A stretch of DNA of 64,000 nt from Halothermothrix sp. (GTDB lineage Bacteria; Bacillota; Halanaerobiia; DY22613): assembly GCA_016841825.1 (NCBI GenBank), contig JAENYK010000005.1, forward strand, positions 1-64,000, given 5' to 3'. Position numbers and translations under genes: made by a program. Every line of letters begins with the position of its first letter. Positions within the stretch are counted from its first letter, which is position 1. The notes below the pieces were generated by a model. The model did not search any database. It had not been told where the DNA came from and saw only the letters and a program-made list of their open reading frames with translations. Below, in pieces: positions 1 through 64,000 of the stretch.

Positions 1-273
1 AGGTATAGCAACCGTACAAACGGTTAATTTGTTTTCTCGTGAATAAAGCGGGTTAATGGTATGGGCAACTTGAAAATGCTATAAATTTAGCAGGTCAGAT
101 AATGGATTAATATATCAAAAAAAGGAGTAAGTCCTCAAAACGTAGAAGTAGTAGTATATGAAGACCTCATCTACCGATATATATAATTAACTCTAAATAA
201 AATGTCCGGATTTTGAGTTTGTGGAAGAGAGTGAGGCTTATAACTGAAACTGAGATTGGAGGAGATAGATTAA
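1..273. other. Intergenic start of window, no gene seen
   Basis: AT-rich stretch with no open frame that has a ribosome-binding site until the GNAT gene. A GGAGGAG Shine-Dalgarno element lies at about 257-263, just before the ATG at 274. No repeat or convincing promoter was recognised. Confidence 0.5.
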
Positions 274-666
274 ATGATTGAATACTATACAGATCTTTAC
301 AATATAACCGAGAGTGATTTAGAAGGCTTTTTCGTTGGGTGGAAAGCCCCTTTGTCATGTAAGCAACATTATCAAACGTTAGAGAATAGTGATTATAAAA
401 TTTTGGCCTACGATACAGATGAGGAACGGGTTGTTGGATTCATTAATGCTATCTCTGACGAAGTGAGTTTTGCTTTTATTCCTATGCTTGAAGTATTACC
501 AGAATTTAAAAATCAGGGAATTGGCTCTGAGTTGTTGAAAAGGGTTCTTCAACAACTGGAGCATATTAGTAATATAGATTTGACCTGCGATCCAGATCTT
601 CAGGAATTTTATGTCAAATTTGACATGTTGAAATCGACAGGTATGGTAATTAGAAAATATTTATAG
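274..666 (+). CDS. GNAT-family N-acetyltransferase (130 aa)
   Basis: Small single-domain GNAT protein expected to transfer an acyl group from acyl-CoA to an unknown amine. The acetyl-CoA-binding motif A is visible in the second half: a hydrophobic strand (IPMLEVLPEF) followed by KNQGIGSELL, the usual Q/R-x-x-G-x-G/A pyrophosphate loop, and then a helix. The start is fixed by GGAGGAG nine bases before the ATG. The C-terminus is short; after the CDPDLQEFYVKF strand the usual last GNAT strand is compact, but the length is within the family range. It stands alone, followed by about 590 bp of repeat-rich DNA. The substrate cannot be deduced. Confidence 0.8.
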   Translation: MIEYYTDLYNITESDLEGFFVGWKAPLSCKQHYQTLENSDYKILAYDTDEERVVGFINAISDEVSFAFIPMLEVLPEFKNQGIGSELLKRVLQQLEHISNIDLTCDPDLQEFYVKFDMLKSTGMVIRKYL

Positions 667-748
667 GATTTAGATAAATCGGTGTAGTAAGATTTGATTG
701 ATCATAATTTTGAAAATTGTCAAGGAATTATTTTGAGAAATTTTAAGT

Positions 749-880
749 AACGATATTTTTGAAGAGAAGTTTCCCGGTTTCTATAAGTGGGAGTATAAGT
801 CACTAAACAGTGTTTGCTTCATTGGAAGCTGGAGTCGTTAAACTGAGGAGATCAACAGCTTGTTTGTTCATGCGACTTTA
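749..880 (+). repeat. Type A hairpin repeat, copy 1
   Basis: First of two tandem, diverged copies of an element of about 140 bp. Shared blocks are a CGATATTT-like start, then CGGTTTCTATAAGTGGGAGT, then AGTGTTTGCTTCATTGGA, GTCGTTAAACT, and a terminal inverted repeat around ATCAACAGCTTGTTTGTT followed by GCGACTTTA. Further copies lie at 952-1095, 33120-33236 (minus) and 33984-34137 (minus), with the terminal hairpin only at 11995-12025. The TATAAGTGGGAG block resembles subterminal hairpins of IS200/IS605 ends, so a decayed non-autonomous insertion element is the preferred, inferred explanation. Confidence 0.65.
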
Positions 881-951
881 ATCTATAGTTAACAGTAGAT
901 TAATGAGAATTTAATCCTCTCCTATTATAATTAAGATGCGGTTTTTATTTG

Positions 952-1095
952 TTTAACGACATTTCAGAAGGGGAATCTCCGGTTTTTATAGGTGGGAGTA
1001 TAAATACTAAATAGTGTTTACTTCAGTGGAGGTACGAATTCTTTTCTGGAATCGTTAAACTTCAGGCATTAACAACCTGCTGTTAATGCGACTTT
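952..1095 (+). repeat. Type A hairpin repeat, copy 2
   Basis: Best-preserved plus-strand copy. It starts at TTTAACGACATTTCAGAAGG, contains CCGGTTTTTATAGGTGGGAG, then TTACTTCAGTGGAGGTACGA, and ends with the stem CATTAACA/TGTTAATG followed by GCGACTTTA. It matches copy 4 at 33984-34137 (opposite strand) over almost its whole length. No coding potential was seen inside it. Confidence 0.7.
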
Positions 1096-1239
1096 AAAAG
1101 AGAGGATGGTATACAAGCGATACCTACCAGAAATGAACTGGTGTTATCACTCGATAATTGGAATCCTGGTTCGCGAGGTTTACGAACGGGCGGGGAGGAT
1201 GTCAATCTAGACCTGAAAAACAAACTTCTTAAGCTATAA
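1087..1239 (+). pseudogene. Possible tail of a decayed TnpB-like transposon gene
   Basis: A frame of about 50 codons, open from the edge of repeat copy 2 to a TAA at 1237-1239, has no start signal of its own. Its last residues (GLRTGGEDVNLDLK...) have the G-x-x-x-G-x-x-V-x-L feel of TnpB/OrfB C-termini from IS200/IS605 elements, which fits the adjoining hairpin repeats. This rests on pattern memory only, not on an alignment; it could equally be non-coding. It lies directly upstream of the ribosome-binding site of the glycosyltransferase gene. Confidence 0.25.
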
Positions 1240-1260
1240 GTCTAAAGGAGGATAAATGAA

Positions 1261-2304
1261 ATGGCTATTATGCGTAAACAGATAAATATGTTATCGTCTG
1301 CCGATAAAGTAAAAGGGCAGGGAGTTGGTTCTGCTTATATCGAGCAGGTTAGTCTGGTTAGAGAAGGATTGAAAGATGAGTTTGAAGTGATGGTCAATCA
1401 ATTTAAATTAACAGATATTATTCATTATCATACGATAGATTTAAAATATTATCTAAGTATTCCCTTTGCCAGGATGAAAGGAGTAACAATTGGCTATGTT
1501 CATTTTTTGCCGGAAACTATTGAAGGAAGCATTAAACTTCCCGGGATTTTAAAGACTATTTTTTACAAATATATTGTTAATTTTTATAAACAAATGGATT
1601 ATCTTGTGACAGTAAATCCGTATTTTATTGATAAATTAGTGGATTTAGGTATAAATAAAGAACAGATCTATTATATACCTAATTTTGTTTCTAAAAAACA
1701 ATTTTATCCTTTTAATCAAAAGATTATTAGCGAATCCAGAACCCACTGGAATCTCCCTCAGGATAAATTTATTGTTTTAGGTGTGGGACAAGTTCAAACC
1801 AGAAAAGGTGTCTTAGATTTTCTTGAGATTGCTAAACAGATGCCAGATCTTCATTTTATCTGGGCTGGGGGTTTTTCCTTTGGTCAGATCACCGATGGGT
1901 ATAACCAGCTGAAAGAAGCTATGGAGAATTCACCAGCAAATGTTGAGTTTTTAGGAATTGTAGATCGGGATAAGATGAATGAGATCTACAATATAGCTGA
2001 TGTATTATTTATGCCATCATATAATGAATTATTCCCAATGGCTATCCTGGAAGCGATGAACTGCCAGAAACCAATTCTTTTACGTGATATTTCAATCTAT
2101 GAAGAGATTTTGAAAGATTATTATCTTAAGGGAAGCAATAATCAGGAGTTTCAAACAGTTTTACGAAAATTAAGTGCAGATTCCGGTTATTATAACCATG
2201 CGCAAGAATCTGCTAATCGAGGCAGTGAGTTTTATTCTAAAGAGAATGTTTTACATTTGTGGAAAGAATTTTATACTAAGGTTTCAGAAAAGGACGCGGT
2301 ATGA
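1261..2304 (+). CDS. GT4-type (GT-B) glycosyltransferase, possibly glycolipid synthase (347 aa)
   Basis: Retaining glycosyltransferase of family GT4. The C-terminal Rossmann half shows VLGVGQVQTRKGVLDFLEIA at about residue 170 and the donor-binding region NIADVLFMPSYNELFPMAILEAMNCQKPIL at about 245-275, including the E-x7-E type motif (ELFPMAILE). The N-terminal half contains HYHTIDLKYYL and VHFLPETIEGS, typical of cytoplasmic-face lipid glucosyltransferases such as diacylglycerol glucosyltransferases. The AGGAGG at 1246-1251 supports the ATG at 1261; an ATG at 1257 is out of frame. The stop overlaps the next gene's start (ATGA), so the two are translationally coupled. The neighbouring flippase-like and GDPD genes suggest a role in membrane glycolipid metabolism, but the exact acceptor is inference. 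Confidence 0.85.
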   Translation: MAIMRKQINMLSSADKVKGQGVGSAYIEQVSLVREGLKDEFEVMVNQFKLTDIIHYHTIDLKYYLSIPFARMKGVTIGYVHFLPETIEGSIKLPGILKTIFYKYIVNFYKQMDYLVTVNPYFIDKLVDLGINKEQIYYIPNFVSKKQFYPFNQKIISESRTHWNLPQDKFIVLGVGQVQTRKGVLDFLEIAKQMPDLHFIWAGGFSFGQITDGYNQLKEAMENSPANVEFLGIVDRDKMNEIYNIADVLFMPSYNELFPMAILEAMNCQKPILLRDISIYEEILKDYYLKGSNNQEFQTVLRKLSADSGYYNHAQESANRGSEFYSKENVLHLWKEFYTKVSEKDAV

Positions 2305-3368
2305 TTAAAAATAAGAAGTGGAATATTTTATTTATCGTAATTTCTGGGATAGGGTTGATTGTTTATATCTTGCTGACTGGAAATTGGAGTAGACTGATCA
2401 GCCAATTGCGTTATATAAACATGTTATGGGTTAGTTTAGGGTTTGCGGCTATAGTGGCTTATTGGATTTTTGAAACAATAATCCTGCATTGGATTACCTA
2501 TTCACTGCATGGTAAGTATAATTTTCGACAGGCTTTTAAGGTGACGATAATTGGTCAATTTTTCAATATGATTACTCCGTTTGCTTCCGGTGGGCAGCCT
2601 ATTCAGCTCTATACGATGTCACAACAGAAGGTCGGGGCAGGAGTAGCTGGTTCTATTCTGATGATTAAATTTATTGTCTATCAATCAGTATTGGTTATCT
2701 ACTCATTAATTTTGATTATCTGGAAAGCCTCATTTTTTCAAAGTAATATGAGTAATTTCTTCTATTTAATTTTTGTCGGTTTTGGCATTAACTTAGGAGT
2801 AATTGGTTTTCTCTTTATTTTGACTAAAGATAGACTGTTAAAGGAGAAAATTTTTGACTTTGTTTTAAAGTTATTGTCTAAAATAAGATTAATTAAGAAT
2901 GTTACTAAGTATGAACAGAAGATAAATAAGCATCTTAATAAGTTTCATTTGAATATAGAATTTTTAGCGAATAACAAAAGTCTGTTAGTAAAAATTATTG
3001 TGCTTTCTTTTCTTCAGTTAACCTCATACTTTCTCATACCATACTTTATCTATCGTAGTTTTGGATTATTAAAGGTAGGAATAATTAATATGGTAGCAGC
3101 CCATGCTTTTGTGCAGATGATTATCTCTTTTGTACCAGTTCCTGGTGCCAGTGGAGGAGCTGAAGGAGGTTTTTATCTATTTTTCAAAATGTTTTTTAGC
3201 AAAGGAAATATATTAACTGCGATATTGATCTGGAGAGTTTATACCTATTATGCTGCATTGCTAGTAGGCGGTATCTTTTTACTTTTTGGCAAGACACGAG
3301 GAGAAAAAGTTCAGCTTACAGGTCATAACCCTTCTTATAAGAATTTGAAGAATAATACTGACTTCTAG
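2301..3368 (+). CDS. Lysylphosphatidylglycerol synthase TM-domain family protein (355 aa)
   Basis: Integral membrane protein of the LPG_synthase_TM / UPF0104 family, the same fold as the flippase half of MprF. About eight hydrophobic helices can be read, beginning at residues 9-27. Family hallmarks are GQFFNMITPFASGGQPIQLY at about residue 90 and the conserved PVPGASGGAEGGF near residue 280. There is no aminoacyl-transferase domain, so it is a stand-alone membrane half. It overlaps the GT4 gene by 4 nt. Pairing of this family with a lipid glycosyltransferase is common, and the inferred job is lipid translocation or glycolipid handling. An intrinsic terminator begins inside its last codons. 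Confidence 0.85.
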   Translation: MIKNKKWNILFIVISGIGLIVYILLTGNWSRLISQLRYINMLWVSLGFAAIVAYWIFETIILHWITYSLHGKYNFRQAFKVTIIGQFFNMITPFASGGQPIQLYTMSQQKVGAGVAGSILMIKFIVYQSVLVIYSLILIIWKASFFQSNMSNFFYLIFVGFGINLGVIGFLFILTKDRLLKEKIFDFVLKLLSKIRLIKNVTKYEQKINKHLNKFHLNIEFLANNKSLLVKIIVLSFLQLTSYFLIPYFIYRSFGLLKVGIINMVAAHAFVQMIISFVPVPGASGGAEGGFYLFFKMFFSKGNILTAILIWRVYTYYAALLVGGIFLLFGKTRGEKVQLTGHNPSYKNLKNNTDF

Positions 3369-3388
3369 GTTTCCTGGAAGTCTTTTTT
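3360..3388 (+). terminator. Intrinsic terminator overlapping the upstream stop codon
   Basis: A hairpin GACTTC-AGG / CCT-GAAGTC is followed directly by TTTTTT. The left arm contains the TAG stop of the membrane-protein gene at 3366-3368. It ends the GT4/membrane-protein transcript and argues that the downstream acetyltransferase has its own promoter. Confidence 0.85.
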
Positions 3389-3492
3389 ATTTGCAGGTAA
3401 AAAAGAATAAAGGGCGAAATGAAGAAAGTAGTGTGATATGCATACATACTTATTGTAGTAGTCGGCCTTTATTGATATGTAAGGAGGTAAGG

Positions 3493-4365
3493 ATGGTGTT
3501 GAGAGAATTTAGTATCTACAGGGATCGGGAATTGGTAGAAAAACTGTTGCAGAGAATAAATGTTAATGCCCTTTTGTGTTTTAATAAGGCGATTGCCAGA
3601 AAATCTTTTGAAGCTTATATCTTTGAAGCTGGAGCTAATAGAGGTGTCTATTTTCTTGATCGAAGTGCTGACGATCTATATATAGCTCATATATCATTTT
3701 TGACCGATGATATTTCTGTGAAGCATCTGGCACACATAGACAAACTAATAAAGAAATCAATCACAACTGCCCGAGGCAAAAAATTATTTATACATGTAAA
3801 TGCGTACAATGACAAGATCATATCTCTTGTTCATCAGCATGGTTTTCAGGAAAAGCCAGATTCACCTGGGTATGAATATTTGTATATTTTGCATGGTAAT
3901 GAGCAAAGAATTGATAACCTACACAACATAGAATATCGAGATTATCAACCCCACTTGATAGATGATTATTTATATTTGCTCGATCAATCTTTCAAAGAGC
4001 TGAATAGGAAGAATAACAATCTTTATAGATTTACTGAGAACAAAGAATTCTTTACTACGATTTATGAGAAAGTTTCACAACTCGGAGGTTTTGCATCATT
4101 CTGGTATAAAGAAGAACTAGTTGGGTTATACACAGTTAATTTCTACGATGTTTATATGCTCACTTTTATCGGTATTCATCCCGAATATCAAAATCAGGGA
4201 ATTGGTAAATATATGCTTAATTATTGTATTTGTAATACTTTAAAGAGATTAAATGCAGATAGATTATATCTTTATGCTTTGGCAAACAATCTGGGTGCTC
4301 AGAGATTTTATGAGAAAAATGGCTTTATTAGAAATGCCTATGATTCAGAATATACTTTGATTTGA
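3493..4365 (+). CDS. Tandem-GNAT acetyltransferase (290 aa)
   Basis: Two-domain GNAT protein. The N-terminal half (residues about 1-135) is a degenerate GNAT-like unit with IHVNAYNDKIISLVHQHGF, resembling the last strands of the fold. The C-terminal half has a complete acetyl-CoA site: TFIGIHPEYQNQGIGKYML, then LYALANNLGAQRFYEKNGF. I chose the ATG at 3493 because AAGGAGG lies at 3481-3487. The frame is open back to a TTG at 3391, but that extension begins in the tail of the preceding terminator and has no ribosome-binding site. The substrate is unknown. It follows the lipid-related pair but is separated from it by the terminator. Confidence 0.8.
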   Translation: MVLREFSIYRDRELVEKLLQRINVNALLCFNKAIARKSFEAYIFEAGANRGVYFLDRSADDLYIAHISFLTDDISVKHLAHIDKLIKKSITTARGKKLFIHVNAYNDKIISLVHQHGFQEKPDSPGYEYLYILHGNEQRIDNLHNIEYRDYQPHLIDDYLYLLDQSFKELNRKNNNLYRFTENKEFFTTIYEKVSQLGGFASFWYKEELVGLYTVNFYDVYMLTFIGIHPEYQNQGIGKYMLNYCICNTLKRLNADRLYLYALANNLGAQRFYEKNGFIRNAYDSEYTLI

Positions 4366-4408
4366 TCTCTAAATTTTAAAATGGTGACAGGTAGAAAAGG
4401 AGAATAGA

Positions 4409-5380
4409 ATGACGAGAAGAAAAATAATCTGGGTTGTAATATTGTTCATCACTTTTGTGTTTCTAAATAACAGTTCCCTAGTGATGAAAAAAGATTATGG
4501 GGAGCCTTTACTGCTGGCCCATCGGGGGTTAGCCCAAACATTTTCTATGGAAGGAATAACTGGCGAGATAAATACAGCAGAACGAATCTACGAACCTGAA
4601 CATCCTTATCTGGAAAATACTATTCCTTCAATGGAAGCAGCCTTTCAGGCCGGAGCTGATCTGGTTGAGTTTGATATCCAACTAACTACAGATAATCAAT
4701 TCGCTGTGTTTCATGATTGGATTCTGAATTATCGGACAAATGGTCAGGGTGTTACAAGAGAACACACTCTGGCTGAACTAAAAACCCTTGACATAGGATA
4801 TGGTTATACAGCCGATAATGGAAAAACCTATCCTTTTCGGGGAAAAGGAATTGGACTAATGCCTTCATTAGACGAAGTGTTGAACTACTTTCCTGATCGT
4901 TCTTTTTTGATTCGTATAAAAAGTGATGATAAGCATGAAGGAGAGGTCCTGGCTGATTATCTTCAGAAAATACCTGAAGATCGGTTGACTATGTTAACGG
5001 TATACGGAGGAGACCGATCGATTGCTGAGCTCAAAGAAAAACTTCCTAACTTAAGGGTGATGTCTAGAGCGACGATGAAGAAAGCTTTGCTTGAATATAT
5101 TGCATTGGGTTGGACAGGGTATATTCCTACCTCAATGAGGAATACACATTTTCACTTGCCGCTAAAGTATGCTCATTTTCTCTGGGGCTGGCCTAATCGA
5201 TTTATTCAGAGAATGAAAGCTGCTAACACACATTTTTTTCTCGTGTTAGGTGATGGAACATGGTCAGAAGGATTCGATACTTTTGAAGATCTGAATCAGT
5301 TACCCAGGGATTATCTGGGTGGCATTTGGACTAACCGAATTGATAGGATAGCACCGGTATTTGATGATCAGAAAAAGTGA
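4409..5380 (+). CDS. Membrane-anchored glycerophosphodiester phosphodiesterase family protein (323 aa)
   Basis: GDPD-family TIM barrel that would hydrolyse glycerophosphodiesters or related lipid head groups outside the membrane. Residues 5-21 form one hydrophobic signal anchor after MTRRK. Motifs are LLAHRG (the general-base His-Arg pair) at about 35-40, ENTIPSMEAAFQAGADLVEFDIQLTTDNQFAVFHDW, which carries the metal-binding E-x-D and the second catalytic His, and LMPSLDEVL further on. The C-terminal part (residues 225-323) is more divergent than in GlpQ and may define another phosphodiester substrate. AAAAGGAGA lies before the ATG. Together with the GT4 and flippase-like genes it makes a lipid-centred neighbourhood; joint function is inference. 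Confidence 0.8.
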   Translation: MTRRKIIWVVILFITFVFLNNSSLVMKKDYGEPLLLAHRGLAQTFSMEGITGEINTAERIYEPEHPYLENTIPSMEAAFQAGADLVEFDIQLTTDNQFAVFHDWILNYRTNGQGVTREHTLAELKTLDIGYGYTADNGKTYPFRGKGIGLMPSLDEVLNYFPDRSFLIRIKSDDKHEGEVLADYLQKIPEDRLTMLTVYGGDRSIAELKEKLPNLRVMSRATMKKALLEYIALGWTGYIPTSMRNTHFHLPLKYAHFLWGWPNRFIQRMKAANTHFFLVLGDGTWSEGFDTFEDLNQLPRDYLGGIWTNRIDRIAPVFDDQKK

Positions 5381-5438
5381 GTTAATAATTGCTGTGAGAA
5401 ATGGGCTGGTTGATTCTTTACAGGGGGAATAATGTCGT

Positions 5439-6055
5439 ATGCCAAAGTATATTGATTTAAGTTACACTATTGAAGCTGAATTATCAGTACATCCCTTTGA
5501 TAATGAAGTAAAACTTTATCAGGATAAATTTCTGGATGTGGATGGGTACAACAACTCCCGATTGGAAGCGGAATGCATGCCGGAACTCATATTGATCTAC
5601 CGGGACACCTCTTAAGGTCCCCTACCCTATTTGATGAGCTACCACTGGATAGATTCATTGGGAATGGTTGTCTGTTGAATGTATCTGGAGAAGATGTTAT
5701 TCCCATGAAGGAAGAATATCTACAACTGGTAAAAAAGAACGATATTGTATTATTATATACAGGCTTTGACCGTCAATTTGGTAGAAAAACATACTTTGCT
5801 CAGCATCCTGTTGTTAGTATAGAATTGGCAGCATTTTTGATCAATGCAGAAGTTAAGCTGATCGGAATGGATCTACCAGCACCTGATAAATATCCTTTTA
5901 AAGTGCATAAAATGTTTTTTAAAAGGGGTATTTTCATAATTGAGAACATGACTAATCTAGACAGATTAATAGATGTAGGAGATTTTGAAGTTATTGCTTT
6001 TCCATTGAAGGTAAGAGCTGAAGCATCTCCTGTTAGGGTAGTGGCAAAGGTTTAA
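5439..6055 (+). pseudogene. Cyclase-family (kynurenine formamidase-like) gene with a frameshift
   Basis: The 5' part (ATG at 5439 after GGGGG, MPKYIDLSYTIEAELSVHPFD...) reads in one frame to a TAA at 5613-5615. The 3' part, beginning MHAGTHIDLPGHLL at 5573, continues in the next frame to 6055. The two pieces form one normal cyclase-family protein (PF04199): the N-terminal IDLSYTI strand, the metal-binding HAGTHIDLPGH signature, and the C-terminal GMDLPAPDKYPFKVHKM region. Frame phases fit loss of one base near 5555-5572, in the run CGATTGGAAGCGGAATGC. It is a pseudogene or a sequencing error. The intact protein would be a metal-dependent amidase or hydrolase of about 205 residues. Confidence 0.75.
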
Positions 6056-6140
6056 AAGATATTTATCGCTCGAAAAGTCAATGGATAATGATAACAATCT
6101 GTTCTTCTGAAACTGAACAATCTATAAGGAGGAGTTATGA

Positions 6141-6815
6141 ATGGATGCTAATCGTAAAATGTGGAATGAACACCAGAGAACACTGCGAACTAGCTTATTG
6201 AAAACAGATCAATATCCAGATGCTCTGGAGATCCTTAAGAATCAACATAAGATGGTTCATCGGGCAGAAATGTCTCAGACAGAGTTGTGGTCGTTTGAAG
6301 ATGAATTATGGCAAGGGTTGGATGAAGAGATCTTTCGTACTAAGACAAATGGAAATATGAACACTATCGCCTGGCATATCTGGCATATAACTCGAATTGA
6401 GGATATGACGATGAATTTGTTAATAGCCGGTGAACCACAAATTATTAATGGTGATAATTGGTTGGAGCAGATGCAGGTTACAGTCTGCGATACTGGCAAC
6501 ACCTGGAATGAAGATATGGTAAAAGAGTTCAGTTTGTCGCTAAATATTGAAGCTTTACAGGCATATAGGTTGGCAGTTGGTCGAAGGACTACAGAGATTA
6601 TTAGTCGAATCCAACCTGAACAGATGAAACAAAGGGTTGAACCTTCACGTTTAGAGCGAATCATGAGTGAAGGCGCTGTGACAGAAGAGGCACGCTGGTT
6701 GATAGATTACTGGAGTAAGCGTAATTTTGCTGGACTATTTTTGATGCCTGCGACTCGACATAATTTTGTTCATCTTAACAAATCAATGAGGATAAGAGAG
6801 AGATATAATAAGTAA
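6141..6815 (+). CDS. DinB-like four-helix metal-binding protein (224 aa)
   Basis: Helical-bundle protein of the DinB/YfiT superfamily. Putative metal ligands are the histidines in NTIAWHIWHITRIEDMT (about residues 75-92) and in ATRHNFVHLNKS near the C-terminus, in the expected spacing for helices 2 and 4. Many family members are bacillithiol- or other thiol-transferases, or of unknown function; nothing here sets the substrate. AGGAGG at 6128-6133 supports the start at 6141; an ATG at 6137 runs into a stop after four codons. It is followed by a type B hairpin repeat. Confidence 0.75.
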   Translation: MDANRKMWNEHQRTLRTSLLKTDQYPDALEILKNQHKMVHRAEMSQTELWSFEDELWQGLDEEIFRTKTNGNMNTIAWHIWHITRIEDMTMNLLIAGEPQIINGDNWLEQMQVTVCDTGNTWNEDMVKEFSLSLNIEALQAYRLAVGRRTTEIISRIQPEQMKQRVEPSRLERIMSEGAVTEEARWLIDYWSKRNFAGLFLMPATRHNFVHLNKSMRIRERYNK

Positions 6816-6894
6816 AGAATACCAGGTTTTTGGAGTTGCTGAATAGATAGTCTTCTCAGGTCGATATGTCAAGCTAATCAACAGTGAACTTGTG

Positions 6895-6977
6895 CTTCAG
6901 ATGGGGATTCAATCCCACCTGAAGTAGAACAAGGCAGCTTCCACTTATAGAAGTGGGAGTCATAGAACTTAGCTCTA
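6895..6977 (+). repeat. Type B double-hairpin repeat, copy 1
   Basis: Two consecutive hairpins: CTTCAG-TGGGGAT / ATCCCA-CTGAAG, then CTTCCACTT-ATAG-AAGTGGGAG, followed by TCATAGAACTTAG. A near-identical copy sits at 33810-33885. The second hairpin resembles the TATAAGTGGGAG block of the type A repeats and IS200/IS605 right ends. It separates the DinB-like and MFS genes and could also act as a 3' mRNA stabiliser. Confidence 0.7.
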
Positions 6978-7005
6978 TGTGAAAAGATGGTGGAGGGAGT
7001 AAACG

Positions 7006-8256
7006 ATGTTTGTATCTAAGCTAAACCTATTTAGGCAATATAGGTCTGTTGTTGATCGCAGATATATAGTTATCTATGCAATTTACTTTAGTTTCTTTCT
7101 GTTTATTGGTCCTTTAGAGGATATATTACCTCTGTTATTTGAAGCTAAAGGTTTTGGAAAAGCGACATTTGGGGTTTTTCTGTCTTTCCATAATGGAATA
7201 AATATTTTTCTTCCAGGAATTATTGCATATCTGGCGAGTAAATTTAGTTCATATAAGATTTCACTGGTGGCGATGCTTTTAAGTCTAGTTGGAGCTTTAC
7301 TAATTGGTTGTTTACCTGGAAATAATTTTTATCTATTTCTATTTGCAATATTACTTATTGCCGGTAGAACTGTTTTTAATTTTTCGTTGGGAAATTCGAT
7401 TAATTATGTCTTACCTGAAGAGACTAGAGGTAAATATTTTGCTTTAAGGGATTTGTTCCTCTTTGGAGCCTGTGCTGTGGGATTGTTTTTCGGAGGAGCA
7501 TATATTGCCAGATATAATATTAGTTCTTTTTATAAAGCTGCAGGCATCGGGTTTCTAATTCCATTTTGGATAATACTTAAGAACAATAAATTACTACAAT
7601 CTTCAAAGAATAATAGAATAACTAAAGATTCTTTATCAACCTGGGGATCAATAAAACTGACTAAAAAAGAGATTATTGGTGAGATCTTCAGAGATCGAAA
7701 GGTCCAGGCTTTTATCTTCATTCAGATAGGAACAATGATTTATAGTTCAGCGATGAGATTTTTGCCTTTATTGGGGACTGATCTCGGAATATCTGTTCCA
7801 ATGATTATGACTATGTTCGGGGCAATTACTGTAGTGAATTCGATTATTGGACTGTTTTTAGCTCATTTCTCTGATACTTTGGGTCGAAAATGGCTCTATA
7901 TTTTTGATATTGGTTTTGATGTACTGCCAGCTATGGTCTTTGCTTTTACTCGCAGTATTACTATATTTATCTTTGGTGTGATATTGACGATGATCAAAGA
8001 TATCTTTGCACCGATTTCTTTTGCTTATTTCTTTGATTGTTTTCCCGAGGAGAAAGGGATTATGATTCAGGGAATTCTTAGTTCGGTGGGTAATGCCCTG
8101 AACTTATTAGCACCACTGTTTGTAGGGTTTCTTTGGGTCATTTCTCCGGGTTATGTGTTCCTCCTGGGTGCAGTTGGTAATGGGATTGCAGCTGTAGTAG
8201 CAGCACTTATGCTGCCCAATGTTAAAGTTAACGATAAAGAATCCACATTAGCTTAA
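7006..8256 (+). CDS. MFS transporter (416 aa)
   Basis: Major facilitator superfamily permease with about 12 predicted membrane helices. The loop-2/3 region is replaced by YLASKFSSYKISL, and the cytoplasmic motif HFSDTLGRKWLY between helices 8 and 9 is the C-half version of the MFS A motif (G-x3-D-x-x-GR-x-x). A charged central loop (about 195-230, rich in Lys and Asn) separates the two six-helix halves. GGAGGGA lies 8 bases before the ATG. The substrate is unknown. It is the only exporter-like permease near the NRPS, so it is a weak candidate for product efflux, but three unrelated genes lie between them. Confidence 0.8.
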   Translation: MFVSKLNLFRQYRSVVDRRYIVIYAIYFSFFLFIGPLEDILPLLFEAKGFGKATFGVFLSFHNGINIFLPGIIAYLASKFSSYKISLVAMLLSLVGALLIGCLPGNNFYLFLFAILLIAGRTVFNFSLGNSINYVLPEETRGKYFALRDLFLFGACAVGLFFGGAYIARYNISSFYKAAGIGFLIPFWIILKNNKLLQSSKNNRITKDSLSTWGSIKLTKKEIIGEIFRDRKVQAFIFIQIGTMIYSSAMRFLPLLGTDLGISVPMIMTMFGAITVVNSIIGLFLAHFSDTLGRKWLYIFDIGFDVLPAMVFAFTRSITIFIFGVILTMIKDIFAPISFAYFFDCFPEEKGIMIQGILSSVGNALNLLAPLFVGFLWVISPGYVFLLGAVGNGIAAVVAALMLPNVKVNDKESTLA

Positions 8257-8298
8257 AATATAGGCTGATGAGGATATTGTGAAAGGAGAATTTATAGT

Positions 8299-9477
8299 GT
8301 GAAATTAACTAAAGCTGAAGCTAGACGGTTTATACTAACTTATCAAAATCTATTGCCTGCGGGAGAAGTTCACGGCAAAACTGGGGTCATGAGGTATATG
8401 CAGCGGGTAAGAAGTATTCAATTCGATCCTCTCAATATGGTAGGTTATAATCCATACCTGGTTTTGCAGTCGCGAATAAAAGATTTTCGACCAGAATTTT
8501 TGGAAGAACTGTTGTATTCCGATCGAAAATTAGTCGATGGTTGGGATAAGAATATGTGCATTTATTGTGTAGAAGATTGGCCATATTTTGAAAGGTATCG
8601 AAACAAAGCATACCAGATGTATACTGCAAAATCTGAGATCATGCAGGCGTTACCTGCAATTAGAAAAGCAATTGCAGCGAGAGGGCCTTTGTCTTCCCAA
8701 GATCTTAGTTTTGACACTAAAATAAGATGGCCGTGGGGTCCAACAAGAGTGTCCAGAGCAGCTTTAGAGAGTATGTATTTTTGGGGTGAATTAGTGATCC
8801 ATCACAAATTAGGGACACGAAAAATTTATGACTTCGCTGCTAAACATCTCCCATCAGAAATACTGTCTATGGATGACCCTAACGTCACTCTAGATCAGTT
8901 TTTCCAGTGGGTAGTCAAAAGACGAATTAGTTCGGTTGGATTATTGTGGAATCGTTCAAGCGACGCCTGGTTAGGTATTGAACAGTTCAAAAGTAAAGAG
9001 CGAAATCAGGCGGTTGAACGACTGAAGCAGAGGGGGGAGATTATTGAATTGGAGATAGAGGATATCAAATACCCATGCTATATCCTTCGGGAAGAAGAGG
9101 AATTGTTAGATAAAATTCTTGAGAAAAAGGATGTAGAATTTAAAGTGTCATTCATTGCCCCTCTGGATAATCTCTTATGGGATCGAAAACTGATCAAAGA
9201 ATTATTCGGCTTTGAATACGTCTGGGAAGTATATAAACCTGTCGTTGATCGCCAATACGGCTATTATGTTTTACCTGTCCTCTATGGGGATAGATTTATC
9301 GCCAGATTTGAACCTAAATTCAATAAACAGAATCAAACACTAGAGATATTAAACTGGTGGTGGGAGCCAAATATTGTGATTACTGAGGATATTAGATGGA
9401 AGGTACAGGAGTGTCTTGATTGTTTTATGGGATACTTGGGTGCAGAAAATTTATCTATTGCCAAAGGTGATTTATAA
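8299..9477 (+). CDS. HTH_42 winged-helix protein, AlkZ/YcaQ-type DNA glycosylase candidate (392 aa)
   Basis: Full-length member of the winged-helix superfamily (PF06224) that includes the interstrand-crosslink glycosylases AlkZ and YcaQ/AlkX. The N-terminal SIQFDPLNMVG contains the active-site triad position as Q41-F42-D43, i.e. Q-x-D, which as I recall marks the AlkZ-like branch; YcaQ has Q-x-Q. The C-terminal beta region with FIAPLDNLLWDRKLIKELFGFEYVWEVY and GDRFIARFEPKF is typical. Translation starts at a GTG after AAAGGAGA. AlkZ-type enzymes can be self-resistance proteins in clusters making DNA-alkylating natural products; the NRPS begins 2.6 kb downstream. That link is inference. Confidence 0.8.
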   Translation: MKLTKAEARRFILTYQNLLPAGEVHGKTGVMRYMQRVRSIQFDPLNMVGYNPYLVLQSRIKDFRPEFLEELLYSDRKLVDGWDKNMCIYCVEDWPYFERYRNKAYQMYTAKSEIMQALPAIRKAIAARGPLSSQDLSFDTKIRWPWGPTRVSRAALESMYFWGELVIHHKLGTRKIYDFAAKHLPSEILSMDDPNVTLDQFFQWVVKRRISSVGLLWNRSSDAWLGIEQFKSKERNQAVERLKQRGEIIELEIEDIKYPCYILREEEELLDKILEKKDVEFKVSFIAPLDNLLWDRKLIKELFGFEYVWEVYKPVVDRQYGYYVLPVLYGDRFIARFEPKFNKQNQTLEILNWWWEPNIVITEDIRWKVQECLDCFMGYLGAENLSIAKGDL

Positions 9478-9621
9478 GGAAAAACATACTTATTTTTGTC
9501 CAGATGTAAAAAAATCGGAAAAAATCTATCTATATGCAGGGGAATACCATGCCTGTAACGAAATTAAATATTTGTAAACCTCAAAATTGATAATGGGAAA
9601 ATATTTAGGAGGGATCAGTTT

Positions 9622-10473
9622 ATGGAGTTTAAAAATATTGGTGTTGTTGGTGCAGGTACCATGGGTATTGATATCAGTATAGACCTGGCGCTACATAATA
9701 TAAACAGTGTTCTGGTAGACATCTCTGAAGAGATTCTAGAGAATGCGAAAGCAGAGATTAGAAGAATTGTGCGTTTAGCACCTTTATTAGATGCAAAATT
9801 GCCGCGTATGGATGTGGATGCTGTCCTCGAAAGGATAAAGTTTACAACTGCTTTAGAAGATGTTGGTAATTGTGATTTTATTGTGGAGAATGTTACAGAG
9901 GACTGGAAGATCAAAGAGAAAGTTTATCAGCAATTGAATATTATTTGCAATCCTGAAGTAATCTTTGCTGCCAATACATCGTGTATCTCGATTACCAAAA
10001 TTGCTGGTGCTGCCAATCGTCCCGAACTGGTTATAGGAATCCACTTTATGAATCCAGTTTATCTGAAGAAAACCGTAGAAGCGATCAAAGGATATCATAC
10101 TTCTGAAGATTGTATTGCTGCGACGAAAAGTTTTTTAAAGCAGATTGAGAAGACAGCTGTCTTAGTAAATGATCTACCCGGTTTTGTCTCTAATCGAATA
10201 TCTCATCTGTTTATGAATGAAGCTGCTTTTGTTGTACAGGATGGAGTAGCGACTCCTGCTCAGGTTGATGCCATTTTTAAAAAGTGTTTTGGTCATAAGA
10301 TGGGGCCTTTAGAAACTGCTGACCTGATTGGTTTAGATACAGTAGTTGATTCCCTGGAGGTCTTATACCAGAGTTATCAGGATTCGAAATTTCGTTGTTG
10401 TCCGTTATTGAGAAAGATGGTTGATGCCGGATTGTTAGGTAAGAAATCAGGTCAAGGGTTTTATTCATATTAA
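9622..10473 (+). CDS. 3-hydroxyacyl-CoA dehydrogenase, NAD-binding (283 aa)
   Basis: Rossmann-fold dehydrogenase oxidising or reducing 3-hydroxyacyl-CoA. The NAD loop is GVVGAGTMG at residues 7-15, with an acidic residue after strand 2 (VLVDIS) favouring NAD. Also visible are ENVTEDWKIKEKVYQQL, NTSCISITKI, the active-site HFMNPV, and LPGFVSNRI leading to the C-terminal helical domain that ends GLLGKKSGQGFYSY. Length and motifs match 3-hydroxybutyryl-CoA dehydrogenase (Hbd). There are no accompanying crotonase or thiolase genes, unlike butyrate operons. Stand-alone homologues also build PKS extender units in some clusters, so a link to the nearby NRPS/PKS is possible but unproven. Confidence 0.85.
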   Translation: MEFKNIGVVGAGTMGIDISIDLALHNINSVLVDISEEILENAKAEIRRIVRLAPLLDAKLPRMDVDAVLERIKFTTALEDVGNCDFIVENVTEDWKIKEKVYQQLNIICNPEVIFAANTSCISITKIAGAANRPELVIGIHFMNPVYLKKTVEAIKGYHTSEDCIAATKSFLKQIEKTAVLVNDLPGFVSNRISHLFMNEAAFVVQDGVATPAQVDAIFKKCFGHKMGPLETADLIGLDTVVDSLEVLYQSYQDSKFRCCPLLRKMVDAGLLGKKSGQGFYSY

Positions 10474-10511
10474 ACTCGCATTAAATTGAAAATAATTTTT
10501 CTGGTAATAAT

Positions 10512-10542
10512 AAGGGGCGGTCTCAAAATGAGACCGCCCCTT
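10512..10542. terminator. Strong inverted repeat between convergent genes
   Basis: A perfect 14-bp inverted repeat, AAGGGGCGGTCTCA / TGAGACCGCCCCTT, with a 3-base loop sits between the stops of the dehydrogenase (plus) and the Rpn gene (minus). There is no clear U-run on either side, but position and stability suit bidirectional termination. Confidence 0.7.
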
Positions 10543-10552
10543 GTAGTGTGCA

Positions 10553-11554
10553 CTATGCTTGTTCGAGTTTGATTTCCTTAGCTAGTTTTTTTATCTCTAT
10601 AAGTGGAAGTTCTGTAACAGCTATGATAGCCTCAAACGGGATATTCTGCCTAAGCATATTTTTTGCAACTATTTCAATGCCTCGTTCTATACCTCGCTCT
10701 ATACCTCGCTCTATACCTTGTTTTATACCCTTTTGTTCTGCAGTTTCCTGTGCTTTTCTAATCGTCTCGGATAAATTAGAGATCATAAGATTTGCCTCCT
10801 TTGGAGATGCTTGCTCAAGAATTTTAAGAAAAATTTTTCTTTCTTCAGGTGGTAATTGATCAGAGATTATATATTTGAACCAATTTTTAAAAATCTGAAA
10901 TCCAGCTAATTCAAAAGTCTTTATACCCGGTAGGGCATCCTGAAGTCTGTCAGCTAACTCTATTATATCATAAGTTTGATCTAGCAAGAATATTGCCCCG
11001 ATAGTATTTGATAAATTCTTGAGAAAATTTTTACTGTACCGATTAACGTCTATAAGGATATAAGGAAAGTCGGGAAGCAAGCTTTCAAAATATTCCCCAT
11101 AATCCAGCATCTGTTTAAAATTTGTCGGAGCAGTCCAGTTGTATCTTCCATTGTATAGAACGATGGGAATAATGATCGGAAGGCGATAATTCTTTCGATA
11201 AGCCAGTTCTTCATTATTGGCAATGATCTGCCTCCAGATCTCAATCATATATGTAAGTAAGCGATATGGCATGTGAAAATCGACTGTGGACTGCAATTCT
11301 TGAAGTATGTAGAAATAGACATCTTTATCCATAATTTTCATTTCAAAGACTTTATCGGCTTTTTTGAGTCTGAATTCGGGTAAAATGAATTCGTTTGTCT
11401 TATCATTGACGTAACTTACATCAATCTCTTTTGCCCAATCGGCATCAATACAGCTTTGTACTAAATCAACACAAATTTGTCGTTGAGATAGTAGACCTTT
11501 ATAGCCAGAATCGTGAGGTGCTGTTAAAGAATGATCAATTTTATTGTGAGTCAT
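10553..11554 (-). CDS. Rpn family recombination-promoting nuclease / PD-(D/E)XK transposase-like (333 aa)
   Basis: Member of the Rpn/YhgA-like family (PDDEXK_3-type) of DNA endonucleases that stimulate recombination. The N-terminal domain begins HDSGYKGLLSQRQICVDLV and continues through ILPEFRLKKADKVFEMKIMDKDVYFYILQELQS, which supplies the D/E-x-K-like catalytic strand and Gln. The middle YKNYRLPIIIPIVLYNG motif is diagnostic of the family. The C-terminus carries a tandem GIERGIERGIERGIE run encoded by four 12-bp units, then a helical tail. Such proteins are often recent, variable acquisitions. It is transcribed away from the NRPS promoter region. Confidence 0.8.
   Translation of the reverse strand: MTHNKIDHSLTAPHDSGYKGLLSQRQICVDLVQSCIDADWAKEIDVSYVNDKTNEFILPEFRLKKADKVFEMKIMDKDVYFYILQELQSTVDFHMPYRLLTYMIEIWRQIIANNEELAYRKNYRLPIIIPIVLYNGRYNWTAPTNFKQMLDYGEYFESLLPDFPYILIDVNRYSKNFLKNLSNTIGAIFLLDQTYDIIELADRLQDALPGIKTFELAGFQIFKNWFKYIISDQLPPEERKIFLKILEQASPKEANLMISNLSETIRKAQETAEQKGIKQGIERGIERGIERGIEIVAKNMLRQNIPFEAIIAVTELPLIEIKKLAKEIKLEQA
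10681..10728. repeat. Four 12-bp tandem repeats inside the Rpn gene
   Basis: Four head-to-tail 12-mers of the form CTCG(C/T)TCTATAC, the last diverged, encode the GIER repeats on the minus strand. The unit length keeps frame, so slipped-strand copy-number changes would vary the linker without breaking the gene. Confidence 0.85.
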
Positions 11555-11763
11555 TGTTTAACCTCCCGCTTTAATATGAAATAATTATAACATAGATAAT
11601 GTTGAATGTGAACTGAAAAAACAATAATTCAGACATTATAAGATTATTTTTCGTCCCAGATGAAATTATATAAAGTAAATTATTAGAATTTATAGAAATT
11701 GATATTTAATTATAGTATACTTTGGCTGTTAGGTAACTAAAGTAAAATTCAACTTAATTAGGG

Positions 11764-11792
11764 TTGTATTAGGCTGTCAAGTATGCTATACT
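11764..11792 (+). promoter_or_regulatory. Candidate sigma-A promoter for the NRPS
   Basis: TTGTAT (11764-11769), a 17-bp spacer and TATACT (11787-11792) fit a vegetative promoter with a weak -35. The -10 region lies in a TATGCTATACTA context. It is the best plus-strand promoter in the 574-bp gap before the NRPS. Confidence 0.5.
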
Positions 11793-11994
11793 AACAATAA
11801 GAAGTAATTAAAAAGTAAAATAGTAAATTATTAAAAAGAATACAGCAAAAACACATTCTTTTTAAGAAATATAGCATTTTTTGGTATAAAATATCTAATT
11901 CTACACTACTTAGAAGCTATATGAGGAAAGGAGGGAAAGCAGTAAAATTTTATACCATACTATTGCCATATGGCAGTTGATATTTTGGTTTGGG

Positions 11995-12025
11995 GCATTA
12001 ACAGCTTGCTGGTAATGTGACTTTA
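11995..12025 (+). repeat. Type A repeat, terminal hairpin only (copy 5)
   Basis: GCATTAACAGCTTGCTGGTAATG followed by TGACTTTAG matches the end of the type A repeats (GCATTAACAGC / GCTGTTAATGCGACTTTA) with two changes. The rest of the element is absent, so it is a remnant sitting in the NRPS leader. Confidence 0.55.
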
Positions 12026-12128
12026 GTCAACCTACACCTTATGTGAACTTTTATAAAATCAAGAGTAGATAGTCCGGTTATTTGTAAGATTTTGAGAAAG
12101 TGCAATAACACTGTTACGAGGTGATGTT

Positions 12129-15100
12129 ATGTCAAAAGACAAAAAACTTATAAAAAAAAATGTGGAAAATATCTTAGCCTTGACTGCGATTCAGGAAGGT
12201 ATGCTCTATCACTATTTAGCAGATGAGAATAGTGAAGAATATTTTGAACAATTTTCTCTAAATATATCAGGGAAGATTGACCTTATTTCTTTTAAAGCGA
12301 CCTGGAAGTATATTGTTCAGAGTAATGAAATGCTAAGAACTATATTCGCCTGGAAGAGATTAGATAATCCTGTACAGATTATTTTGAGTGAATTGGAGAT
12401 ACCGATAGTTATTCATGATTTGACAGGAGTTGCTGGAACAGAAGCCAAATATGAGCAGTTGCAAAAGCTGAAGATCTCAGATAGGGAGCACAAATTCGAT
12501 CTGGAGAATGGGCCATTATTGCGGATTATGCTGTGTAAATTACAGGAAGATAATTATGAGTTAATCATTAGTAATCATCATATCATTTATGATGGCTGGA
12601 GTAATGGGATTATTCTGCAAGAGTTTTTCAATGCATATTATCAATTTATACAACATGGAAAGGTCAATAGATCTGGTAAAACCAAAGCAAAATTTCAGGA
12701 ATTTATAAAATGGACTAAAAATATAGATACTCATAGTCAACAAAACTATTGGGAAACATATTTAGCTGGTTATGAAACTAAGCGATTAATTCCTGCTGAT
12801 ACCAATCAGTCCAGCGGCGAGGTTAAATTGACTAAACATACTTATCCAATTTCGCAGGAGTGCAGAGAAGAAATTGAGCAATTTGTTAAAAGGGAAAGAA
12901 TAACTCAGAGTATATTCTTTAATGCTATCTGGGGGATCTTACTGCAAAAATATAATAATGTTGATGATGTAATTTTTGGCACAGTGGTCTCCGGAAGGCC
13001 TGCAGAAATCCAGGGGATTGAGGAGATTGTAGGTCTGTTTATTAATACAATCCCTTTACGAGTTCAGGTATCTAGTACCGAAAAGGTATCAACTCTTCTG
13101 CAGAGACTGCAAGATGATCTTCAGATCCGCCAACAGTATGAGAATACATCTCTGGTAGATATCCATAAATATAGTAAGTTAAAAAATCAAAACTATCTTT
13201 TTGACTCAATATTAACTATTGAAAATTACCCGTTGAGTCAACGAGTAAAAACCGAAGAATCGGGATTAAAGGTCAATTCTTATTCTCTGCTTGAACAGAC
13301 TAACTATGACCTGGCGGTGGAAATTAATACTTATGAAAATATCACGATAAGCATGATGTATAATCAAGAAAGATATGACTCTACAACTATACATAGAATA
13401 CTGGATCATTTTCAAAATATCCTGACCACGATTATTCAAAATGTTGAGGTTACAGTTGGTCAAATCGTAATTGTCTCGGAAAAGGAGAGAGGGCTGTTAA
13501 CTAGTTTTAACTCAACGGTGAAGAATTTTGGATTGGAGAAAACACTAAGTCAGTTATTTGCAGAACAGGTCGTGAGAACTCCTGATTTGCTAGCAGTAAG
13601 CTATGAAGATGAAAAATTAACATATAGAGAGATTGATCAACGATCTGATCAACTGGCAGGTATTTTACAGGATATAGGTGTTGGTCTGGAAGATATTGTT
13701 GGGATTATGTTGGACCGTTCCTGTGAGATGCTTATCTCTTTGCTAGCGATATTGAAAGTTGATGGGGCTTATCTACCCATCGATCCAGATTATCCACAGG
13801 AGCGAATTCTTTACATGTTAGATGATAGTGATGCTAAATGTTTATTGACACAGAATAATTTCAATGTTGCAGAATTCCCAGGTGAGATTATTATTCTGGA
13901 TACTATTGCAGAAATGGATTTTCGAAATTTGAATCAAAGGATTCAATGCAAGGCTAATCCTCAGAATCTCGCTTATGTTATGTACACCTCCGGGTCTACA
14001 GGTAATCCAAAAGGTGTCATGGTTGAACATCGGAGCATCTGTAATTGCATCTCCTGGATGGACAGTGAGTTTGGATTAAATCCGGGAGATGTAGTAGTTC
14101 AAAGGACTAATCTGACCTTTGATCCCTCGGTTTGGGAGATATTTTGGCCGTTAAGTAAAGGTGGCCAAATTAAGCTTTTGACTACAGATCAAGGTAAAGA
14201 TGCTCAATATTTGTTGAATTTGCTGGAGGATAATGCATTAACTAATAAGCTGCAGATGATGTATTGTCCTGCATCTTTGATTACGGCTATGACTTATATC
14301 TTAAAATCTAGAAAAAACTCTATCATCAAATTGCCATATCTGTTTATTGGGGCCGAGCCAATAAACATGACTGTAGTCAAGGAATTTTATCAATTCTTTG
14401 AGGGACAGATGATTAATACATATGGACCGACTGAGTGTACTATTAATAATACATATTATTATCTGTATCCTGAAGAACAACGAGAGCGAGTTCCTATTGG
14501 AAAACCGATAGCAAATACGCAAATTTATGTTTTGGATAAGGATCTACAACTGCTGCCAGTAAATCAACCTGGTGAAATATATATTGGTGGAGTCAGTTTG
14601 GCACGCGGATATATAAATAATGCTACAAAAACAGAACAGGTATTCCTGGAGCAGCCTCATATAAAGGGGAGAATTTACAAAACTGGTGATTTAGGACGTT
14701 GGTTAGCAGATGGAAATATTGAGTTTCTGGGAAGAGTAGATTACCAGGTTAAGATTCGTGGTTTCCGTATTGAGTTGGGTGAGATTGAAAATCAATTATT
14801 AACTCATGAGGCGGTCAATGAGGTAGTTGTCATAACCAGTGAAAATAAATCGGGTGATCAAGTGTTGATTGCCTACTTAAAATTAACAAGTACAGATAAA
14901 ACAGGCATCATAGCTGAGATAACAGACTCAGAACTTCGGGATTATCTAGTAAAGAAACTTCCGGAATATATGATTCCCCAATATTTTATTCGACTCGAAG
15001 AGATGCCGCTGACTTCCAATGGAAAGATTGATCGGAAAGCTTTACCTGAGATACTACCTACCCTCGAGAGAGGTACCGACTATATTTTGGTCAATGATGA

Positions 15101-18100
15101 ACAGCAGGCAAAACTTGTGGACATCTGGTCTGAACTGTTGGGTATTAACAGCATTGGGATTACTGATAACTTTTTTGAACTCGGTGGACATTCACTTCTG
15201 GCTACCCGGATGATATCAAAAATATTGAAAGAATTTAATGTGGAACTCCCAATCAGGATAGTGTTTCAAAATCCAACGATTAAAGAATTGAGTAAAATTA
15301 TTCAGACGGAAAAACACAGTGTCTATACTGAGATTAAAGCAGTATCTGAAGCGGAAGATTATTCAGTATCATCTGCTCAAAAGAGGATGTTTATTTTAAA
15401 TCAACACAATCCGCACAGCACTAATTATAACGTAACAGGACTATTCACTTTAATAGGTAGGGTAGATCAGATCCGATTAACAACTGCATTGGTGGAATTG
15501 ATCTTCAGGCATGAAGCATTACGCACTTCTTTTAAAATGATACATGGAGAATTGAGGCAATTTATCTCAGAAGATGTTGAGTTTCAGATAGAGTCGATCA
15601 GTAATTCAACTAATTTTATCCGACCTTTTGATCTGAGTGTGGCTCCATTGTTTCGGGTGGGACTTATTGAAGATGGAGAGCAATATCAACTGCTTGTAGA
15701 CATGCATCATATTGTCTCCGATGGTGTATCTATGGAGATCTTGTTGCAGGAGTTTGTTCAGATTTATCAGGGTCAAACACTGCAAAAATTGACAGTTCAG
15801 TATAAAGATTATGCAGTCTGGCAGCAGGAATTTGTTCAGTCTGAAGTGTATCAGGCTAAAGAGAAATTCTGGCTAACCCAGTTTAGTGATCAATTACCTG
15901 TACTTAACCTGCCTGTAGACTATCAACGCCCTGCAGTCTTTAACCCCCGGGGTGCAAGATATACTTTTACAATTGATGCAGAGTTGACTAGTGAACTTAA
16001 GAGAATAGCTTTGAATCATCATTGTACTCTATATATGGTCATCCTGGCAGCTTATAATCTTTTGTTAGCTAAATATACAGCTCAAGATGATATTATAGTA
16101 GGTTCTCCGGTAGCCGGAAGAGTTCATCCTGATATGCAGAATGTTATCGGGCTATTTGTTAATACCCTGGCTCTGCGTAACTATCCAGTAAACAGCAAAT
16201 CTTTTAGTGAATTTTTACAGGAGGTAAGAGAACGAACCCTGCAAGCTTTTGAACATCAAGAATTTCAGTTTGAAGACTTGATTGACAGATTGGATGTACC
16301 AGTAGATTTTAGTCGTAATCCAGTATTTGATACATTGTTAGCAGTTCAAAAGAATAATAGTACTCTGGTATTAGATTCAGATCTGGCCATTCAGACAATT
16401 GAATATTATACCAATACCAGTAAATTTGATTTGTCATTAAATGTAGAGGAAGATGCAGAAACTCTTGTGTGTAAATTGGACTATTGTTTGAGTTTGTATA
16501 AACATTCGACAATGCAGAGATTTGCTAAGCATTTTCTCCATCTTTTGCAGGATATTGTGCAAAATCCAGATAACCGTTTACAAGATCTATCTATCCTGAC
16601 CCGGGAAGAAAAGGATAGCTTAATTTATGATTATAACCAGACCCAGGTTGAGCACTCTCGTGACCAATCAATCAGTGATCTCTTTATGCAGCAGGTCTAT
16701 AAGACGCCGGACAAAGTAGCTGTTATCTATCAGGATAAGCGATTAACTTATGCAGAGTTGGCTATAAAAGTTGATCAATTGGCAGCTTATCTACAGACTA
16801 AAGGTGTTCTATCAGAGACGATTGTCGCCATTATAGCGGATCGTTCTTTTGAGATGATTTTCGGGTTACTGGCTGTATTAAGAGCAGGTGGAGCTTATTT
16901 ACCGATTGATCCAACATATCCTGTAGAGAGGATTAATTATTTCCTGGAGGACAGTCAGACTCGTTTTCTCTTAACTCAACGGAGATATTTTGCTACATAT
17001 CCTGAGATCGAAGAAGTAATTGGTTTGGATGAGGAAAAAATATATCAAGATTCTGGAAATATGCAGCAGACGGAGATCAGCTCAAATAGTCTTGCATATC
17101 TCATCTATACTTCGGGTTCAACCGGCAAACCTAAAGGAGTAATGGTTGAACAGCGGGGATTGGTTAATTATATTCAGTGGGCCAGCAAGGTCTATCTCCC
17201 TGAAGGACAGGTTAATTTCCCATTTTACTCTTCCTTATCTTTCGATTTAACCGTGACTTCGATCTATCTGCCGTTAACTTCTGGTAACGCAATTGTTATC
17301 TATGGCAATGATGAAAAGCTATTGATTCAGCAGATCGTTGAAGATAATCTGGTAGAGATAATTAAACTTACTCCAGCCCATTTAAGGATAATGAAAGATC
17401 TGGATTTGACCAGAAGCAGGTTGGAGAGGTTAATTGTTGGTGGCGAACAGTTAACCTCCGAACTGGCTCAAGCTATCTGGGATAAATTTTCGGGAGATAT
17501 TGTGATCTATAATGAATATGGACCCACAGAGACTGTGGTTGGCTGTATGATCCATAAATTTGACCCAGAGAAAGATAAGTCAATCTCGGTTCCTATCGGT
17601 AGACCGGCTGATAATGTACAAATCTATGTTTTGGATCAGGGTTTACAACCAGCAGCCATCGGAGTTACAGGTGAATTATACATCTCAGGGCCAGGAGTAG
17701 CCAGAGGCTATCTGCATAGGTCTGAACTGACAGCCGAAAGATTTGTTGCTAATCCGTTTATTGTTGGCAGTAGGATGTATCGAACCGGAGATCTGGCCAG
17801 ACATTTGGAGAATGGGCATATTGAATTTCTGGGTCGTGCAGATGAGCAGTTGAAGGTTAGGGGATATCGAATTGAACCAGGTGAAATTGAGAAATATCTA
17901 ATATCCCATCCGCAGATTCAGGAAGCTATCGTTCTGGGGCGGAGAGATGGAGTAGGAGAAAAGTATCTGGTAGCCTATCTGTTGGCTGAAGAAGAACTTT
18001 TAGTAGAAGAGTTACGAAGGTTTATGACTAAAGGACTACCTGCTTATCTGATTCCAGATTACTTTGTTCAACTAGCGGAGATTCCTTTAACTTCCAATGG

Positions 18101-21100
18101 TAAGGTTAACCTTCGAGCATTACCAGAACCTCAGGATAGTCTGCAAAGTCAGGTTGAATATGTGGCTTTGAAAGGAGAATTTGAGATTAATCTGGCACAA
18201 ATCTGGACAGAGATTTTGGGGGTTGAGCAGATTGGGCGGAAAGATAACTTTTTCCATCTAGGTGGGCATTCGCTCAAAACAATGCAGCTGGTTAATAGAT
18301 TGGCCAAAGAGTTGGAGTTAGAAGTCTCATTACGGGAGATCTTTAGTTTACCAACTTTGGCAGAGCAGGCGGCATATCTAAAAGATCTGCAAAAGTCTAC
18401 TTATTCTACTATATCACAGATTCCAGAGAGGGAATATTATCTTGTCTCCTCTGCACAAAAACGAATGTATCTGATCAATCAGATGATGCCCAATAGCTTG
18501 AACTATAATATTACCGGTGGAATGATTTTGTCTGGTGAGGTAGATCGCCAAAAGATCGGGATTGTCTTAAAACATTTAATTCAGCGTCATGAATCTTTAA
18601 GAACATCTTTTAAACATCTTAACGGTGAACCAGTACAGGTTGTTCACCAGGATGTGGAGTTTGAATTAGCATATCTGGAGGTAGAAGAAGAGCAGCTGTC
18701 GGAGACGATAGAAGATTTGATTAGACCTTTTGATCTGGGGACTGTTCCTTTATTTCGAGCATCTTTAATCAAATTTGCTGATAGACATCTTCTTCTGATT
18801 GATCTACATCATATTATTTCTGATGGACTATCCAGTCTGATATTACGTAAGGAATTTGTGGCATTATATGATGACAAAGAGCTTGTGGATTTGAAATTAC
18901 AGTATAAAGATTATGCCTGTTGGCAAAATCAACTTTATGAGTCTAAGGCGATCAGTGCACAGGAAGAGTTCTGGTTAAAGATGTTTGCGGGGGAGATTCC
19001 TGGATTAAACTTACCCACCGATTTTCCCCGTCCAGTAGTTAGGGATTTTACCGGAGATCGGGTTCAATTTACTGTTGAGGGGGATTTGAAGTCCAGATTA
19101 GAAGAATTCTCCCGGGAACATGATCTTACTCTGCATATGTTGTTATTGGCGACTTTTAATATCTTATTGGCAAAATATACAGATCAACAGGAGATTGTGG
19201 TTGGGGTACCGATTTCAGGTAGAACTCATCCAGACTTAGAACAGATTGTTGGAATGTTCGTTAATACTCTGGCGATTAAAAATACTCCTGCTGCTGATAA
19301 ATCAGTTCTTAAGTTCTTGCAGGAAGTTAAAGAAAGATCAATACAGTCTTATGCTAATCAGGATTATCAACTTGAGATGCTGTTAGATGAACTTGATCTG
19401 GCCAGAGATCTGGGACGAAATCCTCTGTTTGATGTAGTCTTTACGATGGAGAGTTATCAAGACGAAGAGTATAGCGGGATAAATTTGCAGATTCATTCAT
19501 ATGATCTGGAGTATACGATTTCAAAATTTGATCTCTCCCTATTGGTTACCGAATTGACTGAAAGAATTGTGTTGAATTTTGAGTATTGCACCAAACTTTT
19601 TAAACGGTCAACTATTCAGCGGATGAGTGAACATTATTTACAACTATTACGGAATATCATCTTCCATTCGGAAGTTAAGATCTCACAGATTGACCTGCTT
19701 TCAGATACAGAGAAAGAACAGATTTTACTCAACTTTAATCATACGAGAGTTCCATATCCGAAAACTAAAACGATTGGTCAATTATTTGCAGAACAGGTGA
19801 CACAGACTCCAGACAAGGTAGCTCTTGTTGAAGCTGACCGTCTGTTAACCTATGCAGAATTGAACACTAAAGCCAATCAATTAGCCGGAGTATTGCGCAA
19901 AAAAGGAGTAGGTCGAGATGATGTCGTCGCAATTCTACTTAACCGTTCGCTTGAGATGATAATTGGAGTTCTGGCGATTATTAAAGCTGGAGGTGCATAT
20001 CTGCCGATTGATCTTGATTATCCTGAAAGCAGAATAGGTTATCTGCTAAAAGATTCACAGGCGAGGATACTTTTGACGAATACCGAGTTAAAAAAAGAGA
20101 TAAGTTCGGATATTGAATTGTTAGATGTGAATGCCAAACAATTATACTCGGGTATAGCCAGGGGATTGGAAAATATCAATAAACCGACAGATCTGTTGTA
20201 TATCATGTACACATCTGGTTCGACCGGGCAACCTAAAGGAGTTATGATCACACATCAAAATGTGAATCGCCTGATCAGCAATTCTAATATGCTAATCATC
20301 GATCGACAGGATAGAATATTGCCTACAGGCTCTTTAGCTTTTGATGCCTCAACTTTTGAGATCTGGGGTGGTTTGCTGAACGGAGCCAGTCTGTATCTGG
20401 TTACCAAAGAGGATATCTTATCTATAGAGAGATTTGCGGACATTCTGGATAGTTATCAAATTACGATGATCTGGTTGACTGCACCATTATTTAACCAGAT
20501 GGTGGAGGCAAATCCACTGATATTTAGAGGTTTACACAAACTATTGGTTGGTGGAGATGCCCTATCCCCAAAACACATCAATTTGGTTAGAGAGTGCTGC
20601 CCGGATGTGACGGTTATTAATGGTTATGGGCCAACAGAGAATACAACTTTTACGACATACCAGATTATTGATCAGAAATATGAGAGCTCAATTCCTATCG
20701 GGAAGCCAGTATCCAATACCCAGGTCTATGTTCTGGATCGGAATTTGAACCTTCTTCCTATTGGAGTGTATGGAGAGTTGTGCATTGCCGGAGATGGACT
20801 AGCCCGGGGATATCTTAATCAACCTGAACTGAACTCTGAGAAGTTTGTGGATAATCCTTTTCAACCTGGAGAAAAAATGTATCGCAGTGGTGACCTGGTC
20901 AGATGGTTTGCAGATGGAACTCTGGAGTTCAAAGGTCGGATTGATTTTCAAGTGAAGATCAGAGGTTTTAGAGTTGAACCTGGTGAGCTTGAGAAACAGT
21001 TAGTTGAGCATCCGGAGATTAGAGAAGTTCTGATAATAGTTAATCAATCAGAATCGGGAGAAAAATACCTGTCCGCTTATTACACTGCCCAAAAACAGAT

Positions 21101-24100
21101 TAATACTGCAGATTTGCGAAGTTATCTGACAGCAAAATTACCAGATTACATGATTCCTAAATATTTTGTTCAACTGGATCTTTTTCCATTGACTGTCAAT
21201 GGGAAAATAGACCGACAGGCTTTACCCGAACCAGAGGTGACTGGTTCTACAGGGGTGGACTATATCGCACCCGAGACAGAGATAGAGAGAAAGTTAATCG
21301 GGATCTGGTCAAAGATATTGGAGATTGATCAGATTAGTGTGACTGATAATTTCTTTGCCCTGGGTGGTCATTCCCTATCAGCAATGCAATTAATTAATAA
21401 TGTCTATGATCAACTAGAGGTTGAGTTGAGGTTACAGGAAGTCTTCAAACATCCAACAATTAGAGATCAGGCAGAACTTATCGCCAGAACAGAAAAACAT
21501 TCTTCTGTGCAGATAATTCCAATTGCTAAACGAGAATATTACCCAACATCTTCTGCTCAAAAGCGAATGTATCTGATCAATGAGCTGGAATCAGTTACTG
21601 CCAATTATAATATTCCCGGTGGAATAATCATCAGAGATGAGGTGGACTATTCACAGATTACCGATATTTTTAAAACCCTTATTCAGCGCCACGAATCTTT
21701 AAGAACTTCTTTTACTATCATTGATGAAGAGATCGTTCAGATTGTTCACCCAGAGGTAGAATTCGCAGTAGAATTTCTGGAGTCCAGGGAGGTTACTCTA
21801 GCGGAAATTGCCCGGGATTTTGTTCAGCCTTTCGAACTAAGTCAGGCTCCATTATTGCGGGTTGCGTTAACAAAATTACCTAATAGCTATGTTTTGCTCT
21901 ACGATATGCATCACATTATTGCTGATGGAGTTTCATTGGATATTTTAAGGAAGGAATTTGTAATTCTATATCAAGGGCAGGAACTGTCTGAACCTACTGT
22001 TCAGTACAAAGATTATGCGGTCTGGCAGAATGAACAGTTGGAATGGGGAGAGATTATCAGACAAGAACAGTTTTGGTTAGAGATGTTTGATGAAATGCAC
22101 ACCGGCAAAGAGATCCCGGTACTAAATTTACCGACAGATTATCCCAGACCAGCAGTTAATGATTATCGGGGGGATAAACTACAATTTCGGTTAGAACCAT
22201 CTTTTCAGGATAAGTTGACTCAGATTGCTCTGAAGCTAGATGTTACTGAGACGATGATACTTCTGGCAGCTTATTACATTCTATTGGCTAAATATTCAGG
22301 ACAGGATGATCTTGTAATCGGACTTCCGATAGCCGGAAGACATCGTAAAGAACTGGAAAATGTCATTGGAATGTTTGTTAACACTTTAGCTATCCGAACT
22401 AATCCTACAAGTGAGAAAACTGTTGCTGAATTCCTGAAAGAATTACAGAACACTGCTTTGCGAGCATTTGAAAATCAGGACTATCAATTTGAAATGTTGG
22501 TTGAACGATTGGATTTAAAGCGTCATCCGGATCGCAATCCACTCTTTGATGTTCTTTTCTCGATGGAGGATATGTTGAATGATAGTTTTGATCTGAGTGA
22601 ATATCAGATGGAACCATATCCAGTGGTCTATCAGATTTCCAGATTCGATCTGGTCTTTACTGGTATCAGGGAATCAGACGGATTAGATATCTTCTTACAA
22701 TATCGGACAAATCTCTATAAAAGAACTACTATTGAACGGATGAGTCATCATTTAACTAACCTGCTGCAACAGATGGTGGATAGACCTGAGAGCAAGATTG
22801 CGGAGATTGATTTTCTGGCAGAAGATGAAAGAACCTATCTGTTATTCGCAGTAAATAACACTAAAATGGTATATCCCCGGGAGAAGATGATCTCCCAATT
22901 ATTTGCCGACCAAGCTGAAAGAGATCCGGATAATATAGCCGCTATCTTTGAAGATTGTGTACTATCATATGGGGAACTAAATGCAAAAGCCAATAGTCTG
23001 GCCCGAAAGTTACGGCAATTGGGGGTCATCGCAGATCAGCTGGTTGGTATTAGAGTGGTCAGGTCTCCAGAGATGATTGTTGGAATTATGGCTATCTTGA
23101 AAGCTGGAGGAGCTTATCTGCCGATCGATCCAGAGTATCCTGAAAGCAGAGTTCAGTTTATGTTAACAGATAGTAATGTCAGTATCTTGTTGACGCAGGA
23201 TTCATTGAAAGAGCAGGTTAGTTTCCATGGGCAGGTATTGATTTTGGAAGATCAGGCTAACTACTCTGCCAATGATGCTAATCTGGAGCTGAATAATAGT
23301 ACAGCTAATCTGGCTTACATGATTTATACATCGGGTTCGACAGGTAAACCAAAAGGGGTGATGATTGAACATCAATCGGTCGTTAATCGTTTATATTGGA
23401 TGCAGAAGAGATACCCTATCGGTAAGCAGGATGTTATTTTACAAAAGACACCTTTTACATTTGATGTATCTGTTTGGGAGTTGTTCTGGTGGAGTTTTAC
23501 TGGCGCGAAAGTTTATTTCCTGACTCCAGGTGCAGAGAAAGACCCTGCAAAGCTTGTAGAAGTGATTGTTAATCAACAGATTACGATTATGCACTTTGTT
23601 CCGTCAATGTTGGGTGCATTTCTGGATTATCTGGAATATGGCACTGATTTACAGAGATTGAATAGTTTAAAACAGATCTTTGCCAGTGGTGAAGCTTTAA
23701 AACCTATTCAGGTACAAAGATTTAACCAATATCTGTATCACACAAATGGTACCCGTCTCAGTAACTTATATGGTCCAACTGAAGCAACAGTTGATGTCAC
23801 TTACTATGATTGTCCTACAGATGGTGAAATTAACCTAATTCCTATCGGCAAGCCTATTGCTAATACTCGGCTGTACATTTTGAATAAGGATGATCAATTG
23901 CAGCCAATTGGTGTACCTGGAGAGTTATGTATCACCGGAGATGGGCTGGCCAGAGGATATCTTCGACGTCCAGATTTGAACAGTAGCCGATTTACAGCCA
24001 ATCCATTGAATCCAGAGGAGCGAATTTACCGGACGGGAGATCTGGCCCGCTGGCTGGCTGATGGAAATATTGAATTTTTGGGTCGTCTGGATTCACAGGT

Positions 24101-27100
24101 CAAGATTAGGGGTTTTCGGATTGAGATTGGGGAAATAGATAATCAGTTACTTAAACATCCCGATATTCAACAGGCAGTGACGCTGGTCAAAGAGAAGGAT
24201 GAAGGTGAAAAATATCTGTGTGCATATATTGTAGCTGATCAGAGCTTAACGGTCGCTGAGTTGAGAAATTATCTGGCAGAAGAGTTACCACAATATGTGA
24301 TTCCACAGTACTTTGTTCAGTTAACTGAACTGCCATTATCGCCAAATGGTAAAATAAATCGACCTGCATTACCTGAACCTGAAGAAAAGATCGTTACAGG
24401 TATTAGGTTTACTCCACCTTCAACGAGATTGGAGACAAAATTGGCTGAAATCTGGACAGAAATACTAGGTATTAGCGGAATTAGTATCGATGAGAATTTT
24501 TTTGAAGTAGGTGGTAACTCGCTTAAAGCAATGAGATTGGTTAATAAAATATTTAAAGAGTTGGGAGTGAAGATCTCTTTGCACGATATCTTTGAACGCT
24601 CAACCATTAAGAGACAGGCAGAATATATTCAGTCAAAATCTAAGCAGACCTTGACCCGAATTAAAAAAGTCACTGAACGAGAATACTATCCTGTCTCATC
24701 AGCTCAAAAACGAATGTTTATCATTAATCAGCTGGAAATAGCTAATACCAGTTACAACGTTCCGGGAGGTTTAATTATTGAAACAACTGTGGAGTATGAA
24801 AAAATCAATGACATTTTCCAAACTTTGATTCAACGACATGAATCTTTAAGAACATCCTTTACTGTCATTGACGGGGAATTGGAGCAGCAAATTCATCAAA
24901 GTGTAGATTTTGCTGTGAAGTTTCGTGAGGTGAACCAGGAAGGTCTATCAGCTCTGGTTCGGGCTTTTATTGAACCTTTTGATTTAGGAACTGCCCCGCT
25001 TTTACGGGTGTTGCTGGTCAAATTACCTGACAGATATATAATTCTCTATGATATGCACCATATTATTTCCGATGGAATGACTTTGAACATTTTGTACAAA
25101 GAGTTTGTTACATTGTTCCTCGATCAGAAATTACCGGAGCTTAGTATTCAGTATAAAGATTTTGCTGTCTGGCAAAGACAGTTCTTTGCTTCAGATGAAA
25201 TTAAAGCACAGGAAGCGTATTGGTTGAACATTTTTACTGATGACATCCCAATATTGGATCTACCTACAGATTATCCGCGACCAATTAATAAGAGTTATAC
25301 AGGTGATTATATTTCTTTCACTATTAGTGAAAACTTGCAAGCTAAGTTAGAACAGATGATTAAAACGGATAGAGTAACCTTAAATATAGCACTCTTGGCG
25401 GTATTTAATATTCTCCTGGCCAAATACTCAGGACAAGCTGATATAGTTATCGGAATGCCGATAGCGGGAAGAAACCATGATGAGCTGGAAAATGTAATTG
25501 GAATGTTTGTTAATACTCTGGCTTTACGGAATTACCCAGAGCGAGACTTAAGCTTTACAGAGTTCTTAGCAAGGGTAAAAGAAACTTCATTACAGGCCTA
25601 TGAGAATCAAGACTATCAGTTTGAAATGTTGATTGACCGGCTTTCACTGGAACGGGACATGAGCAGAAATCCACTTTTTGATGTAGTATTTGCAATTCAG
25701 GATATGATTGAAGATAATCCAGCATTAGCTGATCTACCGATTAAACCATATACCTTTGATTTAAATACTACAAAATTTGATCTAAGTTTAGCTGCAGTAG
25801 AACAAGATGATTGTATTAAGCTAGACTTACAATACAGTACTGATCTCTTCAGCAGGTTAACAATCGAGCAGATGGCTAAACATTTTGTAAATATTGTTCG
25901 AGAAGTAGTTGACAAACCTGAGATAAGACTTGCAGAAATTGATATGTTAACTCCGACAGAAAAACAGCAGTTAGTGGTTGATTTTAATGATACATTCGTT
26001 GAATATCCTACAGATAAGACGATTCATCAGTTATTTGAAGAACAGGTGAAGAGAAATCCAGATCGTGCTGCCCTGAGTTTTGAAGACCAGAAATTGACTT
26101 ATGGTGAACTTAATGCGAAAGCCAACCAACTGGCCCGGGTTTTACGCTTTAAAGGTGTGGCTGTAGAAGAGATAGTAGGTGTTATGCTCAACCGATCAAT
26201 GGAGATGATTATCTCTATATTGGCAATTATCAAAGCTGGAGGAGTATATTTGCCAATTGATGTGGATTACCCAGAAAGTAGAATTAGATATATGCTGGAA
26301 GATGCTCAGGTGAGAGTTTTGTTAGTAACTCAAGAATCGGTTTCTACACTTAATTATTCTGGTGAGATAATCCATGTTGATGAGCAGCATATTTATCAGG
26401 GTGACGACACTAATCTGGTAAATCTGAATACAGCTAAAAATATGATCTATATTATCTATACTTCCGGGTCTACGGGTAATCCCAAAGGAGTTATGGTTGA
26501 ACATAACAATGTAGTGCGCTTATTCTTTAACGATAAAGCTTTATTTGATTTTACTGCAGATGATGTCTGGACACTGTTTCATTCTTTCTGCTTTGACTTC
26601 TCGGTCTGGGAGATGTATGGTGCTCTACTCTACGGCGGTAAATTAGTAATTATTCCCAAATCACTGGCTCAAAATACCGGACAATTCCGGAAGGTACTGC
26701 AAACTGAAGGAGTAACAGTGCTGAATCAGACTCCAACTGCTTTTTATAACCTCATCGAAGTGGAGTTAACAGCTGAGAGAGCAGATCTTCAGATACGTTA
26801 CGTTATCTTTGGGGGAGAAGCGCTAAAACCGATCCATTTACGAGAATGGCATCTCAAATATCCCGGGACCAGGTTGATTAATATGTACGGAATTACCGAA
26901 ACCACTGTGCATGTTACATTTAAAGAGATCACTGACTATGAGATGGAAAATAATATTAGTAATATTGGCTTGCCGATACCTACTTTACAGCTATACATTT
27001 TGGATCAGGATTTGCATTTACAGCCTATCGGTGTGGCAGGGGAATTATGTGTTGGTGGTGAGGGTGTGGCGCGCGGATATCTGAATCGGTCTGATCTTAC

Positions 27101-30100
27101 CCGTGATAGATTTGTCGAAAACCCATTTGTCCATGGTACCAGATTGTATCGTTCAGGAGATTTGGCAAAGCGTTTACCTGATGGTGAAATAGTTTATCTG
27201 GGTCGGATTGACCGTCAAGTAAAGATTCGTGGATTCAGGATTGAGTTAGACGAAATTGAAAATCAACTGTTAAAACACCCAGAGATCAAAGAGGCAGTAA
27301 TTGTGACCCGGGAGGATCTGGATAACAGCAAATATTTGTGTGCATATATTATTTCAAAACAAAAGCTGCAGGTTCTGGACATTAGAGAGTATCTGGCTCA
27401 GAATTTGCCTGAATATATGATTCCGTCATACTTTATTCAGATAGATGCATTTCCCTTGACTGCTACCGGAAAGATTAATCACCGGGCTTTACCGAAACCA
27501 GTGGATAACATTAAAACTGGGAAAGAGTTTGTACCCCCACGCAGTGAATTGGAAGAAATATTGAGATCTATCTGGTCGGAAGTTTTGGGAGTGGAGCAGA
27601 TCGGTGTTTATGATAATTTCTTTGTCCTGGGTGGGCATTCTATCAAAGCAACCCAGGTAGTTAGTTTAATTCACAAGAGATGTGATATAGAAATTAATCT
27701 GAGAGAGATCTTTCAGCATCCAACTATCGCAGCACTGGTTGTAATCATACAAAACAAGCAGCGATCTGGATATAGCGATATTCAGAGGCTGCCAGATCAA
27801 GACTATTATCCATTATCCTTTACTCAAAAAAGATTGTGGGTAATCAATCAGCTAGAGCCCGATAGCCCTGCATATAATCTCTTTGGTAGGATGAGATTGA
27901 TAGAAAAGATTGATCTAGAGATGGTTCAGCATATCTTTACAAAATTATTGTATCGTCACGAAAGTTTACGCACATCATTTTCTGAGATTAATGGTCATCC
28001 AGTACAGATTGTTCATGATCAGATTGACCTGACTATTGATGTAGAAGATCTTTCAGATTTGAGCGCAGCAGAACAGATTGCCCAGGTTGAGGGGATTAGC
28101 AAACAGGAGTTCCTGCGACCGTTTGACTTAGAAAAGGCACCACTCGTTAGAGTAAAATTAGTCAGGTTGAATGAGTCTACTTTTGAGATTATCTATGTAA
28201 TGCATCATATCATTACAGACGGTTGGTCGATGGAGATTTTGAAGAACGATTTTTGGACACTGTATCTAGCATTTCAGAATAATCAATCTGTCGAGTTAGC
28301 ACCATTACCAATCCGGTACCGTGATTTTGTGATCTGGCAGAATCAGCTGTTGGCCGATTCTGAGAAATTTGTCCAGGCACAAGAGTTTTGGAGAAGTCAA
28401 TTGGTGGGAGAAGTGCCGATTTTGAATCTACCTGTGGATTATTCATCCACCGGTATTCAAGGTAAAGAAAGTGCAGCTTATCGTGTTGTTATTGATTCTG
28501 AGATTCAAAAGAAATTAAATAATCTGGCTAAAGAGCAAAAAGCCAGCAGTTTTATGGTCTTGTTGGCAGGATTTAATCTCTTTTTAGCTCAGGTTACAGG
28601 TCAGAAAGACATCCTTATTGGGATACCGGGTGCCGGGAGAGAGCATGAGAATTTGCAGCAGCTAATTGGTTTTTTTGTAAACACGTTGATCTTACGGGAA
28701 AAAATTAGTTTTGAACAGACCTTTATTCAACTATTGCAGATAGTACAGCAAGATACATTACAGGTTCTTGAGTATCAGAATTATCCATTAGAAAAAGTGG
28801 TTGAAGAATTAAAGATTCCCTATCCTAAGATTTCGGTCTTTTTCAACCTCTTCAATCTAGGTGAGACTGGTTCAAAAAAATTGGATGACTTAAATGCCTA
28901 TCACACTGATTTTAGCACAGATTCTAAATTTGACATGGAGCTATATTTGAGTGAGTATGCCAATGGAATTGAGATAATCTGCGCATATTATACTGGCTTA
29001 TTCAAACCGGAGACTGTGGAATATTTGATGAAACAATATGTCTGTTTGTTAGGAGAGATCTGTGAGAATCCAAATGGAACCTTAGATGCATATTCCACTA
29101 CAGGAAAACGGAGAAAACTTGAATTAAAGCATGGGCAGATGACAACAGAGATAAAAGATGCAGCTAAAAGAGTGGATGTGCTCACAGAGTTAATTGAAAA
29201 GCGAGTAGCGCAGAATCCGGATCGAGTAATAGTCAAAACTGCTACACAAGAATTAACCTATGACCAATTAAATTGTAAAGCAAATCAGATTGCCCATCAA
29301 ATTTTATCAATGAATTGTACCGTGGGGAGTAGAGTAGGATTACTATTTGAACAGGGTGTTGATATGGTTAGTGGACTATTAGGTACACTTAAATCTGGCA
29401 AGACTTATGTTCCACTAGACCCTAATTACCCAATGGAACGGTTGTCTTACATTTTGCAGGATGCTCAGGCAGAGATTCTGATTACTAATACCCAAAATAG
29501 TTCATTAGCAGATAAGGTACGGAAACAGCTGCCTGGTCATCTGCAAGTAATTAATCTTGATCAGACCGGAGAACAGTTTGCAGATTACAATCCTAAATTA
29601 GGAATTTCTGAGGAGCAAATTGCCTATATTCTCTATACCTCTGGCTCGACTGGTAAATCTAAGGGTGTATTACAGAGTCAGCGAAATATTCTACATTTTA
29701 TCAACAACTATATTGAGGTGTTTGAGATTAGTGCAGAAGATCGGTTGACATTGTTCTCAGCGTTTACCCATGATGCTGCAGTAATGGATATCTATGCAGG
29801 TCTATTGACTGGTGCTACTTTGTATCCACTAAATATGAGAGAAGAAGTTAATCTGATGGAACTGGTAAATTGGTTACAGGCAGAGCAAATTACCATCTGG
29901 CATTCTGTTCCTACAGTGTATAGATATTTTATCAGAGGTTTACAGGGAGATGAGGATTTAGCAGCATTACGTTTAATCATCTTAGGTGGAGAGCAGGTTG
30001 TTGAACATGATCTATTAAGGTTTAAAGAACTATTTACAGATACACTGCTGGCCAATCTCTATGGTCAATCCGAATCCTCTTTAAACTCAGTTGAACTCTT

Positions 30101-30974
30101 CCAGACCGACACTCCATTGGGCAAGATTACTTTGGGAGAATCAGTTAAAGAGACTGAACTTCTGGTAGTTGATGAGTTGGGAGTAGAAGTAGCTCCATTA
30201 GGTATAGGAGAGATTGTGATTGCCAGTAACTATCTGACTCCTGGCTACTATAAAGATCCCGAAAAGACTTCTCAAGCTTTCAGTATTGAGAATAATCTTG
30301 GTCGGCTCTATTGGACAGGGGATTTAGGACGTAAACTGTTGGATGGTCGAATTGAATTTGTGGGACGAAAGGATTTTCAGGTCAAGATTAGAGGTTATCG
30401 GGTGGAATTAGGCGAGATTGAAAGTCAGTTGTTAAGTCATCAGCAGATCAAAGCGGCAGCAGTTATTGTCCGTGAAAAAGGTGATGGCAGCAAATATTTA
30501 GATGCTTATATTGTTCCTACTGATCACATTACAGCTGTTGATGTGAAGGCTTATTTACGTGAATACTTGCCTGAGTATATGATCCCACTCCACATTATAA
30601 CACTGGAAAAAATGCCACTGACATCAACAAATAAAATCAACCGACAGGTTTTACCAGAATATGAGGAAGAACAGATAACTGGAGTCGAATATATTGCTCC
30701 AAAGCGGGATATTGAGAAAATGTTAGCTCAGATCTGGGCGGAGATTTTGCAAGTAGATGTGTCCAGGATCGGTATTCATGATTCTTTCTTTGACTTAGGT
30801 GGTAACTCTCTTTCGATAATGGAGTTAACTAGTAGGGTTAATGACCAATTTGCCACAGGATTTAAGTTGGTCGATCTGTTCAATTATAATACTATTCACC
30901 GTTTGGTGGCAGTGATTGGGGAAGAAGATGGCAAAGAAGAAGAGGATGATGAGATTTTGATCTTTGATCTGTAG
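12129..30974 (+). CDS. Six-module non-ribosomal peptide synthetase (6281 aa)
   Basis: Single giant synthetase, C-A-T repeated six times. Condensation HHxxxDG motifs start at about residues 150, 1193, 2227, 3261, 4310 and 5359. Carrier-protein serines (LGGHS or GGNS) are at 1022, 2048, 3082, 4131, 5171 and 6227. A domains begin near 473, 1516, 2549, 3588, 4632 and 5684, each with YTSGSTG. Specificity positions read by eye are A1 DPWMFGTIN (unassigned), A2 DLTKIGEVG (Asn), A3 DAFWLGGTF (Val), A4 DVWHFSLVD (Ser), A5 DFWNIGMVH (Thr) and A6 DAMHIGLLN (unassigned). No epimerase, methyltransferase, reductase or thioesterase domain was found; the protein ends in an acidic tail after T6. It starts with a C domain, so an acyl or peptidyl donor is expected, perhaps from the KS-KR-ACP protein at 44.6 kb. 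Module 6 is a different clade (YGQSES replaces YGPTE). The start is fixed by GAGGTGAT; an ATG at 12124 stops at once. Confidence 0.95.
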   Translation: MSKDKKLIKKNVENILALTAIQEGMLYHYLADENSEEYFEQFSLNISGKIDLISFKATWKYIVQSNEMLRTIFAWKRLDNPVQIILSELEIPIVIHDLTGVAGTEAKYEQLQKLKISDREHKFDLENGPLLRIMLCKLQEDNYELIISNHHIIYDGWSNGIILQEFFNAYYQFIQHGKVNRSGKTKAKFQEFIKWTKNIDTHSQQNYWETYLAGYETKRLIPADTNQSSGEVKLTKHTYPISQECREEIEQFVKRERITQSIFFNAIWGILLQKYNNVDDVIFGTVVSGRPAEIQGIEEIVGLFINTIPLRVQVSSTEKVSTLLQRLQDDLQIRQQYENTSLVDIHKYSKLKNQNYLFDSILTIENYPLSQRVKTEESGLKVNSYSLLEQTNYDLAVEINTYENITISMMYNQERYDSTTIHRILDHFQNILTTIIQNVEVTVGQIVIVSEKERGLLTSFNSTVKNFGLEKTLSQLFAEQVVRTPDLLAVSYEDEKLTYREIDQRSDQLAGILQDIGVGLEDIVGIMLDRSCEMLISLLAILKVDGAYLPIDPDYPQERILYMLDDSDAKCLLTQNNFNVAEFPGEIIILDTIAEMDFRNLNQRIQCKANPQNLAYVMYTSGSTGNPKGVMVEHRSICNCISWMDSEFGLNPGDVVVQRTNLTFDPSVWEIFWPLSKGGQIKLLTTDQGKDAQYLLNLLEDNALTNKLQMMYCPASLITAMTYILKSRKNSIIKLPYLFIGAEPINMTVVKEFYQFFEGQMINTYGPTECTINNTYYYLYPEEQRERVPIGKPIANTQIYVLDKDLQLLPVNQPGEIYIGGVSLARGYINNATKTEQVFLEQPHIKGRIYKTGDLGRWLADGNIEFLGRVDYQVKIRGFRIELGEIENQLLTHEAVNEVVVITSENKSGDQVLIAYLKLTSTDKTGIIAEITDSELRDYLVKKLPEYMIPQYFIRLEEMPLTSNGKIDRKALPEILPTLERGTDYILVNDEQQAKLVDIWSELLGINSIGITDNFFELGGHSLLATRMISKILKEFNVELPIRIVFQNPTIKELSKIIQTEKHSVYTEIKAVSEAEDYSVSSAQKRMFILNQHNPHSTNYNVTGLFTLIGRVDQIRLTTALVELIFRHEALRTSFKMIHGELRQFISEDVEFQIESISNSTNFIRPFDLSVAPLFRVGLIEDGEQYQLLVDMHHIVSDGVSMEILLQEFVQIYQGQTLQKLTVQYKDYAVWQQEFVQSEVYQAKEKFWLTQFSDQLPVLNLPVDYQRPAVFNPRGARYTFTIDAELTSELKRIALNHHCTLYMVILAAYNLLLAKYTAQDDIIVGSPVAGRVHPDMQNVIGLFVNTLALRNYPVNSKSFSEFLQEVRERTLQAFEHQEFQFEDLIDRLDVPVDFSRNPVFDTLLAVQKNNSTLVLDSDLAIQTIEYYTNTSKFDLSLNVEEDAETLVCKLDYCLSLYKHSTMQRFAKHFLHLLQDIVQNPDNRLQDLSILTREEKDSLIYDYNQTQVEHSRDQSISDLFMQQVYKTPDKVAVIYQDKRLTYAELAIKVDQLAAYLQTKGVLSETIVAIIADRSFEMIFGLLAVLRAGGAYLPIDPTYPVERINYFLEDSQTRFLLTQRRYFATYPEIEEVIGLDEEKIYQDSGNMQQTEISSNSLAYLIYTSGSTGKPKGVMVEQRGLVNYIQWASKVYLPEGQVNFPFYSSLSFDLTVTSIYLPLTSGNAIVIYGNDEKLLIQQIVEDNLVEIIKLTPAHLRIMKDLDLTRSRLERLIVGGEQLTSELAQAIWDKFSGDIVIYNEYGPTETVVGCMIHKFDPEKDKSISVPIGRPADNVQIYVLDQGLQPAAIGVTGELYISGPGVARGYLHRSELTAERFVANPFIVGSRMYRTGDLARHLENGHIEFLGRADEQLKVRGYRIEPGEIEKYLISHPQIQEAIVLGRRDGVGEKYLVAYLLAEEELLVEELRRFMTKGLPAYLIPDYFVQLAEIPLTSNGKVNLRALPEPQDSLQSQVEYVALKGEFEINLAQIWTEILGVEQIGRKDNFFHLGGHSLKTMQLVNRLAKELELEVSLREIFSLPTLAEQAAYLKDLQKSTYSTISQIPEREYYLVSSAQKRMYLINQMMPNSLNYNITGGMILSGEVDRQKIGIVLKHLIQRHESLRTSFKHLNGEPVQVVHQDVEFELAYLEVEEEQLSETIEDLIRPFDLGTVPLFRASLIKFADRHLLLIDLHHIISDGLSSLILRKEFVALYDDKELVDLKLQYKDYACWQNQLYESKAISAQEEFWLKMFAGEIPGLNLPTDFPRPVVRDFTGDRVQFTVEGDLKSRLEEFSREHDLTLHMLLLATFNILLAKYTDQQEIVVGVPISGRTHPDLEQIVGMFVNTLAIKNTPAADKSVLKFLQEVKERSIQSYANQDYQLEMLLDELDLARDLGRNPLFDVVFTMESYQDEEYSGINLQIHSYDLEYTISKFDLSLLVTELTERIVLNFEYCTKLFKRSTIQRMSEHYLQLLRNIIFHSEVKISQIDLLSDTEKEQILLNFNHTRVPYPKTKTIGQLFAEQVTQTPDKVALVEADRLLTYAELNTKANQLAGVLRKKGVGRDDVVAILLNRSLEMIIGVLAIIKAGGAYLPIDLDYPESRIGYLLKDSQARILLTNTELKKEISSDIELLDVNAKQLYSGIARGLENINKPTDLLYIMYTSGSTGQPKGVMITHQNVNRLISNSNMLIIDRQDRILPTGSLAFDASTFEIWGGLLNGASLYLVTKEDILSIERFADILDSYQITMIWLTAPLFNQMVEANPLIFRGLHKLLVGGDALSPKHINLVRECCPDVTVINGYGPTENTTFTTYQIIDQKYESSIPIGKPVSNTQVYVLDRNLNLLPIGVYGELCIAGDGLARGYLNQPELNSEKFVDNPFQPGEKMYRSGDLVRWFADGTLEFKGRIDFQVKIRGFRVEPGELEKQLVEHPEIREVLIIVNQSESGEKYLSAYYTAQKQINTADLRSYLTAKLPDYMIPKYFVQLDLFPLTVNGKIDRQALPEPEVTGSTGVDYIAPETEIERKLIGIWSKILEIDQISVTDNFFALGGHSLSAMQLINNVYDQLEVELRLQEVFKHPTIRDQAELIARTEKHSSVQIIPIAKREYYPTSSAQKRMYLINELESVTANYNIPGGIIIRDEVDYSQITDIFKTLIQRHESLRTSFTIIDEEIVQIVHPEVEFAVEFLESREVTLAEIARDFVQPFELSQAPLLRVALTKLPNSYVLLYDMHHIIADGVSLDILRKEFVILYQGQELSEPTVQYKDYAVWQNEQLEWGEIIRQEQFWLEMFDEMHTGKEIPVLNLPTDYPRPAVNDYRGDKLQFRLEPSFQDKLTQIALKLDVTETMILLAAYYILLAKYSGQDDLVIGLPIAGRHRKELENVIGMFVNTLAIRTNPTSEKTVAEFLKELQNTALRAFENQDYQFEMLVERLDLKRHPDRNPLFDVLFSMEDMLNDSFDLSEYQMEPYPVVYQISRFDLVFTGIRESDGLDIFLQYRTNLYKRTTIERMSHHLTNLLQQMVDRPESKIAEIDFLAEDERTYLLFAVNNTKMVYPREKMISQLFADQAERDPDNIAAIFEDCVLSYGELNAKANSLARKLRQLGVIADQLVGIRVVRSPEMIVGIMAILKAGGAYLPIDPEYPESRVQFMLTDSNVSILLTQDSLKEQVSFHGQVLILEDQANYSANDANLELNNSTANLAYMIYTSGSTGKPKGVMIEHQSVVNRLYWMQKRYPIGKQDVILQKTPFTFDVSVWELFWWSFTGAKVYFLTPGAEKDPAKLVEVIVNQQITIMHFVPSMLGAFLDYLEYGTDLQRLNSLKQIFASGEALKPIQVQRFNQYLYHTNGTRLSNLYGPTEATVDVTYYDCPTDGEINLIPIGKPIANTRLYILNKDDQLQPIGVPGELCITGDGLARGYLRRPDLNSSRFTANPLNPEERIYRTGDLARWLADGNIEFLGRLDSQVKIRGFRIEIGEIDNQLLKHPDIQQAVTLVKEKDEGEKYLCAYIVADQSLTVAELRNYLAEELPQYVIPQYFVQLTELPLSPNGKINRPALPEPEEKIVTGIRFTPPSTRLETKLAEIWTEILGISGISIDENFFEVGGNSLKAMRLVNKIFKELGVKISLHDIFERSTIKRQAEYIQSKSKQTLTRIKKVTEREYYPVSSAQKRMFIINQLEIANTSYNVPGGLIIETTVEYEKINDIFQTLIQRHESLRTSFTVIDGELEQQIHQSVDFAVKFREVNQEGLSALVRAFIEPFDLGTAPLLRVLLVKLPDRYIILYDMHHIISDGMTLNILYKEFVTLFLDQKLPELSIQYKDFAVWQRQFFASDEIKAQEAYWLNIFTDDIPILDLPTDYPRPINKSYTGDYISFTISENLQAKLEQMIKTDRVTLNIALLAVFNILLAKYSGQADIVIGMPIAGRNHDELENVIGMFVNTLALRNYPERDLSFTEFLARVKETSLQAYENQDYQFEMLIDRLSLERDMSRNPLFDVVFAIQDMIEDNPALADLPIKPYTFDLNTTKFDLSLAAVEQDDCIKLDLQYSTDLFSRLTIEQMAKHFVNIVREVVDKPEIRLAEIDMLTPTEKQQLVVDFNDTFVEYPTDKTIHQLFEEQVKRNPDRAALSFEDQKLTYGELNAKANQLARVLRFKGVAVEEIVGVMLNRSMEMIISILAIIKAGGVYLPIDVDYPESRIRYMLEDAQVRVLLVTQESVSTLNYSGEIIHVDEQHIYQGDDTNLVNLNTAKNMIYIIYTSGSTGNPKGVMVEHNNVVRLFFNDKALFDFTADDVWTLFHSFCFDFSVWEMYGALLYGGKLVIIPKSLAQNTGQFRKVLQTEGVTVLNQTPTAFYNLIEVELTAERADLQIRYVIFGGEALKPIHLREWHLKYPGTRLINMYGITETTVHVTFKEITDYEMENNISNIGLPIPTLQLYILDQDLHLQPIGVAGELCVGGEGVARGYLNRSDLTRDRFVENPFVHGTRLYRSGDLAKRLPDGEIVYLGRIDRQVKIRGFRIELDEIENQLLKHPEIKEAVIVTREDLDNSKYLCAYIISKQKLQVLDIREYLAQNLPEYMIPSYFIQIDAFPLTATGKINHRALPKPVDNIKTGKEFVPPRSELEEILRSIWSEVLGVEQIGVYDNFFVLGGHSIKATQVVSLIHKRCDIEINLREIFQHPTIAALVVIIQNKQRSGYSDIQRLPDQDYYPLSFTQKRLWVINQLEPDSPAYNLFGRMRLIEKIDLEMVQHIFTKLLYRHESLRTSFSEINGHPVQIVHDQIDLTIDVEDLSDLSAAEQIAQVEGISKQEFLRPFDLEKAPLVRVKLVRLNESTFEIIYVMHHIITDGWSMEILKNDFWTLYLAFQNNQSVELAPLPIRYRDFVIWQNQLLADSEKFVQAQEFWRSQLVGEVPILNLPVDYSSTGIQGKESAAYRVVIDSEIQKKLNNLAKEQKASSFMVLLAGFNLFLAQVTGQKDILIGIPGAGREHENLQQLIGFFVNTLILREKISFEQTFIQLLQIVQQDTLQVLEYQNYPLEKVVEELKIPYPKISVFFNLFNLGETGSKKLDDLNAYHTDFSTDSKFDMELYLSEYANGIEIICAYYTGLFKPETVEYLMKQYVCLLGEICENPNGTLDAYSTTGKRRKLELKHGQMTTEIKDAAKRVDVLTELIEKRVAQNPDRVIVKTATQELTYDQLNCKANQIAHQILSMNCTVGSRVGLLFEQGVDMVSGLLGTLKSGKTYVPLDPNYPMERLSYILQDAQAEILITNTQNSSLADKVRKQLPGHLQVINLDQTGEQFADYNPKLGISEEQIAYILYTSGSTGKSKGVLQSQRNILHFINNYIEVFEISAEDRLTLFSAFTHDAAVMDIYAGLLTGATLYPLNMREEVNLMELVNWLQAEQITIWHSVPTVYRYFIRGLQGDEDLAALRLIILGGEQVVEHDLLRFKELFTDTLLANLYGQSESSLNSVELFQTDTPLGKITLGESVKETELLVVDELGVEVAPLGIGEIVIASNYLTPGYYKDPEKTSQAFSIENNLGRLYWTGDLGRKLLDGRIEFVGRKDFQVKIRGYRVELGEIESQLLSHQQIKAAAVIVREKGDGSKYLDAYIVPTDHITAVDVKAYLREYLPEYMIPLHIITLEKMPLTSTNKINRQVLPEYEEEQITGVEYIAPKRDIEKMLAQIWAEILQVDVSRIGIHDSFFDLGGNSLSIMELTSRVNDQFATGFKLVDLFNYNTIHRLVAVIGEEDGKEEEDDEILIFDL

Positions 30975-31115
30975 ATTGATCAACAGATCGTCATCAGTAA
31001 CGATGTGGTCTGTTGAGTATATGATCTCTCAAATCAATGTAATAATCCTAAGGCCAATGGTGAGAAGGAATATTGGGAGATAGCAAAATTTTTAATGGTT
31101 ATAATTGGTATTTTT

Positions 31116-31138
31116 GGAGACACCACACTGGTGTCTCC
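31116..31138 (+). terminator. Terminator-like hairpin after the NRPS
   Basis: GGAGACACC-ACACT-GGTGTCTCC is a perfect 9-bp stem, followed by TATATTTAT. The U-run is imperfect, but it lies between the convergent NRPS and DUF6179 genes and probably ends the NRPS transcript. Confidence 0.6.
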
Positions 31139-31200
31139 TATATTTATGAGGAAATTATTCACTTGAAAGAATATGGTACCTTTTTAGAAGACTAGAAATT

Positions 31201-32598
31201 TTAAAGATCAATTTGCATCATAACTTTTTCGAGCCTTTCAAGGTGACTCTTACTTAATCTCTGTAAATATTTAATATAGTAGAGCTCCCAATCCGGCAAG
31301 TTGTCCTTTTTTTGTAGCTGAGATAGATTCAGTTCTCCAGTCCTTAATTCTTCACTGAAAAGCATTTTTCCTAAGACGGCTAATTCGGTAAGACTCAGCG
31401 TACGATACACAGTGATAAACTCATCCCCAAACAAACAATCTGCTCGTAGAATATCGATAAAATCTTCTAAAGAAGGAATGTCAGATCTGATGAGAGCTAT
31501 CTTGTTTTCGATAGAATCACAATTGATTATCTTTCCGAGGATTATTCGAAAATCCTGGTCATTCATTTTAATTCCCGGGTTAAAATTAATCTTATCACCC
31601 TGTTGATTGGCTGCATTAGTGGTAATTATTAGATTATGCAGACTATTATTTTCTACAGCAGTTAAAGTTCTTTGTACTATAATTGATTTATATTTATTTA
31701 AATAGTTTACTAAATCTGGTTGATTTAAATTAAAATCGCTCAGAACTTTTTTAATTCCTTTATCAATCAGTACTATTAATTCAGTAGGACTTAGTTGGGA
31801 TAATTCCTGTTCTAAGATTTGAAATTGAAAAGTAAAGATAGTTAATTCACTCGCCTGGTTACCTATCAGGACAGAAAAAATGGAGTTATTTATCAATACT
31901 TCAAAGATGTTAATTGGAGATGTTTTATAATCTATCTGATAAATTCGACTGTAATTAACTAAAGTGTTCTCCAGTGTTTTTTTATCAAAAAGGTTGCAAA
32001 ATTGAGTTTCGGTTTTTAATGTTTCCAGATAATGTTTTATATAGCGAATACCCTGAAGTTTCATATCATCGAAAACAAGAGGGTAATCAAGGGTACACAT
32101 TGTATCATGTGCATTGAACATAATTCCATACTGTTTAAAAAAGTCAGGTAAATCCTCGTCGATAGAAGTATTGTAGACCTCGAGTTGAACGTCAAGTTTG
32201 GTTCTTTTAATCTCCTCATATAAATCTTGCGTTTCGGCGACCCATCTCGATATAAGTTCTATGCCTTTAGCGTATATTTTCTGCACCGTATTAGTTTTAA
32301 GGAGATTTATACCATCTTCAGGATGTTCAAACTGACTTAAATAAGCATCAAGAGAGTAGAGAATGGAGTTTAGTAAAGTTTCTGCTGTGTCTGTCGTAAC
32401 TGAAGTGCTGTCACCTTTAGTGTATCTTAAGATGAGATCTTTTAATATTAACATTATTTGTTCTTGAATACTATTTAAGTTCGTTTGATTCAGCAGTTTG
32501 ACCTGAAATCCTGCTCTCAACAGCGAGATGGTGTATTGGTAGTTATTCAAATTTTCCCTGCAGATAAAGTCACGTCGATCTGTAATTTCTGATTTCAT
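31201..32598 (-). CDS. DUF6179-type protein of unknown function (465 aa)
   Basis: Cytosolic, largely helical protein without signal peptide, membrane segment or recognised catalytic motif. I recognise it, from memory, as DUF6179, a family that travels with DUF6323. Visible features are an N-terminal helical region (residues 10-130), a central segment with KQYGIMFNAHDTMCTLDYPLV and MKLQGIRYIKHYLETLKTETQFCNLF (about 155-205), and a C-terminal region rich in Leu and acidic residues. Its ATG overlaps the stop of the upstream DUF6323 gene by one base (TAATG), with AGGAGAGGAAG in front, so the two are translated together. It is convergent with the NRPS. Function unknown; the fixed pairing suggests the two act as a complex. 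Confidence 0.65.
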   Translation of the reverse strand: MKSEITDRRDFICRENLNNYQYTISLLRAGFQVKLLNQTNLNSIQEQIMLILKDLILRYTKGDSTSVTTDTAETLLNSILYSLDAYLSQFEHPEDGINLLKTNTVQKIYAKGIELISRWVAETQDLYEEIKRTKLDVQLEVYNTSIDEDLPDFFKQYGIMFNAHDTMCTLDYPLVFDDMKLQGIRYIKHYLETLKTETQFCNLFDKKTLENTLVNYSRIYQIDYKTSPINIFEVLINNSIFSVLIGNQASELTIFTFQFQILEQELSQLSPTELIVLIDKGIKKVLSDFNLNQPDLVNYLNKYKSIIVQRTLTAVENNSLHNLIITTNAANQQGDKINFNPGIKMNDQDFRIILGKIINCDSIENKIALIRSDIPSLEDFIDILRADCLFGDEFITVYRTLSLTELAVLGKMLFSEELRTGELNLSQLQKKDNLPDWELYYIKYLQRLSKSHLERLEKVMMQIDL

Positions 32599-33071
32599 TA
32601 GTCTTCCTCTCCTTTGTGTATAGTGTACAATCTAGTATGCTTGCGTCGGAAATCTCTAACAAACTTATCTAGTTCTCTACCCATAAGGAGTTCGATAGAC
32701 CCACAACAAGAGTTATTATAAAAATCTTTAATTATGTCTAACAATTCATCATCGCCAATTTGGTCGTATGTTTCATTTTTCATGTAATAAAAAATTTCCT
32801 GTAAGTCTATCAGCGTAGATGCATAGTCTTCTTGATTTATGAAGGGAGAGGCACAAAAGTCGTGAATAATTTTTTTGGTCACCTGAATCTCTAATTCAAC
32901 CCTTCCATAATTTTTTAAGACATCATTTCGACACTCAATTATCTCTTTAGCTTCTTCAGCTGTAATTGTTAATCCATATTGCTCTGATTGAGTATTAGTT
33001 TGCAGTAATTCAGTAACCTGGATATCGATAAGTGATGTACTCATTGTTGTAAAAAGGTTAGGCACTGACAT
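32598..33071 (-). CDS. DUF6323-type protein of unknown function (157 aa)
   Basis: Small helical, acidic protein, the usual partner of DUF6179 proteins (family recalled from memory). Seen features are residues 34-75 (TITAEEAKEIIECRNDVLKNYGRVELE), typical of the family N-terminal helix pair, then FCASPFINQEDYASTLIDLQEIFYYMKNET and a Cys-Cys pair in DFYNNSCCGSIELLMGREL. No catalytic motif or membrane segment is visible. AAAGGAGTGATC precedes the ATG. It is first in a two-gene minus-strand operon with 1-nt overlap. The promoter must lie in 33072-33240, where a degenerate type A repeat sits. Confidence 0.65.
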   Translation of the reverse strand: MSVPNLFTTMSTSLIDIQVTELLQTNTQSEQYGLTITAEEAKEIIECRNDVLKNYGRVELEIQVTKKIIHDFCASPFINQEDYASTLIDLQEIFYYMKNETYDQIGDDELLDIIKDFYNNSCCGSIELLMGRELDKFVRDFRRKHTRLYTIHKGEED

Positions 33072-33119
33072 ATGATCACTCCTTTTTGTGTTTTGTTTAA
33101 TTCTAGAGATATCTGTTGA

Positions 33120-33236
33120 TAGAGCTTAAGTTTAAAGACTTCAGAAGAGGATTTGGATCTCCATTGATGAACACTATTTAGTTATTTATACTCTCACCTA
33201 TAGAAGTTGGAAGACTTTCTTTTAGAAATATCGTCA
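33120..33236 (-). repeat. Type A hairpin repeat, copy 3 (degenerate)
   Basis: The reverse complement matches copy 1: ACGATATTTCTAAAAGAAAG, then CTTCTATAGGTGAGAGTATA, AATAGTGTTCATCAATGGAG and CTTCTGAAGTCTTTAAACTT. The terminal hairpin has decayed to ATCAACAGATATC. It lies upstream of the DUF6323 gene, on the same strand. Confidence 0.6.
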
Positions 33237-33254
33237 AATATATTAAAATAACTC

Positions 33255-33283
33255 TTGACAAAAATATTAAAATATGATATAAT
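33255..33283 (+). promoter_or_regulatory. Consensus sigma-A promoter for the Nudix gene
   Basis: TTGACA (33255-33260), exactly 17 bp, then TATAAT (33278-33283): a perfect vegetative consensus. It drives the Nudix hydrolase with a leader of about 120 nt. Confidence 0.85.
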
Positions 33284-33412
33284 GAGATGTTAGTGTTTAT
33301 TTCAATATTATACACCTGAAATTAAAAAAAGTCAATTAGTCTGGTAATTTTTTAACGAGTGAGAACTGTTATTACTGGAATTTGAACATTTTTAAAGGGA
33401 AGAGGAATAACT

Positions 33413-33841
33413 ATGTGGAAAGGTGCTGCTGCTATTTGTACCAATGAATATGGTCAGATTTTAATGGTTCTTCAAGGGCAAAAGCATGAAATAAAAAAAT
33501 GGTCTATTCCATCCGGTGGATTACTGAAAGGCGAAACCTTTGAGGATTGCTGCCTGCGGGAAGTAAAAGAAGAAACAGGATATGATGTTGAGATAGTTAA
33601 AAAATTGTTTGCTAAGGTGACAGATATAGTAAAAGTCCAGTACTTTGCAGTGAAGGTTATTGGCGGTGAAAAATCAATTCAGGACTCGAATGGTTTAATA
33701 TATGATGTTCAATGGGTCTCGAAGATGCAACTGCAAGATTTGGATTTATCTTTTCCTGAAGATAGAGATTTTTTAATTGCTTACTATAAGCACCAGACTA
33801 TGCAAGGGTTTCAGATGGGGATTCAACCCCACCTGAAGTAG
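33413..33841 (+). CDS. Nudix hydrolase (142 aa)
   Basis: Hydrolyses a nucleoside-diphosphate-linked compound; substrate unknown. The complete Nudix box is GGLLKGETFEDCCLREVKEE followed by TGY (G-x5-E-x7-R-E-U-x-E-E-x-G-U), residues about 39-61. It is preceded by the WSIPSGG substrate-side strand and followed by a beta-rich C-terminal half. AAGGGAAGAGG precedes the ATG. The last 11 residues (GFQMGIQPHLK) and the TAG are encoded by the first hairpin of a type B repeat, so the natural C-terminus has been replaced or extended by a repeat insertion. A strong consensus promoter lies upstream and an intrinsic terminator follows the repeat. Confidence 0.9.
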   Translation: MWKGAAAICTNEYGQILMVLQGQKHEIKKWSIPSGGLLKGETFEDCCLREVKEETGYDVEIVKKLFAKVTDIVKVQYFAVKVIGGEKSIQDSNGLIYDVQWVSKMQLQDLDLSFPEDRDFLIAYYKHQTMQGFQMGIQPHLK

Positions 33842-33885
33842 AATAAGGCAGCTCCTACTTATAGGAGTGGAGGTTATAGAACTTA
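33810..33885 (+). repeat. Type B double-hairpin repeat, copy 2
   Basis: TTCAG-TGGGG / CCCCA-CTGAA, then the CTCC-ACT / AGT-GGAG hairpin and TTATAGAACTTAG. It agrees with copy 1 at 6895-6977 at almost every position. Its left hairpin doubles as the 3' coding end of the Nudix gene. Confidence 0.75.
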
Positions 33886-33909
33886 GATATACTGTAACGA
33901 AATGGGAAA

Positions 33910-33953
33910 AATCCCCTGGAGCAGCTTTTGGCTACTTTAGGGGATTAGTTTTT
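33910..33953 (+). terminator. Intrinsic terminator of the Nudix transcript
   Basis: AATCCCCT (33910-33917) pairs with AGGGGATT (33939-33946) around a 21-nt loop and is followed by AGTTTTTG. It lies just after the type B repeat. Confidence 0.7.
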
Positions 33954-33983
33954 GTAAAATATTTAATTGGTAAATTTATGCGC

Positions 33984-34137
33984 TAAAGTCGCATTAACAG
34001 CAAGCTGTTAATGGCTCAAGTTCAACTACTTCAGAAAGGGATTTGTACCTCCGCTGAAGTAAATATTATTTTCGTTATTTCTACTCTCACCCATAGATGC
34101 AGGAGACGTCCCTTTACCCTTCTGAAATATTGTTAAA
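33984..34137 (-). repeat. Type A hairpin repeat, copy 4
   Basis: Full-length reverse-strand copy with an almost perfect terminal stem (CATTAACAGC / GCTGTTAATG) and TGCGACTTTA at its end. Internal blocks are ATTTCAGAAGGG, CATCTATGGGTGAGAGTAGA and TTACTTCAGCGGAGGTACAA. Its 5' end overlaps the last codons and stop of the DAACS symporter gene. Confidence 0.75.
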
Positions 34138-35370
34138 TCGCTGACGATCAAACTCACCTTCAGAGTTAGCGACAACGATAGAACAGATAGCATCACCAGT
34201 TATATTAACAGCAGTCCTGGTCATATCCAGAATTCGGTCAACACCGATGATTAATGCAATACCTTCTACAGGCAGGCCTACTGATTGAAGTACCATTGAT
34301 AAGGTTATTAAACCTACGCCGGGGACACCGGCAGTACCTACAGATGCCAGAGTAGCAGTTAGAATAACCATCAAAAGTTGGGAAAAGGATAGATCAACAC
34401 CGAATACCTGAGCGATAAAAACGGTAGCAACACCCTGCATAATTGCGGTACCATCCATATTAATGGTAGCACCTAAAGGAAGGGTAAAACTGGAGATTTC
34501 ATTAGATACGCCTAATTCCTCTTCAGCGGTCTCCATAGTAACTGGCAGAGTAGCACTGGAACTGCTGGTACTAAAAGCAACAACCATGGTTGGAGCAAAT
34601 TTTTTGAAGAAGGTGATTGGGTTAGCTTTAGTTATGACACTTAAAGCGCCAGTATAAGTTAAGATGGTGTGGAGGAATAGGGCAAAAAGGACTGTTAACA
34701 TGTATTTGATCAATGGTAAAAGAACGTCAGCTCCCTGAGTAGCGATAACTTTGGCGATTAAGGCGAATACACCAAAAGGAGCTATTGTCATAATTAGACT
34801 AATCATTTTCATTAACACATCATTAGCAGTATGCAAAAAATCTAATAATGGTTGAGCTTTTTTCCCAACCGCTGCTAAAGAGATACCGAATAAGATTGAG
34901 AAGACGATTATCTGTAACATTTCACCAACAGCCATAGAATTTATTGGATTAGTTGGAACCATGTTAACAAAAATATCCATAATGAATGGAGCTTCAGCAG
35001 CCTGATATTCGACATCTGTTGGGATGGAAATACTACTGCCTGGGGAAATAATAAAGGCCAATAACAGACCGATGGTAATAGCTATAGCAGTAGTGGTTAA
35101 ATAAAAAGCAATAGTTTTACCACCAACACGCCCCAATTTTTTCGGGTCTCCGATACCTGCAGAACCACAGGTCAGGGAGATTAGAACCAGGGGAACGACT
35201 AACATACGGATGGCCCGGATAAAGATAGTGCCTACTGGACTGAGAATCCATTTTTCTATGACATTATAAAAATCAGTGGGCAGAAAGCTGTTGGCAAATA
35301 AACCAAAGACAACACCTGCTATAAGTCCAATGAAAATCTTCGTTGTCAACCTAACCTTCTTTTCTTTCAT
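34114..35370 (-). CDS. Dicarboxylate/amino acid:cation symporter, DAACS family (418 aa)
   Basis: Sodium- or proton-coupled glutamate/dicarboxylate symporter (GltP/DctA fold). About eight helices and two re-entrant hairpins are present. HP1 shows AFSTSSSSATLPVTMETAEE (the serine-rich motif), TM7 shows PLGATINMDGTAIMQG (NMDGT), HP2 shows ASVGTAGVPGVGLITLS, and TM8 shows GVDRILDMTRTAVNITGDA with the substrate-binding Asp/Arg/Thr/Asn. I start at the ATG at 35370 because AGGAGG lies 9 bases before it; the frame is open upstream to 35424. The C-terminal RFNNISEG and stop are encoded inside a type A repeat. It follows a sensor kinase/YcbB-type regulator pair, suggesting regulated uptake of glutamate, glutamine-derived acids or C4-dicarboxylates. 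Confidence 0.9.
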   Translation of the reverse strand: MKEKKVRLTTKIFIGLIAGVVFGLFANSFLPTDFYNVIEKWILSPVGTIFIRAIRMLVVPLVLISLTCGSAGIGDPKKLGRVGGKTIAFYLTTTAIAITIGLLLAFIISPGSSISIPTDVEYQAAEAPFIMDIFVNMVPTNPINSMAVGEMLQIIVFSILFGISLAAVGKKAQPLLDFLHTANDVLMKMISLIMTIAPFGVFALIAKVIATQGADVLLPLIKYMLTVLFALFLHTILTYTGALSVITKANPITFFKKFAPTMVVAFSTSSSSATLPVTMETAEEELGVSNEISSFTLPLGATINMDGTAIMQGVATVFIAQVFGVDLSFSQLLMVILTATLASVGTAGVPGVGLITLSMVLQSVGLPVEGIALIIGVDRILDMTRTAVNITGDAICSIVVANSEGEFDRQRFNNISEG

Positions 35371-35451
35371 TTCTACTCTCCTCCTCATATGTTTTGGATT
35401 TATATGTACATCTAAGCATACCATAGTCCTTACAATAAACTACAATAAACG

Positions 35452-35467
35452 ACATAAAAATACAAAA
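35452..35467 (-). promoter_or_regulatory. GlnL/YcbB-like operator (direct repeat) before the symporter gene
   Basis: On the minus strand TTTTGT-ATTT-TTATGT lies about 80 bp upstream of the symporter start. Bacillus subtilis GlnL binds TTTTGT-N4-TTTTGT; the first half is exact and the second has one mismatch. The cognate-type regulator gene is immediately upstream. A second direct repeat, TTTATTGTA-G-TTTATTGTA, lies just downstream. The assignment is inference from known GlnL sites. Confidence 0.5.
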
Positions 35468-35487
35468 CAATTTGAGAAAGAGCTTTA

Positions 35488-36360
35488 TTAGATCTCTTTT
35501 AGCTGAGAGATTATTCCATTAACAAATTTTCGAATCTGAATTCTCCCCGAATGTTTATTTTTATTTTGCAGATAATCCATCTCTTTTTTAATCTCCTTGA
35601 AATCGAATAGCATAGATGAATAGAGGACGAATTTATCATTAGAAAAATCTTCCAATCCCAGTATTACCAGATTGTGCATCGCCTTTTGAATAATTCGGCG
35701 GATACGCTGTTCAATTCCCTGAGGTGTAATCATTATTCCGATTTTTTTATATTCTTGATGTAAATCATCATAGAGATCAGCCAATTGAAGATGATTAGAT
35801 GCAGAGTCAGATTCAAGAAAATTCAAGATTAATTTGACCAGATCATCAGTTCCGGTATCTCCCCAGATTCCCAGATCAGTAAGGATGGCCTGAATCTGTT
35901 TTTGAGTGAAATTAGACTGTTTTTGCGGTAAAGTTTCTTTAGTGGTATCCAGGACACTGCTTATTAGATTCAAAGTTTGTCTCAACTGAATAGTTTGTTG
36001 GATATTTTTAATTACGGAAGTGACTTCGATTACATTGATTGGTTTGCTGATAAAGAATTCTATACCACTTTTGTAAGCCTGGGCGACCATTTCTGGAGAG
36101 TTAACCTGAGAGATCATCACGAATTTGGTCGTCAGATTAGCCTGGTTGACTTTGGAGACAATTGATGCTCCATCCATTTTAGGTAACAGATAATCGATTA
36201 GAACGATTTCAGGTTTGAGGACTAATATACTGTCTACAGCTGTTTCTCCATCTGCGGCAGTTCCACAGATCAGGCCTAAGTCATTATCCTCAATAATATT
36301 TGACAACATTCGGATAATGCTTTGATCATCATCAATTATGAAAAATTTGCATTTATTCAT
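35488..36360 (-). CDS. Response regulator with YcbB-type DNA-binding domain (GlnL-like, 290 aa)
   Basis: Transcription regulator of a two-component system. The receiver domain (residues 1-120) has the acidic pair DDD near 10-12, phosphoacceptor Asp in IVLIDYLLPKMDG (about residue 56), Ser/Thr in FVMISQ and Lys in FFISKP. The C-terminal half (about 155-290) matches the YcbB DNA-binding domain: FTQKQIQAILTDLGIWGDTGTDDL, YDDLHQEYKKIG, EQRIRRIIQKAMHNLVILGLEDF. It overlaps the sensor kinase gene by 8 nt. The B. subtilis homologue GlnL controls glutamine catabolism; here the presumed target is the downstream DAACS symporter, which carries a GlnL-like direct repeat. Confidence 0.85.
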   Translation of the reverse strand: MNKCKFFIIDDDQSIIRMLSNIIEDNDLGLICGTAADGETAVDSILVLKPEIVLIDYLLPKMDGASIVSKVNQANLTTKFVMISQVNSPEMVAQAYKSGIEFFISKPINVIEVTSVIKNIQQTIQLRQTLNLISSVLDTTKETLPQKQSNFTQKQIQAILTDLGIWGDTGTDDLVKLILNFLESDSASNHLQLADLYDDLHQEYKKIGIMITPQGIEQRIRRIIQKAMHNLVILGLEDFSNDKFVLYSSMLFDFKEIKKEMDYLQNKNKHSGRIQIRKFVNGIISQLKEI

Positions 36361-37651
36361 GTTGACCCTCCTTTGAGATAATTGCGGTTAGAGGTAAGCT
36401 AATTGTAAAGGTTGTACCAATATTAGGTGTAGATTTGATCTCCAGGTGACCTCTTAGTTCTTCAATAAGCAGTATAACATGGGTTAATCCAAGTCCGGTT
36501 GATTGATTTCCGGTAAAGGGATCAAATTTAGTGGAAAATCCCGGTTCAAATATTACGGGTAAATCTTTAGGATCTATTCCTCTACCTGAATCAATTACTT
36601 TCAAAATTAACTTATCTGAGTCAATCATAGATTTGATATAAATCTGGCCCAGGTCTGTAATGGCATCAATAGAGTTAATCACCAGATTATTGAGAATTGA
36701 GAATAGATAGTAATATTGTTTTATTTTTAAATCTTCCTTAATTTCTAAAGAAAAATGAATCTCTCTGGCGAAAGTTTCTGCCAGACGGTGGGAATTATCT
36801 ATAATCATTTTGCCTATTTCACTCAACATGAGTTCTGATCTATTTTTGGATATTGGGATTAACTTTTTGATTCCCGACAGAACTCGTAAATCATTTTTTT
36901 TAATTTCATGGATGTCTGTAGTCAGTGTGAGGAGTTGACTTTTAAGATCATTTAGTGCAGGATTCTTATCTGATTCAGCTATTTTGGTCAGTTGTTCATA
37001 TAGGAGATATCCTTTGGTCATGGCGTTTTCCGTATCTATCATATTCTTTTGCAGATAAAGAATTTCTGCCTTTAGGTTAGCAGTAAACAGCAGAAGTTGG
37101 CGATAGTGATTATACTGTTCCTCTTTTAAACTTATTAAGTTATTATAATAGATTAGGACATAACTAACCATTGATAGAAGACCACGAATACAGCCTACCA
37201 GCAGCAGAGTTTTCACTACTGGTAACATCAGATTGGAGCTAAAAGGAAAACTGGAGCGGATAATTAATTCTACAATGTTGGCTGCAGTATCAGTAATTGC
37301 CAGCAAGATAATCAGTTGAACAGGGTGTCTTTTCAGATCAAATTGCAGTAATACCTTAAGTAATAACCCGAAAGTTAAATAAAAACCGATAACCGGAATG
37401 TGTTTCAAAAAAATCTGCTCAACAGGATAATTACTGACTCCCAACTCAACAATAGTTCGAAATAAGATGATGAATACACCAGTTTCTACACAGACCAAAA
37501 AGATCTGTTCCTCCTGAAAAACCAGGATTAACAAGGTTAAAGTTACTACCCCCAGGGAGAAGCGAAAATCAGAATTGAAGGGCTGGAAGAATAATTGACC
37601 TGATAGAGTTGTTAAAATAATGATTAGTAACTTTTTATAAATATTCTTCAA
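36353..37651 (-). CDS. Membrane sensor histidine kinase, GlnK/YcbA-like (432 aa)
   Basis: Sensor kinase with six to seven N-terminal membrane helices (about residues 5-195), a short coiled-coil, and a C-terminal GHKL ATPase domain: NNLVINSIDAI (N box), VIDSGRGIDPKDLP (G1), GFSTKFD (F box) and STGLGLTHV (G2). The phosphoacceptor region is atypical, as in the GlnK/DcuS/CitA-like group, with no plain H-E/D-x-x-N/T/P box that I could assign. I prefer the TTG start at 37651 because AAGGTGG lies five bases before it; a GTG at 37660 abuts the same element and is less likely. TATAAT at 37682-37687 (minus) may be its -10. It forms an operon with the response regulator. Confidence 0.8.
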   Translation of the reverse strand: MKNIYKKLLIIILTTLSGQLFFQPFNSDFRFSLGVVTLTLLILVFQEEQIFLVCVETGVFIILFRTIVELGVSNYPVEQIFLKHIPVIGFYLTFGLLLKVLLQFDLKRHPVQLIILLAITDTAANIVELIIRSSFPFSSNLMLPVVKTLLLVGCIRGLLSMVSYVLIYYNNLISLKEEQYNHYRQLLLFTANLKAEILYLQKNMIDTENAMTKGYLLYEQLTKIAESDKNPALNDLKSQLLTLTTDIHEIKKNDLRVLSGIKKLIPISKNRSELMLSEIGKMIIDNSHRLAETFAREIHFSLEIKEDLKIKQYYYLFSILNNLVINSIDAITDLGQIYIKSMIDSDKLILKVIDSGRGIDPKDLPVIFEPGFSTKFDPFTGNQSTGLGLTHVILLIEELRGHLEIKSTPNIGTTFTISLPLTAIISKEGQHE

Positions 37652-38073
37652 TATATCCACCTTCTTGATAAAGATATTAATATTATACCACAGTTAGAGA
37701 TATTTAGAGAAGCTATTTATACTAAAGGAATTGTTACTTTTTAACTAGACAGATGAATACAAAATACTATTTGAGAGAAATTCAAAATAAATATATGGAA
37801 ACCAATTGACATCAATTCTAAAATTATGGTAATATTGTAATATAGGTACTTAATAATAATATAAAGAAAAAATATTGAGGATTTTCGGTTGCAACCAAGA
37901 GTAGTTTTTGTGAGAGTGAATTAAAGTTTAAGTGTTTTATGAAAGCTATCTATGGCCTGAGAACATAATAGGTGTAAATTAAAGATATTGATAAGTGGAT
38001 AGCTCTGGTGTTATGTAGGGGATGTTTATATTATGTGAGTACCTGTAATAAAATTTAAAGGAGCGAGATAGAC
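37652..38073. other. Divergent intergenic region, kinase and secreted protease
   Basis: About 420 bp between divergent genes. It contains a plus-strand promoter at 37806-37835 and a possible minus-strand -10 (TATAAT, 37682-37687). The 240-nt leader before 38074 has a small palindrome, GGTTGCAACC, but no riboswitch fold that I recognise and no ORF. Confidence 0.5.
37806..37835 (+). promoter_or_regulatory. Candidate promoter for the secreted C39-like protein
   Basis: TTGACA (37806-37811), an 18-bp spacer and TAATAT (37830-37835). The -35 is consensus and the -10 is weaker. It leaves a leader of about 230 nt before the gene at 38074. Confidence 0.55.
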
Positions 38074-39747
38074 ATGAAAAGATTATTTTGGATTTTACTG
38101 GTGATTATGTCTATTTTCTGGGGTTCTTTAGCTTTTGCTGCCAACCCGGAACTTAGTACGATTCCTGTTGATACCACAGATACTTATCTGTTGGTGACCA
38201 ATAACTTCAATCATGGTTTGGTTTTGGTTGATCAACGGAATGGCAAGACAGTGACTATCACTGAAGGGAGAAATGCTGGTTATTATGCGACTATTTCAGC
38301 AGATCAGCGATATGTTTGTTATAAGTCGTTCTTACCAGAAAATGAGCGATATTTACAAAAGTCAATGCTTTATGATATTAAAACTGGTGAGAATATCGCT
38401 TTGACAGAGTGGAACACGTTGGTTGGTACTCCTACTGTGGCACAAAATGGGACCATAGCTTATACAGTGGGTAACGAATTGTTGATTCTGGATGCGAATT
38501 TTAATCAAAAAGATTCTTTGAATTTAGGCTATCATGTTAACTTACTTGACTTTTCGTCTGATGGTCAAAAGTTAACCTTTAATGATGCCAATGGACAAAT
38601 TGTTGTTTTAAATTTAGCTGATAAAGGGATGAAGATTGTTGATAGTAAAAACAGTTTCTGGGGACCTAAATTTTCACCAAATAGTGATAAGATTATGTCT
38701 CCAACTGTTGATGGCTATACAGCTTTAGTGGACGTTCAAAGTGGCGAGATTAAAGCACTGGATAAAGGTCAGGCTTTGGGCTGGATTGATAATGATACCA
38801 TAGCTTATTTGGATAAAAAGATAAATGAGAAAGACGCTAAAGTCGAAAAATCCGATCTGATTATGCTAAATACCGTTGATCTAAGTAAAAAAGTAGTTAC
38901 AGTTAATAATGGTGATGCTACAGTCGCCCTGAAAGCCGGAGATATTGCTTTATCCCGTCAAGGACAATTAGAAATGGGACAGGTTCGTGATCAGAAGTTA
39001 AATACCTGGTCTAACAAGATTAAAGTCCCTGTACCTGCACAAGATATTTTTGCCGATGTTGTGCAAAACGAAGCAGTGGAAGTTCAAAGCAGCGATTTTT
39101 CTATTCAGGCAATTTACGATGGTGTATATTCCAGATATTTAACTGGAATGCAGTATATACATCAAGTGTATGATACACCTAACAATTTCAATGGTCACTG
39201 GGCTTGTGGAGCCAGTTCTGCACTAATGGCGATCCAATATTATGGAGTACTGTCATCTCATCCAATTACCGTCAGTGTTCCTTACAGCCATACCAGTAAT
39301 TATGGTTGGTATGTCAGCAGTGTATATACTTATGGTCGGACTTTCAATATCTATGGTGCAGACCCTAATGGAACTTTATTTGCCGGTGGTTATGGATATA
39401 TCATTCAAAATGACTGGGCAGACACTAAAGGTCATATGGCTGAATATATTCAATATCATGGTCGTGGTTCTAGTGTCGACTGGAGTCCATACTGGAGTGA
39501 GTTCCAGACCGAGATAAACAATAACCATCCGTTTGTAGTGTTAACTTCACTTACCAGTTCGGGGCATTATATTACTGCCAGAGGTTACTATTGGGATCAA
39601 CATAGTGGGGTGTTTAATGATCCATATGGCAATAAGAATAGTGGATATATGAACTATTCTGGTACTTTGGTTGGTTATGATTGGCCAGGTTACAATAATG
39701 GGTATAGTAACCTGAATACCGTTCACTGCTTTATTTATTGTAGATAG
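38074..39747 (+). CDS. Secreted beta-propeller / C39-like cysteine peptidase (557 aa)
   Basis: Exported two-domain protein. Residues 1-22 form a Sec signal peptide ending in a SLAFA-A cleavage site. Residues about 30-330 are repeated beta strands in TolB/WD40-like blades (ISADQRYVCYKS, FSSDGQKLTFND, FSPNSDKIMSP). The C-terminal domain (about 350-557) is a papain-like/C39-type peptidase: HWACGASSALMAIQYYG gives the nucleophile Cys378, SGHYITARGYY gives His498, and FNDPYGN gives Asp516. The fold suits cleavage or transfer at a peptide bond outside the cell, with the propeller as a docking platform. It has its own promoter and terminator, so it is monocistronic. The target is unknown. Confidence 0.8.
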   Translation: MKRLFWILLVIMSIFWGSLAFAANPELSTIPVDTTDTYLLVTNNFNHGLVLVDQRNGKTVTITEGRNAGYYATISADQRYVCYKSFLPENERYLQKSMLYDIKTGENIALTEWNTLVGTPTVAQNGTIAYTVGNELLILDANFNQKDSLNLGYHVNLLDFSSDGQKLTFNDANGQIVVLNLADKGMKIVDSKNSFWGPKFSPNSDKIMSPTVDGYTALVDVQSGEIKALDKGQALGWIDNDTIAYLDKKINEKDAKVEKSDLIMLNTVDLSKKVVTVNNGDATVALKAGDIALSRQGQLEMGQVRDQKLNTWSNKIKVPVPAQDIFADVVQNEAVEVQSSDFSIQAIYDGVYSRYLTGMQYIHQVYDTPNNFNGHWACGASSALMAIQYYGVLSSHPITVSVPYSHTSNYGWYVSSVYTYGRTFNIYGADPNGTLFAGGYGYIIQNDWADTKGHMAEYIQYHGRGSSVDWSPYWSEFQTEINNNHPFVVLTSLTSSGHYITARGYYWDQHSGVFNDPYGNKNSGYMNYSGTLVGYDWPGYNNGYSNLNTVHCFIYCR

Positions 39748-39760
39748 ATTATCGTAATTC

Positions 39761-39797
39761 AAAGGCTCTCTTATTCTAAGGAGAGCCTTTTCCTTTT
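39761..39797 (+). terminator. Intrinsic terminator of the C39-like gene
   Basis: AAAGGCTCTC (39761-39770) pairs with GAGAGCCTTT (39781-39790), followed by TCCTTTT. A perfect 10-bp stem placed 13 nt after the stop. Confidence 0.9.
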
Positions 39798-39890
39798 GCT
39801 AGAAGGGAGGTTTTAGAGTAGAATTGGCGAATATACATGGGGTGCAGTATATTTAACTGCTCAAAATAACTGGAGAGGCGTTGATCAGTA

Positions 39891-40541
39891 GTGAGATATA
39901 TCGATATGGAAAACTGGAATCGTAGAAAACACTTTGACCATTTTAGAAAAATGGATTATCCACATTTCAATCTCTGTGCTACCCTGGATATAACCGAATT
40001 TTTGAAGTATACCAGGGCAAGAGATATGTCTTTTTTCCTTACATTTCTCTATAGTACTGTTAAAGCTGCTAATAAGATCCCTGAATTTCGCTATCGAATT
40101 AGAGAAGATCAGGTGATAGAACATCAGGTAATTCATCCTTCCTTTACGGTAATGACTAAAGATAATGTGTTCGCATTTTGTCCAGTTGAATATAAAACTG
40201 ATTTTATAGAATTTTACCAGCATGCCGCTCAGGAAAAAATTCGGGCAGAACAGTCAGTCTGTCTGGAAGATGAACCTGGACGCGATGATGCTTTATATGT
40301 TACCAGCATGCCCTGGGTATCTTTCACTGGTGTAACCCATCCTATCCAGATGTCTCCTGTGGATTCTATACCACGAATTGCCTGGGGGAAATACTTTGTT
40401 GAGCACGATCACTATAAGATACCGCTTTCAATTCAAGTTCATCATGCAGTGGTCGATGGGTCTCATGTAGGAGCATTTTTTACATTAGTGCAGGAGATGA
40501 TGAATGATCCGCAGCAAAAAGTGATCGCTTCCGAAAAATAA
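39891..40541 (+). CDS. Chloramphenicol acetyltransferase-like protein (216 aa)
   Basis: CAT-fold acyl-CoA-dependent O-acetyltransferase. The N-terminal YIDMENWNRRKHFDHFRKM is the standard CAT start and fixes the GTG at 39891. The active-site motif is VHHAVVDGSHVGAFF with His-His at 184-185. SMPWVSFTGVTHPI and PRIAWGKYF match the trimer and substrate-pocket regions. The family acetylates chloramphenicol or other hydroxyl compounds. No evidence decides between true resistance and a house-keeping xenobiotic acetyltransferase. It lies between a terminator and a hydrogenase gene and has no obvious partner. Confidence 0.85.
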   Translation: MRYIDMENWNRRKHFDHFRKMDYPHFNLCATLDITEFLKYTRARDMSFFLTFLYSTVKAANKIPEFRYRIREDQVIEHQVIHPSFTVMTKDNVFAFCPVEYKTDFIEFYQHAAQEKIRAEQSVCLEDEPGRDDALYVTSMPWVSFTGVTHPIQMSPVDSIPRIAWGKYFVEHDHYKIPLSIQVHHAVVDGSHVGAFFTLVQEMMNDPQQKVIASEK

Positions 40542-40612
40542 TATTTTGCTGCAGAGACACAAATACTAAATTGAATTCTGATAATCATCGAATGTGAAAG
40601 CGAGTGATATGA

Positions 40613-42034
40613 ATGCAGCAGAGGTTTAAGGATTTTCAACAGAAACGGATGGAGATCTTTCGGGAACTAATTAAACGACAATGGGAAAAACCTTTAACAA
40701 ATGAAGATTTAGAGATAATAGCAGATGAGATAATTCGAAAATATGGTTATCAGGATGAAGATGCCGCTTTTGTCAAAGATCATATTCGGGTAGCAATGGG
40801 CCAGAACCCCAACCAACAACGATCTTTTACTGATGAAGCGGAAATTTTGCAGACAATTCCCCAGGTTACCAGACCAATTTTGACAAAGATTGAAGGAGCC
40901 TGTAAAGAATGTGGTGAAAATTATGAAGAGTGTGACTGTTATGATGTTTGTAAATACGAAGCCCAGATGTATAAAAGAAGTACTGGCCCGATGGTGATTG
41001 AAGATAAATGTCTGAGTTGTGGAAGGTGTACGATTACCTGTTCTTTTGGAGCACTGGCAGATAAGATCGAATTTCTTCCATTATTAAATCTATTGAATCA
41101 GGAAGGGGTGAAGGTATATGCCTCAGTTGCTCCTTCGATAGTTGGTCAATTTGGAGATAATATTTCCATGGGTCAGCTCAGAACAGCTTTTAAGCTGATG
41201 GGCTTTGAAGATATGGTGGAAACAGCCCTTTTTGCGGATATTCTGACTATTAAAGAGGCTTTTGAGTTCAACAAATTGGTTACTAATAAGGAAGATTTTT
41301 TTCTGACCAGTTGTTGTTGTCCAGTCTGGCTTAATCTAGTCTTTAAGAATTACCCCGATCTTACTAGTCATATGTCTCCATCTGTATCTCCAATGATAGC
41401 TTCAGGACGATTTTTGAAAAAGTTATACCCTGGAATCAAAGTGGTTTTTATCAGTCCATGCACTGCGAAAAAGGCTGAAGCTAAAGATCCTTTGTTAGAA
41501 GATGCCATAGATTTTGTCCTGACCTATAACGAATTAAAAGAGATTTTTACAGTTATTGGAGTTGATTTACAGGAACTGCCTGAAGATGATAAAGACCATG
41601 CTTCTTTTGCCGGAAGGGTGTATGCCAGAACAGGAGGTGTTAGTCTATCGGTTAAAACCGTTGTTAATCGGATTGCTCCCGACCGCTTGATTCATCTGCG
41701 AGCTAAGAAGGTACATGGAGTCAAACAGTGCAAAGCTATTCTGGATCAATTAAAACAAGGTGTACAGATTGGTTATAACTTTATTGAAGGTATGGGGTGT
41801 GAGGGAGGTTGTATTGGGGGTCCTAAGACTAATATTTCTGTAGATCAGGCTAGACAACTAGTTAATGCCTTTGGTGAAGATTCTTTAATCATGACTCCTA
41901 TGGATAATTTGAACATTTTAAAAATTATCTCAGAATTCGGCGTTAATCATTATAGGGAAATTGCCGACAACCGAGACATTACTTTACTTCTGGCTAGAGA
42001 TAGAAAACGGGCTGAGGAACTTCTGGAGAGATGA
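40613..42034 (+). CDS. [FeFe]-hydrogenase-like catalytic protein, group B-like (473 aa)
   Basis: Iron hydrogenase large-chain protein with an H-cluster domain. L1 is TSCCCPVW (Cys234-236), L2 is SPCTAKKAEA (Cys283), and L3 is EGMGCEGGCIGGPK (Cys396 and Cys400). Together these give the four Cys ligands of the [4Fe-4S] subcluster. Upstream lie a ferredoxin-type cluster motif CLSCGRCTITC and a Cys-rich stretch CKECGENYEECDCYDVC. The GMGC...GGP form of L3 and the triple Cys in L1 differ from standard group A enzymes and resemble group B proteins of Clostridia. Partner NuoE/F-like subunits and maturases (HydEFG) are absent from the window, so the electron partner is probably ferredoxin. The start is ATG 40613; an ATG at 40609 is out of frame. 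Confidence 0.85.
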   Translation: MQQRFKDFQQKRMEIFRELIKRQWEKPLTNEDLEIIADEIIRKYGYQDEDAAFVKDHIRVAMGQNPNQQRSFTDEAEILQTIPQVTRPILTKIEGACKECGENYEECDCYDVCKYEAQMYKRSTGPMVIEDKCLSCGRCTITCSFGALADKIEFLPLLNLLNQEGVKVYASVAPSIVGQFGDNISMGQLRTAFKLMGFEDMVETALFADILTIKEAFEFNKLVTNKEDFFLTSCCCPVWLNLVFKNYPDLTSHMSPSVSPMIASGRFLKKLYPGIKVVFISPCTAKKAEAKDPLLEDAIDFVLTYNELKEIFTVIGVDLQELPEDDKDHASFAGRVYARTGGVSLSVKTVVNRIAPDRLIHLRAKKVHGVKQCKAILDQLKQGVQIGYNFIEGMGCEGGCIGGPKTNISVDQARQLVNAFGEDSLIMTPMDNLNILKIISEFGVNHYREIADNRDITLLLARDRKRAEELLER

Positions 42035-42159
42035 TTTTACTGTCACAAATTGGATATAATGCAAAGAAAAATTTTTAAATAATTTAGATTTAGCAGGATA
42101 TTTGGATTAGACAATTAATTTTAAGTATTAAGTTAGTGAAAATCTAAGGAGGTATTGTA

Positions 42160-43083
42160 ATGCGTAAACTATCACGAAAAGATTTTGAAAAAGCTGAAGC
42201 TTTGATTATGCAAAAGGGAAGAGATTTAGAAAAGGCAGTTTTTAATTCTACTTTTAAAAAAGGTAGTAGTGATGCAGTAGTAGATGAGTTGAAAAAATAT
42301 CAAAATCCTGATGGTGGCTTTGGTCATGGTTTAGAATCTGATTTTATGTTACCTGAGTCATCTTCAACGGCATCAACCATCGCTTTTCAGTACCTGACAG
42401 AAATTGATGACCTGAACGCAGCTTCAAAGGTCATTCTGGATGGACTTAAATATTTTGAAGATACATTCAACAAAGAAAGAAATGGTTGGTTCGCAGTTCC
42501 GGGAGAAGTGAACGATTATCCTCATGCAGAATGGTGGAACTTTAATCTGGAGACACAGATGACAGTGATTGATTTTTCATGGGGTAATCCTTCAGCAGAG
42601 ATTATCGGTTATCTGTATAAATATCGTCAATACGTTAATACATTAGATGTTGATACTTTGGTCGATTATGCTTTTGCCAGATTACTTGAGAGGGAAGAAT
42701 TTAAATCTGAACACGAGATATACTGCTATCTAAGATTATTTAATCATCTGCCACAGAACAAACGGTCTGAGATTGAAAGTAAGTTAATGCAGGCGGTACG
42801 CCAACTGGTTGTTACAGATCCGGTTGAGTGGAAGAATTACACTCCCCAACCTGTCCGCTTCGCAAATCATCCTGACTGTGAGATGTTTGGAATAAACTCT
42901 GAGGAGATTGCAATTAACCTGGAGTATCTGATTGATCAAATAGAACGTGATCACGGTATTTTTCCCAGCTGGACATGGGGACAGTACGAAGAAGCCTGGC
43001 AGATAGCCAGAGATCATTGGACAGCAAAACTTACGTTAGATCATTTGAAGATATTAGCTAATTTTGATAGGTTAGAAGAATAA
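42160..43083 (+). CDS. Hypothetical alpha/alpha-toroid-like protein (307 aa)
   Basis: Not assigned to a named family. The sequence YQNPDGGFGHGLESDF (about residues 47-62) and the spacing of aromatic/Gly pairs resemble repeat units of prenyltransferase/squalene-cyclase-like alpha-alpha barrels. Other conspicuous stretches are WFAVPGEVNDYPHAEWWNF, QPVRFANHPDCEMFGI and SWTWGQYEEAWQIARDHW. No signal peptide, membrane helix or known catalytic DxDD/CaaX motif was found. AAGGAGG lies just before the ATG. Neighbours are a hydrogenase upstream and an HD-GYP gene downstream, both with separate leaders, so context does not help. Confidence 0.6.
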   Translation: MRKLSRKDFEKAEALIMQKGRDLEKAVFNSTFKKGSSDAVVDELKKYQNPDGGFGHGLESDFMLPESSSTASTIAFQYLTEIDDLNAASKVILDGLKYFEDTFNKERNGWFAVPGEVNDYPHAEWWNFNLETQMTVIDFSWGNPSAEIIGYLYKYRQYVNTLDVDTLVDYAFARLLEREEFKSEHEIYCYLRLFNHLPQNKRSEIESKLMQAVRQLVVTDPVEWKNYTPQPVRFANHPDCEMFGINSEEIAINLEYLIDQIERDHGIFPSWTWGQYEEAWQIARDHWTAKLTLDHLKILANFDRLEE

Positions 43084-43290
43084 CTTCAAAATTAAGGTCA
43101 TTAGGGATATTTTGAGAGTGATTACTTTAGTTCTTATTAATCATTTTGCTATGACCTTGTCACTATCTTCATTGAAAGGTATATTTATTTCATGTAAAAA
43201 CAGTTATAATTATTGAGGTAAATATATCATATGAAGTAAATTATCTCTACATAAGCAACAGATTTGCTGGATCAAGGGGGGAATTGGTCA

Positions 43291-44340
43291 GTGAGGCTGG
43301 TAAATTTAAACGAAGTAACACCGGAGATGAAATTAGCCAGACCAATATATCATCAAGACAAGATCTTGTTAAATACCGATTGCACTAATCTTTATAAATA
43401 TAGAACACGACTAATTGATTTTGGAATTACTTATGTTTATGTTGAGGATGAGTTATCTGAGGGTATAAGCATTCAGGATGTAATCAAAGAGGAAACCAGA
43501 GAAGGCAGTAAAAAAATTCTCAGGGAAGTCCTCAAGGATTCCACTTTCAACCCAGTAATTGGAAAAAAGGTGCAAAAAGTGATTACAGATATGGTAGATG
43601 AAATTCTTTTTTATGATGATATTGTAGTTAATCTGATAGATATCAAATCTCATGATTCTTATACTTATGCCCATTCTGTTAATGTAGCGGTTCTGGCTTT
43701 AATTATGGGTAAAGCTCTACACTATACCCGGGAACGTTTGATCAAATTGGGAATCGGTGCACTGCTCCATGATGTTGGTAAAAGACTAATTCCCGTTGAA
43801 GTATTAAATAAGCCAGGGAAACTTACCGAAAAAGAGTTCCAGCAGATTAAAGAACATGCCAGATTAGGCTATGAGAATTTAAAAGATCAGGGCTTTATTA
43901 GTCCATTATCAAAGACTGTCGTTCTGTCTCATCATGAACGAATAGACGGTACGGGTTATCCCAAAGGATTAAAGGGAAGACAGATTCACGATTTTGCCAG
44001 GATTGTCGCTATTGCTGACGTTTTTGACTCATTAAACAGTGATCGGATATATCGCAAAAGATGGCCAACCCATAGAATCCTTGATTATATTCTGGCTAAT
44101 GTAGACTCTCAATTTGATCGATGTTACGTTAAAAAATTTTTTCGGCATATGGCGATATATCCCAATGGGACGATGGTTACTTTAAGTACAGGTCAGAAGG
44201 CTGTTGTTAAAGAACAGAATAAAAATTATCCAACAAAACCGATTGTCAAAATCTTTGAAGAGAACAATGGAATAAAAATGGTTAAAACTGTCGATTTGTT
44301 GGAAACCCTAAACATTGTTATTACCGATGCAGACCAGTAA
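43291..44340 (+). CDS. HD-GYP domain protein, likely c-di-GMP phosphodiesterase (349 aa)
   Basis: Predicted cyclic-di-GMP (or related dinucleotide) hydrolase. The catalytic domain has AHSVNVAVLALIMG, the HD pair in LLHDVGK (His160-Asp161), the downstream HHERIDGTGYPKGLKG (His214-His215 with GYP at 222-224), and IADVFDSLNSDRIYRK. The N-terminal 110 residues are a small non-catalytic domain (VNLNEVTPEMKLARPIY) that is common in clostridial HD-GYP proteins. I start at the GTG at 43291 after AAGGGGGGA; the frame is open to a TTG at 43264, which lies upstream of that element. It ends about 300 bp before the PKS. No cyclase (GGDEF) gene is nearby. Confidence 0.85.
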   Translation: MRLVNLNEVTPEMKLARPIYHQDKILLNTDCTNLYKYRTRLIDFGITYVYVEDELSEGISIQDVIKEETREGSKKILREVLKDSTFNPVIGKKVQKVITDMVDEILFYDDIVVNLIDIKSHDSYTYAHSVNVAVLALIMGKALHYTRERLIKLGIGALLHDVGKRLIPVEVLNKPGKLTEKEFQQIKEHARLGYENLKDQGFISPLSKTVVLSHHERIDGTGYPKGLKGRQIHDFARIVAIADVFDSLNSDRIYRKRWPTHRILDYILANVDSQFDRCYVKKFFRHMAIYPNGTMVTLSTGQKAVVKEQNKNYPTKPIVKIFEENNGIKMVKTVDLLETLNIVITDADQ

Positions 44341-44364
44341 AATATAATATCGAGAACCTTCTAA

Positions 44365-44466
44365 TGGTGTTAAAATATCTGGGTGTCTAAACTACTATCA
44401 GTCAGGAGAACACTTTCCGACGGTAAATTAGTAATTTGGTGTCCATTGATGAGATATTTTACACCA
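44365..44466 (+). other. Structured leader (long inverted repeat) before the PKS gene
   Basis: TGGTGTTAAAATATCT (44365-44380) pairs with AGATATTTTACACCA (44452-44466) with one bulged T, enclosing about 70 nt with minor hairpins (GGTGTC..., GAACAC...). No known riboswitch consensus was recognised. It lies 170 bp upstream of the PKS start and could be a 5' regulatory RNA element or the terminator-like end of the HD-GYP transcript. Confidence 0.4.
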
Positions 44467-44635
44467 TTTTCTCATTAATATGGTAGATAAATATATAATA
44501 TTTAACCAACTTAGAATTACAGAAAGGAATTTACGTCTTTTTGATAGAAATAACACATAATAGCAAACATTAAGTGTTATATCAGATATGGCATCAAAAC
44601 TTGTGTATTTGCTGGTTTACAAGGAGGGATTTTAA

Positions 44636-47600
44636 GTGGAATCACTCAAGAAATTTATTTATGATCAATTAGCGGCAGATAACTTATCAATAGCAGAAGC
44701 ACGTAAATTGCTTAAAGAACTGCAGACTAAATCAACAGGACCTACAGATGGGAATAAAGATATCGCAGTAATCGGCATAGCAGGAAGATTTGGCACAGCG
44801 GAGGATGTTACATCATTCTGGCAAGATCTATTGGAAGGTCAGGATTTTGTTACCCATCTGCCGGAAGCTCGTCAAGAAAGTGTTGCTGAATTTCTGGAAT
44901 TTAAAAACTTAACACGGGAAGATGTAATCATCAGGGAAGGTGGTTATTTAAGAGAAGTTGCTGATTTTGATCCTGATGTATTTGGAATTTCTGCCAGAGA
45001 AGCCAGTCTGTTAGATCCCAATCAGCGGTTATTTCTGGAGATAGCCTGGAAAGCGATAGAAGATGCTGGTTATGGTGGGGGTGCTCTAGCTGGATCAAAT
45101 ACTGGAATCTTTATCGGATTTAGTCAGGATTTTGGTGACCGTTATAAGCAGCTGATTAAACAGTACTCTCCTGCAATGCTGCCCATGGCTACTCTGGGTA
45201 ATATTAATTCAGTAATTGCAAGTCGACTGTCCTATCTGCTGAATTTAAAAGGGCCAGCTATGTTGATAGACACTGCCTGTTCTTCTTCGTTAGTAGCTGT
45301 ACATATGGCATGTCAAAGTATTCGTAATGGGGATTCTGATTTAGCCATCGCTGGTGGTGTAAAGATTTGGAATCTACCAGTGGAAGAGAAATCTGCCGGA
45401 GAATTTGGAGGGAATACTGGGCCAGGAATTGGCATCGAATCCAGTGATGGGAGATGCCACACCTTTGATGATAGTGCCAGTGGTGCAGGGTTTGGTGAGG
45501 GAGTAGGAGCAATCCTGTTGAAACCTTTGAAGCAAGCTCTGGCTGATAGAGATCCGATTTATGCGGTGATTAAAGGATCAGCGGTGAATCAGGATGGTAA
45601 GTCTATTGGAATTGCTGCTCCTAATGTATTGGCCCAGGAAGCAGTTTTGCAGAAAGCCTGGAAGAATGCTGATATTCCACCTGAGACTCTCTCTTATATT
45701 GAAGCCCATGGAACTGGAACAAGAATGGGTGATCCTATTGAGATTTATGCTATCCAGAATTCGTTTGAAAAATATACCAATAAAAAACAATTTTGTGCAG
45801 TAGGTTCAGTAAAATCAAATATTGGACATTTGGATCATGCAGCGGGTATTGTTGGGATGATTAAAGTGATTCTGGCGTTAAAGAATAGAATTTTACCGCC
45901 GAGTATTAATTTTGATCGACCAAACAAAGAGATTGATTTTATTAATTCTCCAGTTTATGTTAATGATAAGCTCCGTACCTGGCTGACGGATTCAGATATT
46001 CGGCGTGCCGGTATAAGTGCTTTCGGCTTAAGTGGTACTAACTGTCATATCGTATTAGAAGAACCGCCTGTTATTGAGTATGAAGAAGATTATAATGCGG
46101 TTAATATTTTAACACTCTCTGCTAATTCTGAAAGGGCATTAGAGAGGTTGGTCAATAAATTCGTATCATTTCTCAACCAGAAAGACTGCCCTAATCTGGC
46201 GAACCTTTGTTTTACAGTTAATACCGGAAGGGGAGATTATAAATATCGTCTGGCGATGATTGTTCAGGATACAACTGATTTATGGAACAAGTTGCAGTTG
46301 ATTGATGTCTCTAATCTAAAAACGATTGAAGATAAACGAATCTTTTGTGGTATTCTGGATCGGTCTCAATCTCAGCAGGGTATCTACACAGGAGATTATA
46401 CTAATTTGATAGAGGTGGCCCGAAGATATGTTCAGGGAGATTACCTTGACTGGAATCAAATGTACGGAGACAAAAGACTGCAGAGAATCAATCTGCCGAC
46501 GTATCAGTTTGATAATCAGAAATATTGGATAAAACCTGACAAATCGTCATTGAAGATTAATCAGTCATCATCTAATGATGAATTTTATCATCAAACCCGT
46601 TGGATTCCGCTGGATTTGAAAACCGAACAGAAGGTAGATTTGACCGGTACAGTAGTTATCCTGACAAATAATCAGGAAAACGAAGAACGGCTTTTTAAAC
46701 ATTTGCAGGATGAAAAAATACAGATTATCCGGGTACAACAAGGTCAATGTTATCAAAAGATCAATGAAAATCATTATATAATATCCGATTCACGCGGTGA
46801 ATATAGTACTTTATTTTCAGAATTAGCAGAACGAAATATCTCGGCAATTCTTCATCTGTTAACCTTTGATAATCAAGAAATTGACAGTGTTGGCGATTTA
46901 GAGACAGCTCAAAGTAGGGGATTTTATAGTTTGTTTTATATCATTAAAGCTCTGGAGCAGATTAATCTGAAAAATCAGATCCAATTATTGATAATCTCCG
47001 ATTATGCCCGTGCAGTTACTGGTTCTGAAGAAACAATAAAACCAGAAAATATTTGTGCATTGGGATTAGGCAAAGTGATCAATCAGGAGTCTTTTCAGAT
47101 CACCTGTAAATCTATTGATCTGGACAAACATACAGACCTTCAGGTGATAGTAAGTGAGATGATTACTATTACTAAGGATACTCAGATCGCGTATCGGAAT
47201 GGTCAAAGATTTGTTGAAGAGTTAAAATCTATCTCTGGCAAACTGGAACACAGAAATAAGCTGGTTCTAAAAGAAACAGGAGTCTATGTGATCACTGGCG
47301 GATTGGGAGGCATCGGTCTGGAGATAGGTAAATTGTTAGTTAGTCTGGGATCTAAGCAGGGTAAAAAGGTAAATTTGGCTCTGATTAGTCGCAGACCGTT
47401 ACCTCCCAGAGAAGTCTGGGATCAGATTTCGGATACTGATCCATTGTATGACAAACTCACAACCATTCTGCAGATGGAGGGTATGGGAGCAAATGTGGTC
47501 TATTATAGTGGGGACGTGGCAAATTATTCCCGGATGGAATTAATCATGCTTCAACTACGAAAACAGTTCACTAAGATCAATGGATTACTGCATACTGCTG

Positions 47601-48478
47601 GTGCTGCTGGAGATAAGCTTATGGTTAACAAAAGTTTTCAACAGATAAGAGAGGTTTTAACACCCAAGATAGCGGGAACCTGGATCTTAGATAAATTGAC
47701 CAGAGATGACACATTAGACTTTTTTGTATTATTCTCATCTATTAGTGCGGCTTTTGGAGGGCCTGGTCAGGGTGATTATGCAGCTGCTAATCTTTATCAG
47801 AATTCGTTTGCTGATTATCGTAACAGATTGGGTTTGTCTACTGTGGTGATCAATTGGACAGCCTGGAAAGAGGTCGGAATGGCCAGGAACTATCAGGTTA
47901 ATTGGGATGACCTGTTGTTAAAACCGTTATCAACGGCTCAGGGATTGGACTTATTTATTGAGATATTAGAACAGAATATTCAACATGTTATGGTCGGTCA
48001 GCTTAATTTATCAAATATCAGTAATCTGGCTGATAGATTACCCATACGTTTATCTTCTGAAATTAAGAGTGATGTAGTATATGGGCTGAATCAGACCAAA
48101 TTAGAAGAAGTGAAAGTTAAAGAGAAAACCGGAGCAATTGAAAGACAAATAGCAAAAATTTGGGGTAATGTCCTGGGTCTAAATGAACTGAGTGTTGATG
48201 ATAATTTTTATGATCTTGGAGGAGATTCGATTATTGCTTTGACTTTACTAAATGAGATTGATAAAGAATTTCCGGGGATTATGGATGTGACAGATCTCTT
48301 TTCTCAACCTACAGTTCGAAGTATAGCCAAACTAATTGCGATTAAAACCCGGGAACCCGTAAATTATGATCAAAATACCGATGAAAAACTACTAAACATA
48401 TTAGACCAATTGGAAAAAGGTGAGCTGTCTTCAGAAAAAGGTCTGGGATTATTACTGGATTTGGAGGAAAAGAGATAA
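44636..48478 (+). CDS. AT-less polyketide synthase, KS-KR-ACP (1280 aa)
   Basis: Monomodular type I PKS. Residues 1-30 are a helical docking-like start. KS (about 41-475) has DTACSSSL (Cys215), EAHGTGT (His358) and NIGHLDHAAG (His398). Residues 475-640 are a post-KS linker ending LPTYQFDNQKYW, with no acyltransferase domain. The KR (about 655-1130) has GGLGGIG near 888, Ser1035 in FSSIS and Tyr1048 in GDYAAANL; the Asp in HTAGAAGDKL hints at a B-type alcohol, weakly. ACP (about 1165-1240) has LGGDS with Ser1198. The C-terminal tail LLNILDQLEKGELSSEKGLGLLLDLEEK resembles a docking segment. The product would be one two-carbon extension reduced to a beta-hydroxyacyl-ACP, malonyl loading being in trans. 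GTG start after AAGGAGGG. Confidence 0.9.
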   Translation: MESLKKFIYDQLAADNLSIAEARKLLKELQTKSTGPTDGNKDIAVIGIAGRFGTAEDVTSFWQDLLEGQDFVTHLPEARQESVAEFLEFKNLTREDVIIREGGYLREVADFDPDVFGISAREASLLDPNQRLFLEIAWKAIEDAGYGGGALAGSNTGIFIGFSQDFGDRYKQLIKQYSPAMLPMATLGNINSVIASRLSYLLNLKGPAMLIDTACSSSLVAVHMACQSIRNGDSDLAIAGGVKIWNLPVEEKSAGEFGGNTGPGIGIESSDGRCHTFDDSASGAGFGEGVGAILLKPLKQALADRDPIYAVIKGSAVNQDGKSIGIAAPNVLAQEAVLQKAWKNADIPPETLSYIEAHGTGTRMGDPIEIYAIQNSFEKYTNKKQFCAVGSVKSNIGHLDHAAGIVGMIKVILALKNRILPPSINFDRPNKEIDFINSPVYVNDKLRTWLTDSDIRRAGISAFGLSGTNCHIVLEEPPVIEYEEDYNAVNILTLSANSERALERLVNKFVSFLNQKDCPNLANLCFTVNTGRGDYKYRLAMIVQDTTDLWNKLQLIDVSNLKTIEDKRIFCGILDRSQSQQGIYTGDYTNLIEVARRYVQGDYLDWNQMYGDKRLQRINLPTYQFDNQKYWIKPDKSSLKINQSSSNDEFYHQTRWIPLDLKTEQKVDLTGTVVILTNNQENEERLFKHLQDEKIQIIRVQQGQCYQKINENHYIISDSRGEYSTLFSELAERNISAILHLLTFDNQEIDSVGDLETAQSRGFYSLFYIIKALEQINLKNQIQLLIISDYARAVTGSEETIKPENICALGLGKVINQESFQITCKSIDLDKHTDLQVIVSEMITITKDTQIAYRNGQRFVEELKSISGKLEHRNKLVLKETGVYVITGGLGGIGLEIGKLLVSLGSKQGKKVNLALISRRPLPPREVWDQISDTDPLYDKLTTILQMEGMGANVVYYSGDVANYSRMELIMLQLRKQFTKINGLLHTAGAAGDKLMVNKSFQQIREVLTPKIAGTWILDKLTRDDTLDFFVLFSSISAAFGGPGQGDYAAANLYQNSFADYRNRLGLSTVVINWTAWKEVGMARNYQVNWDDLLLKPLSTAQGLDLFIEILEQNIQHVMVGQLNLSNISNLADRLPIRLSSEIKSDVVYGLNQTKLEEVKVKEKTGAIERQIAKIWGNVLGLNELSVDDNFYDLGGDSIIALTLLNEIDKEFPGIMDVTDLFSQPTVRSIAKLIAIKTREPVNYDQNTDEKLLNILDQLEKGELSSEKGLGLLLDLEEKR

Positions 48479-48510
48479 TTACTCTACAATTGAAAATTAA
48501 CTTATAAGAT

Positions 48511-48548
48511 TAAAAGATCTGGTATTTAGCCAGGTCTTTTAATTTTTA
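48511..48548 (+). terminator. Intrinsic terminator of the PKS transcript
   Basis: AAAAGATCTGG (48512-48522) pairs with CCAGGTCTTTT (48530-48540) with one G-T wobble, followed by AATTTTTATT. It separates the PKS from the DUF6385/glycosyltransferase block. Confidence 0.85.
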
Positions 48549-48626
48549 TTGCGGCAGCTATGATAGATCTAAGAATCAGTTTTTCACAAACTTTAATAGT
48601 ATTACAAAATCTTTGTGACAACAACA

Positions 48627-48635
48627 CATAAGTTA
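48627..48635 (+). promoter_or_regulatory. Weak sigma-K-like -10 motif before the DUF6385 gene
   Basis: CATAAGTTA fits the sporulation sigma-K -10 consensus CATAnnnTA, about 68 bp before the GTG start. No good -35 (AC) at the right distance was seen, and a vegetative-like TATAAT at 48661-48666 competes. It is recorded because the downstream locus contains a spore-coat-like domain. Confidence 0.25.
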
Positions 48636-48702
48636 AAATCACTATTTTAAAAAATTCGTATATAATATATTGAATCACAAAATTGAAGGGAGTGGGGATA
48701 TA

Positions 48703-49296
48703 GTGCCCAACTATAATGTTCGGAATTTAGATGTAAACCAATTAAAAAGTCAAATATATGGTACTTCAACTACAAATCCGGTGGCTACCGATGATGATGG
48801 ATTACTAGTTATCAGAAGCATTTCCGATTCGATTACAGTAAGTGTTACTGGAGATATTACAATTCGGGATCTGACAGCAGATAGCGACAGTATTTTGATA
48901 TATGGTTATGATGGTACAAATATTCAAGCGATTAGTACAGACACAGATGGTAATGTCAGAACTCATCTTACTGCAAGGGATTTTACAGAATTAAGTGACT
49001 TAGATTTGACCTCAGATGATACTTTTACAAATAGTACTTCCCGAAATACTTCTGAGTATTCGGTATATTCTTTTGCTATATATAATACTGGTAATACCAA
49101 TAGTATTGATGCTCAGTTAGAAGTTAGTCCTGATGATTCTATGTGGTCAGTGGATACTGGTCCAGTAACTATCAATGCCGGTAGTATGGATGTGTTCTTC
49201 CCGGCTAGTTTCTTAAAATATACCCGGATAGCCTATCAATCTACCAGTACCGGAAACGCATCTTCTCTTGATGTTTATTTCCAGGCTCAAGTATAA
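48703..49296 (+). CDS. DUF6385-type Ser/Thr-rich surface-like protein (197 aa)
   Basis: Acidic, Ser/Thr/Asn-rich, Lys-poor, beta-strand-type protein without a signal peptide or membrane segment, recognised from memory as DUF6385. The N-terminal part has short repeats of form DSI-V-G-I (SDSITVSVTGDITIRDL, SDSILIYGYDGTNI). The C-terminal part, YSFAIYNTGNTNSIDAQLEV, SPDDSMW and FLKYTRIAY, is clearly homologous to the C-terminal half of the protein at 57505-58248. I start at the GTG at 48703 behind GAAGGGAGTGGGG; the frame is open to a TTG at 48670. It heads a block of four glycosyltransferase genes, so it is the most likely glycan acceptor (inference). Confidence 0.75.
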   Translation: MPNYNVRNLDVNQLKSQIYGTSTTNPVATDDDGLLVIRSISDSITVSVTGDITIRDLTADSDSILIYGYDGTNIQAISTDTDGNVRTHLTARDFTELSDLDLTSDDTFTNSTSRNTSEYSVYSFAIYNTGNTNSIDAQLEVSPDDSMWSVDTGPVTINAGSMDVFFPASFLKYTRIAYQSTSTGNASSLDVYFQAQV

Positions 49297-49302
49297 ATTA
49301 AA

Positions 49303-49321
49303 GGGCCCCTTTCTGGGGCCT
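49303..49321 (+). other. GC-only hairpin between DUF6385 and the first glycosyltransferase gene
   Basis: GGCCCC-TTTCT-GGGGCC (49304-49320) is a 6-bp all-GC stem in AT-rich DNA, followed by TGAAAAA rather than a U-run. It could stabilise the DUF6385 mRNA 3' end or attenuate transcription into the glycosyltransferase genes, giving more acceptor than enzyme. Confidence 0.5.
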
Positions 49322-49343
49322 GAAAAATGTGAGGTGCAAAAGA

Positions 49344-51425
49344 GTGGAACAACCTAAGATTAGTCTTTGCATGATAGTAAAAAATGAAGAGAAGAATCTT
49401 CCCAGGTGTTTAAAAAGTGTTCAGAATATAGTTGATGAAATAATAATCGTTGATACAGGTTCGACAGATAGTACATTACAAATTGCTGATGAATATGGTG
49501 CACAGGTTACAGTCTATCCCTGGAAAAATAATTTTAGTCAGGCACGCAACATTGGTTTAGGTTTAGCCCGGGGTGAATGGATATTATATCTGGATGCAGA
49601 TGAAGAATTATCTCTACAAGCTCAAAAGGCGATCGGGAAACTGCTTAATTCACCGGAGATAGAAGGATACATAGTAGAGGTCGTTAATTATACGGGAAAA
49701 AGTGTGGATAGTTCGCGTCTTGTCCATCAAAATTGCCGACTTTTTCGTAATCGAAAAGAGTATCGTTTTATAGGTAAAATTCATGAACAAATTCTTCCAG
49801 CGATTTTAAAAAATCATTCAAATGCACAAATTTTAAAAACGGATCTCCAAATATATCATTATGGTTATATGGAAGGAGATGATAATCGGATTAGTAAAGT
49901 CCAGAGAAACATTAACATCTTAAAAAATGAATTAAGTGTTTTGAAAGAGAATTCGTTTCTGGAATATCATTTGGGCATTGCTTATTATGAATTAGGGGAG
50001 ACCAGGTTAGCACTGGAATGGTTGAAAAAGAGTTTTCAACATTTAAATCAAGGTTATGCTTTTGGTCCAACATTGGTTCGTAATATTGCATTATGTCTTT
50101 ACGATTTAGCGGAATATCGGGAAACCATAAGTTTTATTGAAAGGGAGATAAAAAATCATCCAGATTATACTGACCTTCATTATTTATCTGGATTGTGTTT
50201 TATAAAATTAAAAAATTATTCACGAGCGATCAAAGATTTTCAAAAATGTTTGCTGCTCGGTGAGGTATCGAGTAAATATACGACTACTTTTGGTACCGGG
50301 ACTTATCTCGCTTACTATAGTCTGGGTAGAGCCTATCATGGTTTATGTGATACTGAAAAAGCTATAAAAAATTATGTTGAAGCAATACATATTGAACCAT
50401 CTTTTACCGAGCCCTTATATCCATTGGTAAAATTGTTAAAGAAAAAATATCAGAATATTAATCTGGTGTTAAGTCATATTGAGACAGAATTTGACTTCGC
50501 AACAGATTATGGATTAGGGTTAATGGCTGACCTTTGCGGTATTCTTAGGGAAGACCAGCTTGCATTGAGTTATCTTGATAGAATTAAGGCCTCCGGAGAA
50601 CTCTCCAGAGATTTAAAAATATTATATGCCAAATCATTGTTGGGGTCCGGACGGTATAATGCGGCATATGACTATTTTAATAATTTTACTGTTCAAACTG
50701 AGCAGATGCAGGGATTAATTCTGGAATTATGTCTGGCTACCTGGTTGAAAAACCCCAGGGAGAGCATCCAGAAAATTAATGTCAATTTGTTAGAACTTTT
50801 GGATGTAAATGTTAAAAATGTTCTGTATAGTATTGATCAGCTATGGGCTTTAGATAAAGAACAGAGTGGAATTAAGAAATTCTTAAAAGATAAAGCTCAA
50901 CAGTTGGGATTTGGAGGAAAAGAAAATATATATATTCAATTAACAAAGCAAATTTCGACGAACCAGGAAGAATATGCAGATACTGTATTATATGTACTGG
51001 AAAAATGTCTACGCTATCGGGGAATTGAGTTATTTAAAAAATCTTCCAGATTGTTTTTGGAATTGAATATTGACCAATGGAAATTACATTTTTTTCTTGG
51101 CGAATTATATTATAAATATGAATACTATAATGAAGCATCAGATGAGTTTCTAAAAAGTCTCGAGTTCGGAGTACATAATGAACGCGTATATCACTACCTG
51201 GGAGAGATCTGCGAGCAGCGGGGATTGTTATCTGAAGCGGAAAATTTATATTGTCATGCATTGAATATGAATGATCATGTCCTGGAATATCATCTATCTG
51301 CTATTCGGGTGGCATTGAAAAGAACCCGCAGGGTTATTAAGCAAATAATCAAAATTATGCCCAGATCTAAAGATATTAATAATGAATTAAAAGTAATTGA
51401 CTATTGTTTACAAAAATTAGGGTAA
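49344..51425 (+). CDS. GT2 glycosyltransferase with TPR repeats, paralogue 1 (693 aa)
   Basis: SunS-like architecture. An N-terminal family-2 glycosyltransferase (about 5-230) has ISLCMIVKNEEKNLPRCLKS, IIIVDTGSTDST (nucleotide-binding), and LYLDADEE (D-x-D metal site), followed by GKIHEQILP. Residues about 240-690 are helical TPR-like repeats (YELGETRLALEWLKKSF, YSLGRAYHGLCDTEKAIKNYVEAI, KYEYYNEASDEFLKSL). Soluble enzyme; such proteins glycosylate proteins or peptides, the TPR part holding the acceptor. I start at the GTG at 49344 after GAGGTG; an upstream GTG at 49329 overlaps that element. It is the first of three paralogues in a row, sharing an operon with the acceptor candidate. Confidence 0.85.
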   Translation: MEQPKISLCMIVKNEEKNLPRCLKSVQNIVDEIIIVDTGSTDSTLQIADEYGAQVTVYPWKNNFSQARNIGLGLARGEWILYLDADEELSLQAQKAIGKLLNSPEIEGYIVEVVNYTGKSVDSSRLVHQNCRLFRNRKEYRFIGKIHEQILPAILKNHSNAQILKTDLQIYHYGYMEGDDNRISKVQRNINILKNELSVLKENSFLEYHLGIAYYELGETRLALEWLKKSFQHLNQGYAFGPTLVRNIALCLYDLAEYRETISFIEREIKNHPDYTDLHYLSGLCFIKLKNYSRAIKDFQKCLLLGEVSSKYTTTFGTGTYLAYYSLGRAYHGLCDTEKAIKNYVEAIHIEPSFTEPLYPLVKLLKKKYQNINLVLSHIETEFDFATDYGLGLMADLCGILREDQLALSYLDRIKASGELSRDLKILYAKSLLGSGRYNAAYDYFNNFTVQTEQMQGLILELCLATWLKNPRESIQKINVNLLELLDVNVKNVLYSIDQLWALDKEQSGIKKFLKDKAQQLGFGGKENIYIQLTKQISTNQEEYADTVLYVLEKCLRYRGIELFKKSSRLFLELNIDQWKLHFFLGELYYKYEYYNEASDEFLKSLEFGVHNERVYHYLGEICEQRGLLSEAENLYCHALNMNDHVLEYHLSAIRVALKRTRRVIKQIIKIMPRSKDINNELKVIDYCLQKLG

Positions 51426-51444
51426 ACAAATGGGGAGGGGAACA

Positions 51445-53445
51445 ATGTCTAAACTGGATTTAAGTGTCTGCCTGATCGTTAAAAATGAAGAGAAGAATTT
51501 GCGAAAATGTCTTGAAAGTGTCCTGAATTTAGCGGATGAGATTATAGTTGTTGATACAGGTTCTACTGATAACACTATTCAGATTGCTAAAGAATATACT
51601 GCGAAGATATTTTTTTTCTCCTGGATAGATAATTTTTCTGCTGCACGAAATTTTGCAATCGAACAGGCGCAAAAAAATTGGATCCTGATGATAGATGGGG
51701 ATGAAGAGATAAATACAGCTGATCGGTTTTATTGGGAAAGATTATTGACTGACCCCAAAAAAGAAGGTTATTTTGTTCAAATCCAAAATCATGGAGATAT
51801 AACAAACAATAGTATTCGCAATCCATCCTTTCGTCTCTTTCGAAGAAAAGCAGAGTATCGGTATTATGGTAGAATCCATGAGCAGATACTACCTCAAATC
51901 TGTAAGACTCATGATTTATCTTGCATTGGAATTACTGAATTGGTTTTGTTACACTATGGTTACTCACCAGAGCTTGTTCTTCAAAAATCAAAGATTGAAC
52001 GAAATATAAAGTTACTTCAGTTGGAGTTAAAAAATAGTCCACAGGATTCTTTTATGCGTTTCAATTTAGGAGTAGAATATTTTCGCATGTCTGAATATCA
52101 ACTGGCTGCCTGGAATTTTAGAGCAGCGATGAACTTATCTGACCTCAAAATTAGTTATTACCCTTTACTTATCTTGAGATTGGGAATGAGTTTGTTTGGA
52201 GCTGGAGATTTTTATGGCAGCGTAAAAGTTCTTAAAGATGGGTGTGAGTTGTTCCCGGATTATCCAGATTTATATTTTTTGTTGGGTGAGATTCATTGCG
52301 GTACAGGTCGTTATGTTGAGGGGATCGAGTATTTTAAAAAATGCCTGGAGATTGGGGAAGCGCCTATTCAATATGTGACAGCTATGGGGGTTGGGAGTTA
52401 TCAGGCAGCATATCTGTTGGGAGAGTGCTATCTTGATTTCGGAGATCTGGATAGGGCAGTCGAGTACTATTATCAGAGTTTAAAGATGAATTATTATCAA
52501 CCTGCTTTATTAGAAAAAATAGTAACAATTTATAGCCAACACTATTCTGAGGAAGAATTTAAAAATTTCTTTGAGAAGAAATTAGACTTTCTGGAGGATA
52601 ATCAGTTAGAAAATGTCTTATTTCAGATAATTGATAGTTATCCTAATTTTATTTTAGAACTTATTCAGAATGAAGAGTTTGATCTGAAATTAGAGAATAA
52701 AGACTATTTAATTGGTAAGGCCTATTGGAATAAACGGGAGTTTACGAAATGCGAACAGTGGATAAAACAGGTTGAGGAGACTGAAAATCTGATACTATTA
52801 AAGTTTCAGTTATATTGGTATATCGGAGACTGGGAGCAAATGGAAACAATATTAAATAATTTACCTGCAAATTTTTCCTATCCAGTGAAGGATGTTTTTT
52901 CATTATTAAAAGGTCTGGAGAGACAAGGAGATGAACAATCAGGCGAGGGGAGTTCTAATACTCTATCTGACCTTTTATATATTATGATCAAAGATTGGAT
53001 TACCATAGATTATAAAGTTGGCATAGAAGCACTTTTAAAAATTTTCAGGAAAATTGCTGCAGATGAAGCTAAATTAAAATTAGGAAAGCTGTTTTTTCGC
53101 GCAAAATACTATCAAGAGTCGATAGATCAATTTTTACAAGTTTCTGAGGATAAATTAGATGCCTGTAGTTTTGAATGTCTAGCTGTAATGTCATCTATGG
53201 GTAATAATAATCTGACAGCATTTCAGTTTATAAATCAAGCCTTTAATCAACCAGATCATTCTTTAGGTACCTGGTTGACCTATTTGAAAATTAATTTGCG
53301 TAATGTAACTGATTATGTTGAAAAGGCTTTGACCTATTACTCTGACCATTCTAACATTGAGCAACTGTTTACTATAATTAACAGGGAGGTGGATAAATTT
53401 GACAGATCATCCACTGTTGTCGGTTTGTATGATTGTAAAAGATGA
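51445..53445 (+). CDS. GT2 glycosyltransferase with TPR repeats, paralogue 2 (666 aa)
   Basis: Same layout as its upstream neighbour. The GT2 domain has LSVCLIVKNEEKNLRKCLES, IIVVDTGSTDNT and LMIDGDEE (D-x-D), then RIHEQILPQI; TPR-like repeats follow (AYLLGECYLDFGDLDRAVEYYYQSL, YFRMSEYQLAAWNFRAAM). The start is the ATG at 51445 after GGGGAGGGG; the ATG at 51430 overlaps that element and is less likely. It lies 19 bp after the previous stop and overlaps the next gene by 47 nt, so all are one operon. The central TPR region diverges from paralogue 1, suggesting a different acceptor position or step. Donor sugar unknown. Confidence 0.85.
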   Translation: MSKLDLSVCLIVKNEEKNLRKCLESVLNLADEIIVVDTGSTDNTIQIAKEYTAKIFFFSWIDNFSAARNFAIEQAQKNWILMIDGDEEINTADRFYWERLLTDPKKEGYFVQIQNHGDITNNSIRNPSFRLFRRKAEYRYYGRIHEQILPQICKTHDLSCIGITELVLLHYGYSPELVLQKSKIERNIKLLQLELKNSPQDSFMRFNLGVEYFRMSEYQLAAWNFRAAMNLSDLKISYYPLLILRLGMSLFGAGDFYGSVKVLKDGCELFPDYPDLYFLLGEIHCGTGRYVEGIEYFKKCLEIGEAPIQYVTAMGVGSYQAAYLLGECYLDFGDLDRAVEYYYQSLKMNYYQPALLEKIVTIYSQHYSEEEFKNFFEKKLDFLEDNQLENVLFQIIDSYPNFILELIQNEEFDLKLENKDYLIGKAYWNKREFTKCEQWIKQVEETENLILLKFQLYWYIGDWEQMETILNNLPANFSYPVKDVFSLLKGLERQGDEQSGEGSSNTLSDLLYIMIKDWITIDYKVGIEALLKIFRKIAADEAKLKLGKLFFRAKYYQESIDQFLQVSEDKLDACSFECLAVMSSMGNNNLTAFQFINQAFNQPDHSLGTWLTYLKINLRNVTDYVEKALTYYSDHSNIEQLFTIINREVDKFDRSSTVVGLYDCKR

Positions 53446-54628
53446 GGAAGATCTTTTGGCAAAATCCCTGGAGAGTGTCTCTGACTTAGCAGATGAAATA
53501 ATTGTTGTTGATACAGGGTCTACAGATAATACTGTGCAGATTGCCTTACAATATGGAGCCAAAGTCTATCATCATAGTTGGCAGGGACATTTTGGTAAAG
53601 CAAGAAATCATGCTTTCACTAAGGCTACAGGTGAATGGATAATGATCCTGGATGCTGATGAATTTATTCCAATAGAATTTAAAGATAGATTGAAATCGCT
53701 ATTAATTAGAGGTTTGGTAGAAAATATTGAAGGAATTATTATTCAGATTAAAAATTACTATGGAAATTCTGTGAATTATAATTATATCTTTGATTCTGCC
53801 TGTAGGATTTTTCGCAATCGTCCTACATATTTGTTTACTTCTCCCATTCATGAGGAGATGTCTCAGGTTATCCTCCAGAAGAAACCCGGAGCCAAAATTA
53901 TAACTACGGATTTACATATTGAACATCTGGGTTATCTGAACAATATTATTCAGAAAAAAGAAAAAAATGAGCGAAATTTAACAATTATTCTGGATGAACT
54001 CAAGCAAAGACCTGAAGATCCCTTTTTGAACTATGCCTGTGGAACTGAATATTTTCAGCGAGAAAAGTTCCAGCTAGCGTTGGAATATTACCTACAAATT
54101 CCTGTCAGCGAATATGCCCATCTATCCTTTGGGGCAGATCTGATATATAAAATTTCTGTATCATATCTTTTGTTAGCAGAATATCAATCTGGTCATGAAT
54201 ATGTCATTAAAGGTTTGGAGATATTTCCCGATTTTCAAGCTTTATGGTTTATCAAAGGAGAATTAGATTATATGCAAGATCAATTACAGTCAGCAAAAAG
54301 TGCTTATCAAAAATGTCTTCAGCTAAAAAATAATTCTGTCAAATATTTGCAGATTAATGGTCTGAGTTCATTTCGCTCTCTCTGGGCACTGGGAAGGGTG
54401 TGTGAAAAAGAGGGTAATGTAGAGGAAGCAGCAGTTCAATACTGTCTGGCGTATAACAGTAACCCCCAGTATAAACGATCTATTAGGAGTCTATTGCGAC
54501 TAATAAGAATTCAGAAAAAAACAATTATTGATTATCTGGATTTTGGTTCGGTCATGGACAGCTATGATCCAATCTATGATTTGTTTAAGGAATGGCTTTT
54601 AAGGAGTGGAAGCTATGAAAAAAATTGA
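53399..54628 (+). CDS. GT2 glycosyltransferase with TPR repeats, paralogue 3 (409 aa)
   Basis: Shorter version of the previous two. GT2 domain (LSVCMIVKDEEDLLAKSLES, IIVVDTGSTDNT, MILDADEF as D-x-D, SPIHEEMSQV) followed by only a few TPR-like repeats (LNYACGTEYFQREKFQLALEYY, LWALGRVCEKEGNVEEAAVQYCLAY). Translation starts at a TTG (53399) behind AGGGAGGTGG and lies inside the 3' end of the preceding gene (47-nt overlap). The following gene overlaps it by 14 nt. This tight coupling suggests fixed stoichiometry among the glycosyltransferases. The shorter TPR region may make it the elongating rather than the protein-recognising enzyme, which is a guess. Confidence 0.85.
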   Translation: MTDHPLLSVCMIVKDEEDLLAKSLESVSDLADEIIVVDTGSTDNTVQIALQYGAKVYHHSWQGHFGKARNHAFTKATGEWIMILDADEFIPIEFKDRLKSLLIRGLVENIEGIIIQIKNYYGNSVNYNYIFDSACRIFRNRPTYLFTSPIHEEMSQVILQKKPGAKIITTDLHIEHLGYLNNIIQKKEKNERNLTIILDELKQRPEDPFLNYACGTEYFQREKFQLALEYYLQIPVSEYAHLSFGADLIYKISVSYLLLAEYQSGHEYVIKGLEIFPDFQALWFIKGELDYMQDQLQSAKSAYQKCLQLKNNSVKYLQINGLSSFRSLWALGRVCEKEGNVEEAAVQYCLAYNSNPQYKRSIRSLLRLIRIQKKTIIDYLDFGSVMDSYDPIYDLFKEWLLRSGSYEKN

Positions 54629-57488
54629 AAAAGATTTCAAACTAATAGCAATGATGCGGGTTAAAAATGAAGAGGAATGGTTAAAAAAATCTATCTTAAG
54701 TATGTTACCTATCACTGACAAAATTGTTATTCTGGATGATGGTTCGATCGATGGAACTCCGGAAATATGTGCTGCATTTCCAGAATTAGTGGAATATCAT
54801 CGACAAGATGAAAAGTTCATTGATGAAGCCAGAGACAAAAATCATTTGTTAAAATGGGCATTAGATCATAATCCTGATTGGATTCTGGCCATGGATGGGG
54901 ATGAAGTTCTGGAGGAATTGGCTCCACAAACGATAGTCAATGAGATTCAACTTTTGGATCCTAAAAATCCTCAATACACTGTCTTTTATTTGCATTTTTT
55001 ATATTTTTGGAATAGTCCAGATACGTATCGGGTTGAGCCGGGTATCTATAGTAATTTCTGGCAAGCACGCCTATTTTCATTAAAAAATCAAAATAGACAT
55101 CTGGCCTTCTTACCAACACAACATGGGTCTAACTTTCACTGTGGGAGTATCCCGGGTAATTTGCGCAACCTACCGCGAAAATTAGATGTTAAAGTTAAAC
55201 ATTACGGTTATTTGGATTCTGAACAGAGGGAAAGAAAATATCGCTGGTACTGCAATAATGACCCTGAGCAGGCCAGTCAAGGCTATTATGAACATTTAAC
55301 ATCTGAAGAAGGTATGATTCTGGCTAATTGGAAAGAGCGTACAGAAGCTAGTTCAGCCAGTTTTGTCAAAGACACTATGTACTATCAATTTAGTAGGCCA
55401 GAAATTCTAGAATTAGTTCCTGAAGACGTTAGTTATGTTCTTGATATAGGTTGTGGTTTTGGACATTTGGGAAAAGCGATAAAAAATAAAATTTCAACTG
55501 CCAAAGTTTTCGGAATTGAAGTGGACTTTATGGCAGGTCAGGCAGCCAGTAAATTGTTGGATGATGTTCTGGTGGGTAATATTGAGAGTTTACATTTGCC
55601 CTATTCTTATGAAAGATTTGATTGTATAATATTGGCTGATGTATTAGAGCATTTACAGGATCCCTGGAAGGTTTTATTAAAGCTCCATAGATATTTAGCC
55701 AGAGATGGAGTAATGTTGATTAGTGTGCCTAACATCAGAAATCTGGGGATTATTGATCAACTTCTGTGTGGCAACTGGCGGTATCAACAGGCTGGAATCC
55801 TGGATTCAACCCATTTACGCTTTTTTACCGCGAGAGAATTTAGGAGGCTTTTGAAAAAATCGGGATACAAAATTTTGCATGTTCATGGAATAGAAGATTT
55901 GTCGTTAGAACCTCTGACTCTGGCCAGTTCATCATATTTTACAGAAATCGGGAATCATTTTGAATGGGGCAGTCTGGACCAGAGAACAGTTAATGAATTA
56001 CACACTATTCAATTATTGTTTCAGGTTCAAAAAGCACAACCGGGTGAAGCGGCAAAAGAACGGAAACTGACTTCAATCATTATCCCGGTATGTAATAATC
56101 TTGAGTTGACTAGAGCCTGTATTCAAAGTATTTTTGCGCATACTCTGGAACCTTTTGAATTGATTATCGTCGATAATGGTTCAACTGATGGGACAGTAGA
56201 ATATCTTAAAGGAATAACAGATGTTCAACTAATTCAAAATCAAGAAAATGAAGGATTTCCACGAGCCTGTAATCAAGGGATTCTCCACGCCCGGGGAGAG
56301 TATCTGGTGATCATTAATAATGATGTAATAGTACCTGATGGATGGTTGGGGAACTTAATTGACCATCTAGACGATGAAGAGCGGGTTGGAATTGTTGGTG
56401 TCTGTTCAAATTATGTTGGTGGCTCTCAAAAAACGAAAGGTTATTATAAGAGTTTAGCAGATTATTATGAGTTTGCAAGAGAATTTTATTGGGAAAATGA
56501 AGGGGAATATCTATTGACCTATCGTCTGGCTGGTCTATGTATGTTGATTAGCAAAGATGTTATCCAACAAATTGGAGGATTTGATGAAAGGTTTACTCCC
56601 GGCAATTTTGAAGATGACGATTTTTGTTTAAGAGCAGCGATTGCCAATTATAAGATGGTGATTGCAAAAGATGTGTTTGTTCATCATTTTGGTAGTATGA
56701 CTTTTAAAAAAGATCAGGAAGAGTATAGAAAGCTGCTGGCGATTAATTGGGGCAAATTTAAACTAAAATGGGGTATTGATTTTGCAATAGATCACCCAAA
56801 TAACATTTGTTTAGCAGATATTGTCTCCCAGTATAAATATGTCACTAATCCATCCCGCAATTATTACACTCCGGTAGATCAGGGTGAAGAGAGGGAAAAA
56901 ATAACTGCTTTCGATCAAATGTTTTTTGAGAGACAGATAATGAATAAAGATGCCTGTGATCTTGGCTATTGGCAGGAACATTTTTGTACTAAACTGGCCC
57001 GAAAAGAAGCGGTTCAGGGACAGATTCTGGATGCCGGTTGTGGTACAGGTGAGATTGATATCTGGCTGGCCCGGGAGGGATATGACATTACTGGAGTAGA
57101 CATTAGTCCGGTTGCTATCCAGAGAGCAGTAAATCATCTGCTGGCGGAATCAAAGGAAATCCAGGCCAGAATCAAGTTTTGTCAGTTTCCACTAGAGCGG
57201 TTACCTTTTTCCGATGATTCTTTTGATATATGTTTTATGTTTGAAGTGTTGGAACATATTTATGACCCTGAACCAGTCTTCAAAGAACTCGGAAGAGTGC
57301 TTAATTCAGCAGGATTAATTGTTTTGACTGTACCTCTGGAGGATTACTATCATGATTCAACTCATGTTCATTCTTTTACACCAGATTCACTTAAAGAGAT
57401 GTTAAACAAATTTGCCAAAGACATACAGGTAGAATCATTTCCGATAGAACACCAGATTGTTGCTCGTGTTCGAAAAATAAGTTATTAA
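54615..57488 (+). CDS. Four-domain glycosyltransferase/methyltransferase, GT-MT-GT-MT (957 aa)
   Basis: Domain order: GT2 (about 8-210; MMRVKNEEEWLKKSI, VILDDGSIDGT, LAMDGDEV); class I SAM methyltransferase (about 270-430; YVLDIGCGFGHLG, ILADVLEHLQDPW, VPNIRNLG); second GT2 of the rhamnosyltransferase-like type (about 485-745; SIIIPVCNNLELTRACI, IVDNGSTDGT, INNDVIVPDGW, GGFDERFTPGNFEDDDF); second methyltransferase (about 795-930; ILDAGCGTGEIDIWLA, FMFEVLEHIYDPEPVF, LTVPLEDYYHD). It would add two sugars and methylate twice, probably making an O-methylated glycan cap. The ATG at 54615 is preceded by AAGGAG; a GTG at 54606 overlaps it. It ends the operon before the SPOCS-DUF6385 gene. Confidence 0.85.
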   Translation: MKKIEKDFKLIAMMRVKNEEEWLKKSILSMLPITDKIVILDDGSIDGTPEICAAFPELVEYHRQDEKFIDEARDKNHLLKWALDHNPDWILAMDGDEVLEELAPQTIVNEIQLLDPKNPQYTVFYLHFLYFWNSPDTYRVEPGIYSNFWQARLFSLKNQNRHLAFLPTQHGSNFHCGSIPGNLRNLPRKLDVKVKHYGYLDSEQRERKYRWYCNNDPEQASQGYYEHLTSEEGMILANWKERTEASSASFVKDTMYYQFSRPEILELVPEDVSYVLDIGCGFGHLGKAIKNKISTAKVFGIEVDFMAGQAASKLLDDVLVGNIESLHLPYSYERFDCIILADVLEHLQDPWKVLLKLHRYLARDGVMLISVPNIRNLGIIDQLLCGNWRYQQAGILDSTHLRFFTAREFRRLLKKSGYKILHVHGIEDLSLEPLTLASSSYFTEIGNHFEWGSLDQRTVNELHTIQLLFQVQKAQPGEAAKERKLTSIIIPVCNNLELTRACIQSIFAHTLEPFELIIVDNGSTDGTVEYLKGITDVQLIQNQENEGFPRACNQGILHARGEYLVIINNDVIVPDGWLGNLIDHLDDEERVGIVGVCSNYVGGSQKTKGYYKSLADYYEFAREFYWENEGEYLLTYRLAGLCMLISKDVIQQIGGFDERFTPGNFEDDDFCLRAAIANYKMVIAKDVFVHHFGSMTFKKDQEEYRKLLAINWGKFKLKWGIDFAIDHPNNICLADIVSQYKYVTNPSRNYYTPVDQGEEREKITAFDQMFFERQIMNKDACDLGYWQEHFCTKLARKEAVQGQILDAGCGTGEIDIWLAREGYDITGVDISPVAIQRAVNHLLAESKEIQARIKFCQFPLERLPFSDDSFDICFMFEVLEHIYDPEPVFKELGRVLNSAGLIVLTVPLEDYYHDSTHVHSFTPDSLKEMLNKFAKDIQVESFPIEHQIVARVRKISY

Positions 57489-57504
57489 TGGTGGGGGAAA
57501 GCCG

Positions 57505-58248
57505 ATGGATTCTAATTTGTTTGTAAAAACATATTCTAAGATAGTGCCTTACGAATATTTGTTTATCTCAGTAATTAATTTGCCAGAGTCAGTATCACTT
57601 ATCAGAGAGATTGAGGCAAATGTTATTCTGCTTGACCAGGAAGTAGGAGATGGTTTTATTATTACTTCTGGTCTAGTTGATGTATACATTTATTACAAAG
57701 CCCATGATATAATAAAGGTCTGTCAAGAAAAATTAGATTTTTTATATTTATTAAAAGATGATTCAGTAAATAGTGATCAACAGATTAAGCTAAGTGGAAT
57801 TGCTAATATTGCAGAGTGTGTATTGATTAATCCATGTGAATTAGAGTTAAAGATATGTGTGAACTTTGAGGGATGGGCATCAAAATTAGTAAATTGTACA
57901 GAGTTAGAGGAATGTTATAGTAAACTCATCTGTGGTAAAAAATTTGCTTCATTTTCAGAAAAAGACATTTTAGTAGGAACAAATCCGGGATACTCTAAGA
58001 GTTATGATATATCAGAATATGATAATATAACTTTTTTTATCAATAATAAAGGGAACATTAATCAGGTTTTTTGTCACATTGAGATGAGCCCTAATAATCA
58101 AATTTGGATCGTAGACAGTAACATCCGAAATGCCACTCCAAATGGATCAACAACGTTAGTTGTCAGTACATTTTTGCAGTATGCGCGGATAAAATTCTGG
58201 GCAGAGTCTCCCACAATTATTGATCTCTGGTTACAAGTTCAAAGTTAA
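57505..58248 (+). CDS. SPOCS (DUF3794)-like / DUF6385 fusion protein (247 aa)
   Basis: Two-part protein. Residues about 25-125 look like the SPOCS/DUF3794 domain of clostridial spore-coat and exosporium proteins: EIEANVILLDQEVGDGFIITSGLVDVYIYYKA, then an aromatic-rich strand and IKLSGIANIAECVLI. Residues about 160-247 are the C-terminal DUF6385 unit: YDISEYDNITFFINNKGNIN, IEMSPNNQIWIVDS, TFLQYARIKFWAES, ending LWLQVQS, matching the protein at 48703. No signal peptide. Start ATG after GTGGGGGAA, 16 bp behind the glycosyltransferase gene. The fusion suggests that the DUF6385 module is tethered to a spore-coat-like layer; this is inference. Confidence 0.65.
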   Translation: MDSNLFVKTYSKIVPYEYLFISVINLPESVSLIREIEANVILLDQEVGDGFIITSGLVDVYIYYKAHDIIKVCQEKLDFLYLLKDDSVNSDQQIKLSGIANIAECVLINPCELELKICVNFEGWASKLVNCTELEECYSKLICGKKFASFSEKDILVGTNPGYSKSYDISEYDNITFFINNKGNINQVFCHIEMSPNNQIWIVDSNIRNATPNGSTTLVVSTFLQYARIKFWAESPTIIDLWLQVQS

Positions 58249-58421
58249 AGTCGCCTTCATAACAGACTGATAAGGATTGAATTTAGCGACTTAGACAAAA
58301 ATCCAATATCTTGTTTTAATTTCAATTATTTAGATTTTCATTATTTTTATAGTTTTTTTAAGAGGAGTTTAAATATATCCGCCGAAATATGAATATAATG
58401 AGGAAAGAAGGAGGTGAATAG

Positions 58422-58550
58422 ATGCGGTCTTATTACTGGATAGTAATAATCGGAATATTATTCATGGTACTGGGAGTCTATCGGGAAGAGACATTAGAGA
58501 TCTTAATTAATGCAACAATGATATGTTTTTCATGTATAGGACTGGGGTGA
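58422..58550 (+). CDS. CXXC membrane peptide, CD1871A-like (42 aa)
   Basis: A very small gene with an excellent AAGGAGGTG in front of the ATG. One transmembrane helix (residues 4-19, YYWIVIIGILFMVLGV) is followed by a charged turn (YREETLEI) and a C-terminal CFSCIGLG motif. Size, helix and the C-x-x-C-I-G-x-G ending match the CD1871A family of CXXC proteins, which sit next to a NapH-like ferredoxin protein and a TlpA thioredoxin, as here. It ends 6 bp before the ferredoxin-protein gene. Likely role: membrane thiol/disulfide or electron relay. Confidence 0.8.
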   Translation: MRSYYWIVIIGILFMVLGVYREETLEILINATMICFSCIGLG

Positions 58551-58556
58551 TACTAA

Positions 58557-59393
58557 ATGCGAAAAAATTTCATTTATAAAAGAAGATATCGTCGTCTAGC
58601 TCAAGTTGGTTCATTAATTGCGTACAACTCATACTTTTTTCCTTTTCTGAAAGTGTGTCCGACACCAGGTTTTAACTGCTATGCTTGCCCTTGGGCTATT
58701 GGAGCATGTCCTATAGGTAGTTTGCAGCATTTTATGGTAATTGAACGGATTCCATTTTTTCTAATCGGCTTTTTCGCGACCGTAGGTGGCTTACTTGGCC
58801 GAATGATTTGTGGTTGGATCTGCCCCATTGGCTGGTTACAGGAGATGCTGCATAAAATACCAAAACCTAAATTAAATTTAAAGAAATTTGTCTGGTTAGA
58901 TAAACCAGCAAGATATTTGAAATATGCAGTTTTGCTAGTCCTGGTGCTCATTATTCCTTACCTAACTAAAGAGCCCTGGTTCTCCAAATTGTGCTTTATT
59001 GGAGGAATAGAAGCAGGTATTCCTTTAGTCATCTTCAACCAGGATATTAGAGAGATGATCGGCACTTTATTTTATATTAAGATGGCGATTACCATTATAA
59101 CGTTAATCTGGTTTATATTTGTTAAGAGAGCTTTTTGTAAATACTTATGTCCATTAGGAGCTATCTACTCTGTCTTTAACCGTTTTAGTTTATTACGGAT
59201 TCATGTAGATAGCGGCTGCACAAAATGTAACCGATGTCAGTCGGTTTGTCCGATGGATATCAAAGTTTATGAAAATCCTAATAGTCTTGAATGTATAAGA
59301 TGTCTGGAATGTACTACTTGTGCTCACGTAACTTTAGGTACAGGACAGAAAAAAGACAAAACAACCAGCGAGGGAGTGGAAATTTATGTATAA
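58557..59393 (+). CDS. NapH-like membrane 4Fe-4S protein (278 aa)
   Basis: Membrane-bound ferredoxin-type protein of the NapH/CcoG-like group. It has about four to five membrane helices. Cys-rich signatures on the cytoplasmic side are CPTPGFNCYACPWAIGACPIG at the N-terminus, CGWICPIGWLQE and CKYLCPLGAIYS. Two [4Fe-4S] sites at the C-terminus are CTKCNRCQSVCPMD and CIRCLECTTCAH. It would pass electrons from quinol or ferredoxin across the membrane. It overlaps tlpA by 8 nt and follows the CXXC peptide by 6 nt, so the three form one redox operon that may feed reductant to extracytoplasmic thioredoxin-like proteins. Confidence 0.85.
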   Translation: MRKNFIYKRRYRRLAQVGSLIAYNSYFFPFLKVCPTPGFNCYACPWAIGACPIGSLQHFMVIERIPFFLIGFFATVGGLLGRMICGWICPIGWLQEMLHKIPKPKLNLKKFVWLDKPARYLKYAVLLVLVLIIPYLTKEPWFSKLCFIGGIEAGIPLVIFNQDIREMIGTLFYIKMAITIITLIWFIFVKRAFCKYLCPLGAIYSVFNRFSLLRIHVDSGCTKCNRCQSVCPMDIKVYENPNSLECIRCLECTTCAHVTLGTGQKKDKTTSEGVEIYV

Positions 59394-59883
59394 GAAGAGT
59401 TTTGTATTGTTAGTTTTGTTTGTTATCTTATTCAGTCTTTCAGCTTTAGCTGTGGATGAAGGAGAGCTTATCCCCGATTTTGAAGTTACAGATCTGCAGG
59501 GCAATTCTTTAATGATATCGGATTTTCGGGGGCAATATGTGCTGTATGATGTCTGGGCAACCTGGTGCGGTCCCTGTCTAAATGCTATGGAAGGGTATGT
59601 TGAGAACTATGACAAGTTTGTGTCTGCTGAGATTAAAATTGTAGCTATTTCTGTCGACGCTAAAATTGATGACCCAATAAAATTTAATGAAAAAGAAAAA
59701 TTGCCATTCACTGTTCTACACACAAACCCCCAACTAACTAAAGATCATTGGGGCATAATAGGTATTCCCACGATGTTTTTGGTTGATCCTGACGGAGTTA
59801 TACTATTTAAAGAAATAGGATATGAGAACTTCAGCAGAATCTGGGAGAAGATCTCGGAAAAAATTGATGTTAGTGAACTTTAA
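59386..59883 (+). CDS. TlpA-family thiol:disulfide oxidoreductase (165 aa)
   Basis: Exported thioredoxin-fold protein. Residues 1-22 are a signal peptide or lipid-free anchor ending ALA. The redox motif is WATWCGPC with Cys61 and Cys64. ISDFRGQYVLYDVWA, IPTMFLVDPDGVI (cis-Pro strand) and the C-terminal helix complete the fold. It acts outside the membrane as a reductase or resistance protein, probably re-reduced through the upstream NapH-like and CXXC membrane proteins. Last gene of the operon, followed by a bidirectional terminator. Confidence 0.9.
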   Translation: MYKKSFVLLVLFVILFSLSALAVDEGELIPDFEVTDLQGNSLMISDFRGQYVLYDVWATWCGPCLNAMEGYVENYDKFVSAEIKIVAISVDAKIDDPIKFNEKEKLPFTVLHTNPQLTKDHWGIIGIPTMFLVDPDGVILFKEIGYENFSRIWEKISEKIDVSEL

Positions 59884-60094
59884 ATTTAGAATTTACTCTC
59901 GAAGTAACTAATAATGCGGGAGATGCCGGATCATTTTTAATACTTATTTTGTGACGGAGATCATGTTTATTATTAGGTGATTGTTCTGGCAGTCAAGCAC
60001 AGATTTGGATTCAGTATCAGTCTTATTATTTGATCCATCTGCAGAAGATCGGAAAATAGTAACATACTGTCGTTATATAGATCGTAAGAACAAG

Positions 60095-60162
60095 AAAGGT
60101 ATTTGAGAAAAAACAAACCATCCCGGAGAACTCTCCTTTGTGGTTTTTCTCAGATACCTTTT
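60095..60162. terminator. Bidirectional terminator between tlpA and the DUF3243 gene
   Basis: A long inverted repeat, AAAGGTATTTGAGAAAAA ... TTTTTCTCAGATACCTTT, encloses an inner CCGGAGAACTCTCC-type stem. U-rich arms face both ways, fitting termination of the convergent transcripts. Confidence 0.85.
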
Positions 60163-60166
60163 AATT

Positions 60167-60466
60167 TCAATGTTTTACGTCAGATGGTTTTGGATCTTTC
60201 CCATCTTGACCATGAGTCTCCTCTTCTTTAACCAATTTTAAGATCATTTTACTTAATGCATGCCTTTCTTCTTCATTACCCAGTCGCCAAAGGCTCTGCA
60301 GGAGTCTTTCTTCCGGGTTGTGTGGTTCTACAATATGTGAGAGAAAGCTTTGTACATAATCTACACCTTTAGCAATGGTATCATCAGATAAGCCGATTTT
60401 CTCTGCGATTAATACTTTGTTAAGCAAAAATTCTTTGAATGCATCAAAATTATCCAAAATTTTCAT
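60167..60466 (-). CDS. DUF3243 protein (YmfJ-like, 99 aa)
   Basis: Small helical protein of unknown function, widespread in spore-forming Firmicutes. The family pattern is clear: FDAFKEFLLNKVLIAEKIGLSDDTI, YVQSFLSHIVEPHNPEERLLQSLW, EEERHALSKMILKLVKEE, followed by a short charged tail. I start at the ATG at 60466 because AAAGGAGGCGATCAGGTC precedes it; the frame is open to 60499. It lies 47 bp downstream of nrdG on the same strand. Confidence 0.85.
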   Translation of the reverse strand: MKILDNFDAFKEFLLNKVLIAEKIGLSDDTIAKGVDYVQSFLSHIVEPHNPEERLLQSLWRLGNEEERHALSKMILKLVKEEETHGQDGKDPKPSDVKH

Positions 60467-60513
60467 GACCTGATCGCCTCCTTTAAAGTTAGTCTGCAAC
60501 TTTGAAGAAGATC

Positions 60514-61224
60514 TTATTCACGAATTAAGCATTCACTAACTGAGCGGATGGCTAATTTTTGAAAATTTTTCATCTGTTCTTCTGTAAACGGTTGGGTTTG
60601 GCTGTAAGCAGGATCTAAAGTGATCTGATTTTTAAAAGTTTGAATTACATAGCGAGGTGAACCTGCTACTAAATTAACCATCTCAGTAAAAATATCTTCA
60701 TTATGTAGTAATGGGTGCAGTGTTGAACGAAACTCTAATTCAATTAATTTTAAGTTAGAACTCAACTTTAACAGATCTATACTTTCACTTAGTTGTTCGA
60801 TGTTTACAGATTGATTTATTATGTCAGCATATTTGTTAAGAGATGTCTTAATATCCATTGCTACATAATCTAAGAGGTCATCAGCGATCAACTTTTTTAG
60901 CAGGGCAGGATTAGATCCATTAGTATCTAATTTGACCAGATAACCTATCTCTTTAACTCGCTGGAGAAAATTTGCCAATTTTGCACCATGTAAAGTAGGT
61001 TCACCACCAGTAATAACTACACCATCGATCAAATTTTTACGAATGGTTAGATGTTCCCAGATCAGTTCTTCAGGCAACAGGCTCAAATCAGAATTCCTCT
61101 GCGCCAGCTGGGGATTATGGCAATAAGGACAATGAAAATTACATCCGGAAGTAAAAAATATCGTAGAAAGACGTTCTGGATAATCTATTAATGAAGTTTT
61201 TTGAAAACCTACAATTGGTAGCAT
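60514..61224 (-). CDS. nrdG: Anaerobic ribonucleoside-triphosphate reductase activating protein (236 aa)
   Basis: Radical-SAM activase that generates the glycyl radical on the class III ribonucleotide reductase. The [4Fe-4S]-binding triad is CNFHCPYCHNP near residue 30, after TSLIDYPERLSTIFFTSG. SAM-binding elements GVVITGGEPTLH and VKLDTNGSNP follow. Length is that of the long clostridial form rather than the 154-residue E. coli type. GAGGTG precedes the ATG. It is downstream of the glycyl-radical-domain gene, separated by a terminator-like hairpin. Confidence 0.9.
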   Translation of the reverse strand: MLPIVGFQKTSLIDYPERLSTIFFTSGCNFHCPYCHNPQLAQRNSDLSLLPEELIWEHLTIRKNLIDGVVITGGEPTLHGAKLANFLQRVKEIGYLVKLDTNGSNPALLKKLIADDLLDYVAMDIKTSLNKYADIINQSVNIEQLSESIDLLKLSSNLKLIELEFRSTLHPLLHNEDIFTEMVNLVAGSPRYVIQTFKNQITLDPAYSQTQPFTEEQMKNFQKLAIRSVSECLIRE

Positions 61225-61272
61225 CTAACAACACCTCAATCTGAGATTAGAATAAAAAACCATCGGAATTCC

Positions 61273-61310
61273 TGATAAAATTTGAGTGGGGTGTGAGAGC
61301 ACCCCACTCA
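61273..61310 (-). terminator. Intrinsic terminator after the glycyl-radical-domain gene
   Basis: On the minus strand TGAGTGGGGTG / CACCCCACTCA (61300-61310 with 61283-61293) is a perfect 11-bp stem followed by AATTTTATC. It lies between the small gene and nrdG and may lower nrdG expression relative to nrdD. Confidence 0.75.
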
Positions 61311-61315
61311 GCAAA

Positions 61316-61492
61316 TTAACAAGAGATTTCATTTTTGAGTTCTGTCTCGCCGTCGGATTCATTTTTGAGTTGTCGATCATATGTTTTGCGATCGGCGAAT
61401 TCAGCTTTTTTTCCCGGATTCCACTGAGAGAGGGGAGAAAGGAACCCTACAACCCGGGTATAAATCTCACATTTTTGACGTTTTTGTTCCAT
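61316..61492 (-). CDS. Separate glycyl-radical domain of NrdD (58 aa)
   Basis: A small gene with its own AAGGAGG eight bases before the ATG. The protein contains CEIYTRVVGFLSPLSQWNPG and then KKAEFADRKTYD. This matches the C-terminal glycyl-radical loop of clostridial NrdD (R-V-x-G-[YF]-x-x-P-x-x-x-W-N), with Gly16 as the expected radical residue. The large NrdD upstream stops before this segment. The stop-to-start gap is 66 nt, and the pair would assemble in trans into one working reductase. The C-terminal 20 residues are charged and unrelated. It overlaps no other real gene. Confidence 0.8.
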   Translation of the reverse strand: MEQKRQKCEIYTRVVGFLSPLSQWNPGKKAEFADRKTYDRQLKNESDGETELKNEISC

Positions 61493-61558
61493 TGTAGATA
61501 CCTCCTTAAATTGATAGTCTTAGCCAGTATGGATGTCCTGGTGAATTCAGTAAGATTC

Positions 61559-63595
61559 TTAACAACAATCAGTGCTTTGAAGTGCCAATTCAGCATCACA
61601 TTTGGGACAGTACTCATGAACTCCTGCCAAATATCCATGAATCGGACATATTGAGAATGTAGGAGTAACAGTATAATAAGGTAATCGATAATTTTCAGCA
61701 ATCCGTTTTACCAATAATTTGCAACTTTTCCCATCTGGCAGGCGTTCTCCAATAAATCCGTGAAATACTGTACCACCTGTATAGCGAGTTTGCAGTTGAT
61801 CCTGTAGATCTAGAGCGTCAAAGATGTCATCAGTATGACCTACTGGTAGGTGGGTGGAGTTAGTATAATAAGGTTCTGCTCCCTGGTGATAATGTTCCTC
61901 ATTTGCACAGACCAGATCAGGGAATCGTTCTTTATCCATTTTGGCAAAACGATAAGCAGTTCCTTCAGCTGGGGTCGCTTCTAAATTATACAGATTACCA
62001 GTTTCTTCCTGGTATCCTAACATAGTTACCTGCATATAATCTAATATTTCCAATGCAAAGCGGCAGCCTTCACGACTGGCAATGTCTGTACCCATAAAGT
62101 TTAACAGACATTCGTTCATTCCATTAAGTCCGATAGTATTAAAGTGATTTTGCCAGTATTGTCCAAATCTGGTTTTAACGTCACTCAGGAAGTGGCGGGA
62201 GTAAGGATATAAACCTAACTCGGTGAAGTTCTCCAAAACTTTACGCTTAATTTCCAGACTTTTTTTGGCAAGATCCATCAGTTCGTCCAAACGTTTGAAG
62301 AAGGCTTTTCGATCACCCCGGGTAGTATACCCTAACCTGGGTAGATTAATGGTGACCACCCCGATTGAGCCAGTCATCGGGTTAGCACCGAATAGACCAC
62401 CACCCCGTTTTCTTAATTCCCGATTATCAAGACGTAGACGACAGCACATACTGCGAGCGTCGTCGGGGTTCATATCAGAGTTAATAAAATTGCTAAAGTA
62501 AGGAATACCATATTTAGCAGTCATCTCCCAGACGGGATCTAAAACAGGATTCTCCCAATCAAAATCTGGGGTAATGTTATAGGTAGGGATCGGAAAGGAG
62601 AAGACTCTACCTTTGGCATCACCTTCGAGCATTACTTCAGCAAAAGCACGATTAATTATATCCATCTCTTTCTGGAATTCACCGTAAGTTTTTCCCAGAT
62701 CGTTACCTGCAATATAAACAGATTCATCCTTTAAAAGACCGGATGGTTTTAGATCAAAAGTGATGTTGGTGAATGGAGTTTGAAAACCAACACGTGTAGG
62801 AACATTCATATTGAACAAAAACTCTTGAATCCCCTGTTTGACTTCTTTATAGGTTAATTCGTCGGTATACACGTAGGGGGCTAAATAAGTATCAAAATTA
62901 GAAAATGCCTGAGCACCGGCAGCTTCTCCCTGCATGGTATAAAAGAAATTAACAATCTGACCCAAAGCAGTTCTAAAATGTTTGGGGGGTGCACTTTCAA
63001 TTTTTGAGTTTACTCCACCAAATCCATTTCGTAGAAGATCTTGTAAATCCCAACCACAGCAATAAATAGAGAGATGACTCAGATCATGAATATGAAATTC
63101 ACCCTGTAAATGAGCGTCTCTGATCTCTGCAGGATAGATCTCATGTAACCAGTAATGGGCACTAATACTAGAAGAAATATGATTATGCAGACCCTGTAGA
63201 GAATAGCCCATATTACTGTTTTCTTTAACCCGCCAGTCCATTTGGTTCAAGTAATCATTAACCATCTCTATGGCTTGTGCCAACAACGTTTGAGTATCTC
63301 TGATTTTGGCATGTTGCTCTCGATAGAGGATATAGGCTTTAGCGATTGAGGTGTAACCTTCTTCCATTAGAATTTTCTCAACCAGATCTTGAACTATCTC
63401 TACAGAGGGGTGTCCACCTTGTTTATAGAAAAGATCCAGGTAAGATACAACCTTATCTGATAATCTTTGTACTTCTTCGGTTTTAAAAGTACCTGCTGCT
63501 TTAAATGCTTTTCCGATAGCAGATGTGATCTTAAGTTGATCAAATTCATCTTGTCGTCCGTCTCGTTTTAGAATATATTTGACAGTTGTTTCCAT
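61559..63595 (-). CDS. nrdD: Anaerobic ribonucleoside-triphosphate reductase, large part without glycyl-radical loop (678 aa)
   Basis: Class III RNR catalytic subunit for anaerobic dNTP synthesis. An N-terminal ATP-cone (about 5-95; YILKRDGRQDEFDQLKITSA) is followed by the ten-stranded barrel: NMGYSLQGLHNHISSSISAHYWLHEIYP, GEFHIHDLSHLSIYCCGWDL, and TNITFDLKPSG. The C-terminal zinc motif is CPIHGYLAGVHEYCPKC, after which the protein ends ALQSTDCC. The glycyl-radical segment is missing from this chain and encoded by the next gene downstream. ACGGGAGGG precedes the ATG. Two NrdR-box-like palindromes overlap and precede the promoter. Confidence 0.9.
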   Translation of the reverse strand: METTVKYILKRDGRQDEFDQLKITSAIGKAFKAAGTFKTEEVQRLSDKVVSYLDLFYKQGGHPSVEIVQDLVEKILMEEGYTSIAKAYILYREQHAKIRDTQTLLAQAIEMVNDYLNQMDWRVKENSNMGYSLQGLHNHISSSISAHYWLHEIYPAEIRDAHLQGEFHIHDLSHLSIYCCGWDLQDLLRNGFGGVNSKIESAPPKHFRTALGQIVNFFYTMQGEAAGAQAFSNFDTYLAPYVYTDELTYKEVKQGIQEFLFNMNVPTRVGFQTPFTNITFDLKPSGLLKDESVYIAGNDLGKTYGEFQKEMDIINRAFAEVMLEGDAKGRVFSFPIPTYNITPDFDWENPVLDPVWEMTAKYGIPYFSNFINSDMNPDDARSMCCRLRLDNRELRKRGGGLFGANPMTGSIGVVTINLPRLGYTTRGDRKAFFKRLDELMDLAKKSLEIKRKVLENFTELGLYPYSRHFLSDVKTRFGQYWQNHFNTIGLNGMNECLLNFMGTDIASREGCRFALEILDYMQVTMLGYQEETGNLYNLEATPAEGTAYRFAKMDKERFPDLVCANEEHYHQGAEPYYTNSTHLPVGHTDDIFDALDLQDQLQTRYTGGTVFHGFIGERLPDGKSCKLLVKRIAENYRLPYYTVTPTFSICPIHGYLAGVHEYCPKCDAELALQSTDCC

Positions 63596-63627
63596 GGCAA
63601 ACCCTCCCGTAAAATTAACGTAGTTTT

Positions 63628-63657
63628 ATTGTAACCCAAATATTAGGGTAAAGTCAA
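63628..63657 (-). promoter_or_regulatory. nrdD promoter
   Basis: Minus strand: TTGACT (63652-63657), an 18-bp spacer and TACAAT (63628-63633), 33 bp before the ATG. The spacer is filled by an NrdR-box-like palindrome. Confidence 0.65.
63634..63649. promoter_or_regulatory. NrdR-box-like palindrome 1 (inside the promoter spacer)
   Basis: ACCCAAATATTAGGGT is a diverged match to the NrdR box (ACACWATATATWGTGT type) with an AT-rich palindromic core. It sits exactly between -35 and -10, where repressor binding would block RNA polymerase. Confidence 0.5.
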
Positions 63658-63675
63658 GTACTTAGGTAGCAAAAA

Positions 63676-63691
63676 CCACAATATATTGTGG
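63676..63691. promoter_or_regulatory. NrdR-box-like palindrome 2
   Basis: CCACAATATATTGTGG is a perfect palindrome (extended to 18 bp as ACCACAATATATTGTGGT) and a strong NrdR-box match. It starts 42 bp from the first box, about four helical turns, so both sites face the same side of the DNA. Confidence 0.7.
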
Positions 63692-63699
63692 TCTATTTT

Positions 63700-63976
63700 A
63701 AGAAAATATACTAGTAGTTGATGTTCGCCCTTTGATTCTTATTCAATAGTTAAGATTAAGATCGAAATTTGACGGGAATATAGTAACTCAATTTTCTAAA
63801 GATTTTCTTTAAAAAGTTTTGCTTATTAGAGAAAAATATTTATGGCTAAAATATTAAAGATTTTTCACAATTTTTGCAGGAATTCAGCGAGTTAATTAGA
63901 ATACATATGTAGCAGAATAATTTCGTCAGGGATTTAGCAATTATTTTAGCAGACTAACAGTCGAAAGGAGTGAGAT
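63700..63976. other. Intergenic, no feature recognised
   Basis: AT-rich sequence between the nrdD regulatory region and the start of the next gene on the plus strand. Nothing beyond generic AT-rich promoter-like sequence was seen. Confidence 0.4.
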
Positions 63977-64000
63977 TTGACTTTAATTTTTACACCTGAC
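63977..64000 (+). CDS. Start of an unidentified gene cut by the window end
   Basis: AAAGGAG at about 63964-63970 is followed by a TTG at 63977 opening a frame that reads LTLIFTPD to the last base. Eight codons are too few to identify it or to prove it is real. Confidence 0.35.

Follow-up and report, generated by a model that had tools for sequence, protein, structure and literature searches.

We examined a 64,000-nucleotide stretch of a Halothermothrix sp. genome (positions 1 to 64,000 of contig JAENYK010000005.1, assembly GCA_016841825.1), hereafter the window. Between 48.7 and 58.2 kb lie six genes, all on the + strand, in the order DUF6385, three GT2-TPR glycosyltransferases, a GT-MT-GT-MT protein, and DUF6385; this gene content and order, proposed in an initial annotation made from the sequence, was confirmed for every gene. 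The features of the cassette are as follows.

48641..48667, +: sigma-K-like promoter of the operon, AC-N16-TATATAATA, with one mismatch to the consensus (direct reading)
48703..49296, +: class A DUF6385 protein, 197 aa (PF19912, E 4.8e-30)
49303..49321, +: G/C-rich hairpin directly 3' of the class A gene (dG -16.9 kcal/mol, z -2.3)
49329..51425, +: GT2-TPR glycosyltransferase of slot 1, 698 aa (Glycos_transf_2, E 8.5e-25, plus TPR)
51430..53445, +: GT2-TPR glycosyltransferase of slot 2, 671 aa
53399..54628, +: GT2-TPR glycosyltransferase of slot 3, 409 aa, overlapping slot 2
54606..57488, +: GT-MT-GT-MT fusion, 960 aa, likely for glycan extension and methylation
57505..58248, +: class B DUF6385 protein, 247 aa, with a SPOCS-like N-terminus and a C-terminal DUF6385 (PF19912, E 4e-19)

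For the first DUF6385 protein, the start codon is almost certainly the GTG at 48703 (197 aa) rather than the TTG at 48670, because its orthologues in two other genera are also 197 aa long and begin with MPNY or MPNF, and because a Shine-Dalgarno-like GAAGGGAG precedes this codon. The 19-bp spacing reported earlier applies to the gap between the first and second glycosyltransferase genes if the latter starts at its second Met; the gap between the DUF6385 gene and the first glycosyltransferase gene is 32 bp and holds the strong hairpin. Hairpins are found at the equivalent place 3' of the class A gene in two relatives (locus L086 of genome G001 and locus L087 of genome G026), with a T-run in the latter. 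The element is possibly a partial terminator or a stabiliser of the mRNA 3' end, and it would fit an output of class A protein exceeding that of the enzymes.

Directly upstream of the cassette, positions 44636-48478 encode a KS-KR-ACP polyketide synthase protein in which no AT domain was detected. We take the operon to be separate from this gene, since a hairpin is visible by eye in the intergenic sequence that follows it and since it does not adjoin the cassette in L086 or L087. Elsewhere in the window are a 6281-aa NRPS containing six stretches each of the condensation and AMP-binding types (12129-30974) and a 557-aa ORF (38074-39747) with no Pfam match at 1e-20, which adjoins an iron-only hydrogenase-type gene (40613-42034).

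A search of the 5.08-Mb genome found only two DUF6385 genes, both within these 9.6 kb, and its three clear GT2-TPR genes are all in the cassette as well; the best GT2-TPR match elsewhere spans only 93 residues of the glycosyltransferase domain. Given this co-location, and an order of six genes that is kept in G001 and G026 (same class, two other genera), the cassette represents more than chance. Amino acid identities to the G001 and G026 orthologues are, respectively, 68 and 66% for class A (of equal length, 197 aa), 70 and 51%, 55 and 41%, and 61 and 50% for the glycosyltransferases of slots 1 to 3, 69 and 57% for the GT-MT-GT part of the fusion, and 50 and 25% for class B.

Both DUF6385 proteins of the window exceed the curated cut-off of PF19912 (26.8 bits), with scores of 103.7 and 68.9 bits. 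We sorted members of the family approximately, by sequence motif, into two classes. Class A proteins have a conserved N-terminus, MPN(F/Y/N)xxFxxxPxxLRxxIxG (in the window VPNYNVRNLDVNQLKSQIYG, with the GTG start), then a stalk rich in Ser and Thr, which differs greatly in length, and a C-terminal DUF6385 beta-sandwich head. The repeat units of the stalk, of ~13-50 residues, vary widely in sequence and number, and whole proteins range from 159 to 1172 aa; the window's stalk is short with weak repeats, whereas those of relatives are long. At the long end is a 1172-aa class A protein with ~22 near-identical 48-residue repeats (L144, 8371-11889). Ser and Thr together make up 27% of the residues before the DUF6385 domain in class A versus 12% in class B. 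Pfam gave no collagen match in class A; its matches between individual class A stalks and fibre repeats of phages or viruses may be low-complexity artefacts and were set aside as evidence.

Class B proteins carry other N-terminal modules before the same head: CBM96 in 13 of 42, a SPOCS-like domain in three, and collagen in 1 of 42. The collagen case (L153, 13761-15128) has a collagen-like GPP repeat directly before DUF6385, and its long upstream part may reflect a mis-set start; in Paenibacillus, the class B N-terminus is by eye rich in Lys and Arg. The SPOCS-like domain that had been proposed for the last protein of the cassette falls below the cut-off of the SPOCS/SipL family (PF12673, 23.6 bits), scoring 14.4 bits (E 0.046) in the window, 21.4 in L086, and 20.2 in L087. 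Profile-profile comparison nevertheless supports the resemblance: a profile of the three class B orthologues matches SPOCS domains encoded in those genomes (hhalign 94%; the E value of 8.5e-8 refers to one comparison). The window's own genome also holds a cluster of several multi-SPOCS proteins (G000, C38:348607-356886), and in another genome (G143) a SPOCS gene lies within ~4-8 kb of a DUF6385 pair. The initial annotation regarded both DUF6385 proteins as glycan acceptors. Class A is the likely acceptor; as a variable stalk rich in Ser and Thr is found in this class alone, class B is better read as an anchor or partner.

AlphaFold2 models the DUF6385 head as a confident beta-sandwich (pLDDT ~97), with low confidence for the N-terminal half of class A and for the SPOCS part of class B. 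A fold search with the head matched XepA, PirA, GOLD, CBM32, and Ena2A at Z 7-9.6; the match to Ena2A (Z 7.8, rmsd 2.9 over 86 residues) is tied with those to unrelated beta-sandwiches. As modeled, the head is a common beta-sandwich and uninformative on function. Sequence searches of class A and class B against solved structures returned no significant match.

The three GT2 proteins share one layout: a single GT2 domain, whose DxD is intact (at residue 89 in slot 1), and C-terminal TPRs. GT2-TPR enzymes are also known to modify flagellins (GmaR) and bacteriocins (SunS), and the best PDB matches of the slot 1 protein are GmaR (6.7e-38) and SunS (~1e-28). Among NCBIfam models, SunS (TIGR04195) is the top family, but the scores of the three proteins (109.3, 80.8, and 79.7 bits) lie under its cut-off of 350, and membership was rejected. 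The presence of three such enzymes together with a GT(-MT)-GT(-MT) protein suggests an oligosaccharide. The second MT of the 960-aa protein (~residues 780-960) is missing in both orthologues and was seen in the window only among the compared genomes. The methylation envisaged earlier is not general: most relatives' cassettes are without an MT, and methylation appears restricted to a few lineages. In G026, a protein starting MKARKIIFIIGSGRTGTNWLANIL follows the class B gene (L087, 16172-16909) and looks by eye like a sulfotransferase, so the glycan there may be sulfated.

DUF6385 exceeds the family cut-off in 54 of 398 genomes of an even sample of the phylum, about one in seven, often as two close copies. 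It is patchy within the window's own class, where it occurs in only 3 of 59 genomes. To examine gene neighborhoods, we collected stretches of up to 20 kb around DUF6385 in 42 genomes, G001 and G026 included, 41 of which were usable. At 32 of the 41 loci, distributed across the Bacillota, at least one GT2-TPR gene lies within 5 kb of DUF6385, often as three in a row with a two-domain glycosyltransferase, and GT2-TPR genes make up a declining share of ORFs with distance (25%, 13%, 5%, and 0%). A conserved neighborhood, on which the initial annotation had made its proposal depend, was therefore found, and the linkage argues for a cassette dedicated to protein glycosylation, the likely acceptor being a DUF6385 protein. 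Glycosylation by a linked enzyme would not be universal, as no GT2-TPR gene lies nearby in the other 9 of 41 loci.

In the reciprocal direction, 79 loci were selected by glycosyltransferase similarity alone. DUF6385 was present in 14 of these, and collagen-like proteins or their N-terminal domain in 14 others; no locus among the 79 held both DUF6385 and collagen-like proteins. In a maximum likelihood tree of 77 glycosyltransferase domains, each window enzyme groups with strong support with the gene of the same slot in G001 and G026, and the slots are orthologous across families. The type of acceptor follows the tree, with 2 changes versus 15.6 in shuffles; this describes clustering and not a rate, because the rows were picked from loci with a known partner.

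The promoters bear on when these genes may be expressed. Within 150 bases upstream, we searched for the sigma-K consensus AC-N16/17-CATA-N3-TA, as used for the appendage genes of Clostridium taeniosporum (PMC5749712). The motif precedes 15 of the 61 DUF6385 genes whose upstream region is free, where dinucleotide shuffles give ~0.5, and 17 of 305 other genes of the same loci (Fisher 2.5e-5, indicative because the genomes are not independent). The -10 part alone precedes 28 of the 61, against ~5.5 expected. Permuted control motifs were near expectation, apart from a mild excess of two of them for class B (equalled in 4/300 and 9/300 shuffles). Five promoter patterns had been examined at first, including sigma-E and sigma-A, and only the sigma-K forms stood out: sigma-E motifs were not enriched upstream of DUF6385 genes, and sigma-70 promoter-like sites in the region were not clearly above shuffles. 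Taken by itself, the window's own site, with its one mismatch, is weak evidence.

DUF6385 also tracks with the sporulation gene spoIVA. Of 56 genomes with DUF6385, 54 carry this marker, and the two without it are 75-80% complete. When only genomes of at least 90% completeness are counted, it occurs in 47 of 47 with DUF6385 versus 260 of 309 others (p 0.001, again indicative given the non-independence of genomes), and none of those that lack spoIVA has DUF6385. The association is modest, since most sampled genomes carry spoIVA. Furthermore, the window proteins are by hydropathy free of signal peptides and membrane segments, which fits synthesis in the cytoplasm of the mother cell; an N-terminal signal peptide or transmembrane segment is missing in nearly all relatives too. 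Where the initial annotation had left the outer layer of cell or spore as alternatives, the sigma-K enrichment, the near-restriction to spoIVA genomes, and the missing signal peptides favor the spore over the cell surface.

That annotation also stated that no described system of this composition was known to it. There is, however, a close functional parallel in SgtA/BclA3 of Clostridioides difficile, in which SgtA, a GT2-TPR enzyme encoded immediately upstream of bclA3, adds beta-O-GlcNAc to threonines of BclA3 peptides (PMC7157674). In both systems, a GT2 domain is followed by TPRs (in three genes in the window) and the glycosyltransferase gene adjoins that of a repeat-stalk protein, here placed by our reasoning at the spore surface; the acceptor residues lie in the stalk, being Thr by demonstration in C. 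difficile and Ser/Thr by prediction here. The systems differ in that the collagen Gly-X-Y stalk is replaced by non-collagen repeats and a DUF6385 head, a single glycosyltransferase by three GT2-TPR enzymes and a GT(-MT)-GT(-MT) protein, and in that a second head-bearing protein with a SPOCS-like module is found only here. The ribbon appendages of C. taeniosporum (P29a/P29b/GP85) offer a further parallel in repeat-bearing spore-appendage proteins, a glycoprotein tail, and sigma-K consensus promoters; there, the proteins are of DUF11 and collagen types, and DUF6385 is unmentioned (PMC5749712).

We infer glycosylation, sporulation expression, and spore location for the DUF6385 system, and assign a probability of roughly 0.72 to the reading that the cassette is a mother-cell sporulation operon for a glycosylated spore-surface fibre, similar to SgtA/BclA with a DUF6385 fibre in place of collagen. 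The mother cell would make class A, with its N-terminal motif, repeat stalk, and beta-sandwich head, late in sporulation. By the precedent of SgtA and BclA3, the stalk of class A should be glycosylated by cytosolic GT2-TPR enzymes, which would add a first sugar to its Ser/Thr residues, and the GT-(MT)-GT(-MT) enzyme would extend the glycan and, in this lineage, methylate it. Class A would then be deposited on the outer layer of the spore, and class B, through the shared head and a SPOCS-like coat-type, CBM96, or collagen module, may anchor or cap it there.

A more specific arrangement, which we consider possible and hold only tentatively, is that DUF6385 forms a further endospore appendage in which class A trimers or polymers build a filament O-glycosylated by its own GT2-TPR cassette. 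The MPN(F/Y)xVFQxxPxxLRxxIxG N-terminus would dock onto a DUF6385 head, belonging either to the next subunit or to a class B anchor. In the F-ENA endospore appendages (DUF4183), subunits have an N-terminal hook, a variable neck, and a head that the anchor shares, and putative O-glycans of a clostridial F-ENA lie on five Ser and three Thr (PMC11952670, preprint). Both kinds of protein begin with a short motif starting with MP, continue through a neck of variable length to a C-terminal beta-sandwich head, and are accompanied by separate anchor-type proteins that join the same head to a different N-terminal module. The hook motif differs from that of class A, however. Homology of DUF6385 to DUF4183 was tried by profile comparison and rejected (hhalign 0.4%), DUF4183 (PF13799) has no Pfam match in either window DUF6385 protein, and it was not found in 43 DUF6385 genomes; the likeness is therefore one of design, and the two would be unrelated in sequence.

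Other uses of such enzymes have to be weighed against a glycosylated spore fibre. It is unlikely that this is a polysaccharide locus, with a structural or lectin-like DUF6385 and glycosyltransferases that build a free glycan: although the GT-MT-GT-MT protein resembles oligosaccharide-assembly enzymes, and sugar binding could be indicated by the CBM96 modules of class B (13 of 42 proteins) and by a head fold like that of CBM32, the six genes include no polymerase, flippase, transporter, or lipid-carrier enzyme. Furthermore, GT2-TPR relatives of known activity (SgtA, SunS, and GmaR) act on peptides or proteins, and the same family pairs with collagen-like stalk proteins in other genomes.

A glycosylated protein system of the vegetative cell surface or S layer is, in our view, quite improbable, given the sigma-K motifs, the lack of signal peptides and transmembrane segments in the window and nearly all relatives, and the confinement of DUF6385 to spoIVA-bearing genomes among those at least 90% complete; in its favor are that glycosyltransferase operons often serve the cell surface and that the heads look like carbohydrate-binding beta-sandwiches. 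Very improbable is bacteriocin or flagellin glycosylation of the SunS or GmaR kind, which the PDB matches and top NCBIfam family of the first enzyme would recommend and with which the cassette shares its GT2 catalytic domain family. The best SunS score (109 bits) is below the equivalog cut-off of 350, no bacteriocin precursor (such as a sublancin-like peptide), exporter, or flagellin gene was recognised among neighboring ORFs, and the partner genes differ, being DUF6385 or collagen-like proteins in relatives.

Overall, the cassette is conserved and most likely specifies a spore-surface glycoprotein in the manner of SgtA/BclA, with acceptors of a new class; it would belong to a widespread, undescribed kind with relatives in many spore-forming Bacillota. 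We found no mention of DUF6385 in the literature searched; the family now gains a likely place (the spore surface), a partner (GT2-TPR), and an architecture (stalk and head, with an anchor-like protein bearing the same head). The results suggest that non-collagen glycoprotein fibres cover the spores of many spore-forming bacteria, and that the cassette is modular, one glycosyltransferase family serving either collagen-like or DUF6385 stalks. For recombinant work, the cassette opens a way to O-glycosylate proteins and supplies a candidate acceptor.

Collagen-like proteins are encoded at GT2-TPR loci that include L019, L023, L036, L041, and L042, among others. Pfam names only the collagen part of these proteins, which share an N-terminal domain, SQANIPNITPxIxxTRDDAINLLLxSIAxEELGLSHI, that also occurs as stand-alone ORFs of ~100-140 aa.
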